Translations under genes and position numbers: made by a program
In this document: piece by piece, positions 1 through 64,000 of the stretch
Layout: each line of letters begins with the position of its first letter
Position numbering within the stretch: position 1 is the first letter of the stretch
Source of the DNA: Gluconacetobacter diazotrophicus PA1 5
GTDB lineage: Bacteria > Pseudomonadota > Alphaproteobacteria > Acetobacterales > Acetobacteraceae
Assembly: GCF_000021325.1 (NCBI RefSeq)
Contig: NC_011365.1
Location: 2,508,001 to 2,572,000 of the forward strand
Direction of reading: 5' to 3'
Length of the DNA: 64,000 bases
The notes under the pieces: model-generated
What the model saw: the letters and a program-made list of their open reading frames with translations, nothing else
Told to the model about the DNA's origin: nothing
The model's database searches: none

Positions 1-1111
1 GCCCTCGTCCCTGTTGCTGGCCCGTTTCGGGGTCAGGCGCACCATCGCGGCCATCATGATAGGCTGGAGCCTGATCTCGTTCCTGTTCACGATCGTGGGG
101 ACCGACTGGCAGTTCTGCCTGCTGCGCGTGTCGCTGGGCGTGGCGGAGGCCGGGTTCTACCCGGCCGTGCTCTATTACCTGGCGATATGGTTCTCGCGGC
201 AGATGATCGCGCGGGTCACGGCGGCTTTCCTGATCGCCATTCCGGCTTCCGGCGCCATCGGCGGTCCGGTTTCCGTCGCCATCCTGGCGCATTTTGATGG
301 CGTACTCTCCATTCCCGGGTGGAAATGGATGTTCCTCCTGGAAGCCGTGCCCCCCCTTCTGCTGGGCCTGGTGGTATGGCGGCGTCTGGATGACGGTCCG
401 GAAGACGCACGATGGCTCGGCGCGGCGGAGCGGCGGATCGTCCTTGCACGCGTGCATGCGGGATGGGGGGCTGCCGGCGCGGCGTCGGCACCGGTCGGCA
501 GGGCGCGACCCTTCGCCGCGTTGTCGCGCCCGATCGTCCGGTTGCTGATCCTGATCTGCTTCTGCCAGGCGGTGTGCAATTACGGCATTGTCTTCTGGAT
601 CCCTACCTTCGTCGCGCAGGTGCTTGCGGCATCGTCCGCGACTATCGGCCTGTACATGATTATTCCCTTCGCGACGGCAATGGTGGCGATGACCCTGAAT
701 GCGCGCAGTTCCGACCGGCATCAGGAGCGACGCTGGCATATGGCGGCCCCGTTCCTGATCGTGTCGGTCACGCTTGTGCTGGCTTTCCTGTGCCAGGGGA
801 GCGGCATGCTGGCCCTGCTGCTTCTGACGGCCGCGCTGGCGGCCGCGCTGTGCGTGACGGGCATGATCTTCACCATTCCCACCCTGGTGCTGGGTCAGGA
901 GGTGCTGGCGACCGGGCTGGCGTGGATCAACAGTCTCGGAGCGCTCGGGGGGCTGGTCGGTCCGTATGGGATCGGTTGGCTGCGCGTCCATACCGGCCAG
1001 CCGCTGGCGGGTCTGTTTCTGGTGGCGTTCTGTGCGCTCGTCGGGGCGATTGCCACATTGTGCCTGCCGCGACGGGCAACGGATGCGGCCCGGGTCGCGA
1101 CGCCGGCGTGA
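1..1111 (+). CDS. MFS transporter, anion:cation symporter (ACS) type, 5' truncated by window edge
   Basis: An inner-membrane permease of the major facilitator superfamily. The frame is open to the left edge: codons before the first possible TTG (14) read PSSLLLARFG, which resembles the conserved loop after TM2 in phthalate/hexuronate-type ACS carriers, so the N-terminus lies outside the window. Visible are the amphipathic loop GVRR, the TM4 region with RVSLGVAEAGFYP typical of ACS members, a central cytoplasmic loop around residues 130-165 and about ten hydrophobic segments. The gene probably takes up an organic anion for the catabolic island downstream. Family is firm; substrate is unknown. 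Confidence 0.85.
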   Translation, partial: PSSLLLARFGVRRTIAAIMIGWSLISFLFTIVGTDWQFCLLRVSLGVAEAGFYPAVLYYLAIWFSRQMIARVTAAFLIAIPASGAIGGPVSVAILAHFDGVLSIPGWKWMFLLEAVPPLLLGLVVWRRLDDGPEDARWLGAAERRIVLARVHAGWGAAGAASAPVGRARPFAALSRPIVRLLILICFCQAVCNYGIVFWIPTFVAQVLAASSATIGLYMIIPFATAMVAMTLNARSSDRHQERRWHMAAPFLIVSVTLVLAFLCQGSGMLALLLLTAALAAALCVTGMIFTIPTLVLGQEVLATGLAWINSLGALGGLVGPYGIGWLRVHTGQPLAGLFLVAFCALVGAIATLCLPRRATDAARVATPA

Positions 1112-1480
1112 CAGCGGCAGGCGGGAGGCCGCGGACCCTGCGCTGATGAATCTGCGCCGCGAAATCGGACGCGGCAATGCCGGATGGGTGCCGTTGAGCG
1201 GTTATAATATATTTTTATGACGAACTATAATCACAATATTATTGAAAAATTGCGACATCGTTATTATTCCGAATCAGACGCGAAGCCAGATCGGAAAAAG
1301 TCAGTCGCTCGACTGCAATTTGTCTCGGTATAGACACAATACCGGTTCCTGCTCACAGTGCGGTGTAAACCTGACCTTTCTCGAAGAAGCATCAATAAGC
1401 GTAGGAGTTTTTTTTGAATGGCTGGTAGTCCGAGGCGATTTACTGGTCGCCAAGGGTGTGGTGGAAAATGGAGAATACAT
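1112..1480. promoter_or_regulatory. Intergenic leader upstream of first TonB receptor
   Basis: This 369-bp gap is noticeably AT-rich between about 1200 and 1340, unlike the coding DNA on both sides. A short GC-rich inverted repeat (GCGGC..GCCGC, about 1114-1134) just after the MFS stop could end that transcript. A weak promoter-like pair, TTGAAA (1242) and TATTCC (1265) with 17-bp spacing, is possible but unproven. No convincing gene is seen; short open frames here run into the receptor gene in another frame. Confidence 0.3.
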
Positions 1481-4039
1481 ATGTCGGAAAACTCGCGATG
1501 CCCGCAGATATATTGGTATATCTGCATTACGTCATGTGTAGTCGGGGCAGGGATGCTTCTGCCCAGCCACACGGCACAAGCGCAAGCTGTAAGCCAGGCC
1601 CCGGACCAGGCGACATTCACGTCGAAAAGCAACCGGCATATCAATAAACCGAATCCGGCGTCGCCTTCCGCCAGGAATGTGGTGAAGCAGGCGGAAGCGA
1701 TCACCGTCAGCGGTACGGCCACGCCGGGAAATTCCGCCCTGTCCATTTCGACCCGCGAACACAGTACCGTACAGGTATTCCGTTACAGCGCCGAACAGTT
1801 GCGGGAAACCGGGCAGACCAGCATCTATGCGGCCATCGCGCAGCTCTCGCCGGCCGTGACCTCCACCCCGTTCGCGGGCATCGGCGGCAACGGCCTCAAC
1901 AAGTCGATGCAGTTGCGGAATCTCGGCGCAGACCAGACCCTGATGCTGGTCAATGGAAAACGCCGCCACGTCGACGCCAATTTCAATTATTACCAGTCGG
2001 GACAGAACTACGGCACCGATCCCGCCGACCTCTCGCTGATTCCAATGAGTGCGATCGATCATGTCGAGATCATCACGGAAGGGGCCAGCGCCCTCTACGG
2101 CCAGGATGCCGAGGCTGGAGCGGTCAACATCGTCCTGAAGCAGGATACGCACGGCGGGACGTTCGACCTGCAGAACAGTGGCTATTACCCTGGTGACGGT
2201 CAGACGGTCGATGGCAACGTCGATTACGGGATGGCGCTCGGGCGCAATGGCGGTTATCTGAATGTCGCGGCACAGATCACCAATCAGCTCCGGACAAACC
2301 GCTCCGGGCCGTATCTGGGCAGCCTTTATCTGGACCCGTCGGATCCCCGCGCCGCGGCCCTGGGGCGCAATGTGCAGAATCTTTCGGGATCGCCTCAGTC
2401 ACTGCTGGAAACCGTCAGCCTGAATGCCGCCTATCCGGTGGCGAAGAACTTCGAATTCTACAATACGTCGACATTCGCCCATAAGGACATTCAGGAAGCC
2501 CAGACCTATCGGGCGGCTTCGAACGATCTTATCATTCGTTCATTCTATCCCAATGGGACCCAACCGTACCTGATCGGCACCGAAAACGATTTCCAGGTCA
2601 ATGACGGCATACGCTCGTCGAACTTCCTGGGCATGGAATGGGATATCTATGCCAATTACGGCAGAGACCAGATGGCCAACGAAATCAGGGACACCGACAA
2701 TCCCACCTATGGCCTGGCCAGCCCGCGTTCGTTTTCCACGGCGCGATTCATTTCGGACGAGCTGGCGGCCGGTTTCAAGTCAACCAAGTTCTTTCATACG
2801 TCCCTTTTGCCCCGCCCGATCAACTTCTCATATGGCTTTGAATATCGGCGGGACAGCTTCCATATCGGCGCCGGAGAGCCCGCGTCCTACACGGACGGGG
2901 GGGCTACGGTGCTCGACGGTCCGGATGCGGGCCATGTCGTCGCGGCCGGCGCCGTCGACAAGTTCGGCGTCCCGCCGCTGGCGGCAGGGACGCAGGTGCG
3001 GAATGTCTTTGATGGTTCGGTCAATCTCGATTTCTTCGCAACCAGGAAATGGGAATGGACCCTGGGCGGTCACGCCGTAGGCTACAGCGATGTCGGTGCC
3101 GCAGCCACGGGGTCCATCGGGACGCGTTATAATTTCACCAAGAATTTCGCGCTCCGCGCCAACGCGAATACGGGATTCCGGCCCCCGACCCTCGCGGAAG
3201 AGGCTTTTTTCTCCGAGACCACCTTTCCCACGTATCGGACGGCACAGCTGCCCGTCAATTCGCCGTGGGCGCGGGCACTCGGCGCGTCCAAGCTGAAGGG
3301 TGAACAGTCGCGCAGCTTCAGCGTCGGCGCCGACGTTACGCTACTGCCGAACTGGACCCTGACCGCAAACTTGTACCGAATTTCGATCAACGATCGACTC
3401 TACAATTCCTCGTTGTTCGGTGGCACGAACATCGAATCCATCCTGGCCGGCGTCGGGCTGCCGAATGTTCTCTATGCGTCCTATTACAGCAATCCGGTCA
3501 ATACGGCGACGAATGGCGGTGATATTTCGACCAGCTATACGTTGCATACCACGTCCGGAACATTCCTTTTCAGTTTCTCGGTTAACATCGCCGATACGGA
3601 GATCACGCACCATAACGCGACGCCCGGTATTCTGACCGCACTTGGACAGACGTCCTTCAATCGCACCAACGAGGAATTCCTGCTTCATTCGGCACCGAAG
3701 AATATCGAGAATCTGTCGGTTTCCTGGAACAAGGGCCCCTATTCGTTCCGCGTTCAGGAACAGCGCTTCGGCTCCTATACCTGGGTCGCGTCGCCCTCGC
3801 TCGTCCAGACCCAGTGGACGTATGCCGGGCCATCCTATATCACGAATCTCGAACTCGGTTATGACGTCTTCAAGCGCTGGCACATCGCGGTCGGTGCCTA
3901 CAATGCGGGAAACCACTATCCTACCCGCGCCAATGCCGCCTCGCGCGCCGCGTTGCAGAATGCCTTTATCTACGCAGGAAACTCGCCATACGGCTTCAAT
4001 GGAGGGATGTACTATGTCAAGACATCCCTGAAATTCTGA
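1481..4039 (+). CDS. TonB-dependent outer-membrane receptor (paralog 1)
   Basis: Outer-membrane active transporter driven by TonB. The chosen ATG is preceded by GGAG at 1470-1473 with 7-nt spacing and gives 852 residues; an upstream in-frame start at 1418 has no signal peptide logic. A hydrophobic signal segment (about residues 11-35, ending AQAQA) is followed by a TonB-box-like stretch AITVSG (about 73-78), a plug domain (about 95-215, with LVNGKRRH and VEIITEGASALYGQDA) and a barrel ending in aromatic YYVKTSLKF, as needed for outer-membrane assembly. No N-terminal signalling domain is present, so a FecR partner is not expected. It is a paralog of the receptors at 19.4-22.0 and 61.2-63.8 kb. 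Its position suggests uptake of the substrate for the amide island; the ligand is unknown. Confidence 0.9.
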   Translation: MSENSRCPQIYWYICITSCVVGAGMLLPSHTAQAQAVSQAPDQATFTSKSNRHINKPNPASPSARNVVKQAEAITVSGTATPGNSALSISTREHSTVQVFRYSAEQLRETGQTSIYAAIAQLSPAVTSTPFAGIGGNGLNKSMQLRNLGADQTLMLVNGKRRHVDANFNYYQSGQNYGTDPADLSLIPMSAIDHVEIITEGASALYGQDAEAGAVNIVLKQDTHGGTFDLQNSGYYPGDGQTVDGNVDYGMALGRNGGYLNVAAQITNQLRTNRSGPYLGSLYLDPSDPRAAALGRNVQNLSGSPQSLLETVSLNAAYPVAKNFEFYNTSTFAHKDIQEAQTYRAASNDLIIRSFYPNGTQPYLIGTENDFQVNDGIRSSNFLGMEWDIYANYGRDQMANEIRDTDNPTYGLASPRSFSTARFISDELAAGFKSTKFFHTSLLPRPINFSYGFEYRRDSFHIGAGEPASYTDGGATVLDGPDAGHVVAAGAVDKFGVPPLAAGTQVRNVFDGSVNLDFFATRKWEWTLGGHAVGYSDVGAAATGSIGTRYNFTKNFALRANANTGFRPPTLAEEAFFSETTFPTYRTAQLPVNSPWARALGASKLKGEQSRSFSVGADVTLLPNWTLTANLYRISINDRLYNSSLFGGTNIESILAGVGLPNVLYASYYSNPVNTATNGGDISTSYTLHTTSGTFLFSFSVNIADTEITHHNATPGILTALGQTSFNRTNEEFLLHSAPKNIENLSVSWNKGPYSFRVQEQRFGSYTWVASPSLVQTQWTYAGPSYITNLELGYDVFKRWHIAVGAYNAGNHYPTRANAASRAALQNAFIYAGNSPYGFNGGMYYVKTSLKF

Positions 4040-4099
4040 CGACGGACAAGGCGCCGAAACGCGGATGTTCGCCATCACGGACCTTGTTACGATGTTCCG

Positions 4100-4124
4100 C
4101 CGGGGCGCTGTGAAGGCGCCCCGG
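4100..4124 (+). terminator. GC-rich hairpin after TonB receptor 1
   Basis: A perfect 9-bp stem (CCGGGGCGC, 4100-4108, with its complement at 4116-4124) and a 7-nt loop lies between the receptor stop and the next MFS gene. There is no T-run after it, so it may be an attenuator-like or rho-assisted terminator rather than a classical intrinsic one. Confidence 0.4.
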
Positions 4125-4196
4125 GAACTGAACGCTGCAAAGGTCGCGTGGACGACACCGGCACGGGACGGCTCTGTTTTCAGGAAACGGTCATTG

Positions 4197-5525
4197 ATGA
4201 AAAATGTGACGCCACGGCAGGCTTCGTTCCAGGAGGACCAGAATCCGCAGATCATGCGGGCGCGGCTGTCACAATGGCGGATCGCGTTTGCCAGCATCGT
4301 GGGGACGATGCTGGAATGGTATGATTTCACCATCTACAATACCATGGCGGCCCTGATTTTCGGTCGCCTCTTCTTCCCCTCCGCGCAGCCGCGTGTGGGC
4401 ATGATCCTCGCATTCTCGACATATGCCGTGGGCTACGTTTCGCGCCCGGTCGGAGCGGTCGTGTTCGGCTGGATCGGGGATCGATATGGTCGCAGGACGG
4501 TCCTGGTATTCGCCCTGACCCTGATGGGGGCCTGTACTGCCAGCATTGCCGTGTTGCCGACATTCGAATCGATCGGGATCGTCGCCCCGCTGGGCCTCAG
4601 CATCGTCCGCTTTCTGCAGGGGCTCGCATTGGGCGGGGAGTGGGCGGGGGCGGTTCTGATCGCCACGGAACACGGAAGTGCGCACCGTCAGGGGCGGAAT
4701 TCATCCTGGGCGCAGATGGGGCCGGCGGCGGGGATATTGCTGGCGACGTTCGTCATCGGTGGCGTGGGGATTTTCATGCCCGACAGGGCTTTCCTGTCCT
4801 GGGGCTGGCGTGTTCCCTTTGCCCTGAGCGCGTTCCTGATGGTGTTCGGCCTTTGGGTCCGTCGCGCCGTTCCCGAGACGCCGGTGTTCGCCAAGAGCCG
4901 CCACGAGGCCGGCGCGCCCCCCCTGGTCGAAGTGCTGCGCAAGCATAAGGCCGCGCTGGCTATCGCATCGTCTTCGAGAATCGGGACGGACGTCCTCTAT
5001 TCGCTCCTGCTCATTTTCAGCATTTCCTACATAACGCAGTTTCTCGATATGCCCCGTTCCGTCGCGCTGGGCTGCACGCTGACAGGCAGCGCCTGCGAAC
5101 TTGTCGCGATTCCGGTCTTCGGCTCTCTGATCGACCGGATAGGGTGCCGGAAAGTCTATGCAGGCGGCATCCTGGCCGGCTCGCTCATCACGCTAGCGTT
5201 CTTTCCGGTATTCGGCATGAAACTGCCCCTGGCGATCTTCGGCCTGACGGCGATCGGGACGGTGTCCCATGCGGCGATGTATGCGGCGCAGGGCACATTC
5301 ATTACCAATCAGTTTCCTTCCACCGTGCGCTATACCGGGTCGTCCCTGGCTTACACGCTTGGCAGCCTGGCAGGCGGCAGTGCATTCGCCCCGCTGATCA
5401 TGAGCAGCATTGTGGGCGGATGGACAGGCACCTGGGGGATTACACTTTACGTCATGGTGACCCTGGCAGTCACCGCGGCCGGCATTGTCGCCGCGGGGCA
5501 CAGGACACCCTCCGAACAGTCATAG
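4197..5525 (+). CDS. MFS transporter, metabolite:H+ symporter (MHS) type
   Basis: Inner-membrane proton symporter related to ShiA/ProP/KgtP. The ATG at 4197 is chosen because AGGA lies at 4182-4185 and the translated protein then begins with a normal cytoplasmic N-terminus; the open frame extends upstream to 4065 without support. The 442-residue product has the MHS hallmarks: TMLEWYDFTIY in TM1, the loop GDRYGRR after TM2, and RFLQGLALGGEWAGA in TM5. Twelve hydrophobic segments are visible. It follows the receptor gene after a hairpin and precedes the aldolase-like gene closely (37 bp), so these two are probably co-transcribed. Substrate is likely a small carboxylate or zwitterion; this is inferred. 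Confidence 0.88.
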   Translation: MKNVTPRQASFQEDQNPQIMRARLSQWRIAFASIVGTMLEWYDFTIYNTMAALIFGRLFFPSAQPRVGMILAFSTYAVGYVSRPVGAVVFGWIGDRYGRRTVLVFALTLMGACTASIAVLPTFESIGIVAPLGLSIVRFLQGLALGGEWAGAVLIATEHGSAHRQGRNSSWAQMGPAAGILLATFVIGGVGIFMPDRAFLSWGWRVPFALSAFLMVFGLWVRRAVPETPVFAKSRHEAGAPPLVEVLRKHKAALAIASSSRIGTDVLYSLLLIFSISYITQFLDMPRSVALGCTLTGSACELVAIPVFGSLIDRIGCRKVYAGGILAGSLITLAFFPVFGMKLPLAIFGLTAIGTVSHAAMYAAQGTFITNQFPSTVRYTGSSLAYTLGSLAGGSAFAPLIMSSIVGGWTGTWGITLYVMVTLAVTAAGIVAAGHRTPSEQS

Positions 5526-5562
5526 CCGGTTACTCTGTATCCTCTTGAGATCGGATAAAAGA

Positions 5563-6237
5563 ATGTTTGTCCTCAATCCTTTGCCTCCTGCCGTGGCGGC
5601 CAGCGACCTCGCGCTCCTGATCCAGGCCGAGCCCGCCGTGATCGGTCATTTTCGCTATGCCGGTTTTATGATGCCCAGGATCCGCGCCCATTTCCAGGAT
5701 CGGCGTGTGGCGGGGACCGCCGTGACGCTCCGCATGCCCAGCATGGATGGGTCGATCGTCCATTATGCGATAGGAAAGGCGCGTCCGGGGGATATCCTGG
5801 TGATCGACCGCTGTGGAGACACGGCCATCGCCGCCATGGGGGGGGCGGTCGCCTATGCGGCCAAATGTGCCGGGGTCGCTGGTATCATCGTCGATGGCGC
5901 GGTGACCGACCTGGGTGAATTGCGGCAGTACGGCGTGCCTGTCTGGTCGAGCGGTACATCGGCCGTCACGGTTAAAACCCTGGGCCTGGGCGGCGAGTTC
6001 TGCATTCCGGTCAGTTGCGGTGACGTCGCGGTCAACCCGGGGGATGCGATCCTCGCGGACGAAAACGGGGTACTGGTCCTGCCGCCCGCGGATGTCGCTG
6101 CGGCCGCGGCACGAGCCATCCAGATGCAGGCCGACGAGAAGGTGACGCTTGCCCGTCTCACCGCCGGCGAGAAATATCCGGATATCATGGGCACGACCGA
6201 CGTGATCAACGAATGGGTGGCGCGCCACGGATGTTGA
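5563..6237 (+). CDS. RraA-like / HMG aldolase family protein
   Basis: A member of the RraA/4-hydroxy-4-methyl-2-oxoglutarate aldolase (HMG/CHA aldolase) fold. The 224-aa product carries the expected core: GDILVIDRCGDTAIAAMGG for the ligand/metal loop, GIIVDGAVTDL with the conserved D-G-x-x-D pattern, and DVAVNPGDAILADENGVLVLP near the C-terminus. Some homologs act as oxaloacetate decarboxylases or cleave branched hydroxy-oxo-acids; RraA itself inhibits RNase E. The catabolic setting favours an enzyme. The ATG at 5563 is taken over an upstream GTG-type start because the shorter form begins at the usual family N-terminus. Confidence 0.82.
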   Translation: MFVLNPLPPAVAASDLALLIQAEPAVIGHFRYAGFMMPRIRAHFQDRRVAGTAVTLRMPSMDGSIVHYAIGKARPGDILVIDRCGDTAIAAMGGAVAYAAKCAGVAGIIVDGAVTDLGELRQYGVPVWSSGTSAVTVKTLGLGGEFCIPVSCGDVAVNPGDAILADENGVLVLPPADVAAAAARAIQMQADEKVTLARLTAGEKYPDIMGTTDVINEWVARHGC

Positions 6238-6299
6238 GCGGGACCGTTCGCAGGATGGCGTGTTTCCGGAACCGTGATGTCTGACAAGGGTGAATGGCG

Positions 6300-7199
6300 A
6301 TGAACCTCAAGTCGCTCGAGGTCCTTCTGTCGATAGACCGTCTGGGAGGGTTCAAGGCTGCGGCGGAGAGTCTTCGCCTGACGCAGCCGGCAATTTCGAT
6401 ACGCATCGCGCAACTGGAACATGAACTGGGCGCGAAGCTGTTCTATCGTACGGGCAATCAGGTCTCGCCGACGCCTATCGGCAAGACGCTGATCTATTAT
6501 GCCGAGCGCATTCTCGAACTTCATGACGAGGCCGTCGCGACGATCAAGGGGCACAGCGAGAAGAACGGAATCCTGCGTCTCGGGACGATAGAGACCGTCG
6601 TCCATACCTGGCTGCCGCATCTTCTTTCGCGAATCGGCGTGAAATATCCGAATATCACGATCGATCTCGATATCGGGAATTCCGACGATATTCAGCGCAA
6701 GGTTACGAAGGGGATGCTGGATCTCGGGATCTTCATCGGGCCGGTGAACTCTCCCGTCATGATCGAGACGTCCGTCTACAAGTTCAAGCTCGGTCTTGTC
6801 GCCTCGAAGAAATTCAAGGATGCCAGGCTGGAGGAGATCGGACTCGGAAATCTGCCCTCCCTGTCGCTCATGACGTTCTCGCGCAATACCGTCCCGCATT
6901 CGATGCTGTGCAGCCTCCTGGCCAGGGAAGGGATCAGTCGCCATCGTATTCATGCCATGAGTTCGGCGCCGATGATCGTCAACATGCTCCTCAAGCGTCC
7001 GGGACTGGCGCTGATCCCCCAGGCGGTCGTCAGGAACCATCTCGAATCCGGGGAACTCTGCCTTCTGGACGTCGGCATGCCCGTTCCAAAGGTCAATTGC
7101 GTGGCGGGGCGCCTCATCAGGCATAATTCCGAAATTATCGAGGATGTCGTCAAGATTGCCCAGCAGGTTGCGATTGACGAATTCGGTGAGTCCGGATGA
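6300..7199 (+). CDS. LysR-family transcriptional regulator
   Basis: DNA-binding regulator of 299 residues. The N-terminal winged HTH (residues 1-60, LSIDRLGGFKAAAESLRLTQ then SIRIAQLEHELG) and the following effector-binding domain with GTIETVV and DLGIFIGPV are clear. AAGGG at 6286-6290 sits 9 nt before the ATG at 6300 and only 3 nt before the ATG at 6294, so the later start is chosen. It lies between the RraA-like gene and the AtzG/amidase pair on the same strand; a perfect palindrome at 7235-7248, just upstream of that pair, is a possible binding site for it. Effector unknown. Confidence 0.88.
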   Translation: MNLKSLEVLLSIDRLGGFKAAAESLRLTQPAISIRIAQLEHELGAKLFYRTGNQVSPTPIGKTLIYYAERILELHDEAVATIKGHSEKNGILRLGTIETVVHTWLPHLLSRIGVKYPNITIDLDIGNSDDIQRKVTKGMLDLGIFIGPVNSPVMIETSVYKFKLGLVASKKFKDARLEEIGLGNLPSLSLMTFSRNTVPHSMLCSLLAREGISRHRIHAMSSAPMIVNMLLKRPGLALIPQAVVRNHLESGELCLLDVGMPVPKVNCVAGRLIRHNSEIIEDVVKIAQQVAIDEFGESG

Positions 7200-7234
7200 T
7201 GCATCGATCGGTCCGGTGTGTGGCAAAGTAATGA

Positions 7235-7248
7235 AGTCATATATGACT
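7235..7248. promoter_or_regulatory. Perfect 14-bp palindrome upstream of the AtzG-like/amidase operon
   Basis: AGTCATATATGACT reads identically on both strands and lies in an AT-rich 186-bp gap between the LysR stop and the GTG of the small AtzG-like gene. Position and symmetry suggest an operator for a dimeric regulator such as the neighbouring LysR or the MarR protein at 12.9 kb. Binding is not shown. Confidence 0.45.
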
Positions 7249-7385
7249 GTATAACAATACCTTATCATCGTTGTTTTTCTGGTTTTCGTTCAAAGTGCCT
7301 TTATAGTCATTGATGGTGACGCCGTCTGGATTGTCGCCGGTTGCGGATGGTCTTGTGTCCGTCTCGACGTCTGAAGGAGAAGATC

Positions 7386-7580
7386 GTGACGAAATTCGAA
7401 CAAATGATAGAGACGGGCATCGCCACATGGAGCGGCATCGTACCGCCGAGCGAACTCGCGCGACGGCTGGAGGCGGAACTGGCGGTGACGATCTCCGCGT
7501 TCGAGGCGATGCGGGGGCAACTGCGGTTCGAGGATGAACCGTCGAGCTTCGAAGCAGCGCTGCAGGCGGCAAAGCAATGA
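7386..7580 (+). CDS. AtzG-like (DUF4089-type) small amidase partner
   Basis: A 64-residue acidic helical protein beginning with GTG at 7386; AAGGAG at 7374-7379 with 6-nt spacing supports this start. It is followed by the amidase in a 4-bp ATGA overlap. Size, position and pattern (N-terminal helix, PSELARRLEAELAVTISAFEAM, then FEDEPSSFEAAL) match the AtzG/DUF4089 proteins that bind AtzE-type amidases, analogous to GatC with GatA. In the cyanuric acid pathway AtzG is needed for AtzE stability and activity; that role here is inferred. Confidence 0.78.
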   Translation: MTKFEQMIETGIATWSGIVPPSELARRLEAELAVTISAFEAMRGQLRFEDEPSSFEAALQAAKQ

Positions 7581-8995
7581 CCGCGCGGGATCTGGCCGAT
7601 CTGAGCCTTGTGGATGCGGTGGACGCGGTCGCTATGCGCGAGACGACCTCCATGGCGCTTCTGGAGGCCTGTCTGGCCCGGCTTGACGCCGCCGAGGAGC
7701 GGATCAACGCCACCATCTGGCTCGATCGGGAGGGGGCTTTCCGCGCGGCGGAGGCCGCCGACAAGGCCGTGGCCGCGGGCGCTGCGCTGGGGCTGCTGCA
7801 CGGCCTGCCGCTGGCGCACAAGGACATGTACTATCAGGCCGGCAGGCCGTGCACCTGCGGATCGGTGATCCGCAAGGATTTCGTCCCCACGGTGACGGCG
7901 ACCGTGGTCGAGCGCATGGCCGCGGCCGGGGCCTATGCCTATGGCGGCCTGAACATGGCCGAATTCGCAATGAACCCGACGGGTCACAACGCGCATTACG
8001 GCGACTGTCATAACCCCTGGAACCTTCCCTATATCACCGGTGGCTCGTCCAGCGGATCGGGGGCGGCGGTCGCCTCGCGCTGCACCTATGGCGCGTTGGG
8101 GTCCGATACGGGTGGTTCCATCCGTCTGCCGGCGGCTGCCTGTGGCGTGACGGGCCTGAAGCCGACACAGACGCGGGTCAGCCGCGCGGGGGTGATGCCG
8201 CTTTCCTTTTCGGCGGACAATGTGGGCCCCCTGACGCGCACGGTGCGGGATTGTGCCCGCATGATGAAGGTCATCGCCGGGCAGGACAGCCGCGACCCGA
8301 CCAGTTCCGCCGAGCCCGTACCGGATTATGAGGCCGCCCTGGACGGCGATCTGCGGGGCCTGCGGGTCGGCATTCCGACCACTTATTTTCTGGATGGCGC
8401 CGATGCTCCGGTTGTCGCCGCATTCGAGGCCGCGGTAGCTGTCCTGGCCGGACGCGGCGCAACCGTAATGCGGTTGCCGCTGCCGCTGATGGATGCGGTT
8501 TCCGTCTATGCCGGTGTTCTCCTCCGTGTCGAAGCCGCGGCGATCCATGCCGAATGGATGCGCGAGCGCCCCCAGGACTATTCCGTACAGCTCAGCGCGC
8601 GGCTGTTTGGCGGCAATGCCATTCCCGCTCCTTATTACGTGGAGGCGTTGAGCCGGCGCGGCCCGATCCTCAAGGCCTTCGCGGATGAGGTCTTCGGGCA
8701 GGTCGATGTCCTGGCGACGCCCACGATCCGCACCTGCCTGCCGACCCTGGCCGAGACCAATATCGACCAGGGGTCGCCCGCTTCCATGCAGGCGTTCATG
8801 GCCGTGTCCGCGAATACGCGGCCGTTCAACTATCTGGGCCTGCCGGCAATCAGCGTGAATTGCGGTTTCGACCCGAACGGTTGCCCCATCGGCCTGCAGA
8901 TCGCCGGCCGACCGTTCGCCGAGGCGCGCGTGATGACGGTTGCCGATGCCTACCAGCGCGACACGGACTGGCACACCAGACAGCCGCCTCTCTGA
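7577..8995 (+). CDS. Amidase-signature hydrolase, AtzE/GatA-like
   Basis: Hydrolyses amide bonds by a Ser-cisSer-Lys triad. Residues visible: K82 in LAHKDM, the glycine/serine stretch GGSSSGSGAA at 155-164 holding the cis-serine (probably S158), and the nucleophile S181 in SDTGGSIRLPA. At 472 aa it is full length for the family. It is translationally coupled to the AtzG-like gene, the arrangement of 1-carboxybiuret hydrolase AtzE and its partner. Together with the biotin-dependent genes further on, it may hydrolyse an N-carboxylated intermediate, but the substrate cannot be read from sequence; general aryl or acyl amidase activity is the alternative. Confidence 0.88.
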   Translation: MTARDLADLSLVDAVDAVAMRETTSMALLEACLARLDAAEERINATIWLDREGAFRAAEAADKAVAAGAALGLLHGLPLAHKDMYYQAGRPCTCGSVIRKDFVPTVTATVVERMAAAGAYAYGGLNMAEFAMNPTGHNAHYGDCHNPWNLPYITGGSSSGSGAAVASRCTYGALGSDTGGSIRLPAAACGVTGLKPTQTRVSRAGVMPLSFSADNVGPLTRTVRDCARMMKVIAGQDSRDPTSSAEPVPDYEAALDGDLRGLRVGIPTTYFLDGADAPVVAAFEAAVAVLAGRGATVMRLPLPLMDAVSVYAGVLLRVEAAAIHAEWMRERPQDYSVQLSARLFGGNAIPAPYYVEALSRRGPILKAFADEVFGQVDVLATPTIRTCLPTLAETNIDQGSPASMQAFMAVSANTRPFNYLGLPAISVNCGFDPNGCPIGLQIAGRPFAEARVMTVADAYQRDTDWHTRQPPL

Positions 8996-9006
8996 ATCCT
9001 GCCTGT

Positions 9007-9040
9007 CGGAACGGACTCATCGGCCGATGCGTCCGTTCCG
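9007..9040. repeat. 34-bp inverted repeat between convergent genes
   Basis: Arms CGGAACGGAC (9007-9016) and GTCCGTTCCG (9031-9040) pair perfectly, and the centre CATCGGCCGATG (9018-9029) is itself a perfect palindrome. It lies between the convergent amidase and hyuB genes and could fold into a long hairpin in either transcript. Confidence 0.6.
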
Positions 9041-9073
9041 TCATGTCTGTGAACCGGCACTGGCTGCCTCGGG

Positions 9074-9099
9074 GGCAGGCGGTCTTTCGACCGCCTGCC
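9074..9099. terminator. Bidirectional terminator hairpin between amidase and hyuB
   Basis: A perfect 11-bp stem, GGCAGGCGGTC (9074-9084) with GACCGCCTGCC (9089-9099), closes a TTTC loop. It lies 14 bp beyond the hyuB stop and 78 bp beyond the amidase stop. No long T-run follows on either strand, but the stem is strong and the convergent setting fits a shared terminator. Confidence 0.6.
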
Positions 9100-9113
9100 A
9101 GTACCGTCGTATG

Positions 9114-10727
9114 CTATACATAACCGCCCTCGCGGTCCGCCTGGCGTCGTGTTTCCGTCCGGGCCCCGGGCGCGCCAAGGCCGCCCCCGCCGGGCGTCAT
9201 GATGATCAACGTCTCGTCGGGCGGGATAATCTGTAGCCCCTTGCCTGCGAGTTCCCTGCCGCCCGCCAGCTTGACGCAGCCGGGGGCGCCGTCCTTGCCC
9301 CCGACTGCGCCGCGCGGGGGGTATGTGATCCGGTCGAATGCGGCCAGCAGGTCGAACGGCCGCTGTTCCGTGCTGCCGATCTCCATGATCTGACCCAGGC
9401 CGCCGCGGGTCTCGCCGTCGCCGCCGCTGCCTTCGCGGAATTCCTTGCGCCAGAAGATGAGGGGGCACTGTATTTCCGCGATCTCGATCGGGGTGCCATG
9501 GACGCCGGAGGGAAACGCGGTGGCCGACAGCCCGTCCAGGCCCGGCCGCGCGCCCGTGCCGCCATTGGTCGTGATGGCCAGGGCGAAGGCCTGCGTCGTA
9601 TCCTGGCCGTCCGGCACCCAGTTTCCGCGTACCGTGATGTTCCACAGGCAGGATGTGCCTTCGGCCGGAATCCGGTCGGGCAGGGGCGTGCGCAGGCAGC
9701 CGAACACCATGTCCGGCAGCATCTGCCCGACGATATGCCGTGCGGAGACCGGCGCCGGGTACGGCGCGTTGAGCACGCTTCCCGCCGGTGCCGTGACGCG
9801 ATAGGCCGCCAGTGATCCGGCATTGTTGGGCACGTCCGGCGCGATGGCGCAGGCCAGGCCGAACACCGTATAGGCCTTGGTATAGGCCAGCGGTACGTTG
9901 ATTCCGCGTGGCACGACGGGGTCCGACCCGTCATAATCGACCTGCACGCCATCGGCATCGATCGTCAGGCTCGCCCGCAGCGTCAGCGGCGCATCGTAGC
10001 CGTCTATCGTCATGTCGTACGACCATGTGCCGCGTGGCAGGGCGGCGATTTTTTCCACGACGGCATCGTACGATCGCTCGATGATGAAATCGGCCAGCGG
10101 TTCCAGCGTATCGATGGCGAATTCGTCCATCATCGCGCGCAGCGCGCGCACGCCGACGTCGTTGCAGGCCGCCAGGGAATAGGTATCGCCCTCGGTGTCG
10201 ACCGGCAGGCGGGTGTTGGTGCGGATCATCGCCATCAGGGTCTCGTTCACCCGGCCCTGGTCGATCAGCTTGAGCATGGGGATCGACAGCCCCTCCATCA
10301 GCACGTCCGTCCCTTCCGGGCCGCAGCCCAGGCCGCCGATATCCATCAGGTGGCTGGTGCAGGAGAACAGCCCCACAAGCTTTCCCCTGTGGAAGGCCGG
10401 GGTCGTGACGACGAAATCGTTCAGGTGCCCCGTGCCCATCCACGGGTCGTTGGTGATGTAGGCATCGCCGTCCTTCATGGTCTCGATGGGGAAGTGGCGC
10501 AGGAAATGGCCCACGGATTCCGCCATCGAATTGACGTGGCCGGGGGTGCCGGTCACGGCCTGCGCGATCATGCGGCCCCGCAGGTCGAAGATTCCCGCCG
10601 AAATATCCTCGCATTCGCGCACGATCGGGCTGAAGGCCGTGCGAATCAGGACCTGAGCCTGCTCGCCGACGACGGCGATCAGGCGGTTCCACATGATCTG
10701 GAGATCGATCTGGTTCCGCGCGTTCAT
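9114..10727 (-). CDS. hyuB: Hydantoinase B / oxoprolinase family subunit
   Basis: The B subunit of an ATP-dependent hydantoinase/5-oxoprolinase-type amidohydrolase, 537 aa, a usual length. Typical stretches are visible: an N-terminal helix with IMWNRLIAVVGEQAQVLIRTAFSPIVRECEDIS, AYITNDPWMGTGHLND, TSHLMDIGGLG, YDGSDPVVPRGINVPLAYT and the C-terminal GGGGLGAPG. The start overlaps the stop of hyuA by 4 bp (ATGA), so the two subunits are made together. The pair hydrolyses a cyclic amide such as hydantoin, N-methylhydantoin or 5-oxoproline, or acts on a related ring; the exact ring is not readable. Confidence 0.9.
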   Translation of the reverse strand: MNARNQIDLQIMWNRLIAVVGEQAQVLIRTAFSPIVRECEDISAGIFDLRGRMIAQAVTGTPGHVNSMAESVGHFLRHFPIETMKDGDAYITNDPWMGTGHLNDFVVTTPAFHRGKLVGLFSCTSHLMDIGGLGCGPEGTDVLMEGLSIPMLKLIDQGRVNETLMAMIRTNTRLPVDTEGDTYSLAACNDVGVRALRAMMDEFAIDTLEPLADFIIERSYDAVVEKIAALPRGTWSYDMTIDGYDAPLTLRASLTIDADGVQVDYDGSDPVVPRGINVPLAYTKAYTVFGLACAIAPDVPNNAGSLAAYRVTAPAGSVLNAPYPAPVSARHIVGQMLPDMVFGCLRTPLPDRIPAEGTSCLWNITVRGNWVPDGQDTTQAFALAITTNGGTGARPGLDGLSATAFPSGVHGTPIEIAEIQCPLIFWRKEFREGSGGDGETRGGLGQIMEIGSTEQRPFDLLAAFDRITYPPRGAVGGKDGAPGCVKLAGGRELAGKGLQIIPPDETLIIMTPGGGGLGAPGARTETRRQADREGGYV

Positions 10728-12817
10728 TGGGCCGTTTCCTTCATGTCCATGACGATATTGCCGCTGCCGTCGATAAAGGCGTCGAAGCGGGCCGAAACGT
10801 AGGTGGTGGTCTCGCGCTCGGCGATCAGGGCCGGTCCGGGAACGATGCTGCCGGGGCGCATGTCGTCGCGGTCATGGACCGCCAGTTCTACGAACTGCCC
10901 CCTGGCCCCGTCGAACAGCCGGCGCGTCCGTTCCGGCGCCGCCCCGTGCCGTGCCGGCGTGGGGGCGAAGGGTTCGGGTTTCGCGGGCGTGGTCGAAACA
11001 CAGACCGACCAGTTCAGGATCTCGACCGGGGCGTTGGGGATGACGCGCTCGAACTGGCGGGCATATTCCGCCTCGAATGCCGCCCGCAGCGCCGGCAGGG
11101 CGTCGGGCGTCAGCGGTCCGTCCGGCAGGGACACGATGATTTCGTGTCCCTGTCCGACATAGCGCATGAAGCCGCCGCGCCGGACGGTCAGCGCCGCCGC
11201 GTCGGCTCCGTCCTGCACCATGTCCCGCGCCGTGTCCGTCATATCGTCCAGCAGGGACGTCATGGCGGCGGTGTCGAAGCCGGCATTCAGCCGCACCGGG
11301 CAGGAGCGGACGATCTCGAACGAGACCGGGGCGGCCAGGAAGCCGACGGCGGACCCCACACCGGCGTTCGACGGCACGACCAGCCGGCGGACCCCCAGTT
11401 TTTCGGCCACGCGGGCGGCATGCAGCGGGGCCGCGCCGCCGAAGGCGATCATGGTGTGGGTACCGATGACCGCCCCACGTTCGGCGGCATGCACGCGGGC
11501 GGCGCTGGCCATGTTCTCGCACACGATTTCATAGACCGCGTGGGCCGCCATTTCCGGCGACAGGCCCAGCGTGGTGCCGACGGCCTGCTGCAACGCGATC
11601 GCCGCGCGCTCGGGCTGCAGGGTCATGCTGCCGCCGGCGAAGGCCTCCGGCTGGATCAGGCCCAGCGTCACGTCCGCGTCGGTCACGGCCGGGCGCGTGC
11701 CCCCCAGCCCGTAGCAGGCCGGCCCGGGTACGGACGATGCGCTTTCCGGCCCGACGACGACGCGCTTCATGGCGTCCAGATGGACGAGCGACCCGCCCCC
11801 CGCGCCGATCTCGACCATTTCGATGACGGGAATGCGCAGCGGCAGGCCCGATCCTTTCATGAAACGGGCCGTGCGATCCACTTCGAACACGCGCGAGGAT
11901 GCGGGCTGACCGTGTTCGATCAGGCAGATCTTGGCCGTGGTGCCGCCCATGTCGAAGGACAGGACACGATCCTCGGCCAGGCGCCCGGCGCATTGGGCGG
12001 CGAAGATCGCGCCGCCCGCCGGACCGGATTCGACCAGGCGCACCGGAAACTGCCGCGCCGTCTCCAGCGACGTCAGTCCGCCGCCCGACGTCACCAGATA
12101 CAGCGCCCCACGGAACGACTGCGCATCCAGCGCCTGTCGCAGCCGGCCCAGATAGCCGGCCATCAGCGGCTGGACATAGGCGTTGGCGACGGTGGTGGAG
12201 GTGCGCTCATATTCACGCACTTCGGGGCAGACGGCGCTGGAAAGCGAAATCGGAATGTCCGGAAGCGCCTCGGCCAGGATCTCGCCGGCGCGGCGCTCAT
12301 GGTCCGGATTCGCGTAGGAATGCATGAAGGCGATCGCGATCGCCTCGGCCCCCGCGGCGCGCAGGCGCGGCGCCAGCGCGCGCAGCGCGTCCTCGTCCAG
12401 CGGCCTCTGGACCCGCCCCCGTGCGTCCATGCGCTCCGGCACGGTGAAGCGCGCGGTACGGGGAACCAGCGGCGCCGGCTTCCGGATCATGATGTCATAC
12501 TGGTTGAACCGGCTTTCCGTGCCGATTTCCAGGATGTCGCGAAATCCCTCGGTGCCGATCAGTACCGTCAGGGCGCCTCGCCGTTCGATAATGGCGTTGG
12601 TCGCCAGCGTCGTGCCATGGACGAAGACCGTGACGTCGGCGAAGGCCAGCCCGGCATCGCCCAGGATCAGGCCGATTCCGGTCATCACCCCTTCCTCGGG
12701 CGCATGCGGCGTCGTCAGGACCTTGCGCGTCAGGCGCCCGCGCGGGGTTTCCAGCACGATATCCGTGAACGTTCCGCCAATATCGGCGGCCAGGCGAATT
12801 TGCATCTTGGGGGACAT
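10724..12817 (-). CDS. hyuA: Hydantoinase A / oxoprolinase family subunit
   Basis: ATP-binding A subunit of the hydantoinase/oxoprolinase complex, 697 aa. The N-terminal actin-like phosphate loop is AADIGGTFTD (residues 10-19); a second nucleotide motif LSFDMGGTTAKICLI and the metal/glycine region VEIGAGGGSLVHLD follow, then the C-terminal domain. GGAGG at 12824-12828 lies 6 nt before the ATG. It heads a two-gene operon with hyuB and is divergent from the MarR-type gene across 78 bp, so the MarR protein is a likely regulator of this operon. Confidence 0.9.
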   Translation of the reverse strand: MSPKMQIRLAADIGGTFTDIVLETPRGRLTRKVLTTPHAPEEGVMTGIGLILGDAGLAFADVTVFVHGTTLATNAIIERRGALTVLIGTEGFRDILEIGTESRFNQYDIMIRKPAPLVPRTARFTVPERMDARGRVQRPLDEDALRALAPRLRAAGAEAIAIAFMHSYANPDHERRAGEILAEALPDIPISLSSAVCPEVREYERTSTTVANAYVQPLMAGYLGRLRQALDAQSFRGALYLVTSGGGLTSLETARQFPVRLVESGPAGGAIFAAQCAGRLAEDRVLSFDMGGTTAKICLIEHGQPASSRVFEVDRTARFMKGSGLPLRIPVIEMVEIGAGGGSLVHLDAMKRVVVGPESASSVPGPACYGLGGTRPAVTDADVTLGLIQPEAFAGGSMTLQPERAAIALQQAVGTTLGLSPEMAAHAVYEIVCENMASAARVHAAERGAVIGTHTMIAFGGAAPLHAARVAEKLGVRRLVVPSNAGVGSAVGFLAAPVSFEIVRSCPVRLNAGFDTAAMTSLLDDMTDTARDMVQDGADAAALTVRRGGFMRYVGQGHEIIVSLPDGPLTPDALPALRAAFEAEYARQFERVIPNAPVEILNWSVCVSTTPAKPEPFAPTPARHGAAPERTRRLFDGARGQFVELAVHDRDDMRPGSIVPGPALIAERETTTYVSARFDAFIDGSGNIVMDMKETAQ

Positions 12818-12895
12818 GCCCTGCCTCCGGGTTCAGGTTAGGATCAGGCTGCGCCGCCACGGTCCGGCGCCGAATAGACGGGAGCGAGATGCCTC

Positions 12896-13471
12896 ATGAC
12901 GAACACGAAACCCGGCCGCCGCGCGCGCGCGGAACAGCCGTCCGAAGCGTTGGCCCTGGCCATGGAACGCGCCTTTATCGTGTCGTCGTCGCATCTCGCC
13001 AGTCCTGGAAACGAAGATCTCAGCGAGTTCGAATTCGCGCTGACGGTCGTCAATCATGCGTTCCAGCGCTGGGTGGTGCGCGGCATGGCGGCGGCGAACC
13101 TGCCCGACCTGTCCCCGCTGGACGCGCTGATCCTGCACAGCGTCAATCACCGCCATCGGCAGAAAAGCATCTCGGACCTGATGTTCACGCTCAATCTGTC
13201 CGAACGCCATTACCTCAATTATGCGATGAAGAAGCTGGACCGGCTGGGCCTCATCACCCGCCGCCGCGACGGCAAGGAGGTTTTCGTCGGCGCGACGGAG
13301 AAGGGGCGGACGGTCTGCGAGGATTACGCCCGTATCCGCAAGGTCTGCCTGCTGGAACTCATCCCCCCGGACCGGCGGCCGGGCGGCGTGAAGATCGGCG
13401 AGGTCGCGAAGGCGCTGCGCGTGCTGACGGGATTCTACGAACAGGCGTCGCGCTCGGCCTCGTCGCTCTAG
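12896..13471 (+). CDS. MarR-type winged-helix transcriptional regulator
   Basis: A 191-aa protein with a winged HTH (about residues 80-145): ALILHSVNHRHRQKSISDLM, the recognition helix region NLSERHYLNYAMKKLDRLGLI and the wing TRRRDGKEVFVGATEKG. GGGAG at 12880-12884 precedes the ATG. It is divergent from hyuAB and its end is only 10 bp from the end of the convergent pxp/acc operon, so it sits between the two ATP-dependent ring-opening modules. The first 40 residues are basic and probably disordered. Effector unknown; a role in repressing hyuAB is inferred from position. Confidence 0.8.
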   Translation: MTNTKPGRRARAEQPSEALALAMERAFIVSSSHLASPGNEDLSEFEFALTVVNHAFQRWVVRGMAAANLPDLSPLDALILHSVNHRHRQKSISDLMFTLNLSERHYLNYAMKKLDRLGLITRRRDGKEVFVGATEKGRTVCEDYARIRKVCLLELIPPDRRPGGVKIGEVAKALRVLTGFYEQASRSASSL

Positions 13472-13481
13472 GACGCGGCGC

Positions 13482-13865
13482 TCAGGCATCGGTTATCTCG
13501 AAGGCCGGGGCGTGAAAGCCGATGGGCGCGCCGTCCTCGGCCAGGACGGCGCTGAGCGTCCCGGCCGCCGGCGACGGGATCGGGAGGAGGGCCGGCCCGA
13601 TCTCGACAAAGCCCAGAATCGCCCCGCATGCGACCGTCGCGCCCGTTTGCGCGCCTTCGGCCCCCAGGCGGAAGATGCCCATCTCCGGGCTCAGGGCCCG
13701 CGTCACGGCGGGCGCCCCGGCGGCTGCGGGGACGACCGGCGTCTGCGTCGCCGCCTCGGCCAGCCGCAGGGTCAGCCTGGTCCCGGCGTCGCCCACCGTC
13801 AGGCTTCGGACGGCATTGCGCCGCATGGCCGCGACCAGCGCGGGCAACTGGTCCAGGATCGTCAT
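13482..13865 (-). CDS. Biotinyl-domain protein lacking the biotin-accepting lysine
   Basis: A 127-aa paralog of the biotin carrier two genes upstream: N-terminal helix, a short strand region (RLTLRLA), a Pro/Ala linker and a C-terminal biotinyl/lipoyl-like barrel (about residues 58-127). Where the carrier has EVMK, this protein reads EIGP (88-91), so the lysine that would be biotinylated is replaced by proline. It therefore cannot be a normal carrier. Its ATG overlaps the biotin carboxylase stop by 4 bp, so it is the last gene of the operon and is co-translated. A structural or assembly subunit of the carboxylase complex is possible; a decayed copy is the alternative. Confidence 0.75.
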   Translation of the reverse strand: MTILDQLPALVAAMRRNAVRSLTVGDAGTRLTLRLAEAATQTPVVPAAAGAPAVTRALSPEMGIFRLGAEGAQTGATVACGAILGFVEIGPALLPIPSPAAGTLSAVLAEDGAPIGFHAPAFEITDA

Positions 13866-15220
13866 GGCGTGGCCCCTTCGGCCGCCAGTGCCTCCAGATA
13901 ATGGACGGAGACGCCGCCGGCGCAAAAATCTGCGGCGTCCATCAGGCGGCGATGCAGCGGGGCGGTGGTGGTGATGCCTTCGACCATCATCTCGTCCAGC
14001 GCCGCGCGCATCCGCGCCAGCGCATCGGCGCGGTCCGCGCCATGGACGATCAGCTTGGCGACCAGCGAGTCGTACTGCGGCGGTACCGTGTATCCGTCAT
14101 ACAGGTGCGTATCGACCCGCACGCCGGGGCCGCCCGGCGGGCGCCATGTCCGCACGAGGCCGGGGCAGGGGGCGAATGTTTCCGGATGTTCCGCGTTGAT
14201 CCGGCATTCGATGGCATGGCCGCGCGTTTCGATATCGGACTGGCCGAACGACAGGGGATGTCCCATGGCGATACGCAGTTGTTCGCGCACGATATCGATG
14301 CCGGTCGTCATTTCGGTCACCGGGTGTTCCACCTGCAGGCGCGTGTTCATCTCGATGAAGGAAAACGCGCCGTCCTCGTAGAGGAATTCGAACGTGCCGG
14401 CTCCGACATACCCCATCCGGACGCAGGCGCGGGCACAGCGCTCGCCCAGGTCGGCGATACGGTCGGGCGGAATTCCGATGGCGGGCGCTTCCTCGATCAG
14501 TTTCTGGTGCCGGCGTTGTACGGAACAGTCCCGCGCGCCCAGCCAGACGGCCTGGCCCGCCCTGTCGGCCAGGACCTGGATTTCCACATGACGTGGGTGC
14601 TGCAGGAATCGCTCGGCATAGATCGACGGGTTGCCGAAGGCGCGTCCGGCTTCCTCGCGCGCGGTTTCGATCGCCTCCCGCGCGTTTTCGGGCCGGCGCA
14701 CGACGCGCATGCCGCGCCCGCCGCCGCCGCCTGCCGCCTTGACGATCAGCGGATAGCCCACGCCGTCGCAGATCCGCACGGCCTCGGCGATATCGTCCGG
14801 CAGCGCATCGTCCGAGCCGGGCAGGCAGGGTACGCCGCTGTCGCGCATCTGCCGCTTGGCGGCGATCTTGTCGCCCATCATGCGCATGATGGACGCGGGC
14901 GGTCCCACCAGGACCAGGCCCGCGCGTTCCACCGCTTCGGCGAAATCGGCATTTTCCGACAGGAAGCCATAGCCGGGATGGATCGCGTCCGCCCCCGTCA
15001 ATGCGGCGGCGCGCAGGATCCGCCCGGCATCCAGATAGCTCCGTGTCGCCGATGCGGGGCCGATGCAGATCCGCTGATCGACCAGGCGCAGATGCGCCAG
15101 GCCGGCATCGGCTTCGGAATATACGCCCACGCTGCGCAGCCCCAGCAGGCGGCAGGCGCGGGCAATGCGCAGGGCGATTTCGCCGCGATTGGCGATCAGG
15201 ACGGTGCGGACGTCACGCAT
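13862..15220 (-). CDS. accC: Biotin carboxylase subunit (AccC-type)
   Basis: ATP-dependent carboxylation of carrier-bound biotin. The 452-aa product has the N-terminal domain (MRDVRTVLIANRGEIALRI), the ATP-grasp glycine loop AAGGGGGRGMRVV, the catalytic ENTR-type motif FIEMNTRLQVEHPVTE and the C-terminal ECRINAEHPETF. The ATG at 15220 overlaps the end of the carrier gene by 8 bp; an upstream in-frame start only adds carrier-gene sequence. Because it lies in an operon with pxpA, pxpB and pxpC rather than with fatty-acid genes, it is probably a dedicated, not housekeeping, biotin carboxylase. The symbol is given by family only. Confidence 0.9.
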   Translation of the reverse strand: MRDVRTVLIANRGEIALRIARACRLLGLRSVGVYSEADAGLAHLRLVDQRICIGPASATRSYLDAGRILRAAALTGADAIHPGYGFLSENADFAEAVERAGLVLVGPPASIMRMMGDKIAAKRQMRDSGVPCLPGSDDALPDDIAEAVRICDGVGYPLIVKAAGGGGGRGMRVVRRPENAREAIETAREEAGRAFGNPSIYAERFLQHPRHVEIQVLADRAGQAVWLGARDCSVQRRHQKLIEEAPAIGIPPDRIADLGERCARACVRMGYVGAGTFEFLYEDGAFSFIEMNTRLQVEHPVTEMTTGIDIVREQLRIAMGHPLSFGQSDIETRGHAIECRINAEHPETFAPCPGLVRTWRPPGGPGVRVDTHLYDGYTVPPQYDSLVAKLIVHGADRADALARMRAALDEMMVEGITTTAPLHRRLMDAADFCAGGVSVHYLEALAAEGATP

Positions 15221-15659
15221 CCCGGCGCTCCACGGTGAACAGTTCGGTTCCCGGCTCCACCGCCTGGCCGTTTTCACACAGGATCGCGACGATCGTGCAG
15301 GGGAATTCGGCCTCGACCCGCGTCAGGGTCTTCATCACCTCCAGGATATAGAGGGGCTGTTCCTGCGCGACGACCGAGCCTGCGGTGACGAAGGGGGCGC
15401 CCCCCGGCGTGGGCGAGGCGTAGAACTGGCCATGCATCGTCGCCGTGATCGTGCAGGATGTGGGGGCCGGGGCGGGCAGGGGGGACGGCGGCACGTCCGG
15501 CGTCGCGGCAGGCACTGTCCCCGGTGCCGGGGACGCCGGGGGGGACGTGTCCCGGACCAGGCGGACATGCTCGTCGCCATGGGTGTATTCCAGCTCGGCA
15601 ATGCCGAGTGCGTGCATCCGGTCCATGAGGATCGTGATGCGCTCCAGATCGACGGTCAT
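15213..15659 (-). CDS. accB: Biotin carboxyl carrier protein (AccB-type)
   Basis: A 148-aa carrier with an N-terminal helical segment, a Pro/Ala-rich flexible linker (about residues 38-68) and a biotinyl domain. The biotin site is K110 in LEVMKTLT; the usual EAMKM is changed to EVMKT, which keeps the Met-Lys core. It carries carboxybiotin between AccC and a carboxyltransferase. It overlaps accC by 8 bp and starts 9 bp after the pxpA stop. In this operon the only carboxyltransferase-like partners are PxpB and PxpC. Confidence 0.88.
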   Translation of the reverse strand: MTVDLERITILMDRMHALGIAELEYTHGDEHVRLVRDTSPPASPAPGTVPAATPDVPPSPLPAPAPTSCTITATMHGQFYASPTPGGAPFVTAGSVVAQEQPLYILEVMKTLTRVEAEFPCTIVAILCENGQAVEPGTELFTVERRDA

Positions 15660-15668
15660 CGGGGCTTC

Positions 15669-16436
15669 TCAGGTCAGCGCGCGCAATGTGATGCCCGCCG
15701 CTTCCAGCCGGGCGCGCACGGTGCGGGCGACCGCGACGGACTCGGCATTGTCGCCATGCACGCAGATTGAATCGATCCGGGTCGGGAGCATCCGGCCCGA
15801 CACGGTTTCGATGGCGCCGGCCCGCACCATGCGGACGATGCGGTCGGCCGCGAAATCCGCGTCGTGCAGCACGGCACCCGGTTCCTTGCGGGAGACCAGG
15901 TGCCCGTCCTCGGTGTACGCGCGATCGGCGAAAATCTCGGAAAAGATCGTCATGCCGCGTTCGCGGCCGATCCGTTCCAGATGGCTCAGGGCGATGGCCA
16001 TCAGCGGCAGGGTGGGGTCGATGCGCCGCACGGCCTCGATCACGGCCTCGGCCACGGCGGGGTCCCGCTCGGTCAGGTTGCCCAGCGCACCATGCGTCTT
16101 CACATAGGTCATGCGATGCCCCGCATAGGCCGCCAGCGCCTGGGCGGCACCAACCTGATAGGCGACGATCCGCTCGATCTCGCCGGTTGAAAACGGCATG
16201 ACGCGTCGCCCGAACCCCCACAGGTCGGGAAAGCCGGGATGGGCCCCGACGGCCACGCCCTTGTCCCGGGCGACGCGGAAGGTCGCGGCCATAACTTCCG
16301 GATCGCCGCCATGGAAGCCGCATGCCACGTTCGCGGACGTCACGACGTCCAGCATCGCCGCGTCATTGCCGATCGTGTAGTGGCCGAAGCTTTCGCCCAG
16401 GTCGGCATTCAGGTCGATGGTCTTGCGGTCGGTCAT
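15669..16436 (-). CDS. pxpA: 5-oxoprolinase subunit A (LamB/YcsF family)
   Basis: Subunit of the prokaryotic ATP-dependent 5-oxoprolinase PxpABC, which converts 5-oxoproline to glutamate. The 255-aa protein shows DLNADLGESFG, ANVACGFHGGDP, GAHPGFPD, VKTHGALGN and ICVHGD, the conserved metal- and substrate-site motifs. AGGAGA at 16445-16450 is 8 nt upstream of the ATG at 16436, which is preferred to an ATG 24 bp earlier that overlaps pxpC. It lies between pxpC and the biotin carrier gene. Confidence 0.92.
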   Translation of the reverse strand: MTDRKTIDLNADLGESFGHYTIGNDAAMLDVVTSANVACGFHGGDPEVMAATFRVARDKGVAVGAHPGFPDLWGFGRRVMPFSTGEIERIVAYQVGAAQALAAYAGHRMTYVKTHGALGNLTERDPAVAEAVIEAVRRIDPTLPLMAIALSHLERIGRERGMTIFSEIFADRAYTEDGHLVSRKEPGAVLHDADFAADRIVRMVRAGAIETVSGRMLPTRIDSICVHGDNAESVAVARTVRARLEAAGITLRALT

Positions 16437-16456
16437 GGGGACGGTCTCCTGTGGAA

Positions 16457-17428
16457 TCATGCCGGCATCAGCATGCGGCGCAGATCGGCGAACGCGTCCG
16501 CGCGGCGCGCCTGGTCCCGGGCCTCGGCCCGCAGCGCGGCGACGGCGTCCGTGCGCGTGGTCTCGACGAAGCGGATGCTGCCGTTCACGCGGGTCTGGGC
16601 CAGCAGGCGCAGGTCGGATTCGATGATGGTGGCGATCTTCGGATACCCGCCGCAGGTGTTGGCGTCGGCCATCTGGACGATCGGCTGTCCGGCAGGTGGC
16701 ACCTGGACCGTTCCCGGCACGATCCCGTGCGAAAACAGGTTCAGCGGCCGTTGCTGGGCCAACGGTGTGCCCTCCAGACGATAGCCCATGCGGTTGGCGC
16801 TCGGCGTCAGCCGCCAGGCGGTCTGGAAGAACGCATGCCGCGCCTCGGCGGTAAAATCGTCATATTCGGCGGCGGGCAGCACGCGCACGCGGGTGGCGTC
16901 GGCGTCGGGCATGGGGCATCGGACCGCCAGGCCGTAGCCGTGCGGCGGCACGCCGGGCGTCGCGGGTACGCCGCAGGGCAGCCGGTCGCCCTTTTGCAGC
17001 GCGCGCCCCTCCAGCCCGCCGAACCCGCCCTTCAGGTCGGTGGCACGGGCGCCCAGCACCAGGGGCACGTCGATCCCGCCCGCGATGGTCAGATAGGTGC
17101 GGCATCCCGTGGTCGGGGCGTCGCATTGCAGCGTCTGCCCGGCCCGCGCGATCATGGCCCAGTCGGGCGGCAGGTCGATACCGTCCAGCCGGACGGGACC
17201 GCGCGCGCCGGTGACGGCGAAGGCGCGATCATCCAGGAAACGAAGACGGAACGGGAAGAAGGCGATCTCGATTCCCGCCGCGTCCGGCTCGTTGCCCAGC
17301 ATCATGTTGCCGCAGGCCAGGGCCAGTATGTCCATTGCCCCGCCCCGCGCGACACCCAGGGTCATGGCCCGGGGACGGCCCCGGTCCTGAATGGTGTTCA
17401 GCGCCGAATTGGCAAGGATTTCGATCAT
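16457..17428 (-). CDS. pxpC: 5-oxoprolinase subunit C / biotin-dependent carboxyltransferase-like
   Basis: A 323-aa KipA/PxpC protein, homologous to one half of the carboxyltransferase domain of urea carboxylase. It contains ALNTIQDRGRP near the N-terminus, GGAMDILALACGNMMLGN, TYLTIAGGIDVPLVLGARAT and the C-terminal GTVQVPPAGQPIVQMADANTCGGYPKIA. Its ATG overlaps the pxpB stop by 4 bp. With PxpA and PxpB it forms 5-oxoprolinase in other bacteria; here the operon also encodes biotin carboxylase and carrier, so a true biotin-dependent transfer reaction is possible. Confidence 0.92.
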   Translation of the reverse strand: MIEILANSALNTIQDRGRPRAMTLGVARGGAMDILALACGNMMLGNEPDAAGIEIAFFPFRLRFLDDRAFAVTGARGPVRLDGIDLPPDWAMIARAGQTLQCDAPTTGCRTYLTIAGGIDVPLVLGARATDLKGGFGGLEGRALQKGDRLPCGVPATPGVPPHGYGLAVRCPMPDADATRVRVLPAAEYDDFTAEARHAFFQTAWRLTPSANRMGYRLEGTPLAQQRPLNLFSHGIVPGTVQVPPAGQPIVQMADANTCGGYPKIATIIESDLRLLAQTRVNGSIRFVETTRTDAVAALRAEARDQARRADAFADLRRMLMPA

Positions 17429-18066
17429 GCGACCCTCGTGAAGCGTACGGTGTCGCCAATGCGCAGGACGCCCGGATCCGGGCGGTGCGGGTCGAACAGC
17501 GGCAGGGTCGTCCGCCCGATGATGTGCCAGCCGGAGGGCGCGGTGCAGGGCATGACGCCCGCGTGGCCCCCGCCCACCACCACGGCCCCGCGCTCCACGC
17601 TCAGCCGGGGCGTGTCGCGACGCGGCACGGCCAGGCGCGAATCCAGCCCGGTCATGTAGGCAAAGCCCGCCATCGCCCCGATGGCGGCCACGCTGTAGCG
17701 CCCGGCCAGATGCGCGGCGATGGTCTCCTCCTCCGACAGGCCGGCATGCGCCGCCACCAGGGCCAGGTCCTCGCCGAAGGCGCCGCCATAGGTGACGGGA
17801 ATTTCGATCTCGCGCGCCGGGATCTCCTCGGCGGCGGCGGCGGCCCAGGTCCGGCGGATCAGGTCTTCGACCGCATCGGGTTCGGTGCGGAGCGCATCGA
17901 ACGTGACCAGCAGGTTGTTGACCCCCGGCACCGCCTGCACGACCGACGGCTGGCCGGCCAGGGCGCGCGCCGCCGCCCAGATCCGGCGCTGCGTCGCGGC
18001 GTCGAACGGGCCTGCTGCGGCGTCCAGCAGGATGGCGCCGGTGCCGGCCATGCTCAGGCGGATCAT
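17425..18066 (-). CDS. pxpB: 5-oxoprolinase subunit B / carboxyltransferase-like subunit
   Basis: A 213-aa KipI/PxpB protein. Recognisable stretches are VPGVNNLLVTFD, IEIPVTYGGAFGEDLALVA, HLAGRYSVAAIGAMAGFAYMTGLDSRLAVPRR and CTAPSGWHIIGRTTLPLFDP, as in the family. It starts in a 4-bp overlap with the MFS gene stop and ends in a 4-bp overlap with pxpC, so MFS-pxpB-pxpC are translationally coupled. Partner of PxpC and PxpA. Confidence 0.92.
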   Translation of the reverse strand: MIRLSMAGTGAILLDAAAGPFDAATQRRIWAAARALAGQPSVVQAVPGVNNLLVTFDALRTEPDAVEDLIRRTWAAAAAEEIPAREIEIPVTYGGAFGEDLALVAAHAGLSEEETIAAHLAGRYSVAAIGAMAGFAYMTGLDSRLAVPRRDTPRLSVERGAVVVGGGHAGVMPCTAPSGWHIIGRTTLPLFDPHRPDPGVLRIGDTVRFTRVA

Positions 18067-19319
18067 CCTGCCGCGCCCCGCGCGACGGGCCGGGCATGGA
18101 TCATGCGGCGCGGCATCGTCAGCGCCGCCGCCGCGCCGCACAGGATGATGCCGGCGGTGATGTAGAAGACGCCGTGGAAATTGCCCGTGGCCTGCAGCAG
18201 GTAGCCCGTCATGATGGGGGCGGCGATTCCCAGGCCGTTGCTGAAGGTCAATGTCAGGCCGGTGACCGATCCCAGCAGGTCGTGCTCCACGACCAGATCG
18301 GCCAGCAGCGCCATGTTGGCCCCCGTACCCGCAGCCATGAAGGCCATGGACACGGCCAGCAGGGGAATGATCGTGCCGGCGGTGGTGCAGAACGGCAGCA
18401 ATCCCATCAGCGCGGCCAGGACCAGGAAGACGGCCACGACATGGCGGCGCGCGCCACGGACCAGCGGCCGCCCGGCCATCAGCCGTTCGCCGGCCTTGCC
18501 CGCGGCAAGCGACAGGACCGCGGCCCCGCAATAGCAATAGGCGGTGTCGGTCCCTGCCTGCACCATGTCCAGGTGCAGCACCTGCCGCAGCACCAGCGGC
18601 AGCCACGACATCAGCAGGAAGTTCGCGTAATTGGCGCAGCATTGGGCAATGACGACCCCCCAGAACGAGGACGAGGCGAACAATGTCGGCACGGACAGGA
18701 TCCCGTGCCGCATCGTCCGGGTCCGTTCCACCTGCGCGGGATGGGCGAGCCACCACGCCACCGACCACAGCAGGCCGCCCGCCCCCAGGATGCCGAAGGC
18801 GGGCCGCCAGCCGAAACGCGCGATCAGCCATGCGCCCGCCGCGGCGCCGGATGCCAGGCCGATCGGAATGCCGCAGATAAAGGCCGTCATCATCAGGCCG
18901 CGCTCGGTGGGGGGGGCCCAGGCCCGCACCACCTTGTTGCCCAGGGAGAAGGTCGGTGCCTCGCCAATTCCCAGCAGCACGCGTGTGGCGATGAAGGCCG
19001 GAATGGTGGCGGCCATGCTGCCCAGGATCATGGCCATCGACCACAGCGCCACCGCCAGGGCGCCGACGGTGCGCGCACCCAGCCTGTCCAGCAGGATCGC
19101 GCTGGGCAGGTTCAGGATGAAATAGGACCAGAGAAAGCTGGACAGCACCCAGCCGATTTCGCCCGGCGTCAGGCCGAATTCATGGGCGATCGACGGCATT
19201 CCGACCGAAAGCGCCGCCCGGTCCCCATAGCAGATGACGCACATCGCAACCGCCAGCGCATAGATCACGTAGCGGAAAGGACGCGGTGTCACGACATCGG
19301 GGCGGACGATATTCAGCAA
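18063..19319 (-). CDS. MFS transporter, ACS type, first gene of the pxp/acc operon
   Basis: A 418-aa inner-membrane carrier with about twelve hydrophobic segments, ILNLPSAILLDRLGARTV after TM2 and LGIGEAPTFSLGNKVVRAW in the TM4 region, typical of anion:cation symporters. The start is TTG at 19319 with AGGA 9 nt upstream. It leads the operon and is coupled to pxpB, so it probably imports the substrate of PxpABC (5-oxoproline or a related cyclic amide). It is distinct from the partial ACS carrier at the left window edge. Confidence 0.86.
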   Translation of the reverse strand: MLNIVRPDVVTPRPFRYVIYALAVAMCVICYGDRAALSVGMPSIAHEFGLTPGEIGWVLSSFLWSYFILNLPSAILLDRLGARTVGALAVALWSMAMILGSMAATIPAFIATRVLLGIGEAPTFSLGNKVVRAWAPPTERGLMMTAFICGIPIGLASGAAAGAWLIARFGWRPAFGILGAGGLLWSVAWWLAHPAQVERTRTMRHGILSVPTLFASSSFWGVVIAQCCANYANFLLMSWLPLVLRQVLHLDMVQAGTDTAYCYCGAAVLSLAAGKAGERLMAGRPLVRGARRHVVAVFLVLAALMGLLPFCTTAGTIIPLLAVSMAFMAAGTGANMALLADLVVEHDLLGSVTGLTLTFSNGLGIAAPIMTGYLLQATGNFHGVFYITAGIILCGAAAALTMPRRMIHARPVARGAAG

Positions 19320-19389
19320 GGGGCGCTATCCTGTAAACTGCGTGTGGGGGCCTAACTGAAAATCCGACCGGGGGGATGAGCGCGGCCGG

Positions 19390-22011
19390 TCAGAAATTCA
19401 GGCCCGTTCGCACATAGTACATTCCACCGTTGAAGCCGTAGGGCGAAAAGAACGAATATTTATAGGCGTTGAAGGACGTGGCGATCGATTTCGGGTTCAG
19501 GCGCGTGGGATATTTGTCGCCGAGGTTGTTGGCGCCGACCGCGACGGTCCATTGCGGCAGGACCCTGTAGGAAACTTCGATGTTGGTGATGAAGGCGGGC
19601 CGCTGGACAAGCCACAGATTGGTCGGCAGGCTGGGTGTCGCCGCATAGATCAGAGAGCCGTAGCGCGATTCCTGAACGAAGGCCGACCATCTGCCCCGGC
19701 TCCAGTTCATGCTCAGGTTCTCGCGGTTCTTGGGCGCCGAATGCAGCAGGACGGTCCGGGCATATTGATTGAAATAGGCCAGATTCATGCTCTGAAGAAC
19801 CTGGGGCACGGCATTGGAACTGCGGATCTCGTTGTCGGTCAGGCTGACGCTGAACGCGAAACGGAACGTCCCCAGCCGCCTGGTAGGAAGGGAGTAGTCG
19901 GTTGCGATATCGCCGCCGTAGGTCGCCGTATTGACCGGATTCGTATAGTACGAGGCATAGGTTACATTGCCCAGGCCGGCACTGGCCAGCAATGCGCCCA
20001 CACCCGCGCCGCCCAGTGTCGTGGTGCTCGCCAGGCGGTCGTTGATTGCGATGTAATAGAGATTTCCCGTCACATGCCAGTTGTCGACCGGTGTCGCATC
20101 GACGCCGACGCTGTAGCTGCGGGAATACTCGCCCTTCAGCGCGTGGGCGCCGAGGGCGCGGGCCGGCGCGCTGTTGCTGGGAAGCTGGTCGATCGAATAG
20201 GTCGCGAAAGGCGCCGAGTAGAAATAATATTCCTGACCGAGCGTGGGGGGGCGATAGCCGGTGTTGATGCTGGCCCGCAGCGCGAACCGGTCGGAGAAAT
20301 TATAGCGCGTGCCGACCGACCCGGTCGTCACGGTGGCCAGGTTGTTATAGCTGGTCGCGCGGCCGCCCAACGTCCATTCCCAACGCGGCAGGACGTAGAA
20401 ATCCAGATTGACGTGCCCGTCATAGACGTCGCGGTTCTGGTTGGTGACGGCCAGCGGGGGATTGCCCGCGTGGTCGGCCGACCCCGGATTGGCGGTCTTG
20501 CCGGCGTTCGGCCCTTCCAGGATCGGAACGCCGCCGTCGCCATAGGATTCGTAGACGCCCGGCCCCATGGCGAACATGTCGCGACGATATTCCGCGCCGA
20601 ATTCCACATTGGCCAGCTTGGGCAGGAAGCCCAGGCGGAGCGCGTGTGACGCCCTGAAGCCGGCCGTCAACTGGCTGGTCACGGCCGAACCGGTATCGAA
20701 TTTCGTCGGGCTGTTCACGCCATAGGTGGGATTGTCGGTGTCCTGCATCCAGTAGCGCTGGATGTCGCGGCCATAATTGACATAGGTGTCCCAGTTGAAT
20801 CCGGCCGTCGTGCCCTTGAAGCCGTTATCGACCTCGAAATCGTTTTCCTCCAGGTCGAGATAGGGCTGCATGCCGTTCGGCCAGATTGCGTTGACGGTCA
20901 GGTCGTCCGCCGCGGACCGGAAATTCTCGGCCGCGTTGACGCGTCGGTGACCATAGGTGTCGGTCGAATAGAACTTGATGCTGTCGGTAATGGGAATGCC
21001 CATATTGGCGGAAATCGACTCGCGCGTCTGCTTCGGGATGCCCAGGATGCGCTGGATGTTGCGGCCCAGCGCCGCGGCGCGCGGATCGACCTGGCCGCCG
21101 GGCAGCGCATAATACAGGTCGTTGGGATACGTCGCGGGGTTGATGTAGTCGCCCGTGCGCGAGGTCGGCAATTGATGGGTGATCTGGGCGGAGAGGTCGA
21201 GGTAACCGCCGTGGCGGCCGATCGCGAACCCCTTGGTGATCGAACCGTCCAGGGCCTGTCCGTCACCCGCGTAATAGCCGCTGTTCTTGAAATCGGCCGA
21301 CAGGCCCTGCGTATCTTCCTTCAGGACGATATTGACCGCGCCCGCAATAGCATCCTGGCCGTAGAGCGCGGTCGCCCCTTCCGTAATGACTTCGATATGG
21401 TCCACCGCGCCCACCGGAATCAGGGAGATATCGGCGGGTTCCGTGCCCCAGTTCGGTCCGGCGTTCGCATTGAAATTGGCGCCCAGATGCCGGCGGTGCC
21501 CGTTGACCAGAATCAGCGTCTGGTCGGCGGACAGGCCGCGCAACTGCATCGTCTGTACGAACGCATTGTTGCCCACGCCCGGCAGCGGGGGCGCCGAAAC
21601 GGATGGCATCATCTGCGACAATGCCTGGATCAGGTTGGTCTGGCCCGTGGCCTTGAGGTCCGATGCGCTGATGACCGTCACCTGCGTCGTGCTGTGGCGT
21701 CGTGTCGAGGTCGAAAGCACATTGTTGCCGGGCGCGGCCGTGCCGCTGACGGTAATATCCTCGGACGACGTCTTCAGCGCGCTGCTGGCCGCGGCTTTAT
21801 CGGCGGCCTGCCGCTGCGTGGCGCCCTGCGCGGGGGCGCCATGCGTGGCGGGGGCGGGCTTGTGCCGCGCGGGCTTGCGGGGCTGTGTCACCTCGGACGG
21901 ATCGGGCGATGTCGTGGCTGCATAGGCGGGGCCGAAGGCGCCCTGCAGCAGAAGCGCGCCCATCGCGGCGCTGCCGAGAAGAAAAGTCTTCGCCCCGGAA
22001 TGCTTTGGCAT
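19390..22011 (-). CDS. TonB-dependent outer-membrane receptor (paralog 2)
   Basis: Outer-membrane active transporter of 873 aa. AGGAGG (22020-22025) lies 8 nt before the ATG at 22011, which beats a GTG 6 bp upstream. A signal peptide ends at AYA (about residue 31). The TonB-box-like segment DITVSGTAAPGN, plug motifs LVNGHRRH and VEVITEGATALYGQDA, and a C-terminal YYVRTGLNF are visible. It is closely related to the receptor at 1.5-4.0 kb, sharing the VSGTA-x-PGN start of the plug. It lies upstream of the MFS-pxp operon on the same strand (70-bp gap) and divergent from the LysR-M20 operon. Confidence 0.92.
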   Translation of the reverse strand: MPKHSGAKTFLLGSAAMGALLLQGAFGPAYAATTSPDPSEVTQPRKPARHKPAPATHGAPAQGATQRQAADKAAASSALKTSSEDITVSGTAAPGNNVLSTSTRRHSTTQVTVISASDLKATGQTNLIQALSQMMPSVSAPPLPGVGNNAFVQTMQLRGLSADQTLILVNGHRRHLGANFNANAGPNWGTEPADISLIPVGAVDHIEVITEGATALYGQDAIAGAVNIVLKEDTQGLSADFKNSGYYAGDGQALDGSITKGFAIGRHGGYLDLSAQITHQLPTSRTGDYINPATYPNDLYYALPGGQVDPRAAALGRNIQRILGIPKQTRESISANMGIPITDSIKFYSTDTYGHRRVNAAENFRSAADDLTVNAIWPNGMQPYLDLEENDFEVDNGFKGTTAGFNWDTYVNYGRDIQRYWMQDTDNPTYGVNSPTKFDTGSAVTSQLTAGFRASHALRLGFLPKLANVEFGAEYRRDMFAMGPGVYESYGDGGVPILEGPNAGKTANPGSADHAGNPPLAVTNQNRDVYDGHVNLDFYVLPRWEWTLGGRATSYNNLATVTTGSVGTRYNFSDRFALRASINTGYRPPTLGQEYYFYSAPFATYSIDQLPSNSAPARALGAHALKGEYSRSYSVGVDATPVDNWHVTGNLYYIAINDRLASTTTLGGAGVGALLASAGLGNVTYASYYTNPVNTATYGGDIATDYSLPTRRLGTFRFAFSVSLTDNEIRSSNAVPQVLQSMNLAYFNQYARTVLLHSAPKNRENLSMNWSRGRWSAFVQESRYGSLIYAATPSLPTNLWLVQRPAFITNIEVSYRVLPQWTVAVGANNLGDKYPTRLNPKSIATSFNAYKYSFFSPYGFNGGMYYVRTGLNF

Positions 22012-22325
22012 CGTCACGGCCTCCTAAATGTGTAGGCGGCAGACTGCCCGCAATGATCTGCGAACATATCTAAATCACACACATAACGAGCACGAAACTA
22101 AATGGCTCTTCAAGATTTTTATGGCCCGGGGAAACTTTTTTTGCGGACGCAGATAACAGGTCTTCGGAAATTTATGATTTAATAAGGAAAATCGGTAAGG
22201 GCCGCCATGGCCGGGCATGCGCAATCTCCTTGACCCTCTCTTTGTATAAAATGTAGAACGAAACTGAGAGACAAAAATATCGCATTATTATTGATGTCAG
22301 AGACAAAATAATTGATGGTTGTCCC
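22012..22325. promoter_or_regulatory. Divergent promoter region between TonB receptor 2 and LysR
   Basis: This 314-bp region is AT-rich (especially 22075-22200 and 22230-22320) and separates two divergent transcription units. It is the expected site of control by the adjacent LysR protein. I see no convincing gene and no single strong palindrome in it. Confidence 0.45.
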
Positions 22326-23231
22326 ATGATCTCGGAACTCCGCACGTTTTCCGCAGCCGCCCGGCTGGGAAGTTTTGCCGCCGCCGCGGAGCGCGTCGGG
22401 CTGACGCAATCCGCCGTCAGCGCGCAGATCAGGCGGCTGGAGCAGGAACTGGGCCATGCCCTGTTCGAGCGCACCGGGCGATCGGTGACCCTCAGTGCGG
22501 CCGGGCACCTGTCCCTTGGCCATGCCGAGAACATTCTCGCCCTGTTCGACAAGATGCGGGACCCCGCCGCCGATATCGTCGTGCATGGACGGCTGCGTGT
22601 CGGGGCCATTTCCACCACCCATACGACGATTCTGGCCCCGGCGGTGGCCAGTCTCAGGGTGAATTATCCCGCGCTTACCCTTCATATCGTGCCGGGCGTG
22701 TCGATGGGGCTGATGGATCGCCTGGATGCCGGCGAGCTCGATGCCGTCATCATCGTGCGGCCGCCTTTCGGGCTGATGCCGCATCTGGGCTGGCATCCGC
22801 TGGTCAGGCAGCATTTTGTACTGGTCGTTCCGGCGCACCTGCCGCCGGACGACTGGCGGCAGATCATCATCAGCCAGCCCTTCATCCGATACGACCGCCG
22901 GTCGTTCGGCGGCCGGACCGTCGATCGCTTCCTGCAGGCGCAGGGCATCGTACCGAACACGGCGATCGAGACGGAGGAAGTCCATGCCATCCTGCAGATG
23001 GTCGCCAGTGACATGGGCGTTGCCATCGTTCCGTACATCCTGGCTGTGCGCGCCATGCCGAATATCCGTGTGGTCCCGCTGGGGGAACACACGATCCTGC
23101 GCGAGATCGGGGTGCTGACGATGCTGAGCTGGACCTCTCCCGCCCTGGACGCCCTGATCGCCCATCTGGTGCAGGCCTGCCCGGGGGACGAGCTTCCGTC
23201 CGACGCACGGGCCGGGGAGCAGGCTCCATGA
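22326..23231 (+). CDS. LysR-family transcriptional regulator
   Basis: A 301-aa regulator with an N-terminal HTH (AAARLGSFAAAAERVGLTQ, then QIRRLEQELGHALFERTGR) and an effector domain (LRVGAISTTHTTILAP, DAVIIVRPPFG). It is divergent from TonB receptor 2 and its stop overlaps the start of the M20 amidohydrolase by 4 bp, so it is the first gene of the operon it probably controls. Being first in a four-gene coupled operon is unusual for LysR proteins, which more often are divergent. Confidence 0.88.
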   Translation: MISELRTFSAAARLGSFAAAAERVGLTQSAVSAQIRRLEQELGHALFERTGRSVTLSAAGHLSLGHAENILALFDKMRDPAADIVVHGRLRVGAISTTHTTILAPAVASLRVNYPALTLHIVPGVSMGLMDRLDAGELDAVIIVRPPFGLMPHLGWHPLVRQHFVLVVPAHLPPDDWRQIIISQPFIRYDRRSFGGRTVDRFLQAQGIVPNTAIETEEVHAILQMVASDMGVAIVPYILAVRAMPNIRVVPLGEHTILREIGVLTMLSWTSPALDALIAHLVQACPGDELPSDARAGEQAP

Positions 23232-24493
23232 CCGTCATGCCACCCGCGCTGGACGACGCACGCGCGTTATTCGCCCGTCTGCACACGATCGGCTTCGACG
23301 GGCTGGGAATGACCCGTGCGTCGTACGGCGACGGCGAAAACCAGGCGCATGCGCTGCTGGCGGACATGGCGCGGGCACGCGGCCTGCTGGTGCGCCGCGA
23401 TTGGGCCGGCAACCTGTTCATCACCCTGCCGGGCCGCGACCGGACATTGCCGGCGGTGATGACCGGATCGCATCTCGACACCGTGCCTTGCGGCGGCAAT
23501 TACGATGGCGCGGCCGGCGTGCTGGCGGGCTTTTCCTGCCTGTGCGGCTGGGTGGACGCAGGATACGTGCCGGCGCGCGACGTGGTCCTGATCGTCACCC
23601 GGGCCGAGGAAAGCGTGTGGTTCCCGGTCTCGTATATCGGCAGCAAGAGCGCCTTCGGACTGCTCGAGGACAGCGCGCTGGCGGCGGTTCGCCGTGACGA
23701 TGGACAGACCCTGGCCGATCACATGCGCGCCTCGGGCGGGCAGCCCGATTGCATCCGTACCGCGCCGGTGCTGCGGCCGTCCGACCTGGCGTGTTTCGTC
23801 GAACTGCATATCGAACAGGGGCCGGTCCTGCCGGCGGCCGGCGTGCCGGTCGGCATCGTGACGGGCATCTGTGGCAGCGTGCGCTATCGCGCGGCGACCA
23901 TCCACGGGCGCTATGCCCATTCCGGCGCAACGCCGCGTGCGTTCCGCGCCGACGCGGTCATGGCGGCGGCGACGCTGATGACGGTGATGCAGGCCGAGTG
24001 GCGCAAGGTCGAAGCCGAAGGCGGCGAGATGACGCTGACCTTCGGCGTCTGTCATACGGATGCCGCCCAGGCGAATTTCAGCGCCGTTGCCGGACGGGTC
24101 GATCTCAGTATCGATATCCGCTCGCGCGATCATGGCCTGCTCGAGCGTATGGAGGCGGCCCTGCTGGCGCACACCCGGGCTGTCGAGGACGAGTATGGTG
24201 TCCAGATCGATCTCGGCGCCCGCACGCAGAGCGCGCCGGCCGCAATGGACGCGACGCTGCAGGCCGAAGCCGTCGCCCTGGCGCGAAAGGCCGGTATCCC
24301 GGCGGTGACGCTGCCCAGTGGTGCCGGGCATGATGCCGCGATCTTCGCCGGGCAGGGCGTACCCACGGTGATGCTGTTCGTCCGGAACGCCAACGGCAGC
24401 CACAACCCCTACGAGGCCATGGAATTCGAGGATTTCGCCCTGGCGACGCGGCTGCTCGAACGGCTGCTGTACCGGCATGCGGAGCAAGGATGA
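23228..24493 (+). CDS. M20-family N-carbamoyl-L-amino-acid hydrolase / allantoate amidohydrolase type
   Basis: A zinc-dependent amidohydrolase, 421 aa. Metal-site motifs are GSHLDTVP (H82, D84), GNYDGAAG (D93), the catalytic EE (127-128), ELHIEQG (H194) and SHNPYE (H392); the dimerisation-domain loop AHSGATP is present. Family members remove carbamoyl groups from N-carbamoyl amino acids (HyuC) or act on allantoate or ureidoglycolate. In a locus with HyuAB, an N-carbamoyl product of hydantoin opening is the natural substrate, but this is inferred. It overlaps both neighbours by 4 bp. Confidence 0.88.
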   Translation: MTVMPPALDDARALFARLHTIGFDGLGMTRASYGDGENQAHALLADMARARGLLVRRDWAGNLFITLPGRDRTLPAVMTGSHLDTVPCGGNYDGAAGVLAGFSCLCGWVDAGYVPARDVVLIVTRAEESVWFPVSYIGSKSAFGLLEDSALAAVRRDDGQTLADHMRASGGQPDCIRTAPVLRPSDLACFVELHIEQGPVLPAAGVPVGIVTGICGSVRYRAATIHGRYAHSGATPRAFRADAVMAAATLMTVMQAEWRKVEAEGGEMTLTFGVCHTDAAQANFSAVAGRVDLSIDIRSRDHGLLERMEAALLAHTRAVEDEYGVQIDLGARTQSAPAAMDATLQAEAVALARKAGIPAVTLPSGAGHDAAIFAGQGVPTVMLFVRNANGSHNPYEAMEFEDFALATRLLERLLYRHAEQG

Positions 24494-25833
24494 TGATGAA
24501 GATCGGCCTGACCGGTGATTCGATTCTCTTTCGGCGCCTGAACAGCACGCAGGATGCCGAAATCCGGCCGCTGTTCGACCTGATCCGGAGCTGTGACGTC
24601 AGTTTCACGAACCTTGAGCTGGTATCGAACGATTTCATGGGGGACCCGTCCCTGGACCATGGTGGCACGCATTTCGGCGCGCCGTCCTGGGTGCTGGACG
24701 AACTGCGCGACGCCGGGTTCGACCTGTTCGCGGCCGCGACCAATCACAGTCTCGATTACGGTGTCGCGGGCCTGCGGGCCATGCTGGCGGCGCTCGACCG
24801 GCGTGACCTGCTCCATGCCGGGATCGGTGCGAACCTGGAAGAGGCGCGGCGACCGGTCTATTGCACCCGGCCGGCCGGCACGGTCGCCCTGCTGTCCTGC
24901 GTGTCCACCTTTGCCCGGGGGCAGGAGGCAGCGGCACAGACGGCGCTGATGCCGGGCCGCCCAGGTGTCAATCCGCTGCATTTCAAGCGCACGCATCACG
25001 TGACGGCGGACGACCTGGCCGATCTGACCCGGATCTACGAGCGGCTGGGCCTTCGGCATGTGCTGGACGAAAAGATCCGGCTGGGATTCGCATTTCCGCC
25101 CGCGCCCGGCACGTTGTCCTTCGACGGCGTATGCTTCGCCGCGTCCGACACGGTCCGCACCCGTACGGAGGCCGACGCGGCGGATGTCGCGGACATCGCG
25201 CGCTGGATCGGCGAAGCGCGGCTGGTGTCGGACGTCGTGATCGTCAGCGTGCATGCGCATGAAAGCGGATATAATGCCGACGGCATCCCCGATGTCGAAA
25301 TTCCCGACGATTTCCTGCGTGCCTTCACGCACGCGGCGGTGGATGCGGGGGCGGATGTCGTCGTCTGTCACGGCCCGCATCTGTTGCGCGGGCTGGAACT
25401 GTATCGCGGCCGCCCGATCTTTCACGGCCTGGGCAATTTCATCGGCCAGAACGAACTCGTCGCACGCCTGCCGATGGATTCCTACGCCGCCTATCGCTGC
25501 TCGTCCGACGTCACGCCGCATCGCCTCTACAAGGGGCGCAGCGAAAACGACCGCAAGGGTTTCCCCGCGGACCAGCGCTTCTGGGACAGCGTGGTACCGG
25601 TCTGCGCCTACGAGGGGGGCACGCTGTCGGGGATCGACATCCATCCGGTGTCGCTGGGGCTGGGACGGTCGGCCCATCGTCGCGGGACGCCGATGCTGGC
25701 CCAGGGGGCCGAGGCCACGCGTATTCTCGAGGCCTTTGCGGCCCTGTCCCGCCCCTTCGGCACCGAACTGACGATCGCGGACGGGTCGATCCGGCTTCCC
25801 CTTGTGCCCGCGGCCGCCGGAATGGACGCCTGA
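24490..25833 (+). CDS. CapA/PgsA-type metallophosphatase-fold protein
   Basis: A 447-aa CapA-domain protein of the calcineurin-like fold. The pattern IGLTGDSILFRRL near the start, FTNLELVS, FAAATNHSLDYG, VVIVSVHAHESGY and the paired VVCHGPHLLRGLELYRGRPIFHGLGNF match the metal-binding motifs of the family. No signal peptide or membrane anchor is seen, so a poly-gamma-glutamate capsule role, known for CapA of Bacillus, is unlikely. CapA-like proteins linked to amidase genes may act on gamma-glutamyl or related amides; substrate unknown. It overlaps the M20 gene by 4 bp. Confidence 0.82.
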   Translation: MMMKIGLTGDSILFRRLNSTQDAEIRPLFDLIRSCDVSFTNLELVSNDFMGDPSLDHGGTHFGAPSWVLDELRDAGFDLFAAATNHSLDYGVAGLRAMLAALDRRDLLHAGIGANLEEARRPVYCTRPAGTVALLSCVSTFARGQEAAAQTALMPGRPGVNPLHFKRTHHVTADDLADLTRIYERLGLRHVLDEKIRLGFAFPPAPGTLSFDGVCFAASDTVRTRTEADAADVADIARWIGEARLVSDVVIVSVHAHESGYNADGIPDVEIPDDFLRAFTHAAVDAGADVVVCHGPHLLRGLELYRGRPIFHGLGNFIGQNELVARLPMDSYAAYRCSSDVTPHRLYKGRSENDRKGFPADQRFWDSVVPVCAYEGGTLSGIDIHPVSLGLGRSAHRRGTPMLAQGAEATRILEAFAALSRPFGTELTIADGSIRLPLVPAAAGMDA

Positions 25834-25837
25834 CGTC

Positions 25838-26797
25838 GTGGCCACCTGTTTCATCACCCAGCCGATCCACCCCGACGCGGTAGCGCATCTGAACGGCGCG
25901 GGCATCGCCACGTGCTATGCCAGCCGCGCGACGATGGAGGTGGCAGCGGCCGAAATCGGCGATGCCGAGGCCGTCATCACCCGCGATCTCGGATTCGATG
26001 AAGCCGCCATCCGTGCCGCGCCCAACCTGCGTCTGATCGCCTGTCACGGCTCGGGCACCAACAGGATCGCGGTTGCCGCAGCGGCGGCACGGGGGATCTG
26101 GGTGACCAACGCGCCGAATACGAACAGCCGCTCGGTCGCGGAACTGACCATGGGGCTGATCCTGGCCGCCGCGCGGCGCATTCCCGTCGCCGACCGCGCC
26201 GTTCGCGACGGGCAGTGGGACTTCCGCTATGCGGCCGGCGGGATCGAACTCGCCGGCAAGACCCTTGGCCTGATCGGTTTCGGCGCGATCGCGCGGCATG
26301 TGGCGGTGATGGCGGGGGCGGGTTTCGGCATGCGGGTGATGGCCTGGTCCCCCAACGTACCGGACGCGATCTTCGCGCAGGCCGGCGTCATGCGCGCGGA
26401 CGGGGTGGAGGCGCTGCTGCGCAGCGCGGACGTCGTCTCCCTGCATCGGCCGGCGGACGCTGCGGGGGCCGCCCCGATCGACGCCGCTGCCCTGGCCCTG
26501 CTGAAGCCGGGTGCGCTGCTGGTCAATACCAGCCGTGGCACCGCGATCGACGGTGCCGCCCTGGTCGCGGCCCTGCGGGCCGGAACGCTGGCCGGGGCGG
26601 CGCTGGACGTTCTGGCGCAAGAACCCCCGCCCGCGCATGACCCGGTGCTATCGGCACCCGGCCTGGTCCTGACGCCCCATCTGGGCGGTGCGACGGACGA
26701 GGCCTTGCGCCGCACCGCGATGCTCTGCGCCCGGCAGGTCGTCGATGCGCTGGCGGGGCGGGCGCCGGCGCACCGCGTGCAAGCGTCCGGCGCCTGA
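25838..26797 (+). CDS. D-isomer-specific 2-hydroxyacid dehydrogenase
   Basis: NAD(P)-dependent reduction or oxidation of a 2-oxo/2-hydroxy acid. The GTG at 25838 is used, 4 nt after the CapA stop; upstream in-frame codons lie inside capA. The 319-aa product shows the Rossmann motif LGLIGFGAIARHV (143-155), the catalytic triad R233 (NTSRG), E262 (AQEPPP) and H281 (TPHLGGAT), and the N-terminal AVITRDLGFDEAAI. Last gene of the LysR-M20-CapA operon, so it may handle the oxo- or hydroxy-acid left after deamidation. Confidence 0.9.
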   Translation: MATCFITQPIHPDAVAHLNGAGIATCYASRATMEVAAAEIGDAEAVITRDLGFDEAAIRAAPNLRLIACHGSGTNRIAVAAAAARGIWVTNAPNTNSRSVAELTMGLILAAARRIPVADRAVRDGQWDFRYAAGGIELAGKTLGLIGFGAIARHVAVMAGAGFGMRVMAWSPNVPDAIFAQAGVMRADGVEALLRSADVVSLHRPADAAGAAPIDAAALALLKPGALLVNTSRGTAIDGAALVAALRAGTLAGAALDVLAQEPPPAHDPVLSAPGLVLTPHLGGATDEALRRTAMLCARQVVDALAGRAPAHRVQASGA

Positions 26798-26806
26798 TCG
26801 GCGCCG
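26788..26806. terminator. Hairpin overlapping the stop of the dehydrogenase gene
   Basis: CGGCGCC (26788-26794), loop TGATC, GGCGCCG (26800-26806). The 7-bp GC stem contains the TGA stop in its loop and sits in the 22-bp gap between convergent genes, suiting a compact bidirectional terminator without a T-run. Confidence 0.45.
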
Positions 26807-26819
26807 ATGCCGCCAGGGA

Positions 26820-27263
26820 CTATTTGGCGAAAAGCTGCCCGATATCGGCAAATGCCTTGATTTCGATCGCGTTGCCGCTGGGGTCCAGGAAGAACATGGT
26901 GGCCTGCTCGCCCGGCTGTCCCTTGAAGCGGATATAGGGCTCCACGATGAAGGCGGTGCCGGCCGCGCGCAGCTTGTCCGCCATGTCATTCCAGGCCGGC
27001 ATCGGCAGCACGATGCCGAAATGCCGTACGGGCACGGCATGGTCGTCGACCTCGTTGCGTTGCGCCGGCGTCAGTTCGGCCGGCGCCAGGTGCGCGACGA
27101 TCTGATGACCGTAAAAATCGAAATCGACCCAGTCGGGCGCGCTCCTGCCCTCCGGGCAGCCCAGAAGCTCCCCATAGAACGCGCGGGCCTCCGCGATGTC
27201 GCGGACGGGAAAGGCAAGATGGAAGGGCGGGATGGCGCCGGTGCCTGTCGCGATGGTGTTCAT
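26820..27263 (-). CDS. VOC-family (glyoxalase/dioxygenase fold) protein
   Basis: A 147-aa vicinal-oxygen-chelate fold protein with two beta-alpha-beta-beta-beta modules: PPFHLAFPVRDIAEARAFYGELLG at the N-terminus, FDFYGHQIVAHLAP, RHFGIVLPMPAWNDMADKL and FFLDPSGNAIEIKAF. Candidate metal ligands are the His in PFHLAF, the His in RHFGIV and the Glu in NAIEIK. AAGGA precedes the ATG. It is transcribed alone and convergent with the dehydrogenase. The reaction (glyoxalase, isomerase or dioxygenase) cannot be assigned. Confidence 0.83.
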   Translation of the reverse strand: MNTIATGTGAIPPFHLAFPVRDIAEARAFYGELLGCPEGRSAPDWVDFDFYGHQIVAHLAPAELTPAQRNEVDDHAVPVRHFGIVLPMPAWNDMADKLRAAGTAFIVEPYIRFKGQPGEQATMFFLDPSGNAIEIKAFADIGQLFAK

Positions 27264-27399
27264 GTCGATCTATCCTTGTTCACGGCGGACCAGGCACGGA
27301 CGATAACGCGGTGTCATATGGGATGGAAAACGATATATTTCCTTGGTCAGACATAAAATATTCGATCTAACCGGACGGGGCACCTGTGCCGTGCCGCGC

Positions 27400-28467
27400 T
27401 CAGAGCCCGAGGAACCTGAAAGGCCTGGTTTCAACGAACCGGTCGTTGGCCATGCCGGAATAGATATGCGTCTGATCGGGGCCGAGATCGAGTTTCATCA
27501 CCTTCCCGGTTCCTTCCGAGAAATCCAGTTTCTTCAGGTCGACCCAGAAGACGTTGGGCGTGAGTGCCGATTCGAAGAAATAGAGCTTGCGCTTCTGGTC
27601 GGCGACCGTGCGCCAGCGCGTCGAGGAGATATTGGGCTGATCGGGCGTGGTGATTCCAAAGGGAACGGAGACATTGCGGATCACGCTGAAGACGCTGGCG
27701 ATGGCATCGACCGGACTTTCGGTCTTCGGGATCGCGTTCACATAGAAGGCAGCGCGTGCAAACCGGTCCGAGGCGCGATTGGTGCCGGGCAGCATGACGG
27801 TGCCGCCGATCTGCGTCCAGTATTCGTTCAGCGCGAGCTGCTTTTCGAAGGTCGGGGAGTTGGTCATCACCTGATAGGCGCGGCTGTGGTGGATGACCTG
27901 CTTGCCGTCGATATATTCGATGATTGCGCTGTCGCCGGACGCATCCGAGAGCGAGAGGTGCAGGGTGGCGAGCCTGCCTTCACCCGGTACGGTGGCGGTG
28001 ACGATCGTGAAGGGCTGCCTTGCCAGCGCATCGACCGCTTCCTGCACGGTGGCGAAATTATCCAGCACATATTGCGCCCAGGCCGCGAGCGACAGGCCTG
28101 GGGTCCTGCCGTCATATTTCGGATAGGACGATTCGACCAGCCACAGCACGTTGGCGACAAGTCCTGCTTCGTTCATGCCGTCGGTGGTGGAAATGTCATA
28201 GCCCGAGGCAATGACGCTGCCGTATTTCGACGTCCATCGGACCGAGTTCGGCCCCGCTTCCCCCGAACGCTTCATGCCGCGGGGGAAGACCCAGAGGTTG
28301 GTTCCGACATCGGTCTTCCAGTCCATGGAACGTGCCGTGATGACCTCGTCATGCGCGCCATGATAGACGAGGCGCGTGCAGGCGTCGGCCGCCGGGTGGC
28401 CCAGAAGGTTCGTCGACATGACCATGGCCGCGCACGCAGTCGCGAAAGAACGCTTCTTCGGCATCAT
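27400..28467 (-). CDS. Secreted linear-amide C-N hydrolase, choloylglycine hydrolase / penicillin V acylase family
   Basis: An Ntn hydrolase. The protein begins with a signal-like segment (AMVMSTNLLGHPAADA) directly followed by the catalytic Cys in CTRLVYHG (Cys 30 counting from the ATG at 28467), so signal cleavage or autoprocessing would expose the nucleophile. Other family motifs are ITARSMDW (Arg and Asp), GMNEAGLVANVLWL, YQVMTNSPTFEKQL (Asn) and LPGTNRASDRFARAAF. Length of about 355 aa is normal. Members cleave bile-salt, penicillin V or N-acyl-homoserine-lactone amides. In a non-gut bacterium the last two are more likely, but this is inference. Confidence 0.88.
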   Translation of the reverse strand: MMPKKRSFATACAAMVMSTNLLGHPAADACTRLVYHGAHDEVITARSMDWKTDVGTNLWVFPRGMKRSGEAGPNSVRWTSKYGSVIASGYDISTTDGMNEAGLVANVLWLVESSYPKYDGRTPGLSLAAWAQYVLDNFATVQEAVDALARQPFTIVTATVPGEGRLATLHLSLSDASGDSAIIEYIDGKQVIHHSRAYQVMTNSPTFEKQLALNEYWTQIGGTVMLPGTNRASDRFARAAFYVNAIPKTESPVDAIASVFSVIRNVSVPFGITTPDQPNISSTRWRTVADQKRKLYFFESALTPNVFWVDLKKLDFSEGTGKVMKLDLGPDQTHIYSGMANDRFVETRPFRFLGL

Positions 28468-28661
28468 GGGCTTTATTCCACTCAATTATACCGGCAGGTC
28501 ACAGCAATACCATGCGGCGTGATTTTCGAGGAAGTCAAATCGGCCCGATACGTAGCGGGGACTCGCGCCTTTCTAGAGCCGTCCCACGGCGGGATAAGCC
28601 GCATCTCGAACGCTGGTCACGATACAGGTCGCGATCCGGCAATGGAGTCATGCCCGCGACG

Positions 28662-29453
28662 TCAGTCGCGTTCAGGCGCGAGATGCACTTCGAAGCCGCG
28701 CGCACCCGGCGGTGCCAGTTCCGGCAGCAGTTCCATGGTCGGGATCTGGTAGTCGCCGTCATTCTGCTTGCGGTAGGGAATCGGTGCGATCGTCTCCAGT
28801 GTCTTCATCCGCTCGCGCACTTGGTCCGCCAGAATCGTGAATTTCGGCTCGTCCATCCGATCGACACGATAGGCCACGAAGGGCGGCAGGACGGTGAAAC
28901 CGGGATAGAAAAGGATTCCATGGTTGATCGGGAACAGCAGATCGTCGATCGGGCCGTTGATCCCGCGATCCGAATAATGTTCCGGCCACCCTCCGGCCGT
29001 GACCATCAGCATCGCACGCTTGCCGGCCATGACCCCTTCGCCATACCGGTCGCCCCAGCGCCGGTCGCTGTGTTCGCCCACCCCATAGGCGAAGCCGGAG
29101 GCATAGACGCGGTCCACCCAGCCCTTGAGAATGGCCGGCATGGCGAACCACCATAACGGGAACTGCAGAATGACCATATCGGCCCACAGCAGCTTCTCCT
29201 GTTCCGCCTTCACATCCGGCGTCAGCGCATCCGCCGCGAACCCGTCATGGGACGCTTTCCAGACCTTCAGCGGTCCGTCCGACGACAGGGCAGGAAAATC
29301 GTCCTTGTCGACTGCGGCCTTCCAATGCATGGCATAGAGGTCCGACACCCGCACCTCATGTCCCTGGGCCGCCAGTTCGGCGACGGCGACGTCGAGCAGG
29401 GCGCCGTTGAGCGAGTGTCTTTCCGGGTGGGCGAAGACGATCAGGACATTCAT
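28662..29453 (-). CDS. NAD(P)H quinone oxidoreductase, flavodoxin-like fold
   Basis: An FMN/FAD-dependent NAD(P)H oxidoreductase of the MdaB/KefF/NQO1-like type, 263 aa. Visible: MNVLIVFAHPERHSLNGAL for the flavin phosphate loop, VRVSDLYAMHWKA, DMVILQFPLWWFAMPAILKGWVDRVYASGFAYG and the nicotinamide-site MLMVTAGGWPEHYSDRG. GAGGA precedes the ATG. It is divergent from a LysR gene across 102 bp, a common arrangement for inducible quinone reductases. Probable role: two-electron quinone reduction against redox stress. Confidence 0.87.
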   Translation of the reverse strand: MNVLIVFAHPERHSLNGALLDVAVAELAAQGHEVRVSDLYAMHWKAAVDKDDFPALSSDGPLKVWKASHDGFAADALTPDVKAEQEKLLWADMVILQFPLWWFAMPAILKGWVDRVYASGFAYGVGEHSDRRWGDRYGEGVMAGKRAMLMVTAGGWPEHYSDRGINGPIDDLLFPINHGILFYPGFTVLPPFVAYRVDRMDEPKFTILADQVRERMKTLETIAPIPYRKQNDGDYQIPTMELLPELAPPGARGFEVHLAPERD

Positions 29454-29555
29454 GGGGCTTCCTCATGCAGGCGGAAAGAATGGGCGACTTTCCGAGGATA
29501 GGGGATAGGCTATTGTCTTCCCATATGGCCTGAGCGGAAGGGACAGTGCCGGAAA

Positions 29556-30473
29556 ATGGAACAATCGCATGTCTCGCTCGACCGGATGCGGACGTTCGTC
29601 CGCATTGCCGAACGCGGCAATCTCGCGGCGGTCGCCCGGGAAACCGGCGCAGGCCAATCCACGATCACCCGCCATCTGCGCGAGCTTGAAGAGGCGCTGG
29701 GTGTCTCGCTGCTCACCCGCACCACCCGCCGCACGGCGCTGACCGAAGAGGGCACGCGCTATTACGCGCAATGCCTGAACATCCTGTGCCTGGTCGAACA
29801 GGCCAGCCAGGAAATGCGGCAGACACGCCAGGCAACAGCGGGCACGGTCCGCATCTCCTGCACCGCGGCGCTCGGCGTCCTGCATGTCAGCCGGCTGATC
29901 TTTGCCTTCCAGGACCAGAATCCCGGGATACGGGTGGAATTCAGCCTGACCGACGAACGTGTCGACCTGGTGCGCGAGGGCGTCGACATCGCCATCCGCC
30001 TCGGGCCGCTGACCGATAGTTCGATGAAGCTGCGGGCGCTGGGTGAAAGCCAGCGCGTGCTGGTGGCCGCGCCGGACTGGCTGCATCGCAACGGCCCACT
30101 GAAGCGGCCCGAGGATCTGCGCGATCGGGAAGGCGTCCGCCTCTCCCGGGTTCACGGTTCCGACCGGCTGGTCCTCCAGGCTCCGAAGGGCAAGCATCAC
30201 GTCGTTCCGTTCCACGGTCGCCTGAATGTCGATCATGGACTCGCGGCGCGAGAGGCTTTCCTGGCGGGGCGCGGTTTCGGCCCGGCGCATCGGTGGCTGG
30301 TGGAGGACTGCCTACAGGACGGCCGGCTGGACCTCGTGCTGCCGAACTACAGGCTTCCTCCGGCTCCCCTGAGCATGCTGATCGCACCGGAACGGGCGAG
30401 CCTGACGCGGGTGCGTCTCTGCGCCGATTTTCTCGGCAGCGAAATCGCGAAAATACCCGGCATCGGGCGGTGA
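29556..30473 (+). CDS. LysR-family transcriptional regulator, divergent from quinone reductase
   Basis: A 305-aa regulator: HTH at residues 8-65 (FVRIAERGNLAAVARETGAGQSTITRHLRELEEALG, then TRTTRRTALTEEG) and an effector domain (VRISCTAALGVLHVSRLI, VDIAIRLGPL). The CrgA/DmlR-like effector signature is visible. The 102-bp divergent gap with the quinone reductase gene makes that gene its likely target. Confidence 0.88.
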   Translation: MEQSHVSLDRMRTFVRIAERGNLAAVARETGAGQSTITRHLRELEEALGVSLLTRTTRRTALTEEGTRYYAQCLNILCLVEQASQEMRQTRQATAGTVRISCTAALGVLHVSRLIFAFQDQNPGIRVEFSLTDERVDLVREGVDIAIRLGPLTDSSMKLRALGESQRVLVAAPDWLHRNGPLKRPEDLRDREGVRLSRVHGSDRLVLQAPKGKHHVVPFHGRLNVDHGLAAREAFLAGRGFGPAHRWLVEDCLQDGRLDLVLPNYRLPPAPLSMLIAPERASLTRVRLCADFLGSEIAKIPGIGR

Positions 30474-30507
30474 CGGCGGGCCGGATCAGATACCAGTAGG
30501 GCGCGAA

Positions 30508-31371
30508 TTATCCCGCCTGCTGCACGATCCATTGTTCCAGCGCCTCGACCTGTTCCGTCACGTCCATCCCCCTGGGCCGGATCAGCCCGTAGGACGTTCC
30601 GTCCGCATCGAATCCGGCCGGCGCCAGCAATCGACCGGTCGCGACATCGTCCGCCGCGATGATCCGGGGTGACAGGGCGACACCCAGGCCGCTGGCGGCG
30701 GCTTCCAGCATCATGAAATGATGGTCGAACAGGCGTGTATCGCGGGGCGCCGCACTGTCGGGCCGGGAGGCCAGCCAGTGCCTCCATGCCTCGGGCCGGG
30801 TGCGCGATCCCAGCGCCAGGTAGTCGCCCCTGCGGAACCGCTCCGCCATGTCGGGCCGCATGACCGGCCCGACCGTTTCCGGCACGAGCGTGGTGACGGC
30901 CCAGTCGGGATCGAGCGGGAAATCGAGGCGCCGGATCGCCAGCGTAATCCGTTCCCGCGCGAAATCCAGCGCCCCGCCACCGGTCGAAAGATGCACGTCG
31001 ATGCCGGGATGCCGGTCCTGGAAGTCCGACAGGCGCGGGATCAGCCAGCGCATCGCCAGCGACCGCTCGCAGGACAGCACGATCGGCGGCGCGGTGGAGG
31101 GCGACCTGATCTCGGCCAGCGCCGCCGCGATCCCGCCCAGCGCGTCGCTCGCCGCGCGGGCAAGCCGCTCGCCGTCCCGGGTCGGCCGCACGCCGCGCCC
31201 GTCCGGTTCCAGCAATCGCAGTTTCAGTTCGGCGGCCAGCTTGGACACCCGGCGGCTGACCGCCCCATGCGTCAGGGCCAGTTCCATGGCCGCCGCCCGG
31301 ACCGAGCCCAGGCGCACTACCGCCGCGAAGGCGCGCAGATCGTCCAGCGACGGGATGTCGGATCGCTTCAT
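30508..31371 (-). CDS. LysR-family regulator, GcvA-like
   Basis: A 287-aa regulator with the GcvA-type N-terminus SLDDLRAFAAVVRLGSVRAAAMELALTHGAVSRRVSKL and the effector domain (IVLSCERSLAMRWLIPRL, ITLAIRRLD). It is divergent from the PdxA-like operon across 75 bp and is the obvious candidate regulator for it. Confidence 0.87.
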   Translation of the reverse strand: MKRSDIPSLDDLRAFAAVVRLGSVRAAAMELALTHGAVSRRVSKLAAELKLRLLEPDGRGVRPTRDGERLARAASDALGGIAAALAEIRSPSTAPPIVLSCERSLAMRWLIPRLSDFQDRHPGIDVHLSTGGGALDFARERITLAIRRLDFPLDPDWAVTTLVPETVGPVMRPDMAERFRRGDYLALGSRTRPEAWRHWLASRPDSAAPRDTRLFDHHFMMLEAAASGLGVALSPRIIAADDVATGRLLAPAGFDADGTSYGLIRPRGMDVTEQVEALEQWIVQQAG

Positions 31372-31446
31372 TGGTCAGTTTTTATCACCGGAACAGGTCA
31401 GTTCATATCGATTTTCCTCCGGAACCGTTCCGCTATTCTCACCATC

Positions 31447-32451
31447 ATGACCGCACCCTCCTCCTGCCACACCCGGCCGCTGGCCGTCACGATGGGCGAT
31501 CCCGCCGGGATCGGGCCGGAGATCGCGGCCCGGATGTTCCTGCGGCGGCCGGCGCAACGATGCTGGATCGTGGTCGGTGATCCGCTGGTGATGCGCCACG
31601 CCCTGGCCGCGCGCGATCCGGCGGCGCGGATGCGCCGCATCGCGACGCCGGCCGAAGCCCGGTTCGATGACGGGGTGCTGAACGTCCTGGCGTCATCGGA
31701 ATGCGTGGCCCTGCCGCCCATAGGCCGTGTCAGCGCCGAAAGCGGCCGCGCCGCCTATGCGGCAATCCGCACCGCCATACGGTTGGCCAGGGATGGCGCA
31801 ATCCGGGGCATCGTCACCGCGCCGATCCACAAGGAAGCGCTCGCCGCCGCCGGATTGCCGTACCCCGGCCATACGGAAATCCTCGCCGAACAGGCCGGCG
31901 GCGCGCGTGTCGCCATGATGCTGGCGAACGAGGATATCCGCGTCGTGCTGGTGACCATCCATTGTTCGCTGCGGGACGCGATCCGCCGCGCCGATCAATC
32001 CGCACAGATGGCGGCGATCCGCCTCGCCCACGCGGGCGCACGCGCGCTGGGCGTCGAATGCCCGCGCGTCGCCGTGGCGGGCCTCAATCCCCATGCCGGG
32101 GAAGGCGGCCTGTTCGGCGAGGAGGAAACCCGCATCATCGCGCCCGCCATCGCACAGGCGCGGAGCGAGGGCATCGATGCGTCCGGCCCGTGGCCCGGCG
32201 ACACGGTGTTCATGCAGGCGCGGCAGAGGCGCTTCGATGTCGTGGTGGCGCAATATCACGACCAGGGGCTGATTCCGGTGAAATATATGGGCCTGGCGCA
32301 GGGCGTGAACATCACGCTCGGCCTGCCCTTCATCCGCACCAGCCCCGACCACGGCACCGCCTTCGATATCGCGGGACGCGGCGTTGCCGATCCGTCCAGC
32401 CTGGAGACGGCTTTCGATTACGCCCTTCGCCTCACCGGAGCCGCGACATGA
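31447..32451 (+). CDS. PdxA-family 4-hydroxythreonine-4-phosphate dehydrogenase (catabolic PdxA2 type likely)
   Basis: NAD-dependent dehydrogenase/decarboxylase of the PdxA family, 334 aa from the ATG at 31447. Motifs: VTMGDPAGIGPEIAA, APIHKEAL, PGHTEILAE (metal His), NPHAGEGGLFG (metal His), QYHDQGLIPVK (metal His) and RTSPDHGTAFDIAG. The setting (LysR, TIM-barrel protein, cupin) is not that of pyridoxine synthesis, so it is more likely a catabolic 4-phospho-threonate/erythronate-type enzyme; the usual DUF1537 kinase partner is absent in the window. It overlaps the next gene by 4 bp. The open frame continues far upstream in the same phase but that part lies antisense to the LysR gene. Confidence 0.87.
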   Translation: MTAPSSCHTRPLAVTMGDPAGIGPEIAARMFLRRPAQRCWIVVGDPLVMRHALAARDPAARMRRIATPAEARFDDGVLNVLASSECVALPPIGRVSAESGRAAYAAIRTAIRLARDGAIRGIVTAPIHKEALAAAGLPYPGHTEILAEQAGGARVAMMLANEDIRVVLVTIHCSLRDAIRRADQSAQMAAIRLAHAGARALGVECPRVAVAGLNPHAGEGGLFGEEETRIIAPAIAQARSEGIDASGPWPGDTVFMQARQRRFDVVVAQYHDQGLIPVKYMGLAQGVNITLGLPFIRTSPDHGTAFDIAGRGVADPSSLETAFDYALRLTGAAT

Positions 32452-33128
32452 TCCGACCCGATTTCATCTTCATGCTGACCCGCCATGACCGGACGGTGGA
32501 GAATGCGGCCGATCTGGTGCAGACCGCCCGAGCCGCGGGGGTCCGCCATATCGGGTTCAAGGATATCGGCCTGCCCTTCGCGGCGCTCCAGGTTCTTGCA
32601 CGCACGATCCGGCAGGCGGGGGCGAAGATCTATCTGGAAGTCGTCTCGCTCGATCGCGAGAGCGAGCTGCGCTCGGTGCGGGCCGGCATCGCCCTGGGCG
32701 TCGATTACCTGCTGGGCGGCACGCATGTCGATGACGTGTTGCCGCTGCTGGACGGCACGACGATCCGCTATTACCCCTTTCCCGGCCGAATCACCGGGCA
32801 TCCCAGCATCCTTGAGGGAACCGAGGCCGAAATCGTGCGCAGCGCCGTCGATCTCGCCTCCCGGCCGGGTGTGCATGGGCTGGATCTGCTGGCCTATCGG
32901 TTCGCGGGGGAGGTGCCGAACCTGATGCGACGGGTCTGCGAAGCCGTGGCGGACAAGCCCGTCATCGTCGCCGGCTCGCTCGATCGGGCGGAACGGATTC
33001 GGGCCGCCGCCTCGGCAGGGGCCGCCGGTTTCACGGTCGGCACGGCGGCATTCGACGGCGCCTTTCCGGCATCGCCCGATCTGGCGGGACAGATCGGCCA
33101 TATCCAGACCATTTTATTCTCGTCCTGA
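32448..33128 (+). CDS. TIM-barrel protein of unknown function, coupled to PdxA-like gene
   Basis: A 226-aa protein with a beta/alpha-barrel pattern: FIFMLTRHDRTVENAADLVQ, GVRHIGFKDIGLP, GAKIYLEVVSLDR, GVDYLLGGTHVDDVLPLL, KPVIVAGSLDRAERIRAAASAGAAGFTVGTAAF. The C-terminal VAGSLD and GFTVGTA strands resemble phosphate-binding loops of HisA/TrpF-like barrels. It is coupled to the pdxA-like gene by ATGA overlap. I do not recognise a named enzyme; an aldolase or isomerase acting on the PdxA product is plausible. Confidence 0.72.
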   Translation: MIRPDFIFMLTRHDRTVENAADLVQTARAAGVRHIGFKDIGLPFAALQVLARTIRQAGAKIYLEVVSLDRESELRSVRAGIALGVDYLLGGTHVDDVLPLLDGTTIRYYPFPGRITGHPSILEGTEAEIVRSAVDLASRPGVHGLDLLAYRFAGEVPNLMRRVCEAVADKPVIVAGSLDRAERIRAAASAGAAGFTVGTAAFDGAFPASPDLAGQIGHIQTILFSS

Positions 33129-33142
33129 TGGAGAACCGCCCA

Positions 33143-33505
33143 ATGGAAAAGATAAACCTGGCCCAGGCCTTCGCGACATTTTCCGACTACTGGAGCCCCC
33201 GTGTGGCCGGTGACATCAACACGGCCCAGATCAAGCTGGCGAAATTCAAGGGCGTGTTCGACTGGCATCATCACGAGCATGAGGACGAACTGTTCCTGGT
33301 CGTCTCCGGGACCTTGCGCATGCATTTCCGGGACCGTGACATCGACATCGAAGCCGGGGAATTCATCATCGTGCCGCATGGTGTGGAGCATTGTCCCGAG
33401 GCCCTGGGCGATGAATGCCATGTCGTCCTGCTGGAACCGAACACGACCCTCAACACCGGCAATGTGACCAACGACCGCACCGTGCGGGCGCCTTCCCGGA
33501 TATAG
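33143..33505 (+). CDS. Small cupin-domain protein
   Basis: A 120-aa single-domain cupin. The first cupin motif is FDWHHHEHEDELFLVVSG, giving three His and a Glu as metal ligands, and the second is FIIVPHGVEHCPEA with the fourth ligand His. GGAG at 33130-33133 lies 9 nt before the ATG at 33143; an ATG at 33128 has no ribosome site. It is the third gene of the PdxA-like operon. Such small cupins can be isomerases or mannose-6-phosphate-isomerase-like; no function can be assigned. Confidence 0.83.
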   Translation: MEKINLAQAFATFSDYWSPRVAGDINTAQIKLAKFKGVFDWHHHEHEDELFLVVSGTLRMHFRDRDIDIEAGEFIIVPHGVEHCPEALGDECHVVLLEPNTTLNTGNVTNDRTVRAPSRI

Positions 33506-33547
33506 CCGGGCCGACACCTACACGCGTTCAAAGCCGTCTTCGCTCCA

Positions 33548-34429
33548 TCATTCGCTGCCGAGAAGCGGAGCGTACGCGGCGAGCCGGCGGGATATGAATT
33601 CAGTGAAGAGCCGCACGCGCTTCGTCTTGCGTGTCTCCCCCTGCGTGAGAAGCCAGAGCGTTCCATGCCCGTGCAGCTCGGTGCCCGGCACCCTGACCAG
33701 CAGCGGGTCGGCATCGCCGACGAAGCACGGCAGTTTCGTCATCCCGATCCCTTGCCGCGTTGCGACGATCTGCGTTTCAGCGTCCGGCGTCCTGAACGGA
33801 GCCCCTGTCGTGTGAATCTCTCCTTCGCGGGCCCAACCCGGAAGTCCATCAGTGTTTATGACGATCCAGCGGACAGGATCGGCAACACCGGCACGCCACG
33901 CGGTCAGGCGATCGCGTGCCATATAGATGCCGCTGGACAATTCGGGGCCTGGCAGGTCGTGAAGATTGGGCGGCAGTGTTTCCCGGTCCAGCACGATACG
34001 GATCGCAACGTCGGCTTCCCGGTTCGTCAGGTTCGCGACCGCGCCGGTCGGCAGGATCTCCATCTCGATATCCGGATTCATGCGGGAAAAATCAGCAAGA
34101 TCCGGCATCAGCAGATGTGTCGCGAGGAACGGAGGCAGCGTCACGCGCAAAAGCCCGCGCACGCTCTGGTCGCGACCGAAAACGCGCGTTTCCAGTTGGT
34201 GCGACGACGCTTCCATCTGGTTCGCGAACTCGAGGATCTCCTCGCCCGCCGCCGTCAGGCGATAGCCCGCAGGCAGCTTTTCGAACATGTGCGTCCCGAG
34301 CCTCTCTTCAAGCTGAGCGATCCGCCGCAACACGGTTGAATGGTTTACCCCCAGATGCCCGGCGGCAGCCCGCACCGAGCCACCGCGCGCGACGGCCAGG
34401 AAGTAGCGAACATCGTCCCAATCGATCAT
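33548..34429 (-). CDS. LysR-family regulator
   Basis: A 293-aa regulator: HTH (YFLAVARGGSVRAAAGHLGVNHSTVLRRIAQLEERLG, then FEKLPAGYRLTAAGEEIL) and effector domain (LRVTLPPFLATHLLMPDL, DVAIRIVLD). The start is set at the MIDWDDVRYF methionine, the normal LysR N-terminus; the frame stays open upstream without support. It is divergent from the SDR gene (34704) with a 274-bp gap, so it may regulate that gene and the interrupted oxidoreductase beyond it. Confidence 0.87.
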   Translation of the reverse strand: MIDWDDVRYFLAVARGGSVRAAAGHLGVNHSTVLRRIAQLEERLGTHMFEKLPAGYRLTAAGEEILEFANQMEASSHQLETRVFGRDQSVRGLLRVTLPPFLATHLLMPDLADFSRMNPDIEMEILPTGAVANLTNREADVAIRIVLDRETLPPNLHDLPGPELSSGIYMARDRLTAWRAGVADPVRWIVINTDGLPGWAREGEIHTTGAPFRTPDAETQIVATRQGIGMTKLPCFVGDADPLLVRVPGTELHGHGTLWLLTQGETRKTKRVRLFTEFISRRLAAYAPLLGSE

Positions 34430-34703
34430 GGTGCACTCCGGCACCGCACGGTGCGCCTTCCAAAACCCATATCCGCCACATCGTGCGACATGACGCGCCG
34501 TCATCATAGCGGTTAGCGACGAATTTGCCTCGGCTTTCAAGCGGCGACTACCGATCGTCCGACCGACGTCAATCGTCCGGCCGGATCGATTTCGCACCAC
34601 CGATGTGCGCGCTTCCGCACTCAACGCCTGACGCCGGCAGACCTATGTCGAGGGTCTCGGGGACTTCCCCGAACGATCGAAGACGGGCCTGAAAGGAAAA
34701 GTC

Positions 34704-35438
34704 ATGGGAAAGCTCGAAGGCAAGGTTGCAGTCATCACAGGCGGATCGAGCGGCATGGCGCTGGCGAGCGCCAGGCGGTTCGTTGAAGAAGGCGCCTATG
34801 TGTTCATCACGGGCCGGAGGCAGGAGGTGCTGGACGAGGCCGTCAGGCTGATCGGCCGGAACGTGACCGGCGTGCGCGGCGATGCGGCCAATCTCGACGA
34901 CCTCGACCGCCTGTTCGATACGGTCAGGCGGGAAAAGGGCAGGATCGACGTGCTGTATGCAAGCGCCGGCACGGGCGAAGCCGCGCCGCTGGGCGAGATT
35001 ACCGAGCAGCATTTCGATACAACCTTCAACCTGAATGCGCGCGGCACGCTGTTCACGGTCCAGAAGGCGTTGCCGCTGTTCAACGACGGCGGGTCGATCT
35101 TCATGACCGGGTCGGTTGCGTCGATCAAAGGTTTCCCCGGTTACAGCGTGTATGCGGCGAGCAAGGCGACGCTGCACGCCTTCGCACGCGGGTGGCTCAA
35201 CGAACTGAAGGGCCGGAACATCCGGGTGAACGTGCTGCACCCGGGGCCGATCGCCACACCGATGCAGGACCAGGTTCTGACCGAGGACGCGAAGCGGATG
35301 TTCGAATCCCTGATCCCGCGGGGAACGATGGGTCGTCCCGAGGAAATCGCGGCAGCCGCGCTGTTTCTGGCTTCGGACGATTCCAGCTTCGTGAACGGGG
35401 TGGAACTGTCTGTCGATGGCGGCTTCTCGGCCATCTGA
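34704..35438 (+). CDS. SDR-family oxidoreductase
   Basis: Classical short-chain dehydrogenase/reductase, 244 aa. Cofactor loop GGSSGMALA (TGxxxGxG variant with Met), the strand-4 motif ASAGTG in place of NNAG, and the catalytic Ser-Tyr-Lys as S in MTGSVAS, Y and K in YSVYAASK. AAAGGAAA precedes the ATG. NAD(P)-dependent reduction of a ketone or quinone is expected. The variant cofactor loop is seen in SDRs of acetic acid bacteria and others near LysR genes. Confidence 0.87.
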   Translation: MGKLEGKVAVITGGSSGMALASARRFVEEGAYVFITGRRQEVLDEAVRLIGRNVTGVRGDAANLDDLDRLFDTVRREKGRIDVLYASAGTGEAAPLGEITEQHFDTTFNLNARGTLFTVQKALPLFNDGGSIFMTGSVASIKGFPGYSVYAASKATLHAFARGWLNELKGRNIRVNVLHPGPIATPMQDQVLTEDAKRMFESLIPRGTMGRPEEIAAAALFLASDDSSFVNGVELSVDGGFSAI

Positions 35439-35533
35439 ACGCGCGCCGGATCGCGGAAAGCGGCCGACCGGCGGGGACGGGCGTGTCCATGGTGGAACGA
35501 CTTCCGCGCTGCACGGTCGGCCTGTCCGCAGCA

Positions 35534-36580
35534 TCAATATGAACATGGATCGGAAAAGCACAATGCGCTACGCGATTGTAGGATTCGGTAGGTGTTTTGT
35601 CCCGGGATTTGGTGGTGCGGATTATGTATGAACCGTGATGGTTCTTTTTCCCACTGCTGACAAATGAATTCATATGGAGTGAGGCCGCGCAGGGTCTTGA
35701 GCCTGCGGGCGAAATTGTAGGCGGTAACGAAGTCGGCGAGGTGTTGACGCAACTGGTCATGTGTTTCGTAGTAGAAGCGCTTGACGGTGGCGTCCTTGAT
35801 CGTGCGGTTCATCCTCTCGACCTGGCCATTCGTCCAGGGATGTCGCGGCTTTGTCAGTCGATGCTCGATATCGAGATCAGCACAGGCCAGTTCAAAAGAG
35901 TGGCACCGGAACAGGACACCATCCGCCCGCATGGCCTTGATGTCTTCGGGTGTCCATCCATTGCCGGCCGGATCGGTAAAATGCGTGCCGTTATCGGTCA
36001 GCACGGTATGGATGCGGTAGGGAACCGCAGCGGCCAGAGCACGCAGGAAGTCACCGGCAACGCGACGTGTCGCTTTCTCGTGCAATTGGACAAAAGCGAA
36101 TTTCGAGGTCCGGTCGATCGCCACCAGAAGATAAAGGCGCCCCATTTCAGTGCGGACTTCAGCAATGTCGATGTGAAAATAGCCGATCGGACAACTCTTG
36201 AACTTCGACCGTTTCGGTTTGTCGCCTTCGGTCTCGGGCAGGCGGCTGATCCCATGGCGCTGAAAACAACGGTGCAGGGAAGATCGCGTCAGATGCGGGA
36301 TCGTCGCCTGAAGCGCATAAAGGCAATCATCAAGAGGCAGCAGGGTATGGCGACGGAAGGCCACAACGATCGCTTCTTCTTCGGTCGACAGGATGGTTGA
36401 GGATGCGACCTTCGGACCGGTGCGTCGATCCGACGTATCGGTCCGCCCCTTCCATTTGGCGACCGTCTTCGGGTTGATCCCGTAGCGTTTCGCCAGAACC
36501 CTCAGGCTCTCTTGACTATGTTGTATCGCTCGACGGACTGCCGCTGTCGTCGTGGCGCTTCCGTGGTGAACCTGGCCCAT
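35534..36580 (-). CDS. IS481-family DDE transposase
   Basis: A 348-aa transposase. An N-terminal HTH (RRAIQHSQESLRVLAKRYGINPKTVAKWKGR) is followed by the integrase core with D138 (YFHIDIAEV), D196 (VLTDNGTHF) and E255 (NGQVERMNRT). The reading frame has no stop inside the element: it passes the left inverted repeat after IPGQNT and continues 16 residues into the host gene before ending at 35534. With a CTAG target the host base pattern would give TAG directly after the final Thr codon, so the native protein probably ends there; in this copy it carries a short host-encoded tail. Confidence 0.88.
   Translation of the reverse strand: MGQVHHGSATTTAAVRRAIQHSQESLRVLAKRYGINPKTVAKWKGRTDTSDRRTGPKVASSTILSTEEEAIVVAFRRHTLLPLDDCLYALQATIPHLTRSSLHRCFQRHGISRLPETEGDKPKRSKFKSCPIGYFHIDIAEVRTEMGRLYLLVAIDRTSKFAFVQLHEKATRRVAGDFLRALAAAVPYRIHTVLTDNGTHFTDPAGNGWTPEDIKAMRADGVLFRCHSFELACADLDIEHRLTKPRHPWTNGQVERMNRTIKDATVKRFYYETHDQLRQHLADFVTAYNFARRLKTLRGLTPYEFICQQWEKEPSRFIHNPHHQIPGQNTYRILQSRSALCFSDPCSY
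35588..35591. repeat. Left target-site duplication (GTAG)
   Basis: GTAG directly before the left inverted repeat; the second copy is at 36638-36641. It is the duplicated target of the IS insertion within a glycine/arginine codon pair. Confidence 0.7.
35592..35618 (+). repeat. IS terminal inverted repeat, left
   Basis: 27 bp ending in GGATTTGGTGGTGC; pairs with the right end with a single T/G difference at the seventh base. It overlaps the 3' end of the transposase frame. Confidence 0.85.
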
Positions 36581-36610
36581 AGCGCATCCTTCCACTCATG
36601 TGAAAATAAT

Positions 36611-36637
36611 GCACCACCAAATCCCGGGACCAAACAC
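36611..36637 (-). repeat. IS terminal inverted repeat, right
   Basis: 27 bp beginning GCACCACCAAATCCCGGG, the reverse complement of the left end except for one base. It lies upstream of the transposase start. Confidence 0.85.
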
Positions 36638-37223
36638 GTAGGATAGGCCAGGCCCTTGCCCACGCCTTCGCCCGCAGGAACATCGACGTGACCGTCGCGA
36701 GCCGTCGGCCGCCCGAAGCATTGGCGCCGCAGGCCCGGGCAATCGGTCCCACGGTCGTCGCCAGGTCGCTGCGGGATGCGCTCGAAGCCGACATGATCAT
36801 CCTGGCCGTCCCGTTCGAGCAGCACCCCGAGGTCGCGAGGGCCCTGCCGGACTGGAAAGGCAAGACGGTCATCGACGCGATGAACTCGCTGGCTCCCCTC
36901 GAGGAGATGGATGGCCTCCTGTCCTCCGCCTTCGCCGCGAAGGCGTTCGCCGGCGCCAGGTTCGTGAAAGCGTTCAATCATCTGATTGCCGCCACCCTGG
37001 CGACCGATCCGGTCGTCGAGGGCGGCCACCGGGTCGTCTTTCTATCGAGCGACGACGCGGACGCGACCGCTCCCGTGGCGGCCCTGGCCAGACAACTCGG
37101 GTTCGCACCCGTCACTCTGGGAAAACTTTATGAAGGTGGCGCGCTGGTGCATGCACGCGGCCGCGTTTGGGGACCGCTCATTTTCCAGGATGTGTTCAAG
37201 ACGGCGCAGTAATCGATCTGCGA

Positions 37224-38411
37224 TCATTGCTCAGGCGAGAAACGCAGCCAGAGCCATCCCGCCAGGGCGGAGAGGACCGAGCCGGCGAAGATTCCCATCT
37301 TGGCAGGGATTACAAGACCAGAGTCGGGAAATGACAGGTTCGCGATAAACAGGCTGATCGTAAATCCGATGCCGCACAGGAGCGAAAGGCCAAACACCTT
37401 TCCCATCGACGTTTCTGCCGGAAGCGTGGCGATCCTCAGCCGGGTCGAAAGCAGTGTCGCGCTGAAGACGCCGACAGGTTTGCCGATGAGCAGTCCCGAC
37501 ATGATCCCCAATGGAACAGCGTCCACCATCATGTCGGGATGGATACCCCTGAGTGAGACACCCACGTTCATGAAGCCGAAAAGCGGCAGAATTACCCATG
37601 TGACGACAGGTGTCAGTGCGGATGCCGCTCTGTCGAGAGGTGTCGCCTGTCCGACGTTCCGTCCCAGGGCCGTTGCGGGCAGGCACAGACCGGTTATGAC
37701 CCCGGCAAGGGTCGGATGCAGGCCGGACCCCAGAAGAGCGATCCACAGCAGGATGCAGCCGGTGGCGTAACCCCACACTGTCCTGATTCCGATCCTGTTT
37801 GCCCCGATCAGCGCCGCCGTGACAACCACGGCCGCCGCCAGTGCCGGCCAGTACAGGGCATTCCCGTAAAACACGGCGATGACGACGATGCCCAGCACAT
37901 CATCGAAGATCGCGAGCGCCATCAGCCAGGCCCTGGCTCCGGCCGAGACATGCCGACCAAGAGCCAGAATGATCGGCAACGTGAACGCTGCATCGGTCGC
38001 GACGGGGATGGCCCAGCCGCGCGTCGCTTCCGGATGTCCGCATGTCACCAGCAGGTATGTCAGGGCCGGTACGATCATTCCGCCCAGCGCGCCGATCAGC
38101 GGAAGGGCGACGCGCCGTGGTGACGAGAGGTGGCCCGTGACGATTTCGGTCTTGATTTCGAGAATGACCACCAGGAAAAACAGGGTCATGAACCCGTCGG
38201 AGACCCATGCGTCGATCGTGTCCGGTCCCCGTTTCCCAAGGACGGAAAGCGTCAGGGGCGTTGTCGTAAGGGCGGTATAACCCGCCGCCCACGGCGAGTT
38301 TGCCAGGACAAAGCCTGCAAGGGACGCGAGCAGCAGGACGCATGCCCCACCGGAGGGAGAGCCCAGGAAACGTCGGAGAGAGGCAACGCGCGCAGCAACT
38401 GATTCAGCCAT
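37224..38411 (-). CDS. nhaA: Na+/H+ antiporter NhaA
   Basis: Inner-membrane antiporter exchanging Na+ for protons; 395 aa with about twelve hydrophobic segments. The key acidic residues are present: D140 in PVATDAAF (equivalent to E. coli D133) and the pair D170-D171 in AIFDDVLGI (E. coli D163-D164). The TM2-3 motif FFLVVILEIKTE and the C-terminal GIMSGLLIGKPVGV also match. It is convergent with the interrupted oxidoreductase (11-bp gap). Confidence 0.93.
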   Translation of the reverse strand: MAESVAARVASLRRFLGSPSGGACVLLLASLAGFVLANSPWAAGYTALTTTPLTLSVLGKRGPDTIDAWVSDGFMTLFFLVVILEIKTEIVTGHLSSPRRVALPLIGALGGMIVPALTYLLVTCGHPEATRGWAIPVATDAAFTLPIILALGRHVSAGARAWLMALAIFDDVLGIVVIAVFYGNALYWPALAAAVVVTAALIGANRIGIRTVWGYATGCILLWIALLGSGLHPTLAGVITGLCLPATALGRNVGQATPLDRAASALTPVVTWVILPLFGFMNVGVSLRGIHPDMMVDAVPLGIMSGLLIGKPVGVFSATLLSTRLRIATLPAETSMGKVFGLSLLCGIGFTISLFIANLSFPDSGLVIPAKMGIFAGSVLSALAGWLWLRFSPEQ

Positions 38412-38442
38412 TCATCTCTGTTGAATGATTCAGGTCGGCCAT

Positions 38443-38516
38443 ACAAGCCGACAGCCCTGCGCCTGCCTTCCTGACGACGGCCTTCCTGAACGCAGGAAGC
38501 GGAAGCCGGGGCTTGT
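38443..38516. repeat. Nested inverted repeats between nhaA and the DUF2905 gene
   Basis: An outer pair ACAAGCC (38443-38449)/GGCTTGT (38510-38516) encloses a perfect 7-bp stem CTTCCTG-AACG-CAGGAAG (38482-38499) and a 10-bp direct repeat GCCTTCCTGA (38465 and 38480). It may terminate the minus-strand small-protein operon before nhaA; no T-run is present. Confidence 0.4.
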
Positions 38517-38521
38517 CCCGC

Positions 38522-38722
38522 CTATCGCCGGACCAGCCAGAAGATCAGGGAAAGAACCGCGCTGATCACGATGCAGGTCGCGATCGGCGCGTAGAAGGTG
38601 AAATTCGGCCTCTGGATCACGATGTCGCCCGGCAGCCGCCCGAGCGGCAGCCGTGACAGGACAGGCCACAGCAGGCCGGCGAGCACCAGGACAATACCAA
38701 GGGTGATCAGGGGTCTGGACAT
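38522..38722 (-). CDS. DUF2905-family small membrane protein
   Basis: A 66-aa protein with two transmembrane segments (about residues 5-22 and 43-63) joined by a loop with the family hallmark LGRLPGDI and NFTFYAPIATCI, ending in WLVRR. Length is normal for DUF2905. Function is unknown in all organisms. GGAG lies close to the ATG. It follows a tiny 15-codon open frame and the small acidic gene on the same strand. Confidence 0.85.
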   Translation of the reverse strand: MSRPLITLGIVLVLAGLLWPVLSRLPLGRLPGDIVIQRPNFTFYAPIATCIVISAVLSLIFWLVRR

Positions 38723-38731
38723 ACCGCTCCG

Positions 38732-38779
38732 TCAGCGCTGGGCGAGAGCGGCGGCGGAGGGCTCATGATGCGTGGTCAT
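38732..38779 (-). CDS. Possible 15-aa micropeptide ORF
   Basis: ATG at 38779 with AGGAG 7 nt upstream opens a 15-codon frame (MTTHHEPSAAALAQR) ending in TGA 9 bp before the DUF2905 ATG. The ribosome site is the best in this small operon. It might be translated or might only position ribosomes for the next gene. Chance occurrence is not excluded. Confidence 0.3.
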   Translation of the reverse strand: MTTHHEPSAAALAQR

Positions 38780-38789
38780 GCTCGCGCTC

Positions 38790-39029
38790 CTATATCCGCT
38801 CCAGAATCTGGCGGGCGAGTGCTGCGATGTCGGATTTCTCCATCCCCTCGGGATTGTGCCGCGCCTTCTTCGCGATCTCGCGTTCCTGCTCCGAGGCATG
38901 TTCGCCGCCCTTGAGCACGAAATCCGCCAGTTCCGTCACCTCGGCCTTCGTCAGCAGCTTGGGCTCCTTGACCGCCCGTTCGGCGAGGGCGTGCAAGCTG
39001 CTGGTTTCATGGGGAAGCCTGTCGGTCAT
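38790..39029 (-). CDS. Hypothetical small acidic protein
   Basis: A 79-aa helical protein rich in Glu, Lys and Ala (LLTKAEVTELADFVLKGGEHASEQEREIAKKARHNPEG). No signal peptide or membrane segment. I do not recognise a family. It is 10 bp upstream of the micro-ORF and the DUF2905 gene, so the three are probably one transcript. Codon use looks like that of neighbouring genes, supporting a real gene. Confidence 0.62.
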   Translation of the reverse strand: MTDRLPHETSSLHALAERAVKEPKLLTKAEVTELADFVLKGGEHASEQEREIAKKARHNPEGMEKSDIAALARQILERI

Positions 39030-39160
39030 GTCGATTCCGTCCTGTTCCGGTCATGGATTTCCAGTTTCAGACATGGGGGCGCGGGCACGCGGATTACAGG
39101 GCCGCGAACGCGGGGCAGCGATGCGCGCAGGCCGGCCAGTGGCATCGCCATTGCCCATGC

Positions 39161-39589
39161 TCAGATCGGCGTCGCCCCGCCTGGCGTTGTATCGGGAGTG
39201 CCGGCGCCATCCGCCTCGGCCGCGTCTTCCGGCAGCCGCGAGCCCAGCAGGGCGCGGGGTTGACCCAGCCAGATGCCATCGCGGAGATGGTCGCGGCGTG
39301 GGAACCGGGTGTTCGGATGGATCAGGATGCTCAGGTCCTGGTGATTGAGCATCAGCCATGGCACCAGCGTCGCGAACAGCGCCGTGTCGAAGGCGATCTG
39401 ATACATCGGCAGCGTGTGCGGGCCGATCGGTACCTCATGCCAGCGCCCCAGCCGCACGGCGAAGCGGTCGGCGATGGCGGCGCGCAGGTGCTCGGCGGCC
39501 GCGCGCCCGTCCGGGCCGTCGAAATAGACATGGGCATGATAGCTGCCGATCGTCCCGATCTGCCGGATCGGCTCGGGCACCGGCGTCAT
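39161..39589 (-). CDS. DOPA 4,5-dioxygenase-family protein
   Basis: A 142-aa protein matching the DOPA dioxygenase family: SYHAHVYFD with the paired His, [40 protein letters not shown]. These conserved His residues are probable metal ligands. The ATG at 39589 overlaps the stop of the upstream oxidoreductase by 4 bp and is preferred to an ATG 12 bp earlier. Bacterial members are mostly uncharacterised; extradiol ring cleavage is inferred from plant and fungal relatives. Confidence 0.83.
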
Positions 39590-40038
39590 CGGGCTTTCCA
39601 TTGCGCGGTGCGTTCGGACCGTGCCGCGGACAGCGCCCGCCTTACGCCCGCCGCGTCCAGATCAGCGGCATAGACCGGCGTGCCAGGCTGCTGCCGCCAG
39701 GATTCGTCCAGGCCGCCAGCCTCGATCGCCGCGATCCTGCCGTCCCGCTGTTGCGGGTAATAATTCCCGGTATCGATGACCGGCACCGCGCGGGGCACGT
39801 TCGTGAACAGGTCGTGCGGCAGATCCGGGATATTCTTCTCCGGGATCGTCACCACGATCACGTCGACGCCCGTCACCGCCTGGCGCGGCGTCACGGCGGT
39901 CGCCCCGGTTTCCGCCGCCAGGTCGCGCAGCGTCTCCGGGCCCCGGGAATTGGCGACCAGAACGGTATGGCCCAGCGCCGTCAGGCGCCGGGTCAATGCG
40001 CCGCCAATGTGGCCGGCGCCGATAATGCCGATCTTCAT
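39586..40038 (-). CDS. NADPH-dependent F420-reductase-like protein with internal deletion
   Basis: The N-terminal Rossmann half is intact ([62 protein letters not shown]) and the normal C-terminal end [20 protein letters not shown] is present, but the two are joined directly after AIEAG. Full-length relatives are roughly 210 aa and have about 60 more residues here, including the substrate-domain KAFN region; this product has 150. The junction is in frame, so a shortened protein may still be made, probably without normal activity. It is coupled to the dioxygenase-like gene. Confidence 0.75.
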
Positions 40039-40074
40039 GTGCGTCCCCGCTGGATGATCCTCTGCCCTATGGAG

Positions 40075-40734
40075 TTATGAACGCGCCACGGGTGGGACAA
40101 GGACCGTGTCCTGTCGCGTGGGCCAAGCCTGCATGCCGATCCGTGCGATGTCCAGCAGCCTGTCCCGCGACGCACCGTCGCGCGCCTGCACCGCCATCCC
40201 GCGTGCCAGCGAACTGAAGAAGGCCGCCAGCCCCGCGGCATCCGTATCCGCCGGCATGTCGCCATCCGCCACGCCCTGGCGCAGGCGGTCGGCCATCGCG
40301 GCCTCGGACAGCGCGCGCTGGCGGGCCATCAGGTCGCGCAGGCGGGCCTGGCCGGGCGCGCACTGGGTACCGGACACCGAGATCATGCACCCCGCCGGCA
40401 GGTCCTCGCGCGTGAACTCGGTCGCCGCCGCTTCCATCAGGTGCCGGAAAACGGTCCGCGTGTCGGCGTCCTGTTGCAGGATGTCCAGGAACCACGCGCG
40501 CGAGGCGGTCAGGTACGCCTCGGTCGCCTCCTGGTACAACTGCTCCTTGCTGCCGAAGGCGTTGTAGAAGCTCGACGGGCTGATCCCCATCGCCGCCGTC
40601 AGGTCGTCGAAGCTGGTGCCTTCATAGCCACGGTCCCAGAACAGGCGCATGGCCGCGCACAGGGCCTGGTCCCGGTCGAAGGATTGCGGCCGGCCGCGGC
40701 CACGCCGTTCACCGTCGATTTTTTTTGGTGTCAT
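40075..40734 (-). CDS. TetR-family transcriptional regulator
   Basis: A 219-aa repressor: basic N-terminus (RGRGRPQSFDRDQALCAAMRLFWDRGYEGTSFDDLTAAMGISPSSFYNAFGSKEQLY) forming the HTH, then a ligand-binding helical domain with a TetR_C pattern (AAATEFTREDLPAGCMISVSGT). The ATG at 40734 is used; upstream frame is intergenic. It is divergent from an SDR gene across 144 bp that contains a TTGGAG-N6-CTCCAA palindrome, so it probably represses that SDR and the flavin reductase behind it. Confidence 0.88.
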   Translation of the reverse strand: MTPKKIDGERRGRGRPQSFDRDQALCAAMRLFWDRGYEGTSFDDLTAAMGISPSSFYNAFGSKEQLYQEATEAYLTASRAWFLDILQQDADTRTVFRHLMEAAATEFTREDLPAGCMISVSGTQCAPGQARLRDLMARQRALSEAAMADRLRQGVADGDMPADTDAAGLAAFFSSLARGMAVQARDGASRDRLLDIARIGMQAWPTRQDTVLVPPVARS

Positions 40735-40783
40735 CGCTCCATAAATCCTTGAACGCGGACTCGCGCCCCTCATATCCCGTATC

Positions 40784-40801
40784 TTGGAGCAGTCACTCCA
40801 A
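40784..40801. promoter_or_regulatory. Putative TetR operator in divergent promoter region
   Basis: TTGGAG (40784-40789) and CTCCAA (40796-40801) are perfectly symmetric about a 6-bp spacer. The site lies midway between the TetR gene and the SDR start, in the only AT-richer part of the gap. TetR regulators of this YdeS/AcrR-like group often bind such half-sites of 15-20 bp total. Confidence 0.5.
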
Positions 40802-40878
40802 ATTGTAAGCCTTTCGTTTCCGCAATCCGGGCATGAGGAACGCGCGTCGTTCCCGCCCGAGCAGACAGGTCCAGCACC

Positions 40879-41625
40879 ATGAGCAAGCTTTCAGGAAAAG
40901 TCGCGATCGTCACCGGCGCCTCCAAGGGGATCGGCGCGGGCATCGCCAAGGCGCTGGCGGCCGAAGGCGCCGCGGTCGTCGTCAATTATGCCTCCAGCAA
41001 GTCGGGGGCCGATACGGTCGTCGCGGCGATCACGGACGCGGGCGGCAAGGCCGTGGCGGTGCAGGGCGACGTCTCGCGCAAGGCCGACGCCCAGGGCCTG
41101 GTCGACGCCGCGATCGGCCAGTTCGGCCGTCTGGACATTCTGGTCAACAATTCCGGCGTCTATGAATTCGGCGCGATCGAGGAGATCACCGAGGAGCATT
41201 TCCACCGGCAGTTCAACGTCAACGTGCTGGGCACGCTGCTGACGACCCAGGCCGCGGTCGGCCATCTGGGCGCGGGCGGCAGCATCATCAATATCAGTTC
41301 GGTCGTCTCGCGCATCACCCCGCCCCATTCGGCGGTCTATACCGGGACCAAGGGCGCGATCGACGCCATCACCGGTTCGCTGGCGCGCGAACTGGGGCCG
41401 AGGCAGATCCGGGTCAACGCCATCAATCCCGGCCTGGTCCAGACCGAAGGGACGCAGACCGCGAACGTCGTCGGCTCGGAGATGGAGCAGGCCATCATCG
41501 CGCAGACGCCGCTGGGCCGCACCGGCCAGGTGCAGGATATCGCGCCGCTGGCGGTTTTCCTGGCGTCCGATGACGCACGGTGGCTGACCGGCGAAACGCT
41601 GATCGCCTCCGGCGGCCTGCGCTGA
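40879..41625 (+). CDS. SDR-family oxidoreductase (3-oxoacyl reductase-like)
   Basis: A 248-aa classical SDR: cofactor loop GASKGIGAGIA, NNSG at strand 4, catalytic Ser in ISSVVS and Tyr/Lys in YTGTKGA, and the C-terminal FLASDDARWLTGETLIASGG. NADPH is likely, with VVVNYASSK after strand 2. Divergent from the TetR gene and upstream of an Old Yellow Enzyme gene. Together the two reductases suit removal of reactive carbonyls and enones. Confidence 0.9.
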   Translation: MSKLSGKVAIVTGASKGIGAGIAKALAAEGAAVVVNYASSKSGADTVVAAITDAGGKAVAVQGDVSRKADAQGLVDAAIGQFGRLDILVNNSGVYEFGAIEEITEEHFHRQFNVNVLGTLLTTQAAVGHLGAGGSIINISSVVSRITPPHSAVYTGTKGAIDAITGSLARELGPRQIRVNAINPGLVQTEGTQTANVVGSEMEQAIIAQTPLGRTGQVQDIAPLAVFLASDDARWLTGETLIASGGLR

Positions 41626-41639
41626 GTTGAGCTGAGCAT

Positions 41640-41697
41640 CGCCCCGACAGGGGCGGGCGCCTGCTTGCAGCGCGGGAAGGGCAGGCGCATGCTTTTT
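41640..41697 (+). terminator. Double hairpin with T-run after the SDR gene
   Basis: CGCCCC-GACA-GGGGCG (41640-41655) is followed by GCGCCTGC (41657-41664) pairing with GCAGGCGC (41681-41688) and then TTTTT (41693-41697). The T-run makes this the most terminator-like site in the window. It lies just upstream of the flavin reductase ribosome site, so it may also attenuate that gene. Confidence 0.5.
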
Positions 41698-41728
41698 CAG
41701 GATTTCATATCTGTCCGGGAGATGACTA

Positions 41729-42793
41729 TTGGCTTCTCTGTTTACGCCCCTGCGGGTCGGTGACCTGACATTGCCCAACCGGGTCATCATGGCGCCGCTG
41801 ACACGCCAGCGCGCCGGCGAGACGCATATCCCCAACGACCTGATGGCCACCTACTACGTCCAGCGGTCGCTGGCGGGCCTGATCCTGTCGGAAGCGACGC
41901 CGGTGTCCCCGCAGGGCATCGGCTATGCCGGGGTCCCGGGCATCTGGCTGCCCGAGCATGTCGAGGGCTGGAAGAAGGTCACGTCCGCCGTGCATGCGGT
42001 CGGGGGGCGCATCTTCCTCCAGCTCTGGCACGTGGGCCGGATTTCCGACCCCGTGTTCCTCGATGGCGACCTGCCCGTCGCGCCCAGCGCCATCGCGGCC
42101 AGGGGTCATGTCAGCCAGCTCCGCCCCGAACGCCCTTACGTGACGCCCCGCGCGCTGGAAACGCACGAGATCCCCGGGATCGTCACGGCCTTCCGGCACG
42201 GGGCCGAACTGGCGAAGGAAGCAAATTTCGATGGCGTCGAGATCCACGGCGCGAACGGCTATCTGCTCGACCAGTTCCTGCAGGATTCCACCAACCACCG
42301 CACGGACCGGTACGGCGGCTCGATCGAGAACCGGGCGCGCCTGATGCTGGACGTGACCGACGCCGCCATCGACGTCTGGGGCCCGGGGCGCGTGGGCATG
42401 CATCTGGCACCCCGGTGCGACGCGCACGACATGGGTGACAGCAATCCGGCGGCCACTTTCGGCTATGTCGCGACCGAACTCGGGCGGCGCGGCATCGCCT
42501 TCATCTGCGCGCGCGAGGCCGAGGGGCCGGACAGCCTGGGCCCGCAACTGAAGAAGGCATTCGGTGGCGTCTATATCGCCAACGAGGCCTTCACCGGTGC
42601 ATCCGCCGAGGCCGCCATCGAAGAGGGCCGGGCCGACGCGGTGGCCTTCGGGAAGACTTTCATCGCCAACCCCGACCTGCCCGAGCGACTGAAAATCGGT
42701 GCGGACCTGACGCCGCCCGATGCCTCCACGTTCTATGGCGAGGGCGCGCGGGGATATACGGACTATCCCACGCTGGGCGAATCCGGTGACTGA
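41729..42793 (+). CDS. Old Yellow Enzyme-family ene-reductase (NemA-like)
   Basis: FMN-dependent reduction of activated C=C bonds or nitro compounds, 354 aa. Start is TTG at 41729 with GGGAGA 6 nt upstream. FMN and substrate motifs: TLPNRVIMAPLTR, EATPVSPQGIGY, QLWHVGRIS, the His-Asn pair H173/N176 in VEIHGANGYLLDQFLQD, and NHRTDRYGGSIENRAR. Full length. Grouped with the TetR/SDR genes as an electrophile-response module. Confidence 0.9.
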   Translation: MASLFTPLRVGDLTLPNRVIMAPLTRQRAGETHIPNDLMATYYVQRSLAGLILSEATPVSPQGIGYAGVPGIWLPEHVEGWKKVTSAVHAVGGRIFLQLWHVGRISDPVFLDGDLPVAPSAIAARGHVSQLRPERPYVTPRALETHEIPGIVTAFRHGAELAKEANFDGVEIHGANGYLLDQFLQDSTNHRTDRYGGSIENRARLMLDVTDAAIDVWGPGRVGMHLAPRCDAHDMGDSNPAATFGYVATELGRRGIAFICAREAEGPDSLGPQLKKAFGGVYIANEAFTGASAEAAIEEGRADAVAFGKTFIANPDLPERLKIGADLTPPDASTFYGEGARGYTDYPTLGESGD

Positions 42794-42820
42794 CAGCGGA
42801 TCTTTCCGAGGGGACACCAT

Positions 42821-43083
42821 GAGCGCTCATCATGTCCTGATCGCCGGTGCCAGCGGCCCGGTCCGTCTGGGCGCAGGTCGCGGCCCGGCATGGCCTGGCC
42901 GAAGCCGACCCCGACCGGCTCGCGCCGGGCGGCTTCGGCGACTTCATCTTTCATGTCGAGACGGACGCGATCTTCGACGTGACCAGGGCGCGGCAGGCGG
43001 GCTTCTCCGGCATGCACCGCCGGTCGGACGCGGTGCTGATCGCCCACCTGGACGCCATGCGCGCGCGCAGGCTTATTCCCTGA
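42821..43083 (+). pseudogene. Remnant of an SDR/NAD-epimerase-like gene (both ends, middle lost)
   Basis: An ATG at 42821 with a nearby purine-rich site begins MSAHHVLIAGASG, a Rossmann start with GxxG, but the frame then breaks. From about 42862 another frame reads VWAQVAARHGLAEADPDRL, GFGDFIFHVETDAIFDVTRARQAGF and ends RARRLIP at 43083, which resembles the C-terminus of VEP1/PRISE-like SDR reductases of about 350 aa. Roughly 250-280 codons between the ends are missing and the junction is out of frame, so this is a non-functional relic. Confidence 0.65.
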
Positions 43084-43090
43084 TTGTTTC

Positions 43091-43131
43091 CCTGACTGTT
43101 CGGGCGGGCTGACGTCCGGCGCGCAGTCAGG
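43091..43131. terminator. Inverted repeat at the 3' end of the response regulator gene
   Basis: CCTGACTG (43091-43098) pairs with CAGTCAGG (43124-43131), with further partial pairing outside. The right arm covers the regulator's stop codon. Weak evidence for a terminator. Confidence 0.3.
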
Positions 43132-43546
43132 AACAGCCCGTCGCGACCGCGCGGTCGATGGCGGTGACGAGGTCGATATCGTCGAAGGGTTTCTCGACGA
43201 CGATCGCGGAAGGATGCAGGACCTGGTCCCGCAGGGAATCGCCGCTGACGAAGATATGGGGAATGAACCCGCCGCGAAGGATTTCCGCGACCGCCGCGAT
43301 CCCGCTTCCTTCCCGCAGGCGCGCATCGACGATCATCAGGTCCGGCCGGTCGCCCGCGGCGGCGGCGATGGTGCCGGACTGGGTCATCTCCACGCCGATG
43401 ACCGTATGCCCCAGCCCGCTCAGCAGCTCGGCCATCAGCATCGCGATCAGCATCTCGTCTTCCACGATCAGGATGCGCAGCGCCTTCACGGCAAGGGACG
43501 GCCGCGCGGAACCCGAACGGCTGTTGGATGGACAGGCCGGGATCAT
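43127..43546 (-). CDS. Receiver-only response regulator
   Basis: A 139-aa protein with a CheY-like receiver and no output domain: acidic cluster E29-D30-E31 (LIVEDE), phosphoacceptor D74 (MIVDARL), S101 (FVSGDS) and K119 (VVEKPF). The ATG at 43546 gives a short disordered head before the receiver. No histidine kinase lies nearby, so the partner is elsewhere. It is divergent from the efflux operon across 300 bp; being without a DNA-binding domain it would not regulate that operon directly. Confidence 0.85.
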   Translation of the reverse strand: MIPACPSNSRSGSARPSLAVKALRILIVEDEMLIAMLMAELLSGLGHTVIGVEMTQSGTIAAAAGDRPDLMIVDARLREGSGIAAVAEILRGGFIPHIFVSGDSLRDQVLHPSAIVVEKPFDDIDLVTAIDRAVATGCS

Positions 43547-43846
43547 GGTCTTGCTCCGGTGCGCTGGGGCTTCGAAACAGTCCTGAGGGTAAATAGCGTA
43601 GACCAGATCGGAATGCCGGCCGGTCCGGAAAATACCGATTCCAGTCACGAAAGGAGTATCGGCGGCCAGGCGTGGCGAATCCCGACGCCAAACGGGCGAT
43701 CCGGTGCCGTCCGTCACCCGGCCGGGTGCGGGCGGAACGGACCGTAACCGCTGCGGGAACCGGGCGTCTCGCTTCCGGAAATCGAAGTCGTCTCTTGCGG
43801 GAAACGGGGGTTGTCCGCGGCTTCCGGCTCGGGATTATCGGTTTTC
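43547..43846. other. 300-bp gap between response regulator and efflux operon
   Basis: Divergent region of normal base composition. It must contain promoters for both units, but I see no clear -35/-10 pair, palindrome or small gene with a ribosome site. Confidence 0.3.
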
Positions 43847-45484
43847 ATGAATAACGTCGTTCCTGTGCCATCGGCTGGCGAGCCGGTCATCCACGCCTCG
43901 CCCCCCCGGCCGTCCTATATCCCACCCTTCGGGGTGCGCACGGTGATCGGCTGCCTGGGCATGCTGCTGGCCGTGCATGTGGCGGGCTTCAACGAACACG
44001 TGACCGAGATCGGCCTGACCGATATCCGCGGCGCCATGCACATCGGCTACGATGAGGGAACGTGGCTGATCGCCATCTACGAATCCTTCAACATCGCGGC
44101 CATGGCCTTCACGCCGTGGTTCTACATGACGTTTTCCATCTACCGCTTCTCGATCTTCGTGACGGCCGTCATGGCGCTGCTGGCGATCCCGGCGCCGTTC
44201 ATGCCCGATGTCACGTCGCTGTGCATCCTGCGGGCCTTCCAGGGGCTGATGGCCGGGTGCCTGCCGCCGGTGCTGATGACGGTGATGCTGAAATACCTGC
44301 CGCCGGAAATCCGCGTGTTCGGCATCGGCGGCTACGCGATGAGCGCGACCTTCGGCCCCAACCTGGGCCTGCCGCTGGAGGCCTTCTGGTTCGAACGTGT
44401 CGGCTGGCACTGGCTCTATTGGGAAATCATCCCGCTTGCCGCGCTGTCGATCGCCATGATCGCGTACGGGCTGCCGCGCGATCCCATGCATTTCGAACGG
44501 TTCCAGAAGTTCAACTGGCTCGGCCTGCTGGTCGGCCTGCCCGCCATCTGCGCGCTGGTCATCGTGCTCTACCAGGGGGACCGGCTGGACTGGTTCCGCT
44601 CGCCCGTCATCACCAACCTGTCCTTCTGGGGCGGGGCGGCGTTCATCGTCTTCGTCATCAACGAGGCGTACCATCCCAGCCCGTATTTCCGCGTGCAGTA
44701 CTGGCGGTCGCGCAACATCCAGGCCTCGCTGCTGTCGCTGGTCGGCATCCTGGCCATCTGCGCCATGATGGGCGAAATCCCCGGCATCTACCTGGAGGCC
44801 GTGCGCGGCTATCGCCCGATCCAGGCGGCCCCCGTCTCACTGGTCGTGGCGCTGCCGCAGCTCCTGATGCTTCCGCTGATCGCGGCCATCTGCAACAGCC
44901 GCAGGGTGGATTGCCGCTACGTGCTCTCGGGCGGAATGCTCTGCCTGGCCGGCGCGGCCTGGCTGGGCACGTGGCTGACCGTGGACTGGGTGCGGGACAA
45001 TTTCTACGCGCTGCAGGTCCTGCAGATCTTCGGCCAGCCCATGACCGTCATTCCCACGCTGATGCTCGCCACCCTCGCGATGGGGCCCGCCGACGGTCCG
45101 TTCATCTCGGGCATGGTGAACATGCTCAAGGGCCTGGCCAACGCGGTGGCATACGCCGTGTTCGCGGCCCTGACCCGGCGGCGGGAGCAATATCATTCCA
45201 CCATGCTGCTGGACCATCACGGCACGCACGGCCTGGCGCTGCAGGGGATGGGCGATCCGGTCAACCGGCAGCTTGCCGCCACGTCGCCCGACAGCGCGCA
45301 TGTCGCGCGCAACACGCTCCAGGTCTTTCATACCTTCGTGCACGAGCAGTCGCTCGTCCTCGCGCTGGCCGACATCTACTTCGTGCTGATCTGGGTCTGC
45401 CTCGGCTACGCGGTCATGAACCTCATCCTGCCGCGCCGGGTCTATCCGCCGCGCGCGCCGTCGCCGAACACTCCCGCCCGCTAA
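43847..45484 (+). CDS. MFS drug/organic-anion efflux permease, DHA2 (EmrB-like)
   Basis: Inner-membrane pump of 545 aa with about fourteen hydrophobic segments. Features: GMLLAVHVAGFNEHVTEIGLTDIRGAMHIGYDEGTWL with the DHA2 start, RAFQGLMAGCLPPVLMTVMLKYLPP (motif C-like region of TM4-5) and a periplasmic C-terminal loop. The ATG at 43847 is preferred to an upstream start. It is followed 16 bp later by an EmrA-like adaptor and an OprM-like channel, making a complete tripartite efflux system. Substrate unknown. Confidence 0.88.
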   Translation: MNNVVPVPSAGEPVIHASPPRPSYIPPFGVRTVIGCLGMLLAVHVAGFNEHVTEIGLTDIRGAMHIGYDEGTWLIAIYESFNIAAMAFTPWFYMTFSIYRFSIFVTAVMALLAIPAPFMPDVTSLCILRAFQGLMAGCLPPVLMTVMLKYLPPEIRVFGIGGYAMSATFGPNLGLPLEAFWFERVGWHWLYWEIIPLAALSIAMIAYGLPRDPMHFERFQKFNWLGLLVGLPAICALVIVLYQGDRLDWFRSPVITNLSFWGGAAFIVFVINEAYHPSPYFRVQYWRSRNIQASLLSLVGILAICAMMGEIPGIYLEAVRGYRPIQAAPVSLVVALPQLLMLPLIAAICNSRRVDCRYVLSGGMLCLAGAAWLGTWLTVDWVRDNFYALQVLQIFGQPMTVIPTLMLATLAMGPADGPFISGMVNMLKGLANAVAYAVFAALTRRREQYHSTMLLDHHGTHGLALQGMGDPVNRQLAATSPDSAHVARNTLQVFHTFVHEQSLVLALADIYFVLIWVCLGYAVMNLILPRRVYPPRAPSPNTPAR

Positions 45485-45500
45485 TCCGGAACGACCGATC

Positions 45501-46577
45501 ATGATCTACAAGAAACCGCTTCTCTACGCGGGATGCACCGCCTGCGTGCTCGCCCTCGCCGCCTGGGGGGGAACGCGCCTGGTCAACGGCGACGGCGTCA
45601 ACCAGTATACCAACGACGCCTATGTCACGGCCGATTTCCCGACCGTGGCGCCCAAGGTGGCGGGGCGGATCGACCGGGTGATCGCGCAGGACAACCAGGT
45701 GGTCCACGCCGGCGAGGAACTGGCCCATATCGAGGACGACGACTACCGCGCCGCCCTGGCGGTGGCGACGGGCACCGTGCAGGCCGCCCAGGGCGACGTC
45801 GCCAACCTGGAAGCGGAACTGGCCCGCCAGGACGCCGTGATCGCCCAGGCGCGCGCCGCCGTGCTGGCCGACCAGGCCACCCTGCTGTTCGCGCGGCAGA
45901 ACGCCGTCCGCTACCGCAACCTGTCCTCGGGCGGCGCCGGCACGATCGAACAGCAGCAATCGTCCGACGCGCGTGAAAAGGAGGCCGAGGCCGCCATCGC
46001 CCGCGACCAGGCGGGCGTGGATGCCGCCATCCGGCAGGTCGCGGTGCTGAAGGGACAGATCGAACGGGCGCGCGGCGCCCTGCTGCGCGCGCAGGGCGAC
46101 GAGCGGCAGGCGCAGCTGAACCTGTCCTACTGCACCATTCCGGCCCCGATGGACGGCGTGGTGGGCGAACGCGGGGTGCGCGTGGGCAATTACGTGCATC
46201 CCGGCACGGGCATCCTGGCCGTGGTGCCGACGCATGATGCCTATGTGCTGGCCAACTTCCAGGAAACGCAGTTGACCAGGGTCCAGACCGGCCAGCGCGC
46301 GACCATCTGGGTCGATACCTTCCCCGGCCAGCCCCTGAAGGCGCACGTGGACTCGCTGGCCCCCGCGACCGGCGTGGCCTTCGCGCCGATCCAGCCGGAC
46401 AACGCGACCGGCAACTTCACCAAGGTCGTCCAGCGCATCCCCGTCAAGCTGACCTTCGATCCCGGCCAGCCCCTGGCGGCGAAGGTGCGGGTCGGCATGT
46501 CGGTCGAAGCGAACATCGACACCTCCTCGAAGCCCGAAGGCCCGCACGCCAATGATGCCCGTTATGCCTGGCAGTAA
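45501..46577 (+). CDS. HlyD/EmrA-type periplasmic adaptor
   Basis: Membrane-fusion protein of 358 aa: one N-terminal membrane anchor (about 7-24), the biotinyl-like half TDDAYV-type motif as YTNDAYVTADFPTVAPKVAGRIDRV, a long alpha-helical hairpin (about 85-200, rich in Ala/Gln/Arg) and the second half YCTIPAPMDGVVGERGVRVGNYV. It links the EmrB-like pump to the outer-membrane channel encoded next. It overlaps or abuts the next gene. Confidence 0.9.
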   Translation: MIYKKPLLYAGCTACVLALAAWGGTRLVNGDGVNQYTNDAYVTADFPTVAPKVAGRIDRVIAQDNQVVHAGEELAHIEDDDYRAALAVATGTVQAAQGDVANLEAELARQDAVIAQARAAVLADQATLLFARQNAVRYRNLSSGGAGTIEQQQSSDAREKEAEAAIARDQAGVDAAIRQVAVLKGQIERARGALLRAQGDERQAQLNLSYCTIPAPMDGVVGERGVRVGNYVHPGTGILAVVPTHDAYVLANFQETQLTRVQTGQRATIWVDTFPGQPLKAHVDSLAPATGVAFAPIQPDNATGNFTKVVQRIPVKLTFDPGQPLAAKVRVGMSVEANIDTSSKPEGPHANDARYAWQ

Positions 46578-46581
46578 CGCC

Positions 46582-48105
46582 ATGACGCGTCGTCTTCTCG
46601 CAGGCTTCTCCTGCCTGGCGCTCGTGGGGTGCACGGTCGGGCCGGATTTCCACAAGCCGCGGGTCACGGCCGCGTCCGGATGGCGGTCCACCCAGCCCCC
46701 GGCGGAAAGCCGCGTGACGACGGCCTCGGTCGATCCGGCATGGTGGACGCTCTTCAACGACCCGATCCTGACCCGCCTGGAAGCCGAGGTCGCGGCCTCC
46801 AACCTCGACCTCCGGGCGGCGGGCCTGCGGTTCATGCAAAGCGAGGCCGAGCGGCGGATCGCCCGCGCGGCCCAGTTTCCGCACGCCGAAGCCAACGCGT
46901 CCTATGCCCGCGAGCGCGCCAGCACCAACGGCATTCTCGGCCTGCTCGGCACCATGGAGCGCGAAGGGGCCGGGTCCGTGGCGTCCGGCACCCAGGGGTT
47001 CGGACCGACCGCCCTGCCGGGAAGCGTCGGCAATCCCTCGTTCAACCTGCCGCAATATGGCATGAGCGCCTCGTGGGAAGTCGACTTCTGGGGCCATGTC
47101 CGCCGCCAGGTCGAAGCCGCGACGGCGGCGATGCACGAGACCGAGGAGATGCGCCGCGACATCCTCGTCTCCCTGATGGCCGAGACCGCGCAGGATTATA
47201 TCGACCTGCGCGCCGTCCAGACCCAGATCGGCATCCTGAACCATAATATCGACGTGGCCGCCAACAGCGTGAAGCTGACCGGCATGCGCTTCCAGCAGGG
47301 CGCGGCGACCCGGCTGGACGTGGCCGAGGCGACCGGCCAGCTTCACACCTTCACCTCCCGCCTGGCCCCCCTCAAGGCCCAGGCGACGCACCTGCTCAAT
47401 GCCCTGAGCTTCCTCGTGGCGCGCCAGCCCGGGGCGCTGGACGCCGAACTGGGGCCGGCGCGCGACATCCCGTCGGTGCCCGCGACCATTCCCGTCGGGC
47501 TGCCGTCCGAACTGGCCGAGCGCCGGCCCGATATCCGCATGGCCGCCGACCGCCTGCACGCGGCGACGGCCAGCATCGGCGTCGCGATCGCGGACTTCTT
47601 CCCCCGGATCACGCTGTCCGGCAGCCTCGACGTCCAGGCGCTGCAGTTCAGCGGCCTGGGGTCCTGGGCGTCGCGCCAGTACGGGTTCGGCCCCACCGCG
47701 ACGCTGCCGATCTTCGAGGGCGGCCGCCTGACGGGGCAGTTGCGCCTGCGCCGCGCGCAGCAGCAGGAAGCCGCCACGATGTTCCAGCGGACGGTCCTGA
47801 AGGCGTGGCAGGAAATCGACGACGCGATGGCCGATTTCACGGCCGCGCAGCAGCGGCGCGACGAACTGGCCGAAGCGGTGCGGGAGAACGAAATTGCGGT
47901 GGACACGGCCAGGGCGCAATATGTCCAGGGATCGTCGGACTTCCTGAACGTCCTGACCCTGCAGAACGCGCTCCTGTCGTCCCAGAGCGCCCTGGCCGAC
48001 GCGACGGCCACCGTGGCCGGGTCGGTCACCCACCTCTACCGCGCGGTCGGCGGGGGATGGGAAGGGCTGTATCCGGAAAAGCCGAATCACCGGCCCCCTG
48101 CGTAG
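46582..48105 (+). CDS. Outer-membrane efflux lipoprotein, OprM/NodT family
   Basis: A 507-aa TolC-type channel. The ATG at 46582 gives a short lipoprotein signal with lipobox LVGC (Cys 17), followed by TVGPDFHKP, the usual start of mature NodT/OprM proteins; an ATG at 46552 would overlap the adaptor gene and spoil the signal. Repeated helical segments (LRAAGLRFMQSEAERRIARAAQFP, SWEVDFWGHVRRQVEAATAAM, LAERRPDIRMAADRLHAATASIGVAIADFFPRI) are characteristic. Confidence 0.9.
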   Translation: MTRRLLAGFSCLALVGCTVGPDFHKPRVTAASGWRSTQPPAESRVTTASVDPAWWTLFNDPILTRLEAEVAASNLDLRAAGLRFMQSEAERRIARAAQFPHAEANASYARERASTNGILGLLGTMEREGAGSVASGTQGFGPTALPGSVGNPSFNLPQYGMSASWEVDFWGHVRRQVEAATAAMHETEEMRRDILVSLMAETAQDYIDLRAVQTQIGILNHNIDVAANSVKLTGMRFQQGAATRLDVAEATGQLHTFTSRLAPLKAQATHLLNALSFLVARQPGALDAELGPARDIPSVPATIPVGLPSELAERRPDIRMAADRLHAATASIGVAIADFFPRITLSGSLDVQALQFSGLGSWASRQYGFGPTATLPIFEGGRLTGQLRLRRAQQQEAATMFQRTVLKAWQEIDDAMADFTAAQQRRDELAEAVRENEIAVDTARAQYVQGSSDFLNVLTLQNALLSSQSALADATATVAGSVTHLYRAVGGGWEGLYPEKPNHRPPA

Positions 48106-48116
48106 AGGACGAGGAC

Positions 48117-48848
48117 ATGATCACGATCCGACGGTCGGACACGCTGGGCACGGCACGGTCCGACGGCCTGGCCATCCGGTGCCATTTCGCGTTCGCCGAC
48201 TGGCAGGACCCGGCCCGGACGCATGACGGCCGCCTGCGCGCCGTCAACCTGGGCACCGTGGCGCCCGGCGGCCGGTATCGCCTGGGCCCGGAACAGGGCG
48301 TGGATATCCTGACCTGGCTGCAATCCGGAACGGCCGTCGCGCACATGGACGGATTCCCGCGCGAGGATGTCTGCGCGGGCGGCCTGCACCTGGCCGGCAC
48401 GGGCAGGGGATGCGCGACCGTGGACTGGCAGGCCGGCCCCCAGGGCGCGTCCTTCATCCAGTTCTGGCTGCTCTCGGACATCGAGGGCACGACCCCCGCG
48501 CAGGAGGTCCGCGCCGCGTTCCCCAGGCTGGAGGACGGGGGATTCCGGATCATCGCCTCCGGCTTCCCCGAAGACGACCCCGAGGAGGTGGAAACGATCG
48601 CGGACGGCGCCCCGGTGGCGCTGAGCGCCTGCGCGCGCCTGCTGCACGCCGCGATCCCGGCCGGCGAGGGCGCGGCCTACCGCACCGATCCCGATCGCGA
48701 CCTCTATCTTGTGGTGGTCTCGGGCGACGTGCGCATCCAGGACAGCCTTCTGCACGGCGGGGACGCCGCCGCCCTGACCGGCCTGACGGACGTGACCGTC
48801 ATCGCGGACGCACCGGCGGTCGTCCTGCTGGCCGACGTGGCCGCCTGA
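48117..48848 (+). CDS. Pirin-like bicupin (YhhW/quercetinase-like)
   Basis: A 243-aa bicupin beginning MITIRRSDTLGTAR, with FAFADWQDPARTHDGRLRAVNLGTVAPGGRYRLGPEQGVDILTWLQSG, in which the usual pirin metal ligands HxH/H/E (as in GVGAHPH.. of YhhW) are largely replaced: the segment reads LGPEQGVDILTW and TAVAHMDGF. Metal binding may therefore be altered or lost. GAGGA precedes the ATG. It is the last gene of the efflux operon (11 bp after the channel gene). Some pirins are quercetin dioxygenases, others redox sensors; function here unknown. Confidence 0.8.
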   Translation: MITIRRSDTLGTARSDGLAIRCHFAFADWQDPARTHDGRLRAVNLGTVAPGGRYRLGPEQGVDILTWLQSGTAVAHMDGFPREDVCAGGLHLAGTGRGCATVDWQAGPQGASFIQFWLLSDIEGTTPAQEVRAAFPRLEDGGFRIIASGFPEDDPEEVETIADGAPVALSACARLLHAAIPAGEGAAYRTDPDRDLYLVVVSGDVRIQDSLLHGGDAAALTGLTDVTVIADAPAVVLLADVAA

Positions 48849-49473
48849 CCGCTCCCGCCGCCGCGAGCGAGCCACGAATATATATGCCACAAATCGTCAT
48901 GACGTAACGTCACTGACGGGCTCCCACCCCGCCGGGAGGAGAAAAGCCGCATGAGCCGGGAAAACGGGGCGCTGTCCCTTCCTCATTCCTCGCGGCAGCA
49001 TAAAAGTAACGCGTTACCACCCCATGACTGACGCGGAGTTCCAAACCTCTCGTCGAGGCCACGTCATCATCGTATTGGAAATGACAACATGGAACGTTTC
49101 TTTTTTCCAGAGAAGAATATCAGGAATAAAATAGAAGATAGGGAAACCGGGGCAACGAAAAATATCTATCACAGTGGAAAGATAACGTCCGGGACTCTCA
49201 TCTCGTCAACAGACAAAGCGGCAAATGACATTGAAACTGCCGCCGGTGGGAAAAACATCGCGCGACGGCGATCTCCGGCGCATGCCGGTCTCGGCCGGCC
49301 CCGTGTCCGTGCGCCGTTTCCCCAATTTTTAGGGAAACCTTCCGCGGGCGCCTGTCGTTCCAACTCGACACATCCGGGGGGATGCGTCCGTCCCCGTGCC
49401 GGCCACGCGACCGTGGCCGATGAATGCCGTCCGGACCCGGTCCGGCGCGTGTGCAGCACACAGGAGACACCAG
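48849..49473. promoter_or_regulatory. 625-bp intergenic region with several palindromes upstream of transketolase
   Basis: The largest gene-free stretch in the window. It holds overlapping palindromes CGTCATGACG (48895-48904) and TGACGT-A-ACGTCA (48900-48912), and a perfect 12-bp GTAACGCGTTAC (49006-49017). An AT-rich segment (about 49075-49200) follows. An open frame from an ATG at 49089 runs into the transketolase gene in another phase and has no family resemblance. No RNA gene is recognised. Confidence 0.4.
49006..49017. promoter_or_regulatory. Perfect 12-bp palindrome GTAACGCGTTAC
   Basis: Symmetric site with a central CG, a style common to LacI-family operators. It lies 457 bp before the transketolase start and might mark a distal promoter. 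No LacI gene is in the window. Confidence 0.35.
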
Positions 49474-51462
49474 ATGCTGACAGTCGAGCAGGCCGTGCAG
49501 GCCAAGGCCATCGCGTTGGGAAAACTGTCCGTTCGCGCCACCACCGCCGCAAAAGCCGGCCATCCGACCACGGCTTTGTCGCTGACCCACCTGGTGACGG
49601 AACTGTTGTATCGCATCATGCGATGGGACCCGGCCCATCCCCGGGCCCCGGGGTCCGATCGGCTGGTCCTGTCGGAAGGTCATGCGGTGCCCATCATCTA
49701 CGCGGCCTGCGCGGACCTGGGGGTGACCATCACGCCCCACGGCAATGCCCGCCCGATGACGCAGGACGACCTGATGGCGCTGCGCGACATCGACAGCCCC
49801 GTGGACGGCCATCCCAATCCCGAAATCGGTTTTCCCTTCTTCGACGCGGCCACCGGCTCGCTGGGGCAGGGGCTGTCGGTCGCGGCCGGCCTGGCCGCCG
49901 CCGCCCGCCTGGATGGGATCGACAAGACGATCTACTGCATCATCGGGGACGGGGAATCGCGCGAGGGGCAGATCTGGGAAGCGATGGATTTCATCGCCGA
50001 CCACGGCCTGACCAACGTCGTCGCGATCTTCAACTGCAACACCCTGGCGCAGAGCGACTATGTCTCGCCCGCGCAGGACTGGGTGCACCTGCAGCACAAG
50101 GCCGAGGCCTTCGGCTGGACCGCCCTGGCCATTGACGGGCACGATCCGGCCCGGATCGACGACGCGTTGCGCAACCGCGCGTCCCTGGCCAAGGGCCGGC
50201 CGCTCTGTATCGTCGCCCGCACCGTCAAGGGTTGGGGCGTTCCCGACCTGGGCGGGATGGGCCACCACGGAACGCCGGTCAAGCAGGACCAGCTCACCGC
50301 CGCGCTGGCGGCGCTGGACCACATGGCGCGGGAATACGGCGTGGACAGCGTCTTTCCGGACGACGTTGAAAAACTGCTGCGGATCACGCCCCCGCCCGAC
50401 GTTCCGGTCCAGCCTGCCCCCGTCGCGGCGCCGGCATCGCTGGGCACGGTGGCGCATGACAACGGGACGATCGCCGCCGCGCTGCGCGACAAGAAGATGA
50501 TGTCGCCCCGCCGCGCCTTCGGGACCGCGCTCAAGGCGCTGGGGGCCGCCAACCCCCAGATCGTCGCGCTGGATGCCGACGTGAAGAATTCGACCTACGC
50601 CCAGGATTTCGCCGACGCCTTCCCCGACCGGTATTTCGAATCCCGGATCGGCGAACAGAACATGGTCTCGGCGGCGGCGGGGCTGGCCGGCGGCGGCAAG
50701 ATCCCGTTCGTCAGCACGTTCGGCCGCTTCCTGGAACGGGCCTTCGACCAGATCGAAATGGCGATCATCGGCGGCGCCGACCTGAAGCTGGTGGGCACCC
50801 ATATCGGCGTGACCCTGGCCTCGGACGGTCCCAGCCAGATGGCGCTGGCGGACGTGGCCTTCATGCGCGCCTTCGCCCATGTGGGTGACAAGCGCGGCAA
50901 CCCGGCGGTCAGGGTGCTGACGCCCAGCGACGGGGTCAGCGCCTATGCCCTCGTCCTGGCCATGGCCGAATCCTCCGGCGCCTGCTACCTGCGCGCGGTG
51001 CGGGGGGACCTGCCGATCCTCTATCCCGAAGGGGAAAAATTCCCCCTCGGCGGCCACAAGGTCGTGCGGCAGGCCGACCCGGCGGGCGACGGTGCCGCGC
51101 TGGTGTTCGTGGCATCGGGCTACATGGTGCATAGCTGCCTGAAGGCGGCGCGGATCCTGGAACAGGACGGCGTCCGCACGGCGGTGGTGGACGCCTATTC
51201 CCTGCCGGCGGACGTGCCCGCCATCCTGGCCCTGGCCGGGAAGGGCGGCCAGGTCGTGACCGTCGAGGACAATTACGTCGGCGGCCTGGGCAGCGAACTG
51301 GCCGAAGGCGCGGGCACGATCCCGGACGCCCCCCCGATCCACCCGCTGACCGTGACGCGGATTCCCAAGAGCGGCCGGTCGGCCGACGACGTCCTGCACT
51401 ATGTCGGCCTGGGGGTCGAGGATATCGTGGCGGCGGCCAGGGAGTACCTGCCCGCCGCCTGA
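49474..51462 (+). CDS. tkt: Transketolase
   Basis: Thiamine-diphosphate enzyme transferring C2 units between sugar phosphates, 662 aa. AGGAGA (49462-49467) lies 6 nt before the ATG at 49474. N-terminal domain: KAGHPTTALSL, the TPP motif GDGESREGQIWEAMDFIADHGLTNVVAIFNCN; Pyr domain with the catalytic Glu in ESRIGEQNMVSAAAGLA and STFGRFLERAFDQIEMA; C-terminal domain to YLPAA. The protein is full length and related to the animal-type branch (short C-terminus) rather than E. coli TktA. It is followed 14 bp later by a GST gene. A second copy is normal where a pentose cycle is central, as in acetic acid bacteria. Confidence 0.9.
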   Translation: MLTVEQAVQAKAIALGKLSVRATTAAKAGHPTTALSLTHLVTELLYRIMRWDPAHPRAPGSDRLVLSEGHAVPIIYAACADLGVTITPHGNARPMTQDDLMALRDIDSPVDGHPNPEIGFPFFDAATGSLGQGLSVAAGLAAAARLDGIDKTIYCIIGDGESREGQIWEAMDFIADHGLTNVVAIFNCNTLAQSDYVSPAQDWVHLQHKAEAFGWTALAIDGHDPARIDDALRNRASLAKGRPLCIVARTVKGWGVPDLGGMGHHGTPVKQDQLTAALAALDHMAREYGVDSVFPDDVEKLLRITPPPDVPVQPAPVAAPASLGTVAHDNGTIAAALRDKKMMSPRRAFGTALKALGAANPQIVALDADVKNSTYAQDFADAFPDRYFESRIGEQNMVSAAAGLAGGGKIPFVSTFGRFLERAFDQIEMAIIGGADLKLVGTHIGVTLASDGPSQMALADVAFMRAFAHVGDKRGNPAVRVLTPSDGVSAYALVLAMAESSGACYLRAVRGDLPILYPEGEKFPLGGHKVVRQADPAGDGAALVFVASGYMVHSCLKAARILEQDGVRTAVVDAYSLPADVPAILALAGKGGQVVTVEDNYVGGLGSELAEGAGTIPDAPPIHPLTVTRIPKSGRSADDVLHYVGLGVEDIVAAAREYLPAA

Positions 51463-51476
51463 TCGGAGCCCGCGCC

Positions 51477-52175
51477 ATGTCCGACTACATCCTCTATTAC
51501 TGGTCCGTGCCGTTCCGGGGCCAGTTCGTGCGCGCCGTCCTGGCCCATGCCGGCAGAAGCTGGACCGAGGGCGGGGACGCCGCGATCGCGCACCTGATGG
51601 AGGGCACGGTGCGCGACATGCCGGTCCCCTTCATGGGACCGCCTTTGCTGATCGACAAAAAGGCGGATGTCGCCCTTGCCCAGACGCCGGCCATCATCCT
51701 CTATCTGGGCGAAACGCTGGACCTCCTGCCCTCCAGCCCGTCGCTGCGCGCCCTGACGATGAAGGTCGTCGCGGACGCCAACGACGTGATCGACGAGATC
51801 ACGCTGGATGGCGGCCGCCAGATGTGGGCCGAAAAACGCTGGCAGGATTTCATCCCCCGCCTGGAAAAATGGATGTCGCTATGGGAGGAAACCGGACGGC
51901 GGCACGGCCTGACGGCCGAATCCGGCTTCCTGCTGGGCGGTGACGTGCCGGGCATCGCCGATGTCGTGACGGCCACCCTGTGGGCCACCATGGCGGACCG
52001 CTTCCCCCCGATCGGCGCGATCCTCGACGCATCCGCGCCCATGACGGCCGCGCTGGCGCGACGGGTCGCGGACCTGCCGCCGCTGGCCCGGCTGGCCGCC
52101 CGGGCGCGGCAGGATTACGGCGATGCCTATTGCGGGGGACAGATCGAGGCATCGTTGCGCAAGGTCCTGTCCTGA
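51477..52175 (+). CDS. Glutathione S-transferase-like protein
   Basis: A 232-aa GST: thioredoxin-like N-terminal domain (YILYYWSVPFRGQFVRAVLAHAG, the cis-Pro MPVPFMGPPLLID, and the Glu/Ser glutathione site as QTPAIILYLGE) and a helical C-terminal domain with the N-capping region GGDVPGIADVVTATLW. No catalytic Tyr/Ser can be assigned with certainty. GGAG precedes the ATG. Co-transcribed with transketolase; the functional link is not evident. Confidence 0.85.
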   Translation: MSDYILYYWSVPFRGQFVRAVLAHAGRSWTEGGDAAIAHLMEGTVRDMPVPFMGPPLLIDKKADVALAQTPAIILYLGETLDLLPSSPSLRALTMKVVADANDVIDEITLDGGRQMWAEKRWQDFIPRLEKWMSLWEETGRRHGLTAESGFLLGGDVPGIADVVTATLWATMADRFPPIGAILDASAPMTAALARRVADLPPLARLAARARQDYGDAYCGGQIEASLRKVLS

Positions 52176-52205
52176 AAAGGACGAAACAGGAAAATCCCCG
52201 ATCCG

Positions 52206-52650
52206 TTATGCCAACCCGGCGCCCTGGGTTTCAAGCCGCAGCCGGAAAAGCTGCGGCCCGCAGCACATGTACAGCTCGTTGCGCTTGGGGCCGCCGAAGG
52301 TCACGTTCGAACAGCGATCGGGCAGGCGGATACGCCCGATCAGCCTGCCCGCCGGATTGTGGCAGAACACTCTCGCGAACCCGAGCGGCGCCGTCTGCCC
52401 GGGGTCGGGCAAGCTGGATACGACGTACAGCGTCCGCAGGTCCGGCGAAAAGCACAGGCCGTTGGGGCTGGGCACGTCGGTCTGTGACAGGACGGCCTCG
52501 ACCGCGCCGGTCTTCGCATCGACGCGGAACGTATGGTCCGGCTGGCGCGCATGGGCGGCGAACTGGGTGACGATTTCCGATCCCAGGGTCCAGCGGATCT
52601 TTCCGCCCGACCGCGACCCTTCCCCGTCGGTCCCGCCTCGCGCTCCACCA
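52206..52650 (-). pseudogene. C-terminal remnant of an SMP-30/gluconolactonase-like gene
   Basis: Reading on the minus strand, about 150 codons resemble the second half of SMP-30/gluconolactonase beta-propellers: HTFRVDAKTGAVEAVLSQ, PSPNGLCFSPDLRTLYVVSS, GGPKRNELYMCCG. The N-terminal propeller blades and their metal-binding Glu are missing; upstream the frame degrades and meets a stop near 52711. There is no plausible start. It is convergent with the GST gene. A relic rather than a short gene is the better reading. Confidence 0.6.
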
Positions 52651-52778
52651 GGGGGGATAACCTGCGTGGCCTTGCGCCCGGCCGAAGCGGCCCCTGTTGC
52701 CCGACGTTATGCCCATCGGCATAATCTCCATCAGGATTCTCCTTATGGCTGAATGAAAATTCCGGGACAGGTCACTTC

Positions 52779-53417
52779 ATGCATCACCCATCGACATCCC
52801 AATCCGAGAGCTCCGCACTCGCCTATATGCGGGCCAGGATGGCTGAAGCAGACAGCATGTTCAGGAATGGTCTCGCCGCTGCCGCGCAGCCTTCGGATAT
52901 CCTGAAACTTTCCAGGACTCTTCTAGATATTTGCACCGAAGTTTCCGACGGTCTCAACAGTATATGCAAGGTCAGCCCCGTGGCGTGCCGCAGTGGCTGC
53001 GACACCTGCTGCAGAAGCCTCATTCAGGTCAACCCGATTTTCGCGAGACTCGCACTGGATTACGCACGACGCACCTTCACCCCGGAACGTCTGGAGATGC
53101 TGCATCAGAGACTTCTGACAGACGTGACGTTCTGTCCTTTTCTGTTTGATGGTGCATGCTCGATATACGATCAACGCCCGATGGTCTGCCGCGGCTAATA
53201 CAGTTTCGACGTCGCACTGTGCCAGTCAGGAACGTTCTGCGAAAACGACCTGGGATACCAGGGAGATGAAGGGCATGCGGCGCATCAGTACAGGATTTTT
53301 CTTTTTGTTCTTGAAAAGCGCATCGAGGATATAGAAAGGGAATTCGGTATCGATCCGGGGCCGGTTTTTTTGCATGAAGCAGTACGCGCCCTGTGGGACG
53401 ATCCGCAAGAAGGGTGA
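52779..53417 (+). pseudogene. YkgJ-type cysteine-cluster protein gene interrupted by an in-frame TAA
   Basis: The first 139 codons show a zinc/iron-chelating cysteine cluster: C70, C74, C77, C78 (ACRSGCDTCC), C119 (FCPFL), C127 and C137 (RPMVCRG). TAA at 53196-53198 then stops translation, but the same frame stays open for 72 more codons (YSFDVALCQSGTFCEND onward, then FVLEKRIEDIEREFGID and HEAVRALWDDP) to TGA at 53415-53417. The sense reading after the stop looks like the family's continuation and restores a normal length of about 210 aa. Either a recent nonsense mutation or stop readthrough. Base composition is lower in GC than neighbouring genes, which hints at transfer. Confidence 0.72.
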
Positions 53418-53527
53418 ACGCTGGCCCGGCGGCCGAATATATCACTATGAAAAATGTATAAATATGATTTTTATGCATTTACTGGCGTTAAAATCCTGGC
53501 CATCATGTTTTTTGTGTGAAATATGAA

Positions 53528-55216
53528 ATGTGCGGTCGCGCCGACCGCCGGACGCCCGTTCCTGCCCCGTTCCCGCCCAGGAGGCCGACGCTGAGACCCG
53601 ATTGCTTTCCGGTGCTTTTCGCTGTTGCGGCCGTCGCGGCGGCAGGCCTGCCGTCCGCGCACGCGCAGGGCCCGCTTCGGGGCGGGGAACTGATCTATCT
53701 GGACCCCCAGGCGCATACCAACCTGTATCCCCCGGCGGCCGGCTTCTATCCCAACGGCGGAATCCTGGACCAGGTCACCGACCGGCTGACCTGGCAGAAC
53801 CCGCAGACGCTGGAAATCGAGCCCTGGCTGGCGCAATCCTGGTCCAGCAACGCCGACGATACCGAATACACCTTCCACCTGCGCCCGGGGGTGACGTTCT
53901 CGGACGGCACTCCGCTCGACGCGCGGGCCGTCGCCCTGAATTACGAAACCTACGGCAAGGGAAACCCGGCGCTTCATTTCCCGGTTTCCGAGGTCATTAA
54001 CAATTTCGACCATGCCGAAATCCTCGACCCGCTGACCGTCCGGTTTCATTTCACCCGTCCGTCGCCGGGCTTTCTCCAAGGCACGTCTGTCATCGGCTCG
54101 GGGATCGTCTCGCCCGCCACCCTGGCGCATCCGTTCGACCAACTGGGCGTCGGCACGCAGGTCGTCGGCTCGGGCCCGTTCGTGATCGTCCGCGACGTTC
54201 CGGGCAAGGAGGTCGATCTGGTGGCGCGGCGCGACTATGCCTGGCCCCCGGCCTCGCGCGCGGGGCAGACGCGCGCGTGGCTGGACGGCGTGAAGATCCT
54301 GGTAACGCCCGAGGACAGTATCCGCGTCGGCGCGCTGCTGGCGGGCCAGGCCGACCTGATCCGCCAGGTCGAGGCCTATGACGAGGAACAGGTCACCCTG
54401 GCCGGCTATCGCCTCTATGCCCCCTCGACGCGCGGGGTGAACACGGGGATCGCCTTCCGGCCGGACAATCCCCTGGTGGCGGATATCCGGGTGCGCGAGG
54501 CCCTGCTCCACGCCACCGACCGGCAGGAAATCGTCACCACGCTCTATTCCGCCAACTACCCCCTCGCGCGGTCGGTGCTGTCGGCCCGGGCCGCCGGCTT
54601 CCGCGACCTGTCCGACCGGCTGGGCTTCGATCCGCGGCGCGCCGCCCAATTGCTGGACGAAGCGGGCTGGCGCCTGGGGCCGGACGGGCTGCGCCATCGG
54701 GACGGGCAGACGCTCGCGCTGGGCATCCACATCTCGCAGCCGCATCCCCAGAACAGGACGATGCTGGAACTGCTGGCCCAGCAATGGCGCAGGGTCGGCG
54801 TCCAGCTGACCGTCATGTCCGGTTCGGCGGCGGGCGTCATCCTCGACAATCTGGACCCGACGCGCACCCCCGTCACGGTGTCCGAGGTCGGGCGCGCGGA
54901 CCCGGACGTGATGAAGAGCGAATTCTTCCCGTCCAACCGGGACACGCTTCTGCAAAAGGGCGGCCAGAGCGCCAAGGTGCGCGCATTCCGTGACGACCGG
55001 CTGGACGCGATGCTGCTGCAGGTCGCCTCGGACACCGACCGGCAGGACCGGCTGCGGCACCTGGGCGACGTTCAGGAGTATATCGTGCAAAACGCCTATA
55101 CGATCCCGATCTTCGAGGAACCCCAGGTCTATGCCGGGGCGCCCGGCGTCCACGGCGTCGGCTTCGAGGCCGTGGGCCGCCCCAGCTTCTACGGCATATG
55201 GCTGGACCGGCGATGA
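53528..55216 (+). CDS. ABC transporter substrate-binding protein, peptide/nickel type (KPN_01854 family)
   Basis: Periplasmic binding protein of the SBP_bac_5 family. After a long basic head a signal segment (FPVLFAVAAVAAAGLPSAHAQG) is seen; the GTG at 53516 is an alternative start. Domain markers: GGELIYLDPQAHTNLYPP, LTWQNPQTLEIEPWLAQSW, TFHLRPGVTFSDGTPLDARAVALNYE and YTIPIFEEPQVYA at the C-terminus. With the fused ATPase and the LLM monooxygenase behind it this matches the TIGR04028-type binding protein. The ligand is not a confirmed peptide. First gene of a coupled ABC operon. Confidence 0.87.
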   Translation: MCGRADRRTPVPAPFPPRRPTLRPDCFPVLFAVAAVAAAGLPSAHAQGPLRGGELIYLDPQAHTNLYPPAAGFYPNGGILDQVTDRLTWQNPQTLEIEPWLAQSWSSNADDTEYTFHLRPGVTFSDGTPLDARAVALNYETYGKGNPALHFPVSEVINNFDHAEILDPLTVRFHFTRPSPGFLQGTSVIGSGIVSPATLAHPFDQLGVGTQVVGSGPFVIVRDVPGKEVDLVARRDYAWPPASRAGQTRAWLDGVKILVTPEDSIRVGALLAGQADLIRQVEAYDEEQVTLAGYRLYAPSTRGVNTGIAFRPDNPLVADIRVREALLHATDRQEIVTTLYSANYPLARSVLSARAAGFRDLSDRLGFDPRRAAQLLDEAGWRLGPDGLRHRDGQTLALGIHISQPHPQNRTMLELLAQQWRRVGVQLTVMSGSAAGVILDNLDPTRTPVTVSEVGRADPDVMKSEFFPSNRDTLLQKGGQSAKVRAFRDDRLDAMLLQVASDTDRQDRLRHLGDVQEYIVQNAYTIPIFEEPQVYAGAPGVHGVGFEAVGRPSFYGIWLDRR

Positions 55217-56202
55217 CGCGCGTCCTGCCGATGGCGTGGTCCGGCCTGGTGGGCGGGGGCATGGCGGCGCGCCTGGCCGGCCGCGTCGGCCACGCGCTGC
55301 TGGTGCTGTGGGGCGCGTTCACGCTCACCTTCATCCTGCTGCAGGTGCTGCCGGGCGATGCCGTCATGATCCGCTTCATGGACCCCGAACTCGGCCTGTC
55401 GCCCGCGCAGATCGACGCGATCCGCCTATCCTACGGCGTCGGAACGTCGCCGCTGGCGCAATATGTCCACACGCTGGGGCAGATGCTGCGCGGAAATTTC
55501 GGCTATTCGGTGCAGCTTGGCGTGCCGGTCGCGTCCCTGCTGGAAAACGCGCTGCCGGTCACGCTCCGCCTGGCCGTCTGCGGCTTCGTCGCGGCGGTGC
55601 TGTGGACCTTCGCCGTCGCCGTGGCCGCCAACCTGCTGCCCTGGGCGTGGATGCGCCGGCTGGCCCGGGCCGTGCCCGGCCTGTGGGGCGCGATGCCGCT
55701 GTACTGGTCGGGTATCTTGGTCATCCAGGTCGTGTCGTTCCGCCTGCACCTGATCCCGGTGATCGGCGTGGGACCGTGGAAGGGGATGATCCTGCCCGCC
55801 CTGGCCGTCAGCCTGCCGATCGCGGCGCCGCTGGCGCAGATCCTGCTGCGGCACATCGACGAGGCCGGGGCGCTGCCGTTCGCCACCGTCGCCCGCGCCA
55901 AGGGGGCCAGCCTGGCCTGGGTGTTCTGGCGGCACATCGTTCCCAACGCGATCCTGCCCTTCCTGACGATGGGCGGCCTCGTCTTCGGCGAACTGCTGGC
56001 CGGCGCGGTGGTGACCGAGACGATCTTCGGGCTGGACGGCATCGGCCAGCTGACCCGCCAGGCCGTCGCCGGGCAGGATCTCGCGGTCCTGCAGGCGGTG
56101 GTCATGATCTCGGCGGCGGCCTATGTCAGCATCAACCTGGTCGTGGACCTGCTGTATCCGGTGTTGAACCCGACCCTGCGCCATCGGACCCGCGCGCCAT
56201 GA
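55213..56202 (+). CDS. ABC transporter permease, DppB-like
   Basis: A 329-aa inner-membrane permease with six hydrophobic segments. DppB/OppB signatures: LTFILLQVLPGDAVMIRFMD, the periplasmic domain ending LRGNFGYSVQLGVPVASLL and the EAA loop FATVARAKGASLAWVFWRHIVPNAILP. The ATG at 55213 overlaps the binding-protein stop by 4 bp and is preferred to a start 15 bp upstream. Confidence 0.9.
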   Translation: MTRVLPMAWSGLVGGGMAARLAGRVGHALLVLWGAFTLTFILLQVLPGDAVMIRFMDPELGLSPAQIDAIRLSYGVGTSPLAQYVHTLGQMLRGNFGYSVQLGVPVASLLENALPVTLRLAVCGFVAAVLWTFAVAVAANLLPWAWMRRLARAVPGLWGAMPLYWSGILVIQVVSFRLHLIPVIGVGPWKGMILPALAVSLPIAAPLAQILLRHIDEAGALPFATVARAKGASLAWVFWRHIVPNAILPFLTMGGLVFGELLAGAVVTETIFGLDGIGQLTRQAVAGQDLAVLQAVVMISAAAYVSINLVVDLLYPVLNPTLRHRTRAP

Positions 56203-57014
56203 GGGTGCCCGCGCGACCCGGGGCCGCGCTGGCGGCGTCCTGGCTGCTGCTGGGCCTGCTGCTGGCCATGGTGGCCGACCCGGCCCTGTTCACCCGCTAC
56301 AGCGCCACGGCGGGGGCCGCGGTCGAACATCTGCGCGCGCCCGGCGGGGCGCACTGGTTCGGCACCGACCAGCTCGGGCGGGACGTGTTCGCCCGGATCG
56401 TCTACGGCGCCCATCATACGCTGCCGGCCGCGCTGCTGGCGGTGGCGACGGGCTTGGTGTGCGGCACCTTCATCGGCGCCCTGGCGGGTGCCGCGGGCGG
56501 GCGGATCGATGCCGCGCTGACCGGCCTGATGGACGTCCTGATGGCGATCCCCGAACTGCTGATGTCGCTGACCATCGTGATCCTGCTTGGGTTCGGCACG
56601 TTCCATGCCGCCATTGCCGTGGGGGTCGGCCAGATCGCCGGCTTCGCCCGCATCGTGCGGGCCGACGTGACGCGGGTCGGCGCCATGACGTTCGTCGAGG
56701 CCGCGCGCGGCAGCGGCGCCACCTTCGCCGGCCTGCTGTGGCGGCACATCCTGCCCAACTGCGCGGCGTCGATCCTGGGCCTGTCGGTGCTGCGCTACAG
56801 CACCGCGATCCTGTCGATCGCCACCCTCGGCTTCCTCGGCTACGGCGCGCCGCCGCCGGCGCCGGAATGGGGGCTGATGATTGCGGAAGGCCGCGACTAC
56901 CTGACCACGGCATGGTGGATGACGACCTTCCCCGGCCTCGCCGTGCTGCTGGTCGCCCTGGCCGTCAACCGGATCAGCCGCACCCTGGCCGATCCGTCCG
57001 GCCCGCGCCCATGA
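56199..57014 (+). CDS. ABC transporter permease, DppC-like
   Basis: A 271-aa permease: HWFGTDQLGRDVFARIVYGAHHTL, the DppC/OppC hallmark, then five to six hydrophobic segments and the EAA loop FVEAARGSGATFAGLLWRHILPN. Its ATG overlaps the DppB-like stop by 4 bp. Slightly short at the N-terminus compared with DppC, where the first segment is usually preceded by about 20 extra residues. Confidence 0.9.
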   Translation: MRVPARPGAALAASWLLLGLLLAMVADPALFTRYSATAGAAVEHLRAPGGAHWFGTDQLGRDVFARIVYGAHHTLPAALLAVATGLVCGTFIGALAGAAGGRIDAALTGLMDVLMAIPELLMSLTIVILLGFGTFHAAIAVGVGQIAGFARIVRADVTRVGAMTFVEAARGSGATFAGLLWRHILPNCAASILGLSVLRYSTAILSIATLGFLGYGAPPPAPEWGLMIAEGRDYLTTAWWMTTFPGLAVLLVALAVNRISRTLADPSGPRP

Positions 57015-58636
57015 GCCCGATACCCATGAATACCGTGCTGGAGGTCGAGGACCTGCGTATCGCCTACCACGGCAAAACGGTGGTGCACGGCGTATCGTTC
57101 CAGGCGGCGAGGGGGGAGACGACCGCCCTGATCGGGGAATCGGGCTCGGGAAAATCCACCATCGCCCGCGCCATCATCGGCCTCATGCCCCGATCCGCCC
57201 GCCTGGAATCCGGGGCCATCCGGCTTTTGGGCGACACGCTGACCGGCCGGCCGCCGCGCACGCTGGACGCCATGCGCGGGCGGCGCATCGGCTTCGTGCC
57301 GCAGGACCCGTCCAACTCGCTCGATCCCGTGGCCACCATCGGCGCCCATATCGGCGAGATGTTCCGCCTGCATACCGCCCTGCCGCGCGGCGAAATCCGC
57401 GAACGCGTGCTGGCGCTGCTGGAGCGCGTGGGCCTGTCGGACCCCGTGCTCCGCTACGGGCAGTATCCGCATGAACTGTCCGGCGGCATGCGCCAGCGGG
57501 TGCTGATCGCCGCCGCGGTCGCGCTGAACCCGGACCTGATCGTGGCCGACGAACCGACCAGCGCGCTGGACGTGACGGTGCAGCGGCAGATTCTCGACCT
57601 GCTGGACAGCCTGCGGGCGGAACACGGCACGTCCATCCTGCTGATCACCCACGACCTGGCCATCGCGAAGGACCGCGCCCGCGCCACCGTGGTCCTGAAG
57701 GACGGCCGGATCGCCGAGGGCGGCGACACGCCGGCCCTCTTCGCCGCCCCCCGGTCGGAATACACGAAACGCCTGATGGCCGACCTGCCGGTGTTCGCGC
57801 GCCGCCCGGCCCCGCCCGCGCCGCCGCCGACGGACACCGCCATCGCGGTCCAGGTGTCGGGCCTGTCCGTGTCCTATCCCGCCGGCCGGCACCCGGCACG
57901 CCTGGCCGTCGATTCGGTCTCGTTTGGCGTGCGGGCCGGCACGACCCACGCCATCGTCGGTGAATCCGGGTCGGGAAAGACGACGATCCTGCGCTGCCTG
58001 ACCGGCCTGCTCGCGCCCCGATCCGGCACGATCCTGATCGAGGGCCAGGATATCGCCCATGCGCGCGGGCCGGCCCGGCGCGCCATGCTGCGCCATGTCC
58101 AGCTCGTCTACCAGAATCCCTGGGCGTCCCTCGATCCCCGGCAGAGCGTGCGCGACATCATCGCGGAACCGCTACGCAATTTCGCGATCGGTGCCCCCGC
58201 CGGACGCCGCGCGCATGCGGCGGCGATGCTGGACCGCGTCCATCTGCCGCGCACCCTGCTCGACCGCCGGCCCGCCGAACTGTCCGGCGGCCAGTGCCAG
58301 CGCGTGGCCCTGGCCCGGGCGCTGGTGATCGCGCCGCGCATCCTGGTCCTGGACGAGGTCGTGTCCGCGCTCGACGTGACGGTGCAGGCCCGGATTCTGG
58401 ATCTTCTGGTCGAACTTCGGAAAGATCTCGGCCTGACCTACGTCTTCGTCTCGCACGACCTGGCGGTGGTTCGCCAGATCGCCGACACGGTATCGGTGAT
58501 CCGCCACGGCAGGCAGGTCGAAAGCGGCCCGGCGGAGACCGTCTTCGGTGCCCCCTCCGACGCCTATACCAAAATCCTGATCGCCGCCATTCCCGGCCAG
58601 GGAAACGCGGCATCCCTTCATCTGCAGGAGACATGA
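57011..58636 (+). CDS. ABC transporter ATPase, fused DppD-DppF type (two nucleotide-binding domains)
   Basis: A 541-aa protein with two complete ATPase domains. First: Walker A 42-50 (GESGSGKST), signature LSGGMRQRV (156-164), Walker [13 protein letters not shown]. Second: Walker A 317-325 (GESGSGKTT), signature LSGGQCQRV (424-432), Walker [12 protein letters not shown], in which the usual DEPTS is DEVVS but the catalytic Glu is kept. A Pro-rich linker (about 262-275) joins them. It forms a heterotetramer-like transporter with the two permeases. Overlaps the DppC-like gene by 4 bp. Confidence 0.92.
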
Positions 58637-58640
58637 CGCG

Positions 58641-59672
58641 ATGACCGCATCCAGCGCCCCCACCTTCGCCTTCTTCACCCGTCTTCTGGACGACGGCGAC
58701 GCCCTGACGCGCTACCGGCTGGCGACGGAACAGATCATGCATGCCGAACGGTACGGATTTTCCACGGCGTGGGTCGCCCAGCACCATTTCCACCCCGACC
58801 AGGGCGGCCTGCCGTCCCCCTTCGTCTTCCTGGCCAACCTCGCCGCGAAGACCGCGACGATCCGGCTGGGTACCGGCATCGTGACGCTGCCCATGGAAAA
58901 CCCGATCCGGGTCGCGGAAGACGCCATCGTTCTCGATCTTCTCAGCGACAACCGGCTGGAATTCGGGGTCGGCCCCGGCGGCACGTCCGAAAGCTTCGAG
59001 GCCTTCGGCCTCGACGGCGCGCGGCGCACCCCGATCATGGAGGACAACCTGGCCATCGTGCGCGATGCCCTGCGCGGGCAGCCGTTTCGCGGCGGCGCGG
59101 TGCTGTATCCGCCGGGGCAGGCGATCGGCGCGCGCATCTGGCAGGCCACGTTCTCCACCCACGGGGGCGCGCGCGCGGCGCGCGCCGGGGACGGGCTGAT
59201 GCTGTCCCGCACCCAGCCCCGCCCCGACGGCGCGGCCGGGGACGGGGGCCATATCCCGCTGTCCGATATCCAGACCCCGATCGTCGATGCCTACCTCGCC
59301 GCCCTGCCGTCGGGAACCGCGCCCCGGGTCCTGGCGTCGCGCAGCGTGCTGGTGGCCGACGACCGCCAGACGGCCCTGGACCTGGCCCTGGCCGGCGCGC
59401 GCCGCTTCCTCGCCACCGAGGCCCGCGCGGCCGCGTGGAAGGACGCCCCGGTGCCGGATACGCCGGAGGCGCTGATCCGGGCGCTGGACCTGCATGTCGG
59501 CACGCCGGACGACGTCGTCCGGTCGCTGTCGGCCGACACGGTCCTGGGACGTGCGAGCGAAATCGCCTTCCAGGTCCATCCGATCGATCCGCCCCATGCG
59601 GTAACGCTGCGGTCGATCGAACTGATCGCGCGCGCGGTCGCGCCGGCCCTGGGGCTGCGGCCCGCGCGGTAA
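58641..59672 (+). CDS. LLM-class FMN-dependent monooxygenase (KPN_01858 family)
   Basis: A bacterial luciferase-like TIM-barrel flavoprotein, 343 aa: AERYGFSTAWVAQHHFHPDQGGLPSPFVFLANLAAKTATIRLGTGIVTLPMENPIRVAEDAIVLDLLSDNRLEFGVGPGG and FQVHPIDP near the end. AGGAGA lies 11 nt before the ATG; the gap to the ATPase is 4 bp. It uses reduced FMN from a partner and oxygen. It belongs to the set conserved with the KPN_01854 binding protein; substrate unknown. Confidence 0.88.
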   Translation: MTASSAPTFAFFTRLLDDGDALTRYRLATEQIMHAERYGFSTAWVAQHHFHPDQGGLPSPFVFLANLAAKTATIRLGTGIVTLPMENPIRVAEDAIVLDLLSDNRLEFGVGPGGTSESFEAFGLDGARRTPIMEDNLAIVRDALRGQPFRGGAVLYPPGQAIGARIWQATFSTHGGARAARAGDGLMLSRTQPRPDGAAGDGGHIPLSDIQTPIVDAYLAALPSGTAPRVLASRSVLVADDRQTALDLALAGARRFLATEARAAAWKDAPVPDTPEALIRALDLHVGTPDDVVRSLSADTVLGRASEIAFQVHPIDPPHAVTLRSIELIARAVAPALGLRPAR

Positions 59673-59703
59673 TCGCGGGGCCGCCCCGATCCGGGTACGC
59701 CGA

Positions 59704-60336
59704 TCAGGCGTCCCGGTCGGACCCCGTCTTCCCGGACGGGAAGCCGAGCGACAGCATCAGCCGGTTGGCCCAGTTGAAGAAGGATGCGGAATTGATCAGG
59801 TCGAGGATGGCGGCGTCATCGAAGCCCGCCTCGCGAAGGGCCGCGACATGCACTGCGGAAAATTCAACCGGCGTTGCGGAGAGCCGTTCCGCGGTTTCGG
59901 CCGTCAGCAGCCATGGCGCCGGCGCGTCCGCCGGAAGCGTTCCGTCGCGCAGAAGGGCGGCGATCGTTTCATGGTCGCCGCCCTGCAGTTCGGAAAAGCG
60001 CGCATGGACCGACGCGCAGAAGATGCAGCCGTTGAAGCGCGACACCGCCACCGCCGCCAGTTCCCGTTCCCGGCGCGGCAGGCCGCCGTCGGTATTGTAG
60101 AAAATGTCCTTGTCGCTGCGGGTCCGCGCACCAAGAATGTCCGGATCGCGCGCCAGCAGCATGAAATAGGGCGATTTGGCACGCGCGGCATCGACCAGCC
60201 CGTCGCGGTGCCGCTCGGTCAGTTCGCTTTCGGGCAGCGGGTCCAGCCATGGGGTCCAGTCGAGTTCGGCGAAGGTGAATTCCGCCGGTTCGCCCACGCC
60301 CTGCGCCCGTCGGGTGTGTCGTGCGTCGCTCATCAT
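59704..60336 (-). CDS. Alkylhydroperoxidase-domain protein (AhpD-like, Avi_7169 family)
   Basis: A 210-aa helical protein with an AhpD/carboxymuconolactone-decarboxylase domain. The redox motif CIFCASVHARFSEL contains the Cys-x-x-Cys and His of AhpD, so peroxidase or thiol-reductase chemistry is possible. It starts in a 4-bp overlap with the preceding CMD gene and is convergent with the LLM monooxygenase. It fits the TIGR04030 group that travels with this ABC/LLM set. Confidence 0.87.
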   Translation of the reverse strand: MMSDARHTRRAQGVGEPAEFTFAELDWTPWLDPLPESELTERHRDGLVDAARAKSPYFMLLARDPDILGARTRSDKDIFYNTDGGLPRRERELAAVAVSRFNGCIFCASVHARFSELQGGDHETIAALLRDGTLPADAPAPWLLTAETAERLSATPVEFSAVHVAALREAGFDDAAILDLINSASFFNWANRLMLSLGFPSGKTGSDRDA

Positions 60337-60977
60337 GCGTTCTCCTTGTGGGCAGCCGGCGCCGGGCCGGCATCCTTCAGCACGGACAGTCCGTGAATGA
60401 CCCTGATCTGGAAGGCCAGGAACGAGACAAGCTGCGACAGGGTGACGATTCCCGAATCGGTCCAGCCCGCATCACGCAATGTCTCGATCGCCGCCTGCCG
60501 TGCGTCGCGCGGGTGGAACACCAGCAGGTGCGCGTGGCTGAAGGCGGCGGCCAGCCGCGCGCCCAGTCCCTCGGCCGGCGCATCGAAGACGATGCCCGAC
60601 AGGTTTTCCGCCGACAGCGTCCCGGCCGGATAATGGCCATAGGGGCCGCGCGTCCTGGCCCGGTCCAGCAGCGCCTCGATCGCGGCCAGGTGGGCCGCGC
60701 CCCCGGGCAGGCCGCGCAGCACGGCGGCATAGAAATCATGGACCGGCCGATGGCCGTGCAGGCCGGCCACGAACACGGCCAGGCCGCGCCGTTCCAGCAC
60801 CGAGACCTCGCCCGCATCCTCGGGCGCGAACAGCACCAGGGCGCTGCGCTGCGCATTGTCGCGCAACACGCGCCGCCGCTCCCGCAGGGCGTCCAGCCAC
60901 GATCCTTTCGGAATTCCCACGATATGATCGATAACGTCCGGCACATGCGCCAGATCGACGATTGGTCCCGAAGACAT
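60333..60977 (-). CDS. CMD-domain protein (Avi_7170 family)
   Basis: A 214-aa AhpD/CMD-fold protein in the TIGR04029-like group. The N-terminus has DLAHVPDVIDHIVGIPKGSWLDALRERRRVLRDNAQ and the C-terminus LVSFLAFQIRVIHGLSVL. It lacks the Cys-x-x-Cys of its partner. A GGGGAGAGGA ribosome site precedes the ATG at 60977. Translationally coupled to the Avi_7169-type gene and divergent from TonB receptor 3. Probably forms a complex with the next protein. Confidence 0.85.
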   Translation of the reverse strand: MSSGPIVDLAHVPDVIDHIVGIPKGSWLDALRERRRVLRDNAQRSALVLFAPEDAGEVSVLERRGLAVFVAGLHGHRPVHDFYAAVLRGLPGGAAHLAAIEALLDRARTRGPYGHYPAGTLSAENLSGIVFDAPAEGLGARLAAAFSHAHLLVFHPRDARQAAIETLRDAGWTDSGIVTLSQLVSFLAFQIRVIHGLSVLKDAGPAPAAHKENA

Positions 60978-61153
60978 GTCCTCTCCCCCGACTGAAGCCT
61001 CTATATACACATTATATAGCGTGATTACAAAAATCAAACAAACATAAAGTATTTTATTGACGGAACGATAACGTCATGAGAGACATGATTGTGAATAAAT
61101 AAAACAACTAAAAATTATCGTTGATTTGGAATCCCGTTGATGAGGCGATCGAG
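60978..61153. promoter_or_regulatory. Divergent promoter region with a 19-bp AT palindrome
   Basis: CTATATA (61001-61007), spacer CACAT, TATATAG (61013-61019) is a perfect inverted repeat 24 bp upstream of the CMD gene and 135 bp upstream of TonB receptor 3. A weaker pair TGACG (61058-61062)/CGTCA (61072-61076) follows. The whole region is AT-rich. Dimeric repressor sites overlapping both promoters are likely. Confidence 0.5.
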
Positions 61154-63793
61154 ATGATGCGGAGCGGTTTCTTCCCCCGGAACGCGGCAGCGGCCAGGGG
61201 GCCGGTGGCGGTCTATTCGGACCATGCCATCACGTTGATGGCGGCCCTGCTGCTGTCCGTCGCACCGGTCAAGGGATTCGGCGCCACCACCGAAGCCGGC
61301 CCCGACGCATCCTCGAAGCCTACCTCCAAGACCCCCTCGAAATCCACGGCGGGCAAGGCGGTGCGCGGCGTGGCGGTACCGCCGGGGAAGACGGCCGGCG
61401 CCAGTTCCGGCCTCGCCCATGTCGGCGCCGGCGAGGAAATCGTCGCGACGGGTGCCGCCGACAGGATCTCGCCGGCCTTTCGCGTCGCGACGCTGACCAA
61501 CAGCACGGTCCGCGTCGCCGTCGTCACGGCCGCGCAACTGCTGCAGACCGGCCAGACCAACGTGATCTCAGCCCTGCAGATGACGTCGCCCGAAATCAAC
61601 GCGCCACCGGGCGGCGGCGGCGGCGCGTATTCGACAACCCCGACGCAGACCGTCATCCTTCGCAACCTCAACGCGGACGAAACCCTGGTGCTGGTCAATG
61701 GGGTACGCCGGCATATCAGTGCGCTGGGCAATTGGGGCGACGGGCCGGCCGAGGGCACGGAACCCGCCGACCTCAGCCTGATCCCGCTCAGCGCGATCGA
61801 CCATGTCGAGATCATCACCGAGGGCGCCACCGCCCTGTACGGGCAGGACGCGCTGGGCGGCGCGGTCAACATCGTCCTGAAATCGGGCGCGCGCAACGGC
61901 GGCACCGCCAACCTGATGAACAGCGGCTATTATCGCGGTGACGGGCAGGCCATCGAAGGCTACGGCGACATCGAGCGGACCATCGGCCACCGGGGCGGCG
62001 GCATCGATATCGCCTGGCAGGTCCTGAACCAGTTGCCCACCCATCGCGACGGCCTGAACACGGCCACCCTCTATGGGCCGCAGGATGCCGCATTGCAGCA
62101 AAAGGTCGGGCAGGACGTGAACCGCGTCGAAGGGCTCAGCAAGTCCCTTGCGGAAGTCTTCAGTTTCAACGGCCATGTTCCCGTCACGGATCGCGTGGAC
62201 GCCTACCTGACCGGAACGCTCGGCCACCGGACCACGGACCGGGTCGGGTTCCCACGCGGCCCGGCCAACAACAATAACGTCCGCGCGATCTACCCGAACG
62301 GCTTCGCCCCGATCGAAACGTTCGATGAACTCGATTTCCAGGTGAATGGCGGCCTGCGGGGCGTGCTGCCGCTGGGCGTAAGCTGGAACACCTATTCCTC
62401 GTTCGGGCGCGAGCAGGTGAACGAGGACGTGGAGAATGACCTCAATCCCACCTTCGGCGCCCAGAGCCAGACGAATTTCCACCAGGGTACCATCGTCGCG
62501 TCCGAATTGATCGGCGGCGCCAAATTCTCCAAGGAATTCCGCAGCGCCGCGCTGCCGAAGCCCGCCGTCCTGGATTTCGGACTGGAATACCGGCACGATA
62601 CCTATCAGCTGGGACAGGGCGATTATCAATCCTGGGCCACCGGGCCGGTCCTGATCGGCCAGACCGGCGTGCAGCCCAGTTCGGGCGCCGTCGGCTATGC
62701 CGGCTTCGAACCCGTGAACGCGGGCAACTGGTCGCGCGACATCTTCGACGGCCATGTCGGCCTGGACATTTTCGTGACGAAGAAATGGGAATGGACGATC
62801 GGCGGCCGCGCCGTCAGCTATTCGGACCTGGGCGCCGCGCCGACCGGGTCGATCGGAACGCGGTATAATTTCAGCCGTCGTTTCGCCTTGCGCGCCAACG
62901 TCAATACCGGCTATCGCGCCCCCACGCTCGGCGCCGTCCATTACAACGCGACCTCGACCGGCCCGGGCGAGGTGACCGAGAACCTGTCCGATTTCGACCC
63001 GACCGCCAGGCTGCTCGGCGCGACCGGCGTGAAGGGCGAATCCTCGCGCAGCTACAATATCGGCTTCGACTGGACGCCGCTGGATTCGCTGCACCTGTCG
63101 CTGGACGGCTACCGGATCGACATCAACGACCGGATCGAAAGCACGACCGAATTTTCCGGGCCGCTGATGAACCAGTTCCTCTACAGCCAGGGAATCACTT
63201 CCAGCCCGACCGACAAGATCTACGTCACGTACATGACCAATATCGGCAATACGACGACGAACGGCTTTACCGGCAAGATCAGCTACCAGTTCCCGGTCGA
63301 TCCGTCCTGGGGCAAGCTGGTCGGCACCGTGATGGCGAACGCCGCGGACACGGAAGTCACGCATTACGCCAGCACGCCCGCGATCCTCGGCCAGTTGGGG
63401 CAGACCTATTTCGACAGCCTGTCGCGCAACAACCTGCTGCGCGCATCGCCCAAGAACAAGGAATCCTTCGCGCTGGACTGGTCCAGGGGGCGCTACAGCG
63501 TATACGTGCAGGAACAGCGCTATGCCGGCGTGGAATGGATCAACTACAGCGGCGATCCGGCATCGACATGGACGCATATCCGTCCGCAGGTCCAGACCAA
63601 CGTCGAATTCAGCGCCCGGGTGGGCAGGGGCTTCACCCTGACGGTCGGGGCCAACAACCTGTTCAACAAATACCCGACCCACGTCAAGCGCAGCACCGTG
63701 GCCGAGACCCAGGGAACGATCGCCTATCCCATGACCGCCCCGGGCGGCTACGAAGGCGGATATTACTATGCCCGGGTCGGCTACGTGTTCTGA
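61154..63793 (+). CDS. TonB-dependent outer-membrane receptor (paralog 3)
   Basis: Outer-membrane active transporter, 879 aa. GAGG at 61142-61145 is 8 nt before the ATG at 61154. A signal segment (ITLMAALLLSVAPVKGFGA) is followed by a Pro/Ser/Thr/Lys linker, a TonB-box-like EEIVATGAA, plug motifs (LVNGVRRH, VEIITEGATALYGQDALGGAVNIVLK) and a barrel ending YYYARVGYVF. It is the most divergent of the three paralogs: VATGAA replaces VSGTA-x-PGN. Adjacent to the ABC/LLM/CMD set, so it probably brings the same substrate across the outer membrane. Confidence 0.92.
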   Translation: MMRSGFFPRNAAAARGPVAVYSDHAITLMAALLLSVAPVKGFGATTEAGPDASSKPTSKTPSKSTAGKAVRGVAVPPGKTAGASSGLAHVGAGEEIVATGAADRISPAFRVATLTNSTVRVAVVTAAQLLQTGQTNVISALQMTSPEINAPPGGGGGAYSTTPTQTVILRNLNADETLVLVNGVRRHISALGNWGDGPAEGTEPADLSLIPLSAIDHVEIITEGATALYGQDALGGAVNIVLKSGARNGGTANLMNSGYYRGDGQAIEGYGDIERTIGHRGGGIDIAWQVLNQLPTHRDGLNTATLYGPQDAALQQKVGQDVNRVEGLSKSLAEVFSFNGHVPVTDRVDAYLTGTLGHRTTDRVGFPRGPANNNNVRAIYPNGFAPIETFDELDFQVNGGLRGVLPLGVSWNTYSSFGREQVNEDVENDLNPTFGAQSQTNFHQGTIVASELIGGAKFSKEFRSAALPKPAVLDFGLEYRHDTYQLGQGDYQSWATGPVLIGQTGVQPSSGAVGYAGFEPVNAGNWSRDIFDGHVGLDIFVTKKWEWTIGGRAVSYSDLGAAPTGSIGTRYNFSRRFALRANVNTGYRAPTLGAVHYNATSTGPGEVTENLSDFDPTARLLGATGVKGESSRSYNIGFDWTPLDSLHLSLDGYRIDINDRIESTTEFSGPLMNQFLYSQGITSSPTDKIYVTYMTNIGNTTTNGFTGKISYQFPVDPSWGKLVGTVMANAADTEVTHYASTPAILGQLGQTYFDSLSRNNLLRASPKNKESFALDWSRGRYSVYVQEQRYAGVEWINYSGDPASTWTHIRPQVQTNVEFSARVGRGFTLTVGANNLFNKYPTHVKRSTVAETQGTIAYPMTAPGGYEGGYYYARVGYVF

Positions 63794-63905
63794 GCCACCG
63801 CTTCGAGGGTCCCGCCGCCGGCACGGGCGGATTGCGGTTGTCGCTGCAACCTCATGGCAGGCGGTCCGTTTTCGTCCGAGATTCATGACGACGGAGGACA
63901 CGACC

Positions 63906-64000
63906 ATGAGGCACGAACCGGAACAGGCCGACCGGCGGGACGACGGCGACGAAAAGCGCCATCCCGCCCCCGGCCTGGGCTCACCGCCCGAGGCCGTGCC
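63906..64000 (+). CDS. Start of an unidentified protein, 3' truncated by window edge
   Basis: ATG at 63906 with GGAGG (63893-63897) 8 nt upstream opens a frame that runs off the window: MRHEPEQADRRDDGDEKRHP then APGLGSPPEAV. The 31 residues are hydrophilic and charged, with no signal peptide. No family can be named from so little. Confidence 0.45.
   Translation, partial: MRHEPEQADRRDDGDEKRHPAPGLGSPPEAV

Follow-up and report, generated by a model that had tools for sequence, protein, structure and literature searches.

The seven-gene operon at positions 13482-19319 of the window (the whole stretch of 64,000 nucleotides analysed from Gluconacetobacter diazotrophicus PA1 5) is read here, with a probability of about 0.56, as encoding a 5-oxoprolinase-type enzyme that has several subunits and depends on biotin to open a lactam, in which a lysine-less homologue of the biotin carboxyl carrier protein (pseudo-BCCP) has a structural or regulatory part. 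The first-pass annotation had proposed that AccC and AccB charge PxpB/PxpC. For the family this is well supported, because of the linkage of AccC to pxp genes in three architectures, the separate clades formed by these AccC, PDB entry 9yx5 and, as far as the accessible part of the report goes, an operon of Staphylococcus aureus, and for the window operon we infer it.

Gene content of the operon

All seven genes were recovered on the minus strand from the open reading frame list and Pfam, in the order MFS-pxpB-pxpC-pxpA-accB-accC-accB-like, with adjacent pairs overlapping by 4-8 bases or standing 9 apart. The order and close packing first described are thus confirmed, except that the genes, which had been called fused, are separate and overlapping. 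The first gene (18063..19319) encodes an MFS transporter (MFS_1, 175.9 bits) with a TTG start in the open reading frame listing, and its best NCBIfam model, the D-galactonate transporter subfamily, scores 171.1 bits, below the cut-off of 395. The ATG of pxpB (17425..18066; carboxyltransferase subdomains C/D) overlaps the MFS stop, and pxpC (16457..17428; carboxyltransferase subdomains A/B) and pxpA (15669..16460; LamB/YcsF) follow. A pxpA start at the ATG at 16436, which would make the upstream gap 20, is likelier because the PxpA of several relatives are 254-255 aa long.

Prokaryotic 5-oxoprolinase PxpABC, which we take to be YbgJ-YbgK-YbgL in Escherichia coli and KipI-KipA-YcsF in Bacillus subtilis, is not known to need biotin. 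The window operon has all three of its subunits, above the Pfam cut-offs for CT_C_D (PxpB, 218.6 bits), CT_A_B (PxpC, 294.9 bits) and LamB_YcsF (PxpA, 320.2 bits), and differs from it in the linked AccB, AccC and pseudo-BCCP and in changed loop residues of PxpC (Q252/N257). The best solved relative of PxpB is E. coli YbgJ (5dud_B), while PxpC exceeds the cut-off of the broader model TIGR00724 (272.7 bits; cut-off, 230.2) and among solved chains is nearest to E. coli YbgK (229.9 bits), with 9yx5 at only 124.1 bits. An excerpt of a published account depicts PxpABC as ATP-hydrolysing and there mentions no biotin partner (PMC8453981), whereas public records title PxpC a ‘biotin-dependent carboxyltransferase family protein’. 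The proposed reading, if true, would explain this label on a supposedly biotin-free enzyme, and 5-oxoprolinases would divide into ATP-direct and biotin-charged kinds.

The product of accB (15213..15659; Biotin_lipoyl, 47.3 bits) has an intact EVMKT site with the lysine at the aligned biotin position, as do all 26 partner AccB examined, and scores 92.8 bits against the cut-off of 115.2 of the NCBIfam BCCP model TIGR00531. AccC (13862..15220) has all three Pfam biotin carboxylase domains and exceeds the cut-off of TIGR00514 (630.7 bits; cut-off, 626.5), and 13 of the 14 catalytic columns checked are invariant across all 55 aligned AccC rows. Elsewhere in the same genome there is a second accC, 57% identical and paired with its own accB, along with a match to the biotin/lipoate ligase family. 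Neither AccA nor AccD was found in the operon with Pfam and NCBIfam; its carboxyltransferase-type genes are PxpB/PxpC, in contrast to heteromeric acetyl-CoA carboxylase, where AccA/AccD fill this position. Urea carboxylase likewise combines biotin carboxylase, carboxyltransferase and carrier parts, the carboxyltransferase being homologous to PxpB/PxpC, but as a single long chain rather than as separate genes, and against its model TIGR02712 (cut-off, 1303.85) the window proteins score 453.2 (AccC), 135.9 (PxpC), 22.1 (AccB) and 14.8 (PxpB).

Based on these intact sites, AccC would carboxylate the biotin of AccB using ATP and bicarbonate, and AccB would deliver the carboxylated biotin to PxpB/PxpC acting as a two-chain carboxyltransferase. 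PxpB/PxpC would then carboxylate the amide of a five-membered lactam, 5-oxoproline or a close relative, and so activate it, after which PxpA would open the ring and the carboxyl group would depart or be cut off.

AccC classes and precedents

The recurrence of the gene order, which the first-pass annotation had proposed to compare across genomes, was assessed at two scales. Among the 12 relatives fetched by PxpC, 11 share the block pxpB-pxpC-pxpA-accB-accC-accB-like. The twelfth, Acetobacter garciniae (L040), was considered as a natural loss of AccBC and rejected, as a full second operon of class IV (L200; a class IV locus has AccB, AccC and a carrier without the lysine) is present elsewhere. 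A wider survey of stand-alone PxpC places in the Pseudomonadota searched 299 genomes, 135 of which had a match, with at least 108 places having an open frame of <1,000 aa; 100 were fetched, the remainder being the window and seven further places, and four of the stretches end at contig ends (L118, L128, L131 and L139). At 25 of these 100 places AccC is encoded no more than about 6 kb away, in three architectures, and the L131 stretch, which has accB, stops at the contig end just inside an accC. At the other 74 no AccC was found over this distance, which suggests that most of the PxpC family works without a linked AccBC.

This last count (at least 74 of the 100 sampled pxp clusters) favors a different reading, that PxpABC is a conventional 5-oxoprolinase, driven by ATP without biotin, and AccB/AccC serve some other purpose, such as acyl-CoA carboxylation with AccA/AccD encoded elsewhere. 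The sister clades of the window PxpC, which are plain clusters and have no linked AccC, point the same way. The AccC sequences, however, argue against it, as they form three clades, one per architecture. In a tree of 55 rows (L128 was too short to include), class II is a single clade (10 rows; support, 100/99), as is class III (9 rows; support, 100/100), and 16 of the 17 class IV rows fall in one clade (support, 100/99) with one locus outside, while the housekeeping rows are in none of the three. In eight of the nine class III loci, moreover, a biotin carboxylase fused to its carrier is in the same operon as a fused PxpBC. The PxpC group by class less cleanly than the AccC, with three label changes for class II and four for class IV.

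The other evidence against biotin-independent function is PDB entry 9yx5, which contains mycobacterial-type PxpB and PxpC (allophanate hydrolase subunits 1 and 2) with AccA3, and so, like the window operon, brings a biotin carboxylase and carrier together with PxpB and PxpC. The chains presumably form one complex, as they share one entry, and the source is probably Mycobacterium smegmatis, judging from 3mml and sister entries. AccA3 carries both domains in one chain, which also occurs in acyl-CoA carboxylase entries, while the window AccB and AccC are separate genes, and no PxpA chain was matched in 9yx5. A class III locus (L093) provides a link to this entry, as its pxp-linked BC-BCCP resembles AccA3 from end to end (733 bits) and its PxpBC is nearest to 3mml/9yx5. 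The precedent transfers indirectly to the window operon, because the window PxpC is nearest to YbgK and its sister clades are plain. In the fold-library search, 9yx5 was absent among the matches listed. One literature search for the paper behind 9yx5 found none; among the matches listed in another, the accessible text of a report on PII names both AccA3 and MSMEG_0435 but no complex of the two (PMC11001197).

A six-gene operon of S. aureus, in the part of the report that was available, includes pxpB, pxpC, pxpA, accB and accC (PMC11315280), and so, like the window, combines 5-oxoprolinase genes with those of a biotin carboxylase and its carrier in a single operon. The same text treats its accBC as fatty acid synthesis genes, which favors separate functions, and, in contrast to what is proposed for the window, mentions neither a joint complex nor a lysine-less carrier. 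With this operon in print and 9yx5 deposited, the first-pass annotation's claim of new chemistry was too strong. Overall, biotin-independent function of the window PxpABC is considered unlikely. Should the biotin-dependent reading be true, ‘acetyl-CoA carboxylase’ genes adjoining pxp genes should not be assigned to fatty acid synthesis by default.

The lysine-less carrier homologue

The last gene of the operon (accB-like, 13482..13865, minus strand) had been taken as a second carrier. A proline stands at the biotin-lysine position, so it is no second working carrier. It has no match to a Pfam family and only weak NCBIfam BCCP matches, below the cut-off, but the protein is predicted to have a BCCP fold (pLDDT, 82.4), and BCCP domains top the Foldseek list obtained with the model (1bdo; TMt, 0.81). 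The biotin lysine is replaced in all 27 copies examined, and pseudo-BCCP adjoins pxp genes in 26 loci from hosts that include Acetobacteraceae, Pseudomonas, Rhizobiales and Burkholderia; the plasmid loci were hand-picked (5 of the 40 matches listed and 4 of the 10 matches listed). Every locus that combines AccC with a lysine-bearing AccB of full length also has a carrier without the lysine (17 of 17: the window, 11 relatives and five survey loci), and none of the 19 class II and III loci, whose carrier is short or fused, has one; L131 and L176 are cut short and uninformative for this count. That class IV loci ‘have’ pseudo-BCCP is circular, since it is part of the class definition. In one locus of Agrobacterium vitis (L174), accB and pseudo-BCCP are present but the 13.9 kb stretch contains no accC.

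The fast evolution of pseudo-BCCP, which lies on long branches, and its lack of a Pfam family would fit a functionless accB duplicate in the course of decay. Against this are its retention beside pxp genes in so many loci in spite of the uniformly missing lysine, the predicted fold, and dN/dS values in a Gluconacetobacter trio (0.47-0.54) like those of accB (0.54-0.57), and simple decay is regarded as very improbable. In an Acetobacter trio the values are 0.22-0.59 for pseudo-BCCP and 0.28-0.39 for accB. An AU test of a single pseudo-BCCP origin gave p = 0.305, which neither establishes nor rejects it.

A parallel exists in plants, where BADC, according to an excerpt of a recent report, is a BCCP homologue that lacks the biotinylation motif and associates with BC and BCCP (PMC11926652). 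Pseudo-BCCP resembles it, by analogy only, in its BCCP-like fold and absent biotin lysine, while the partner of BADC is the carboxyltransferase of acetyl-CoA carboxylase and the operon of pseudo-BCCP encodes PxpB/PxpC instead. By this analogy, pseudo-BCCP, lacking biotin at the usual site, would most likely be a structural or regulatory subunit of the AccB/AccC assembly. The matches listed in a search of the open-licence literature on lysine-less carriers included no report of a bacterial lysine-less BCCP adjoining pxp genes. Pseudo-BCCP seems to be a new and regular part of the machine; it, more so than the biotin-linked operon, is the unusual feature that looks new. It would offer a simple bacterial system for a question studied in plants, namely how a carboxylase is assembled or restrained by a BCCP homologue that carries no biotin. 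It is tentatively suggested that the whole is a new kind of biotin-dependent amide carboxylase that N- or O-carboxylates a lactam before hydrolysis, possibly with a substrate other than 5-oxoproline, and that one of its regular subunits is a carrier homologue that is never biotinylated and so corresponds in bacteria to plant BADC.

Substrate, PxpC loop and flanking genes

The same biotin-dependent machine acting on a substituted pyroglutamate or other cyclic amide, with a tuned PxpC loop and with HyuA/HyuB or further enzymes working on that compound or the one that follows, is a genuine possibility at somewhat less than even odds. PxpB and PxpA pass their 5-oxoprolinase models (TIGR00370, 184.6 bits, cut-off 145.55; NF003814, 367.2 bits, cut-off 226), which argues for 5-oxoproline itself, whereas PxpC fails the 5-oxoprolinase PxpC equivalog NF045499 (298 bits; cut-off, 500). 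The class-specific residues of PxpC also favor another substrate. Position 252 is glutamine in all but one of the 17 class IV rows, leucine in all urea carboxylase (26/26), class II (11/11) and sister plain rows (15/15) and phenylalanine in all nine class III rows, and position 257 is asparagine in 16 of the 17 class IV rows and proline in all 26 urea carboxylase rows.

Across 113 rows (the window, 12 relatives and 100 survey loci), position 257 is glutamine in 62 of the 76 without a counted AccC and another residue in 36 of the 37 with AccC. As a rule for biotin dependence, the loss of Q257 was rejected, failing in L083, Lactiplantibacillus L176, L207 and L209, as well as in L131, which keeps the glutamine although it has accB and, cut by the contig end, the beginning of accC. 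In six independent pairs, the link between Q257 and AccC was not significant (same way, 1.7; opposite, 0.0; no difference, 4.3). Q252/N257 are retained solely as marks of class IV.

The plasmid class IV loci of rhizobia and Burkholderia have, some or all of them, an amino-acid ABC transporter, a PLP aminotransferase, a NAC/LysR regulator, an SDR and an RraA-type aldolase as neighbors, which adds to the case for another substrate; the aminotransferase, SDR and aldolase are the reason for naming hydroxylated or methylated pyroglutamate as examples. On the other side, the 11 kb stretch of B. cenocepacia L210 lacks RraA and features an MFS transporter instead. The winged-helix regulator convergent with the window operon (12896..13471, plus strand; HTH_27, 70.5 bits) belongs to a family that also adjoins plain clusters (L044, L049, L052 and L056 of the sister clades, plus L117), which suggests a like inducer and so speaks for 5-oxoproline.

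Beyond the regulator, on the minus strand, are genes for a HyuA-like subunit of the hydantoinase/oxoprolinase/caprolactamase family (10724..12817; Hydantoinase_A, 255.1 bits), with N-methylhydantoinase 7hk5 and 5-oxoprolinase 6yra as nearest solved chains, and a HyuB-like subunit (9114..10727; Hydantoinase_B, 476.9 bits); the HyuA-like subunit is perhaps in the same pathway as the operon. A TonB-dependent receptor (19390..22017; TonB_dep_Rec_b-barrel) lies upstream of the operon on the same strand and, from its position, may import the substrate together with the MFS transporter. Five of the relatives (L032, L033, L036, L037 and L038) likewise have such a receptor upstream of the operon.

Operon structure and recurrence

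The window (positions 2508001-2572000 of contig 1 in a 3.9 Mb genome) carries the operon on its minus strand (13482-19319) in the order MFS, pxpB, pxpC, pxpA, accB, accC and a terminal accB-like gene (13482..13865), with 4 to 8 base overlaps and a single 9-base gap at the gene junctions. The seven genes, their order and their domain assignments agree with the first-pass annotation. The window PxpC is 96% identical to that of Gluconacetobacter asukensis and 95% to that of Gluconacetobacter aggeris. Downstream are a HyuA/HyuB pair (9114-12817, minus strand) and a winged-helix regulator convergent with the operon; a TonB receptor lies upstream. HyuA/HyuB, relatives of caprolactamase and N-methylhydantoinase, adjoin the PxpABC-type system, placing two unrelated lactam-opening families together in the window. 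An amidase, an M20 peptidase, a PGA_cap protein and a 2-hydroxyacid dehydrogenase occur farther out on both sides (7577-8995 and 23228-26797, both plus strand), and the surroundings may form an island for amides or glutamyl compounds.

The first-pass annotation had proposed comparing how often this gene order recurs. The block pxpB-pxpC-pxpA-accB-accC-pseudo-BCCP (the last being the accB-like gene) was present in 11 of the 12 named loci retrieved by PxpC, including two Pseudomonas, and the genome of the twelfth holds a complete second operon elsewhere. From 299 sampled Pseudomonadota genomes, 100 stand-alone PxpC places were fetched and read for ~6 kb per side; AccC was counted in 25 of these and 73 were without any acc gene. 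Class II (pxpA, a ~80-residue BCCP, accC, pxpB and pxpC; in another order in L090) was found ten times, plus L128, which ends at a contig end. In nine places a fused BC-BCCP adjoined pxpBC (class III), and pxpBC was itself fused in all of them except L076, where it is split. Class IV, the window type, was found five times; single places had a pseudo-BCCP without AccC (L142) or a carrier and accC truncated by a contig end (L131). At L142 (genome G188; pseudo-BCCP at 2042-2512, minus strand) the pxpBCA set is without AccB/AccC and is accompanied by an amino-acid ABC transporter, an SDR, a LysR and an aminotransferase; its pseudo-BCCP perhaps works with the housekeeping carrier.

Plasmid-borne class IV operons also occur in Mesorhizobium, Rhizobium, Microvirga, Terrarubrum and Burkholderia, and a tblastn search with the pseudo-BCCP matched 61 plasmid records (38 from Rhizobium). 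An Agrobacterium vitis plasmid (L174) has a lysine-bearing AccB and a pseudo-BCCP in tandem ahead of pxpB (4870-5794, plus strand), with no accC in its 13.9 kb stretch. A Rhizobium leguminosarum plasmid carries class II, and a Lactiplantibacillus plasmid carries pxpB-pxpC-accB-accC, ending at the end of the record. Komagataeibacter xylinus holds both a window-type operon (L034) and a second class IV set (L201) in which accB-accC-pseudo-BCCP is divergent from pxpB-pxpC-pxpA.

Biotin carboxylase lineages and known systems

In a 55-row AccC tree, class II (10 rows, support 100/99) and class III (9 rows, 100/100) each formed a single clade, as did 16 of the 17 class IV rows (100/99; L083 outside), and no housekeeping AccC fell inside any of the three. 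The class IV clade was placed among housekeeping AccCs of other Pseudomonadota. The window genome's housekeeping AccC, with its own accB, is 57% identical to the operon AccC and sits in a different clade. A non-pxp row (L167) grouped with class III on long branches, a grouping that may be false. The PxpC tree cleaves less neatly by class (three label changes for class II, four for class IV and one for class III), with classes II and III distant from the window type; class IV shares one group with plain clusters (pxp without linked AccC; 97, SH-aLRT only). Thirteen of the 14 catalytic AccC columns checked were invariant in 55/55 rows and the H236 column was variable (column labels in E. coli numbering). 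The window genome has one match to the family that comprises both biotin and lipoate ligases.

The first-pass annotation suggested that AccC and AccB could charge PxpB/PxpC as a split urea-carboxylase-like machine. The AccC clades and PDB 9yx5 make it likely that AccC and AccB serve PxpB/PxpC along these lines. The chains of 9yx5 named allophanate hydrolase subunits 2 and 1 correspond to PxpC and PxpB, and the entry is listed as well under an AccA3 biotin carboxylase/carrier sequence. At the class III locus L093, the BC-BCCP fusion aligns with AccA3 from end to end (733 bits; 5mlk, 716), with ≤468 bits for the remaining chains among the matches listed, and the PxpBC scores highest against 3mml and 9yx5 (216 and 214 bits; TTHA0988, 211; E. 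coli YbgK, 138). By these matches, class III joins the same kinds of partner as 9yx5. For the window operon the precedent is indirect, because its PxpC has its closest match among solved chains in E. coli YbgK. The claim that such a machine would be new chemistry for the family is too strong, as the acc-pxp association was already known: a six-gene S. aureus operon is described that includes pxpB, pxpC, pxpA, accB and accC, with its accBC tied to fatty acid synthesis (PMC11315280).

A carrier without the biotin lysine

What looks new in the operon is a recurring paralogue of the carrier that lacks the biotin lysine. The window AccB has the biotin site EVMKT, and the accB-like protein aligns in the same register with proline at the lysine column. 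Its AlphaFold2 model (12-sequence alignment; mean pLDDT 82.4, pTM 0.55) predicts an N-terminal helix and a barrel, and the Foldseek list is headed by BCCP domains (5gua, E 8.4e-05, TMt 0.87; 1bdo, TMt 0.81). Among the loci examined, the column was non-lysine in 27/27 pseudo-BCCPs (23 in the tree set: P 14, A 2, H 2 and D, G, S, V and R once each; four further: P 2, E 1, S 1) and lysine in 26/26 partner AccBs. In the carrier tree, pseudo-BCCPs were separate from carriers, in two groups and two stray long branches (L142 and L083), and a single clade was not rejected (p 0.305). In three Gluconacetobacter loci, dN/dS of the pseudo-BCCP was 0.47-0.54, with accB at 0.54-0.57 and accC and pxpC lower (0.12-0.24); in three Acetobacter loci it was 0.22-0.59 versus 0.28-0.39 for accB. 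By these values, the pseudo-BCCP is retained under loose constraint. Plant BADC proteins, BCCP homologues without the biotin motif, are described as aiding BC-BCCP assembly or inhibiting (PMC11926652).

Substrate of the class IV operons

Within an otherwise conserved PxpC loop, class IV is marked by Q252 and N257 (16/17 rows), and plasmid loci L207 and L209 keep Q252 with Q at 257. A wholly different substrate for class IV is counted against by the HTH_27 family, to which the window's winged-helix regulator belongs and which also flanks five plain clusters. HyuA/HyuB were nearby in 6 of 13 window-type loci (the window and the 12 named), in two of the 25 AccC-linked survey loci (L139 and L141) and in none of the remaining 75. 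Operons of rhizobia and Burkholderia keep varying company (an amino-acid ABC transporter, aminotransferase, SDR and RraA-type aldolase), and one may speculate that this fits hydroxylated pyroglutamate. PxpABC is described, at second hand, as an ATP-dependent enzyme (PMC8453981).

Five loci with class IV operons or relatives of them (L174, L175, L207, L208 and L209) have neighbouring genes for RraA-type/4-carboxy-4-hydroxy-2-oxoadipate aldolases, a hint that the substrate is hydroxylated or branched. Eight plain clusters in one PxpC clade (L100, L104, L107, L110, L113-L115 and L120), all without linked AccC, have G rather than Q at PxpC position 257, and L125, outside that clade, likewise has G257 and is without linked AccC.
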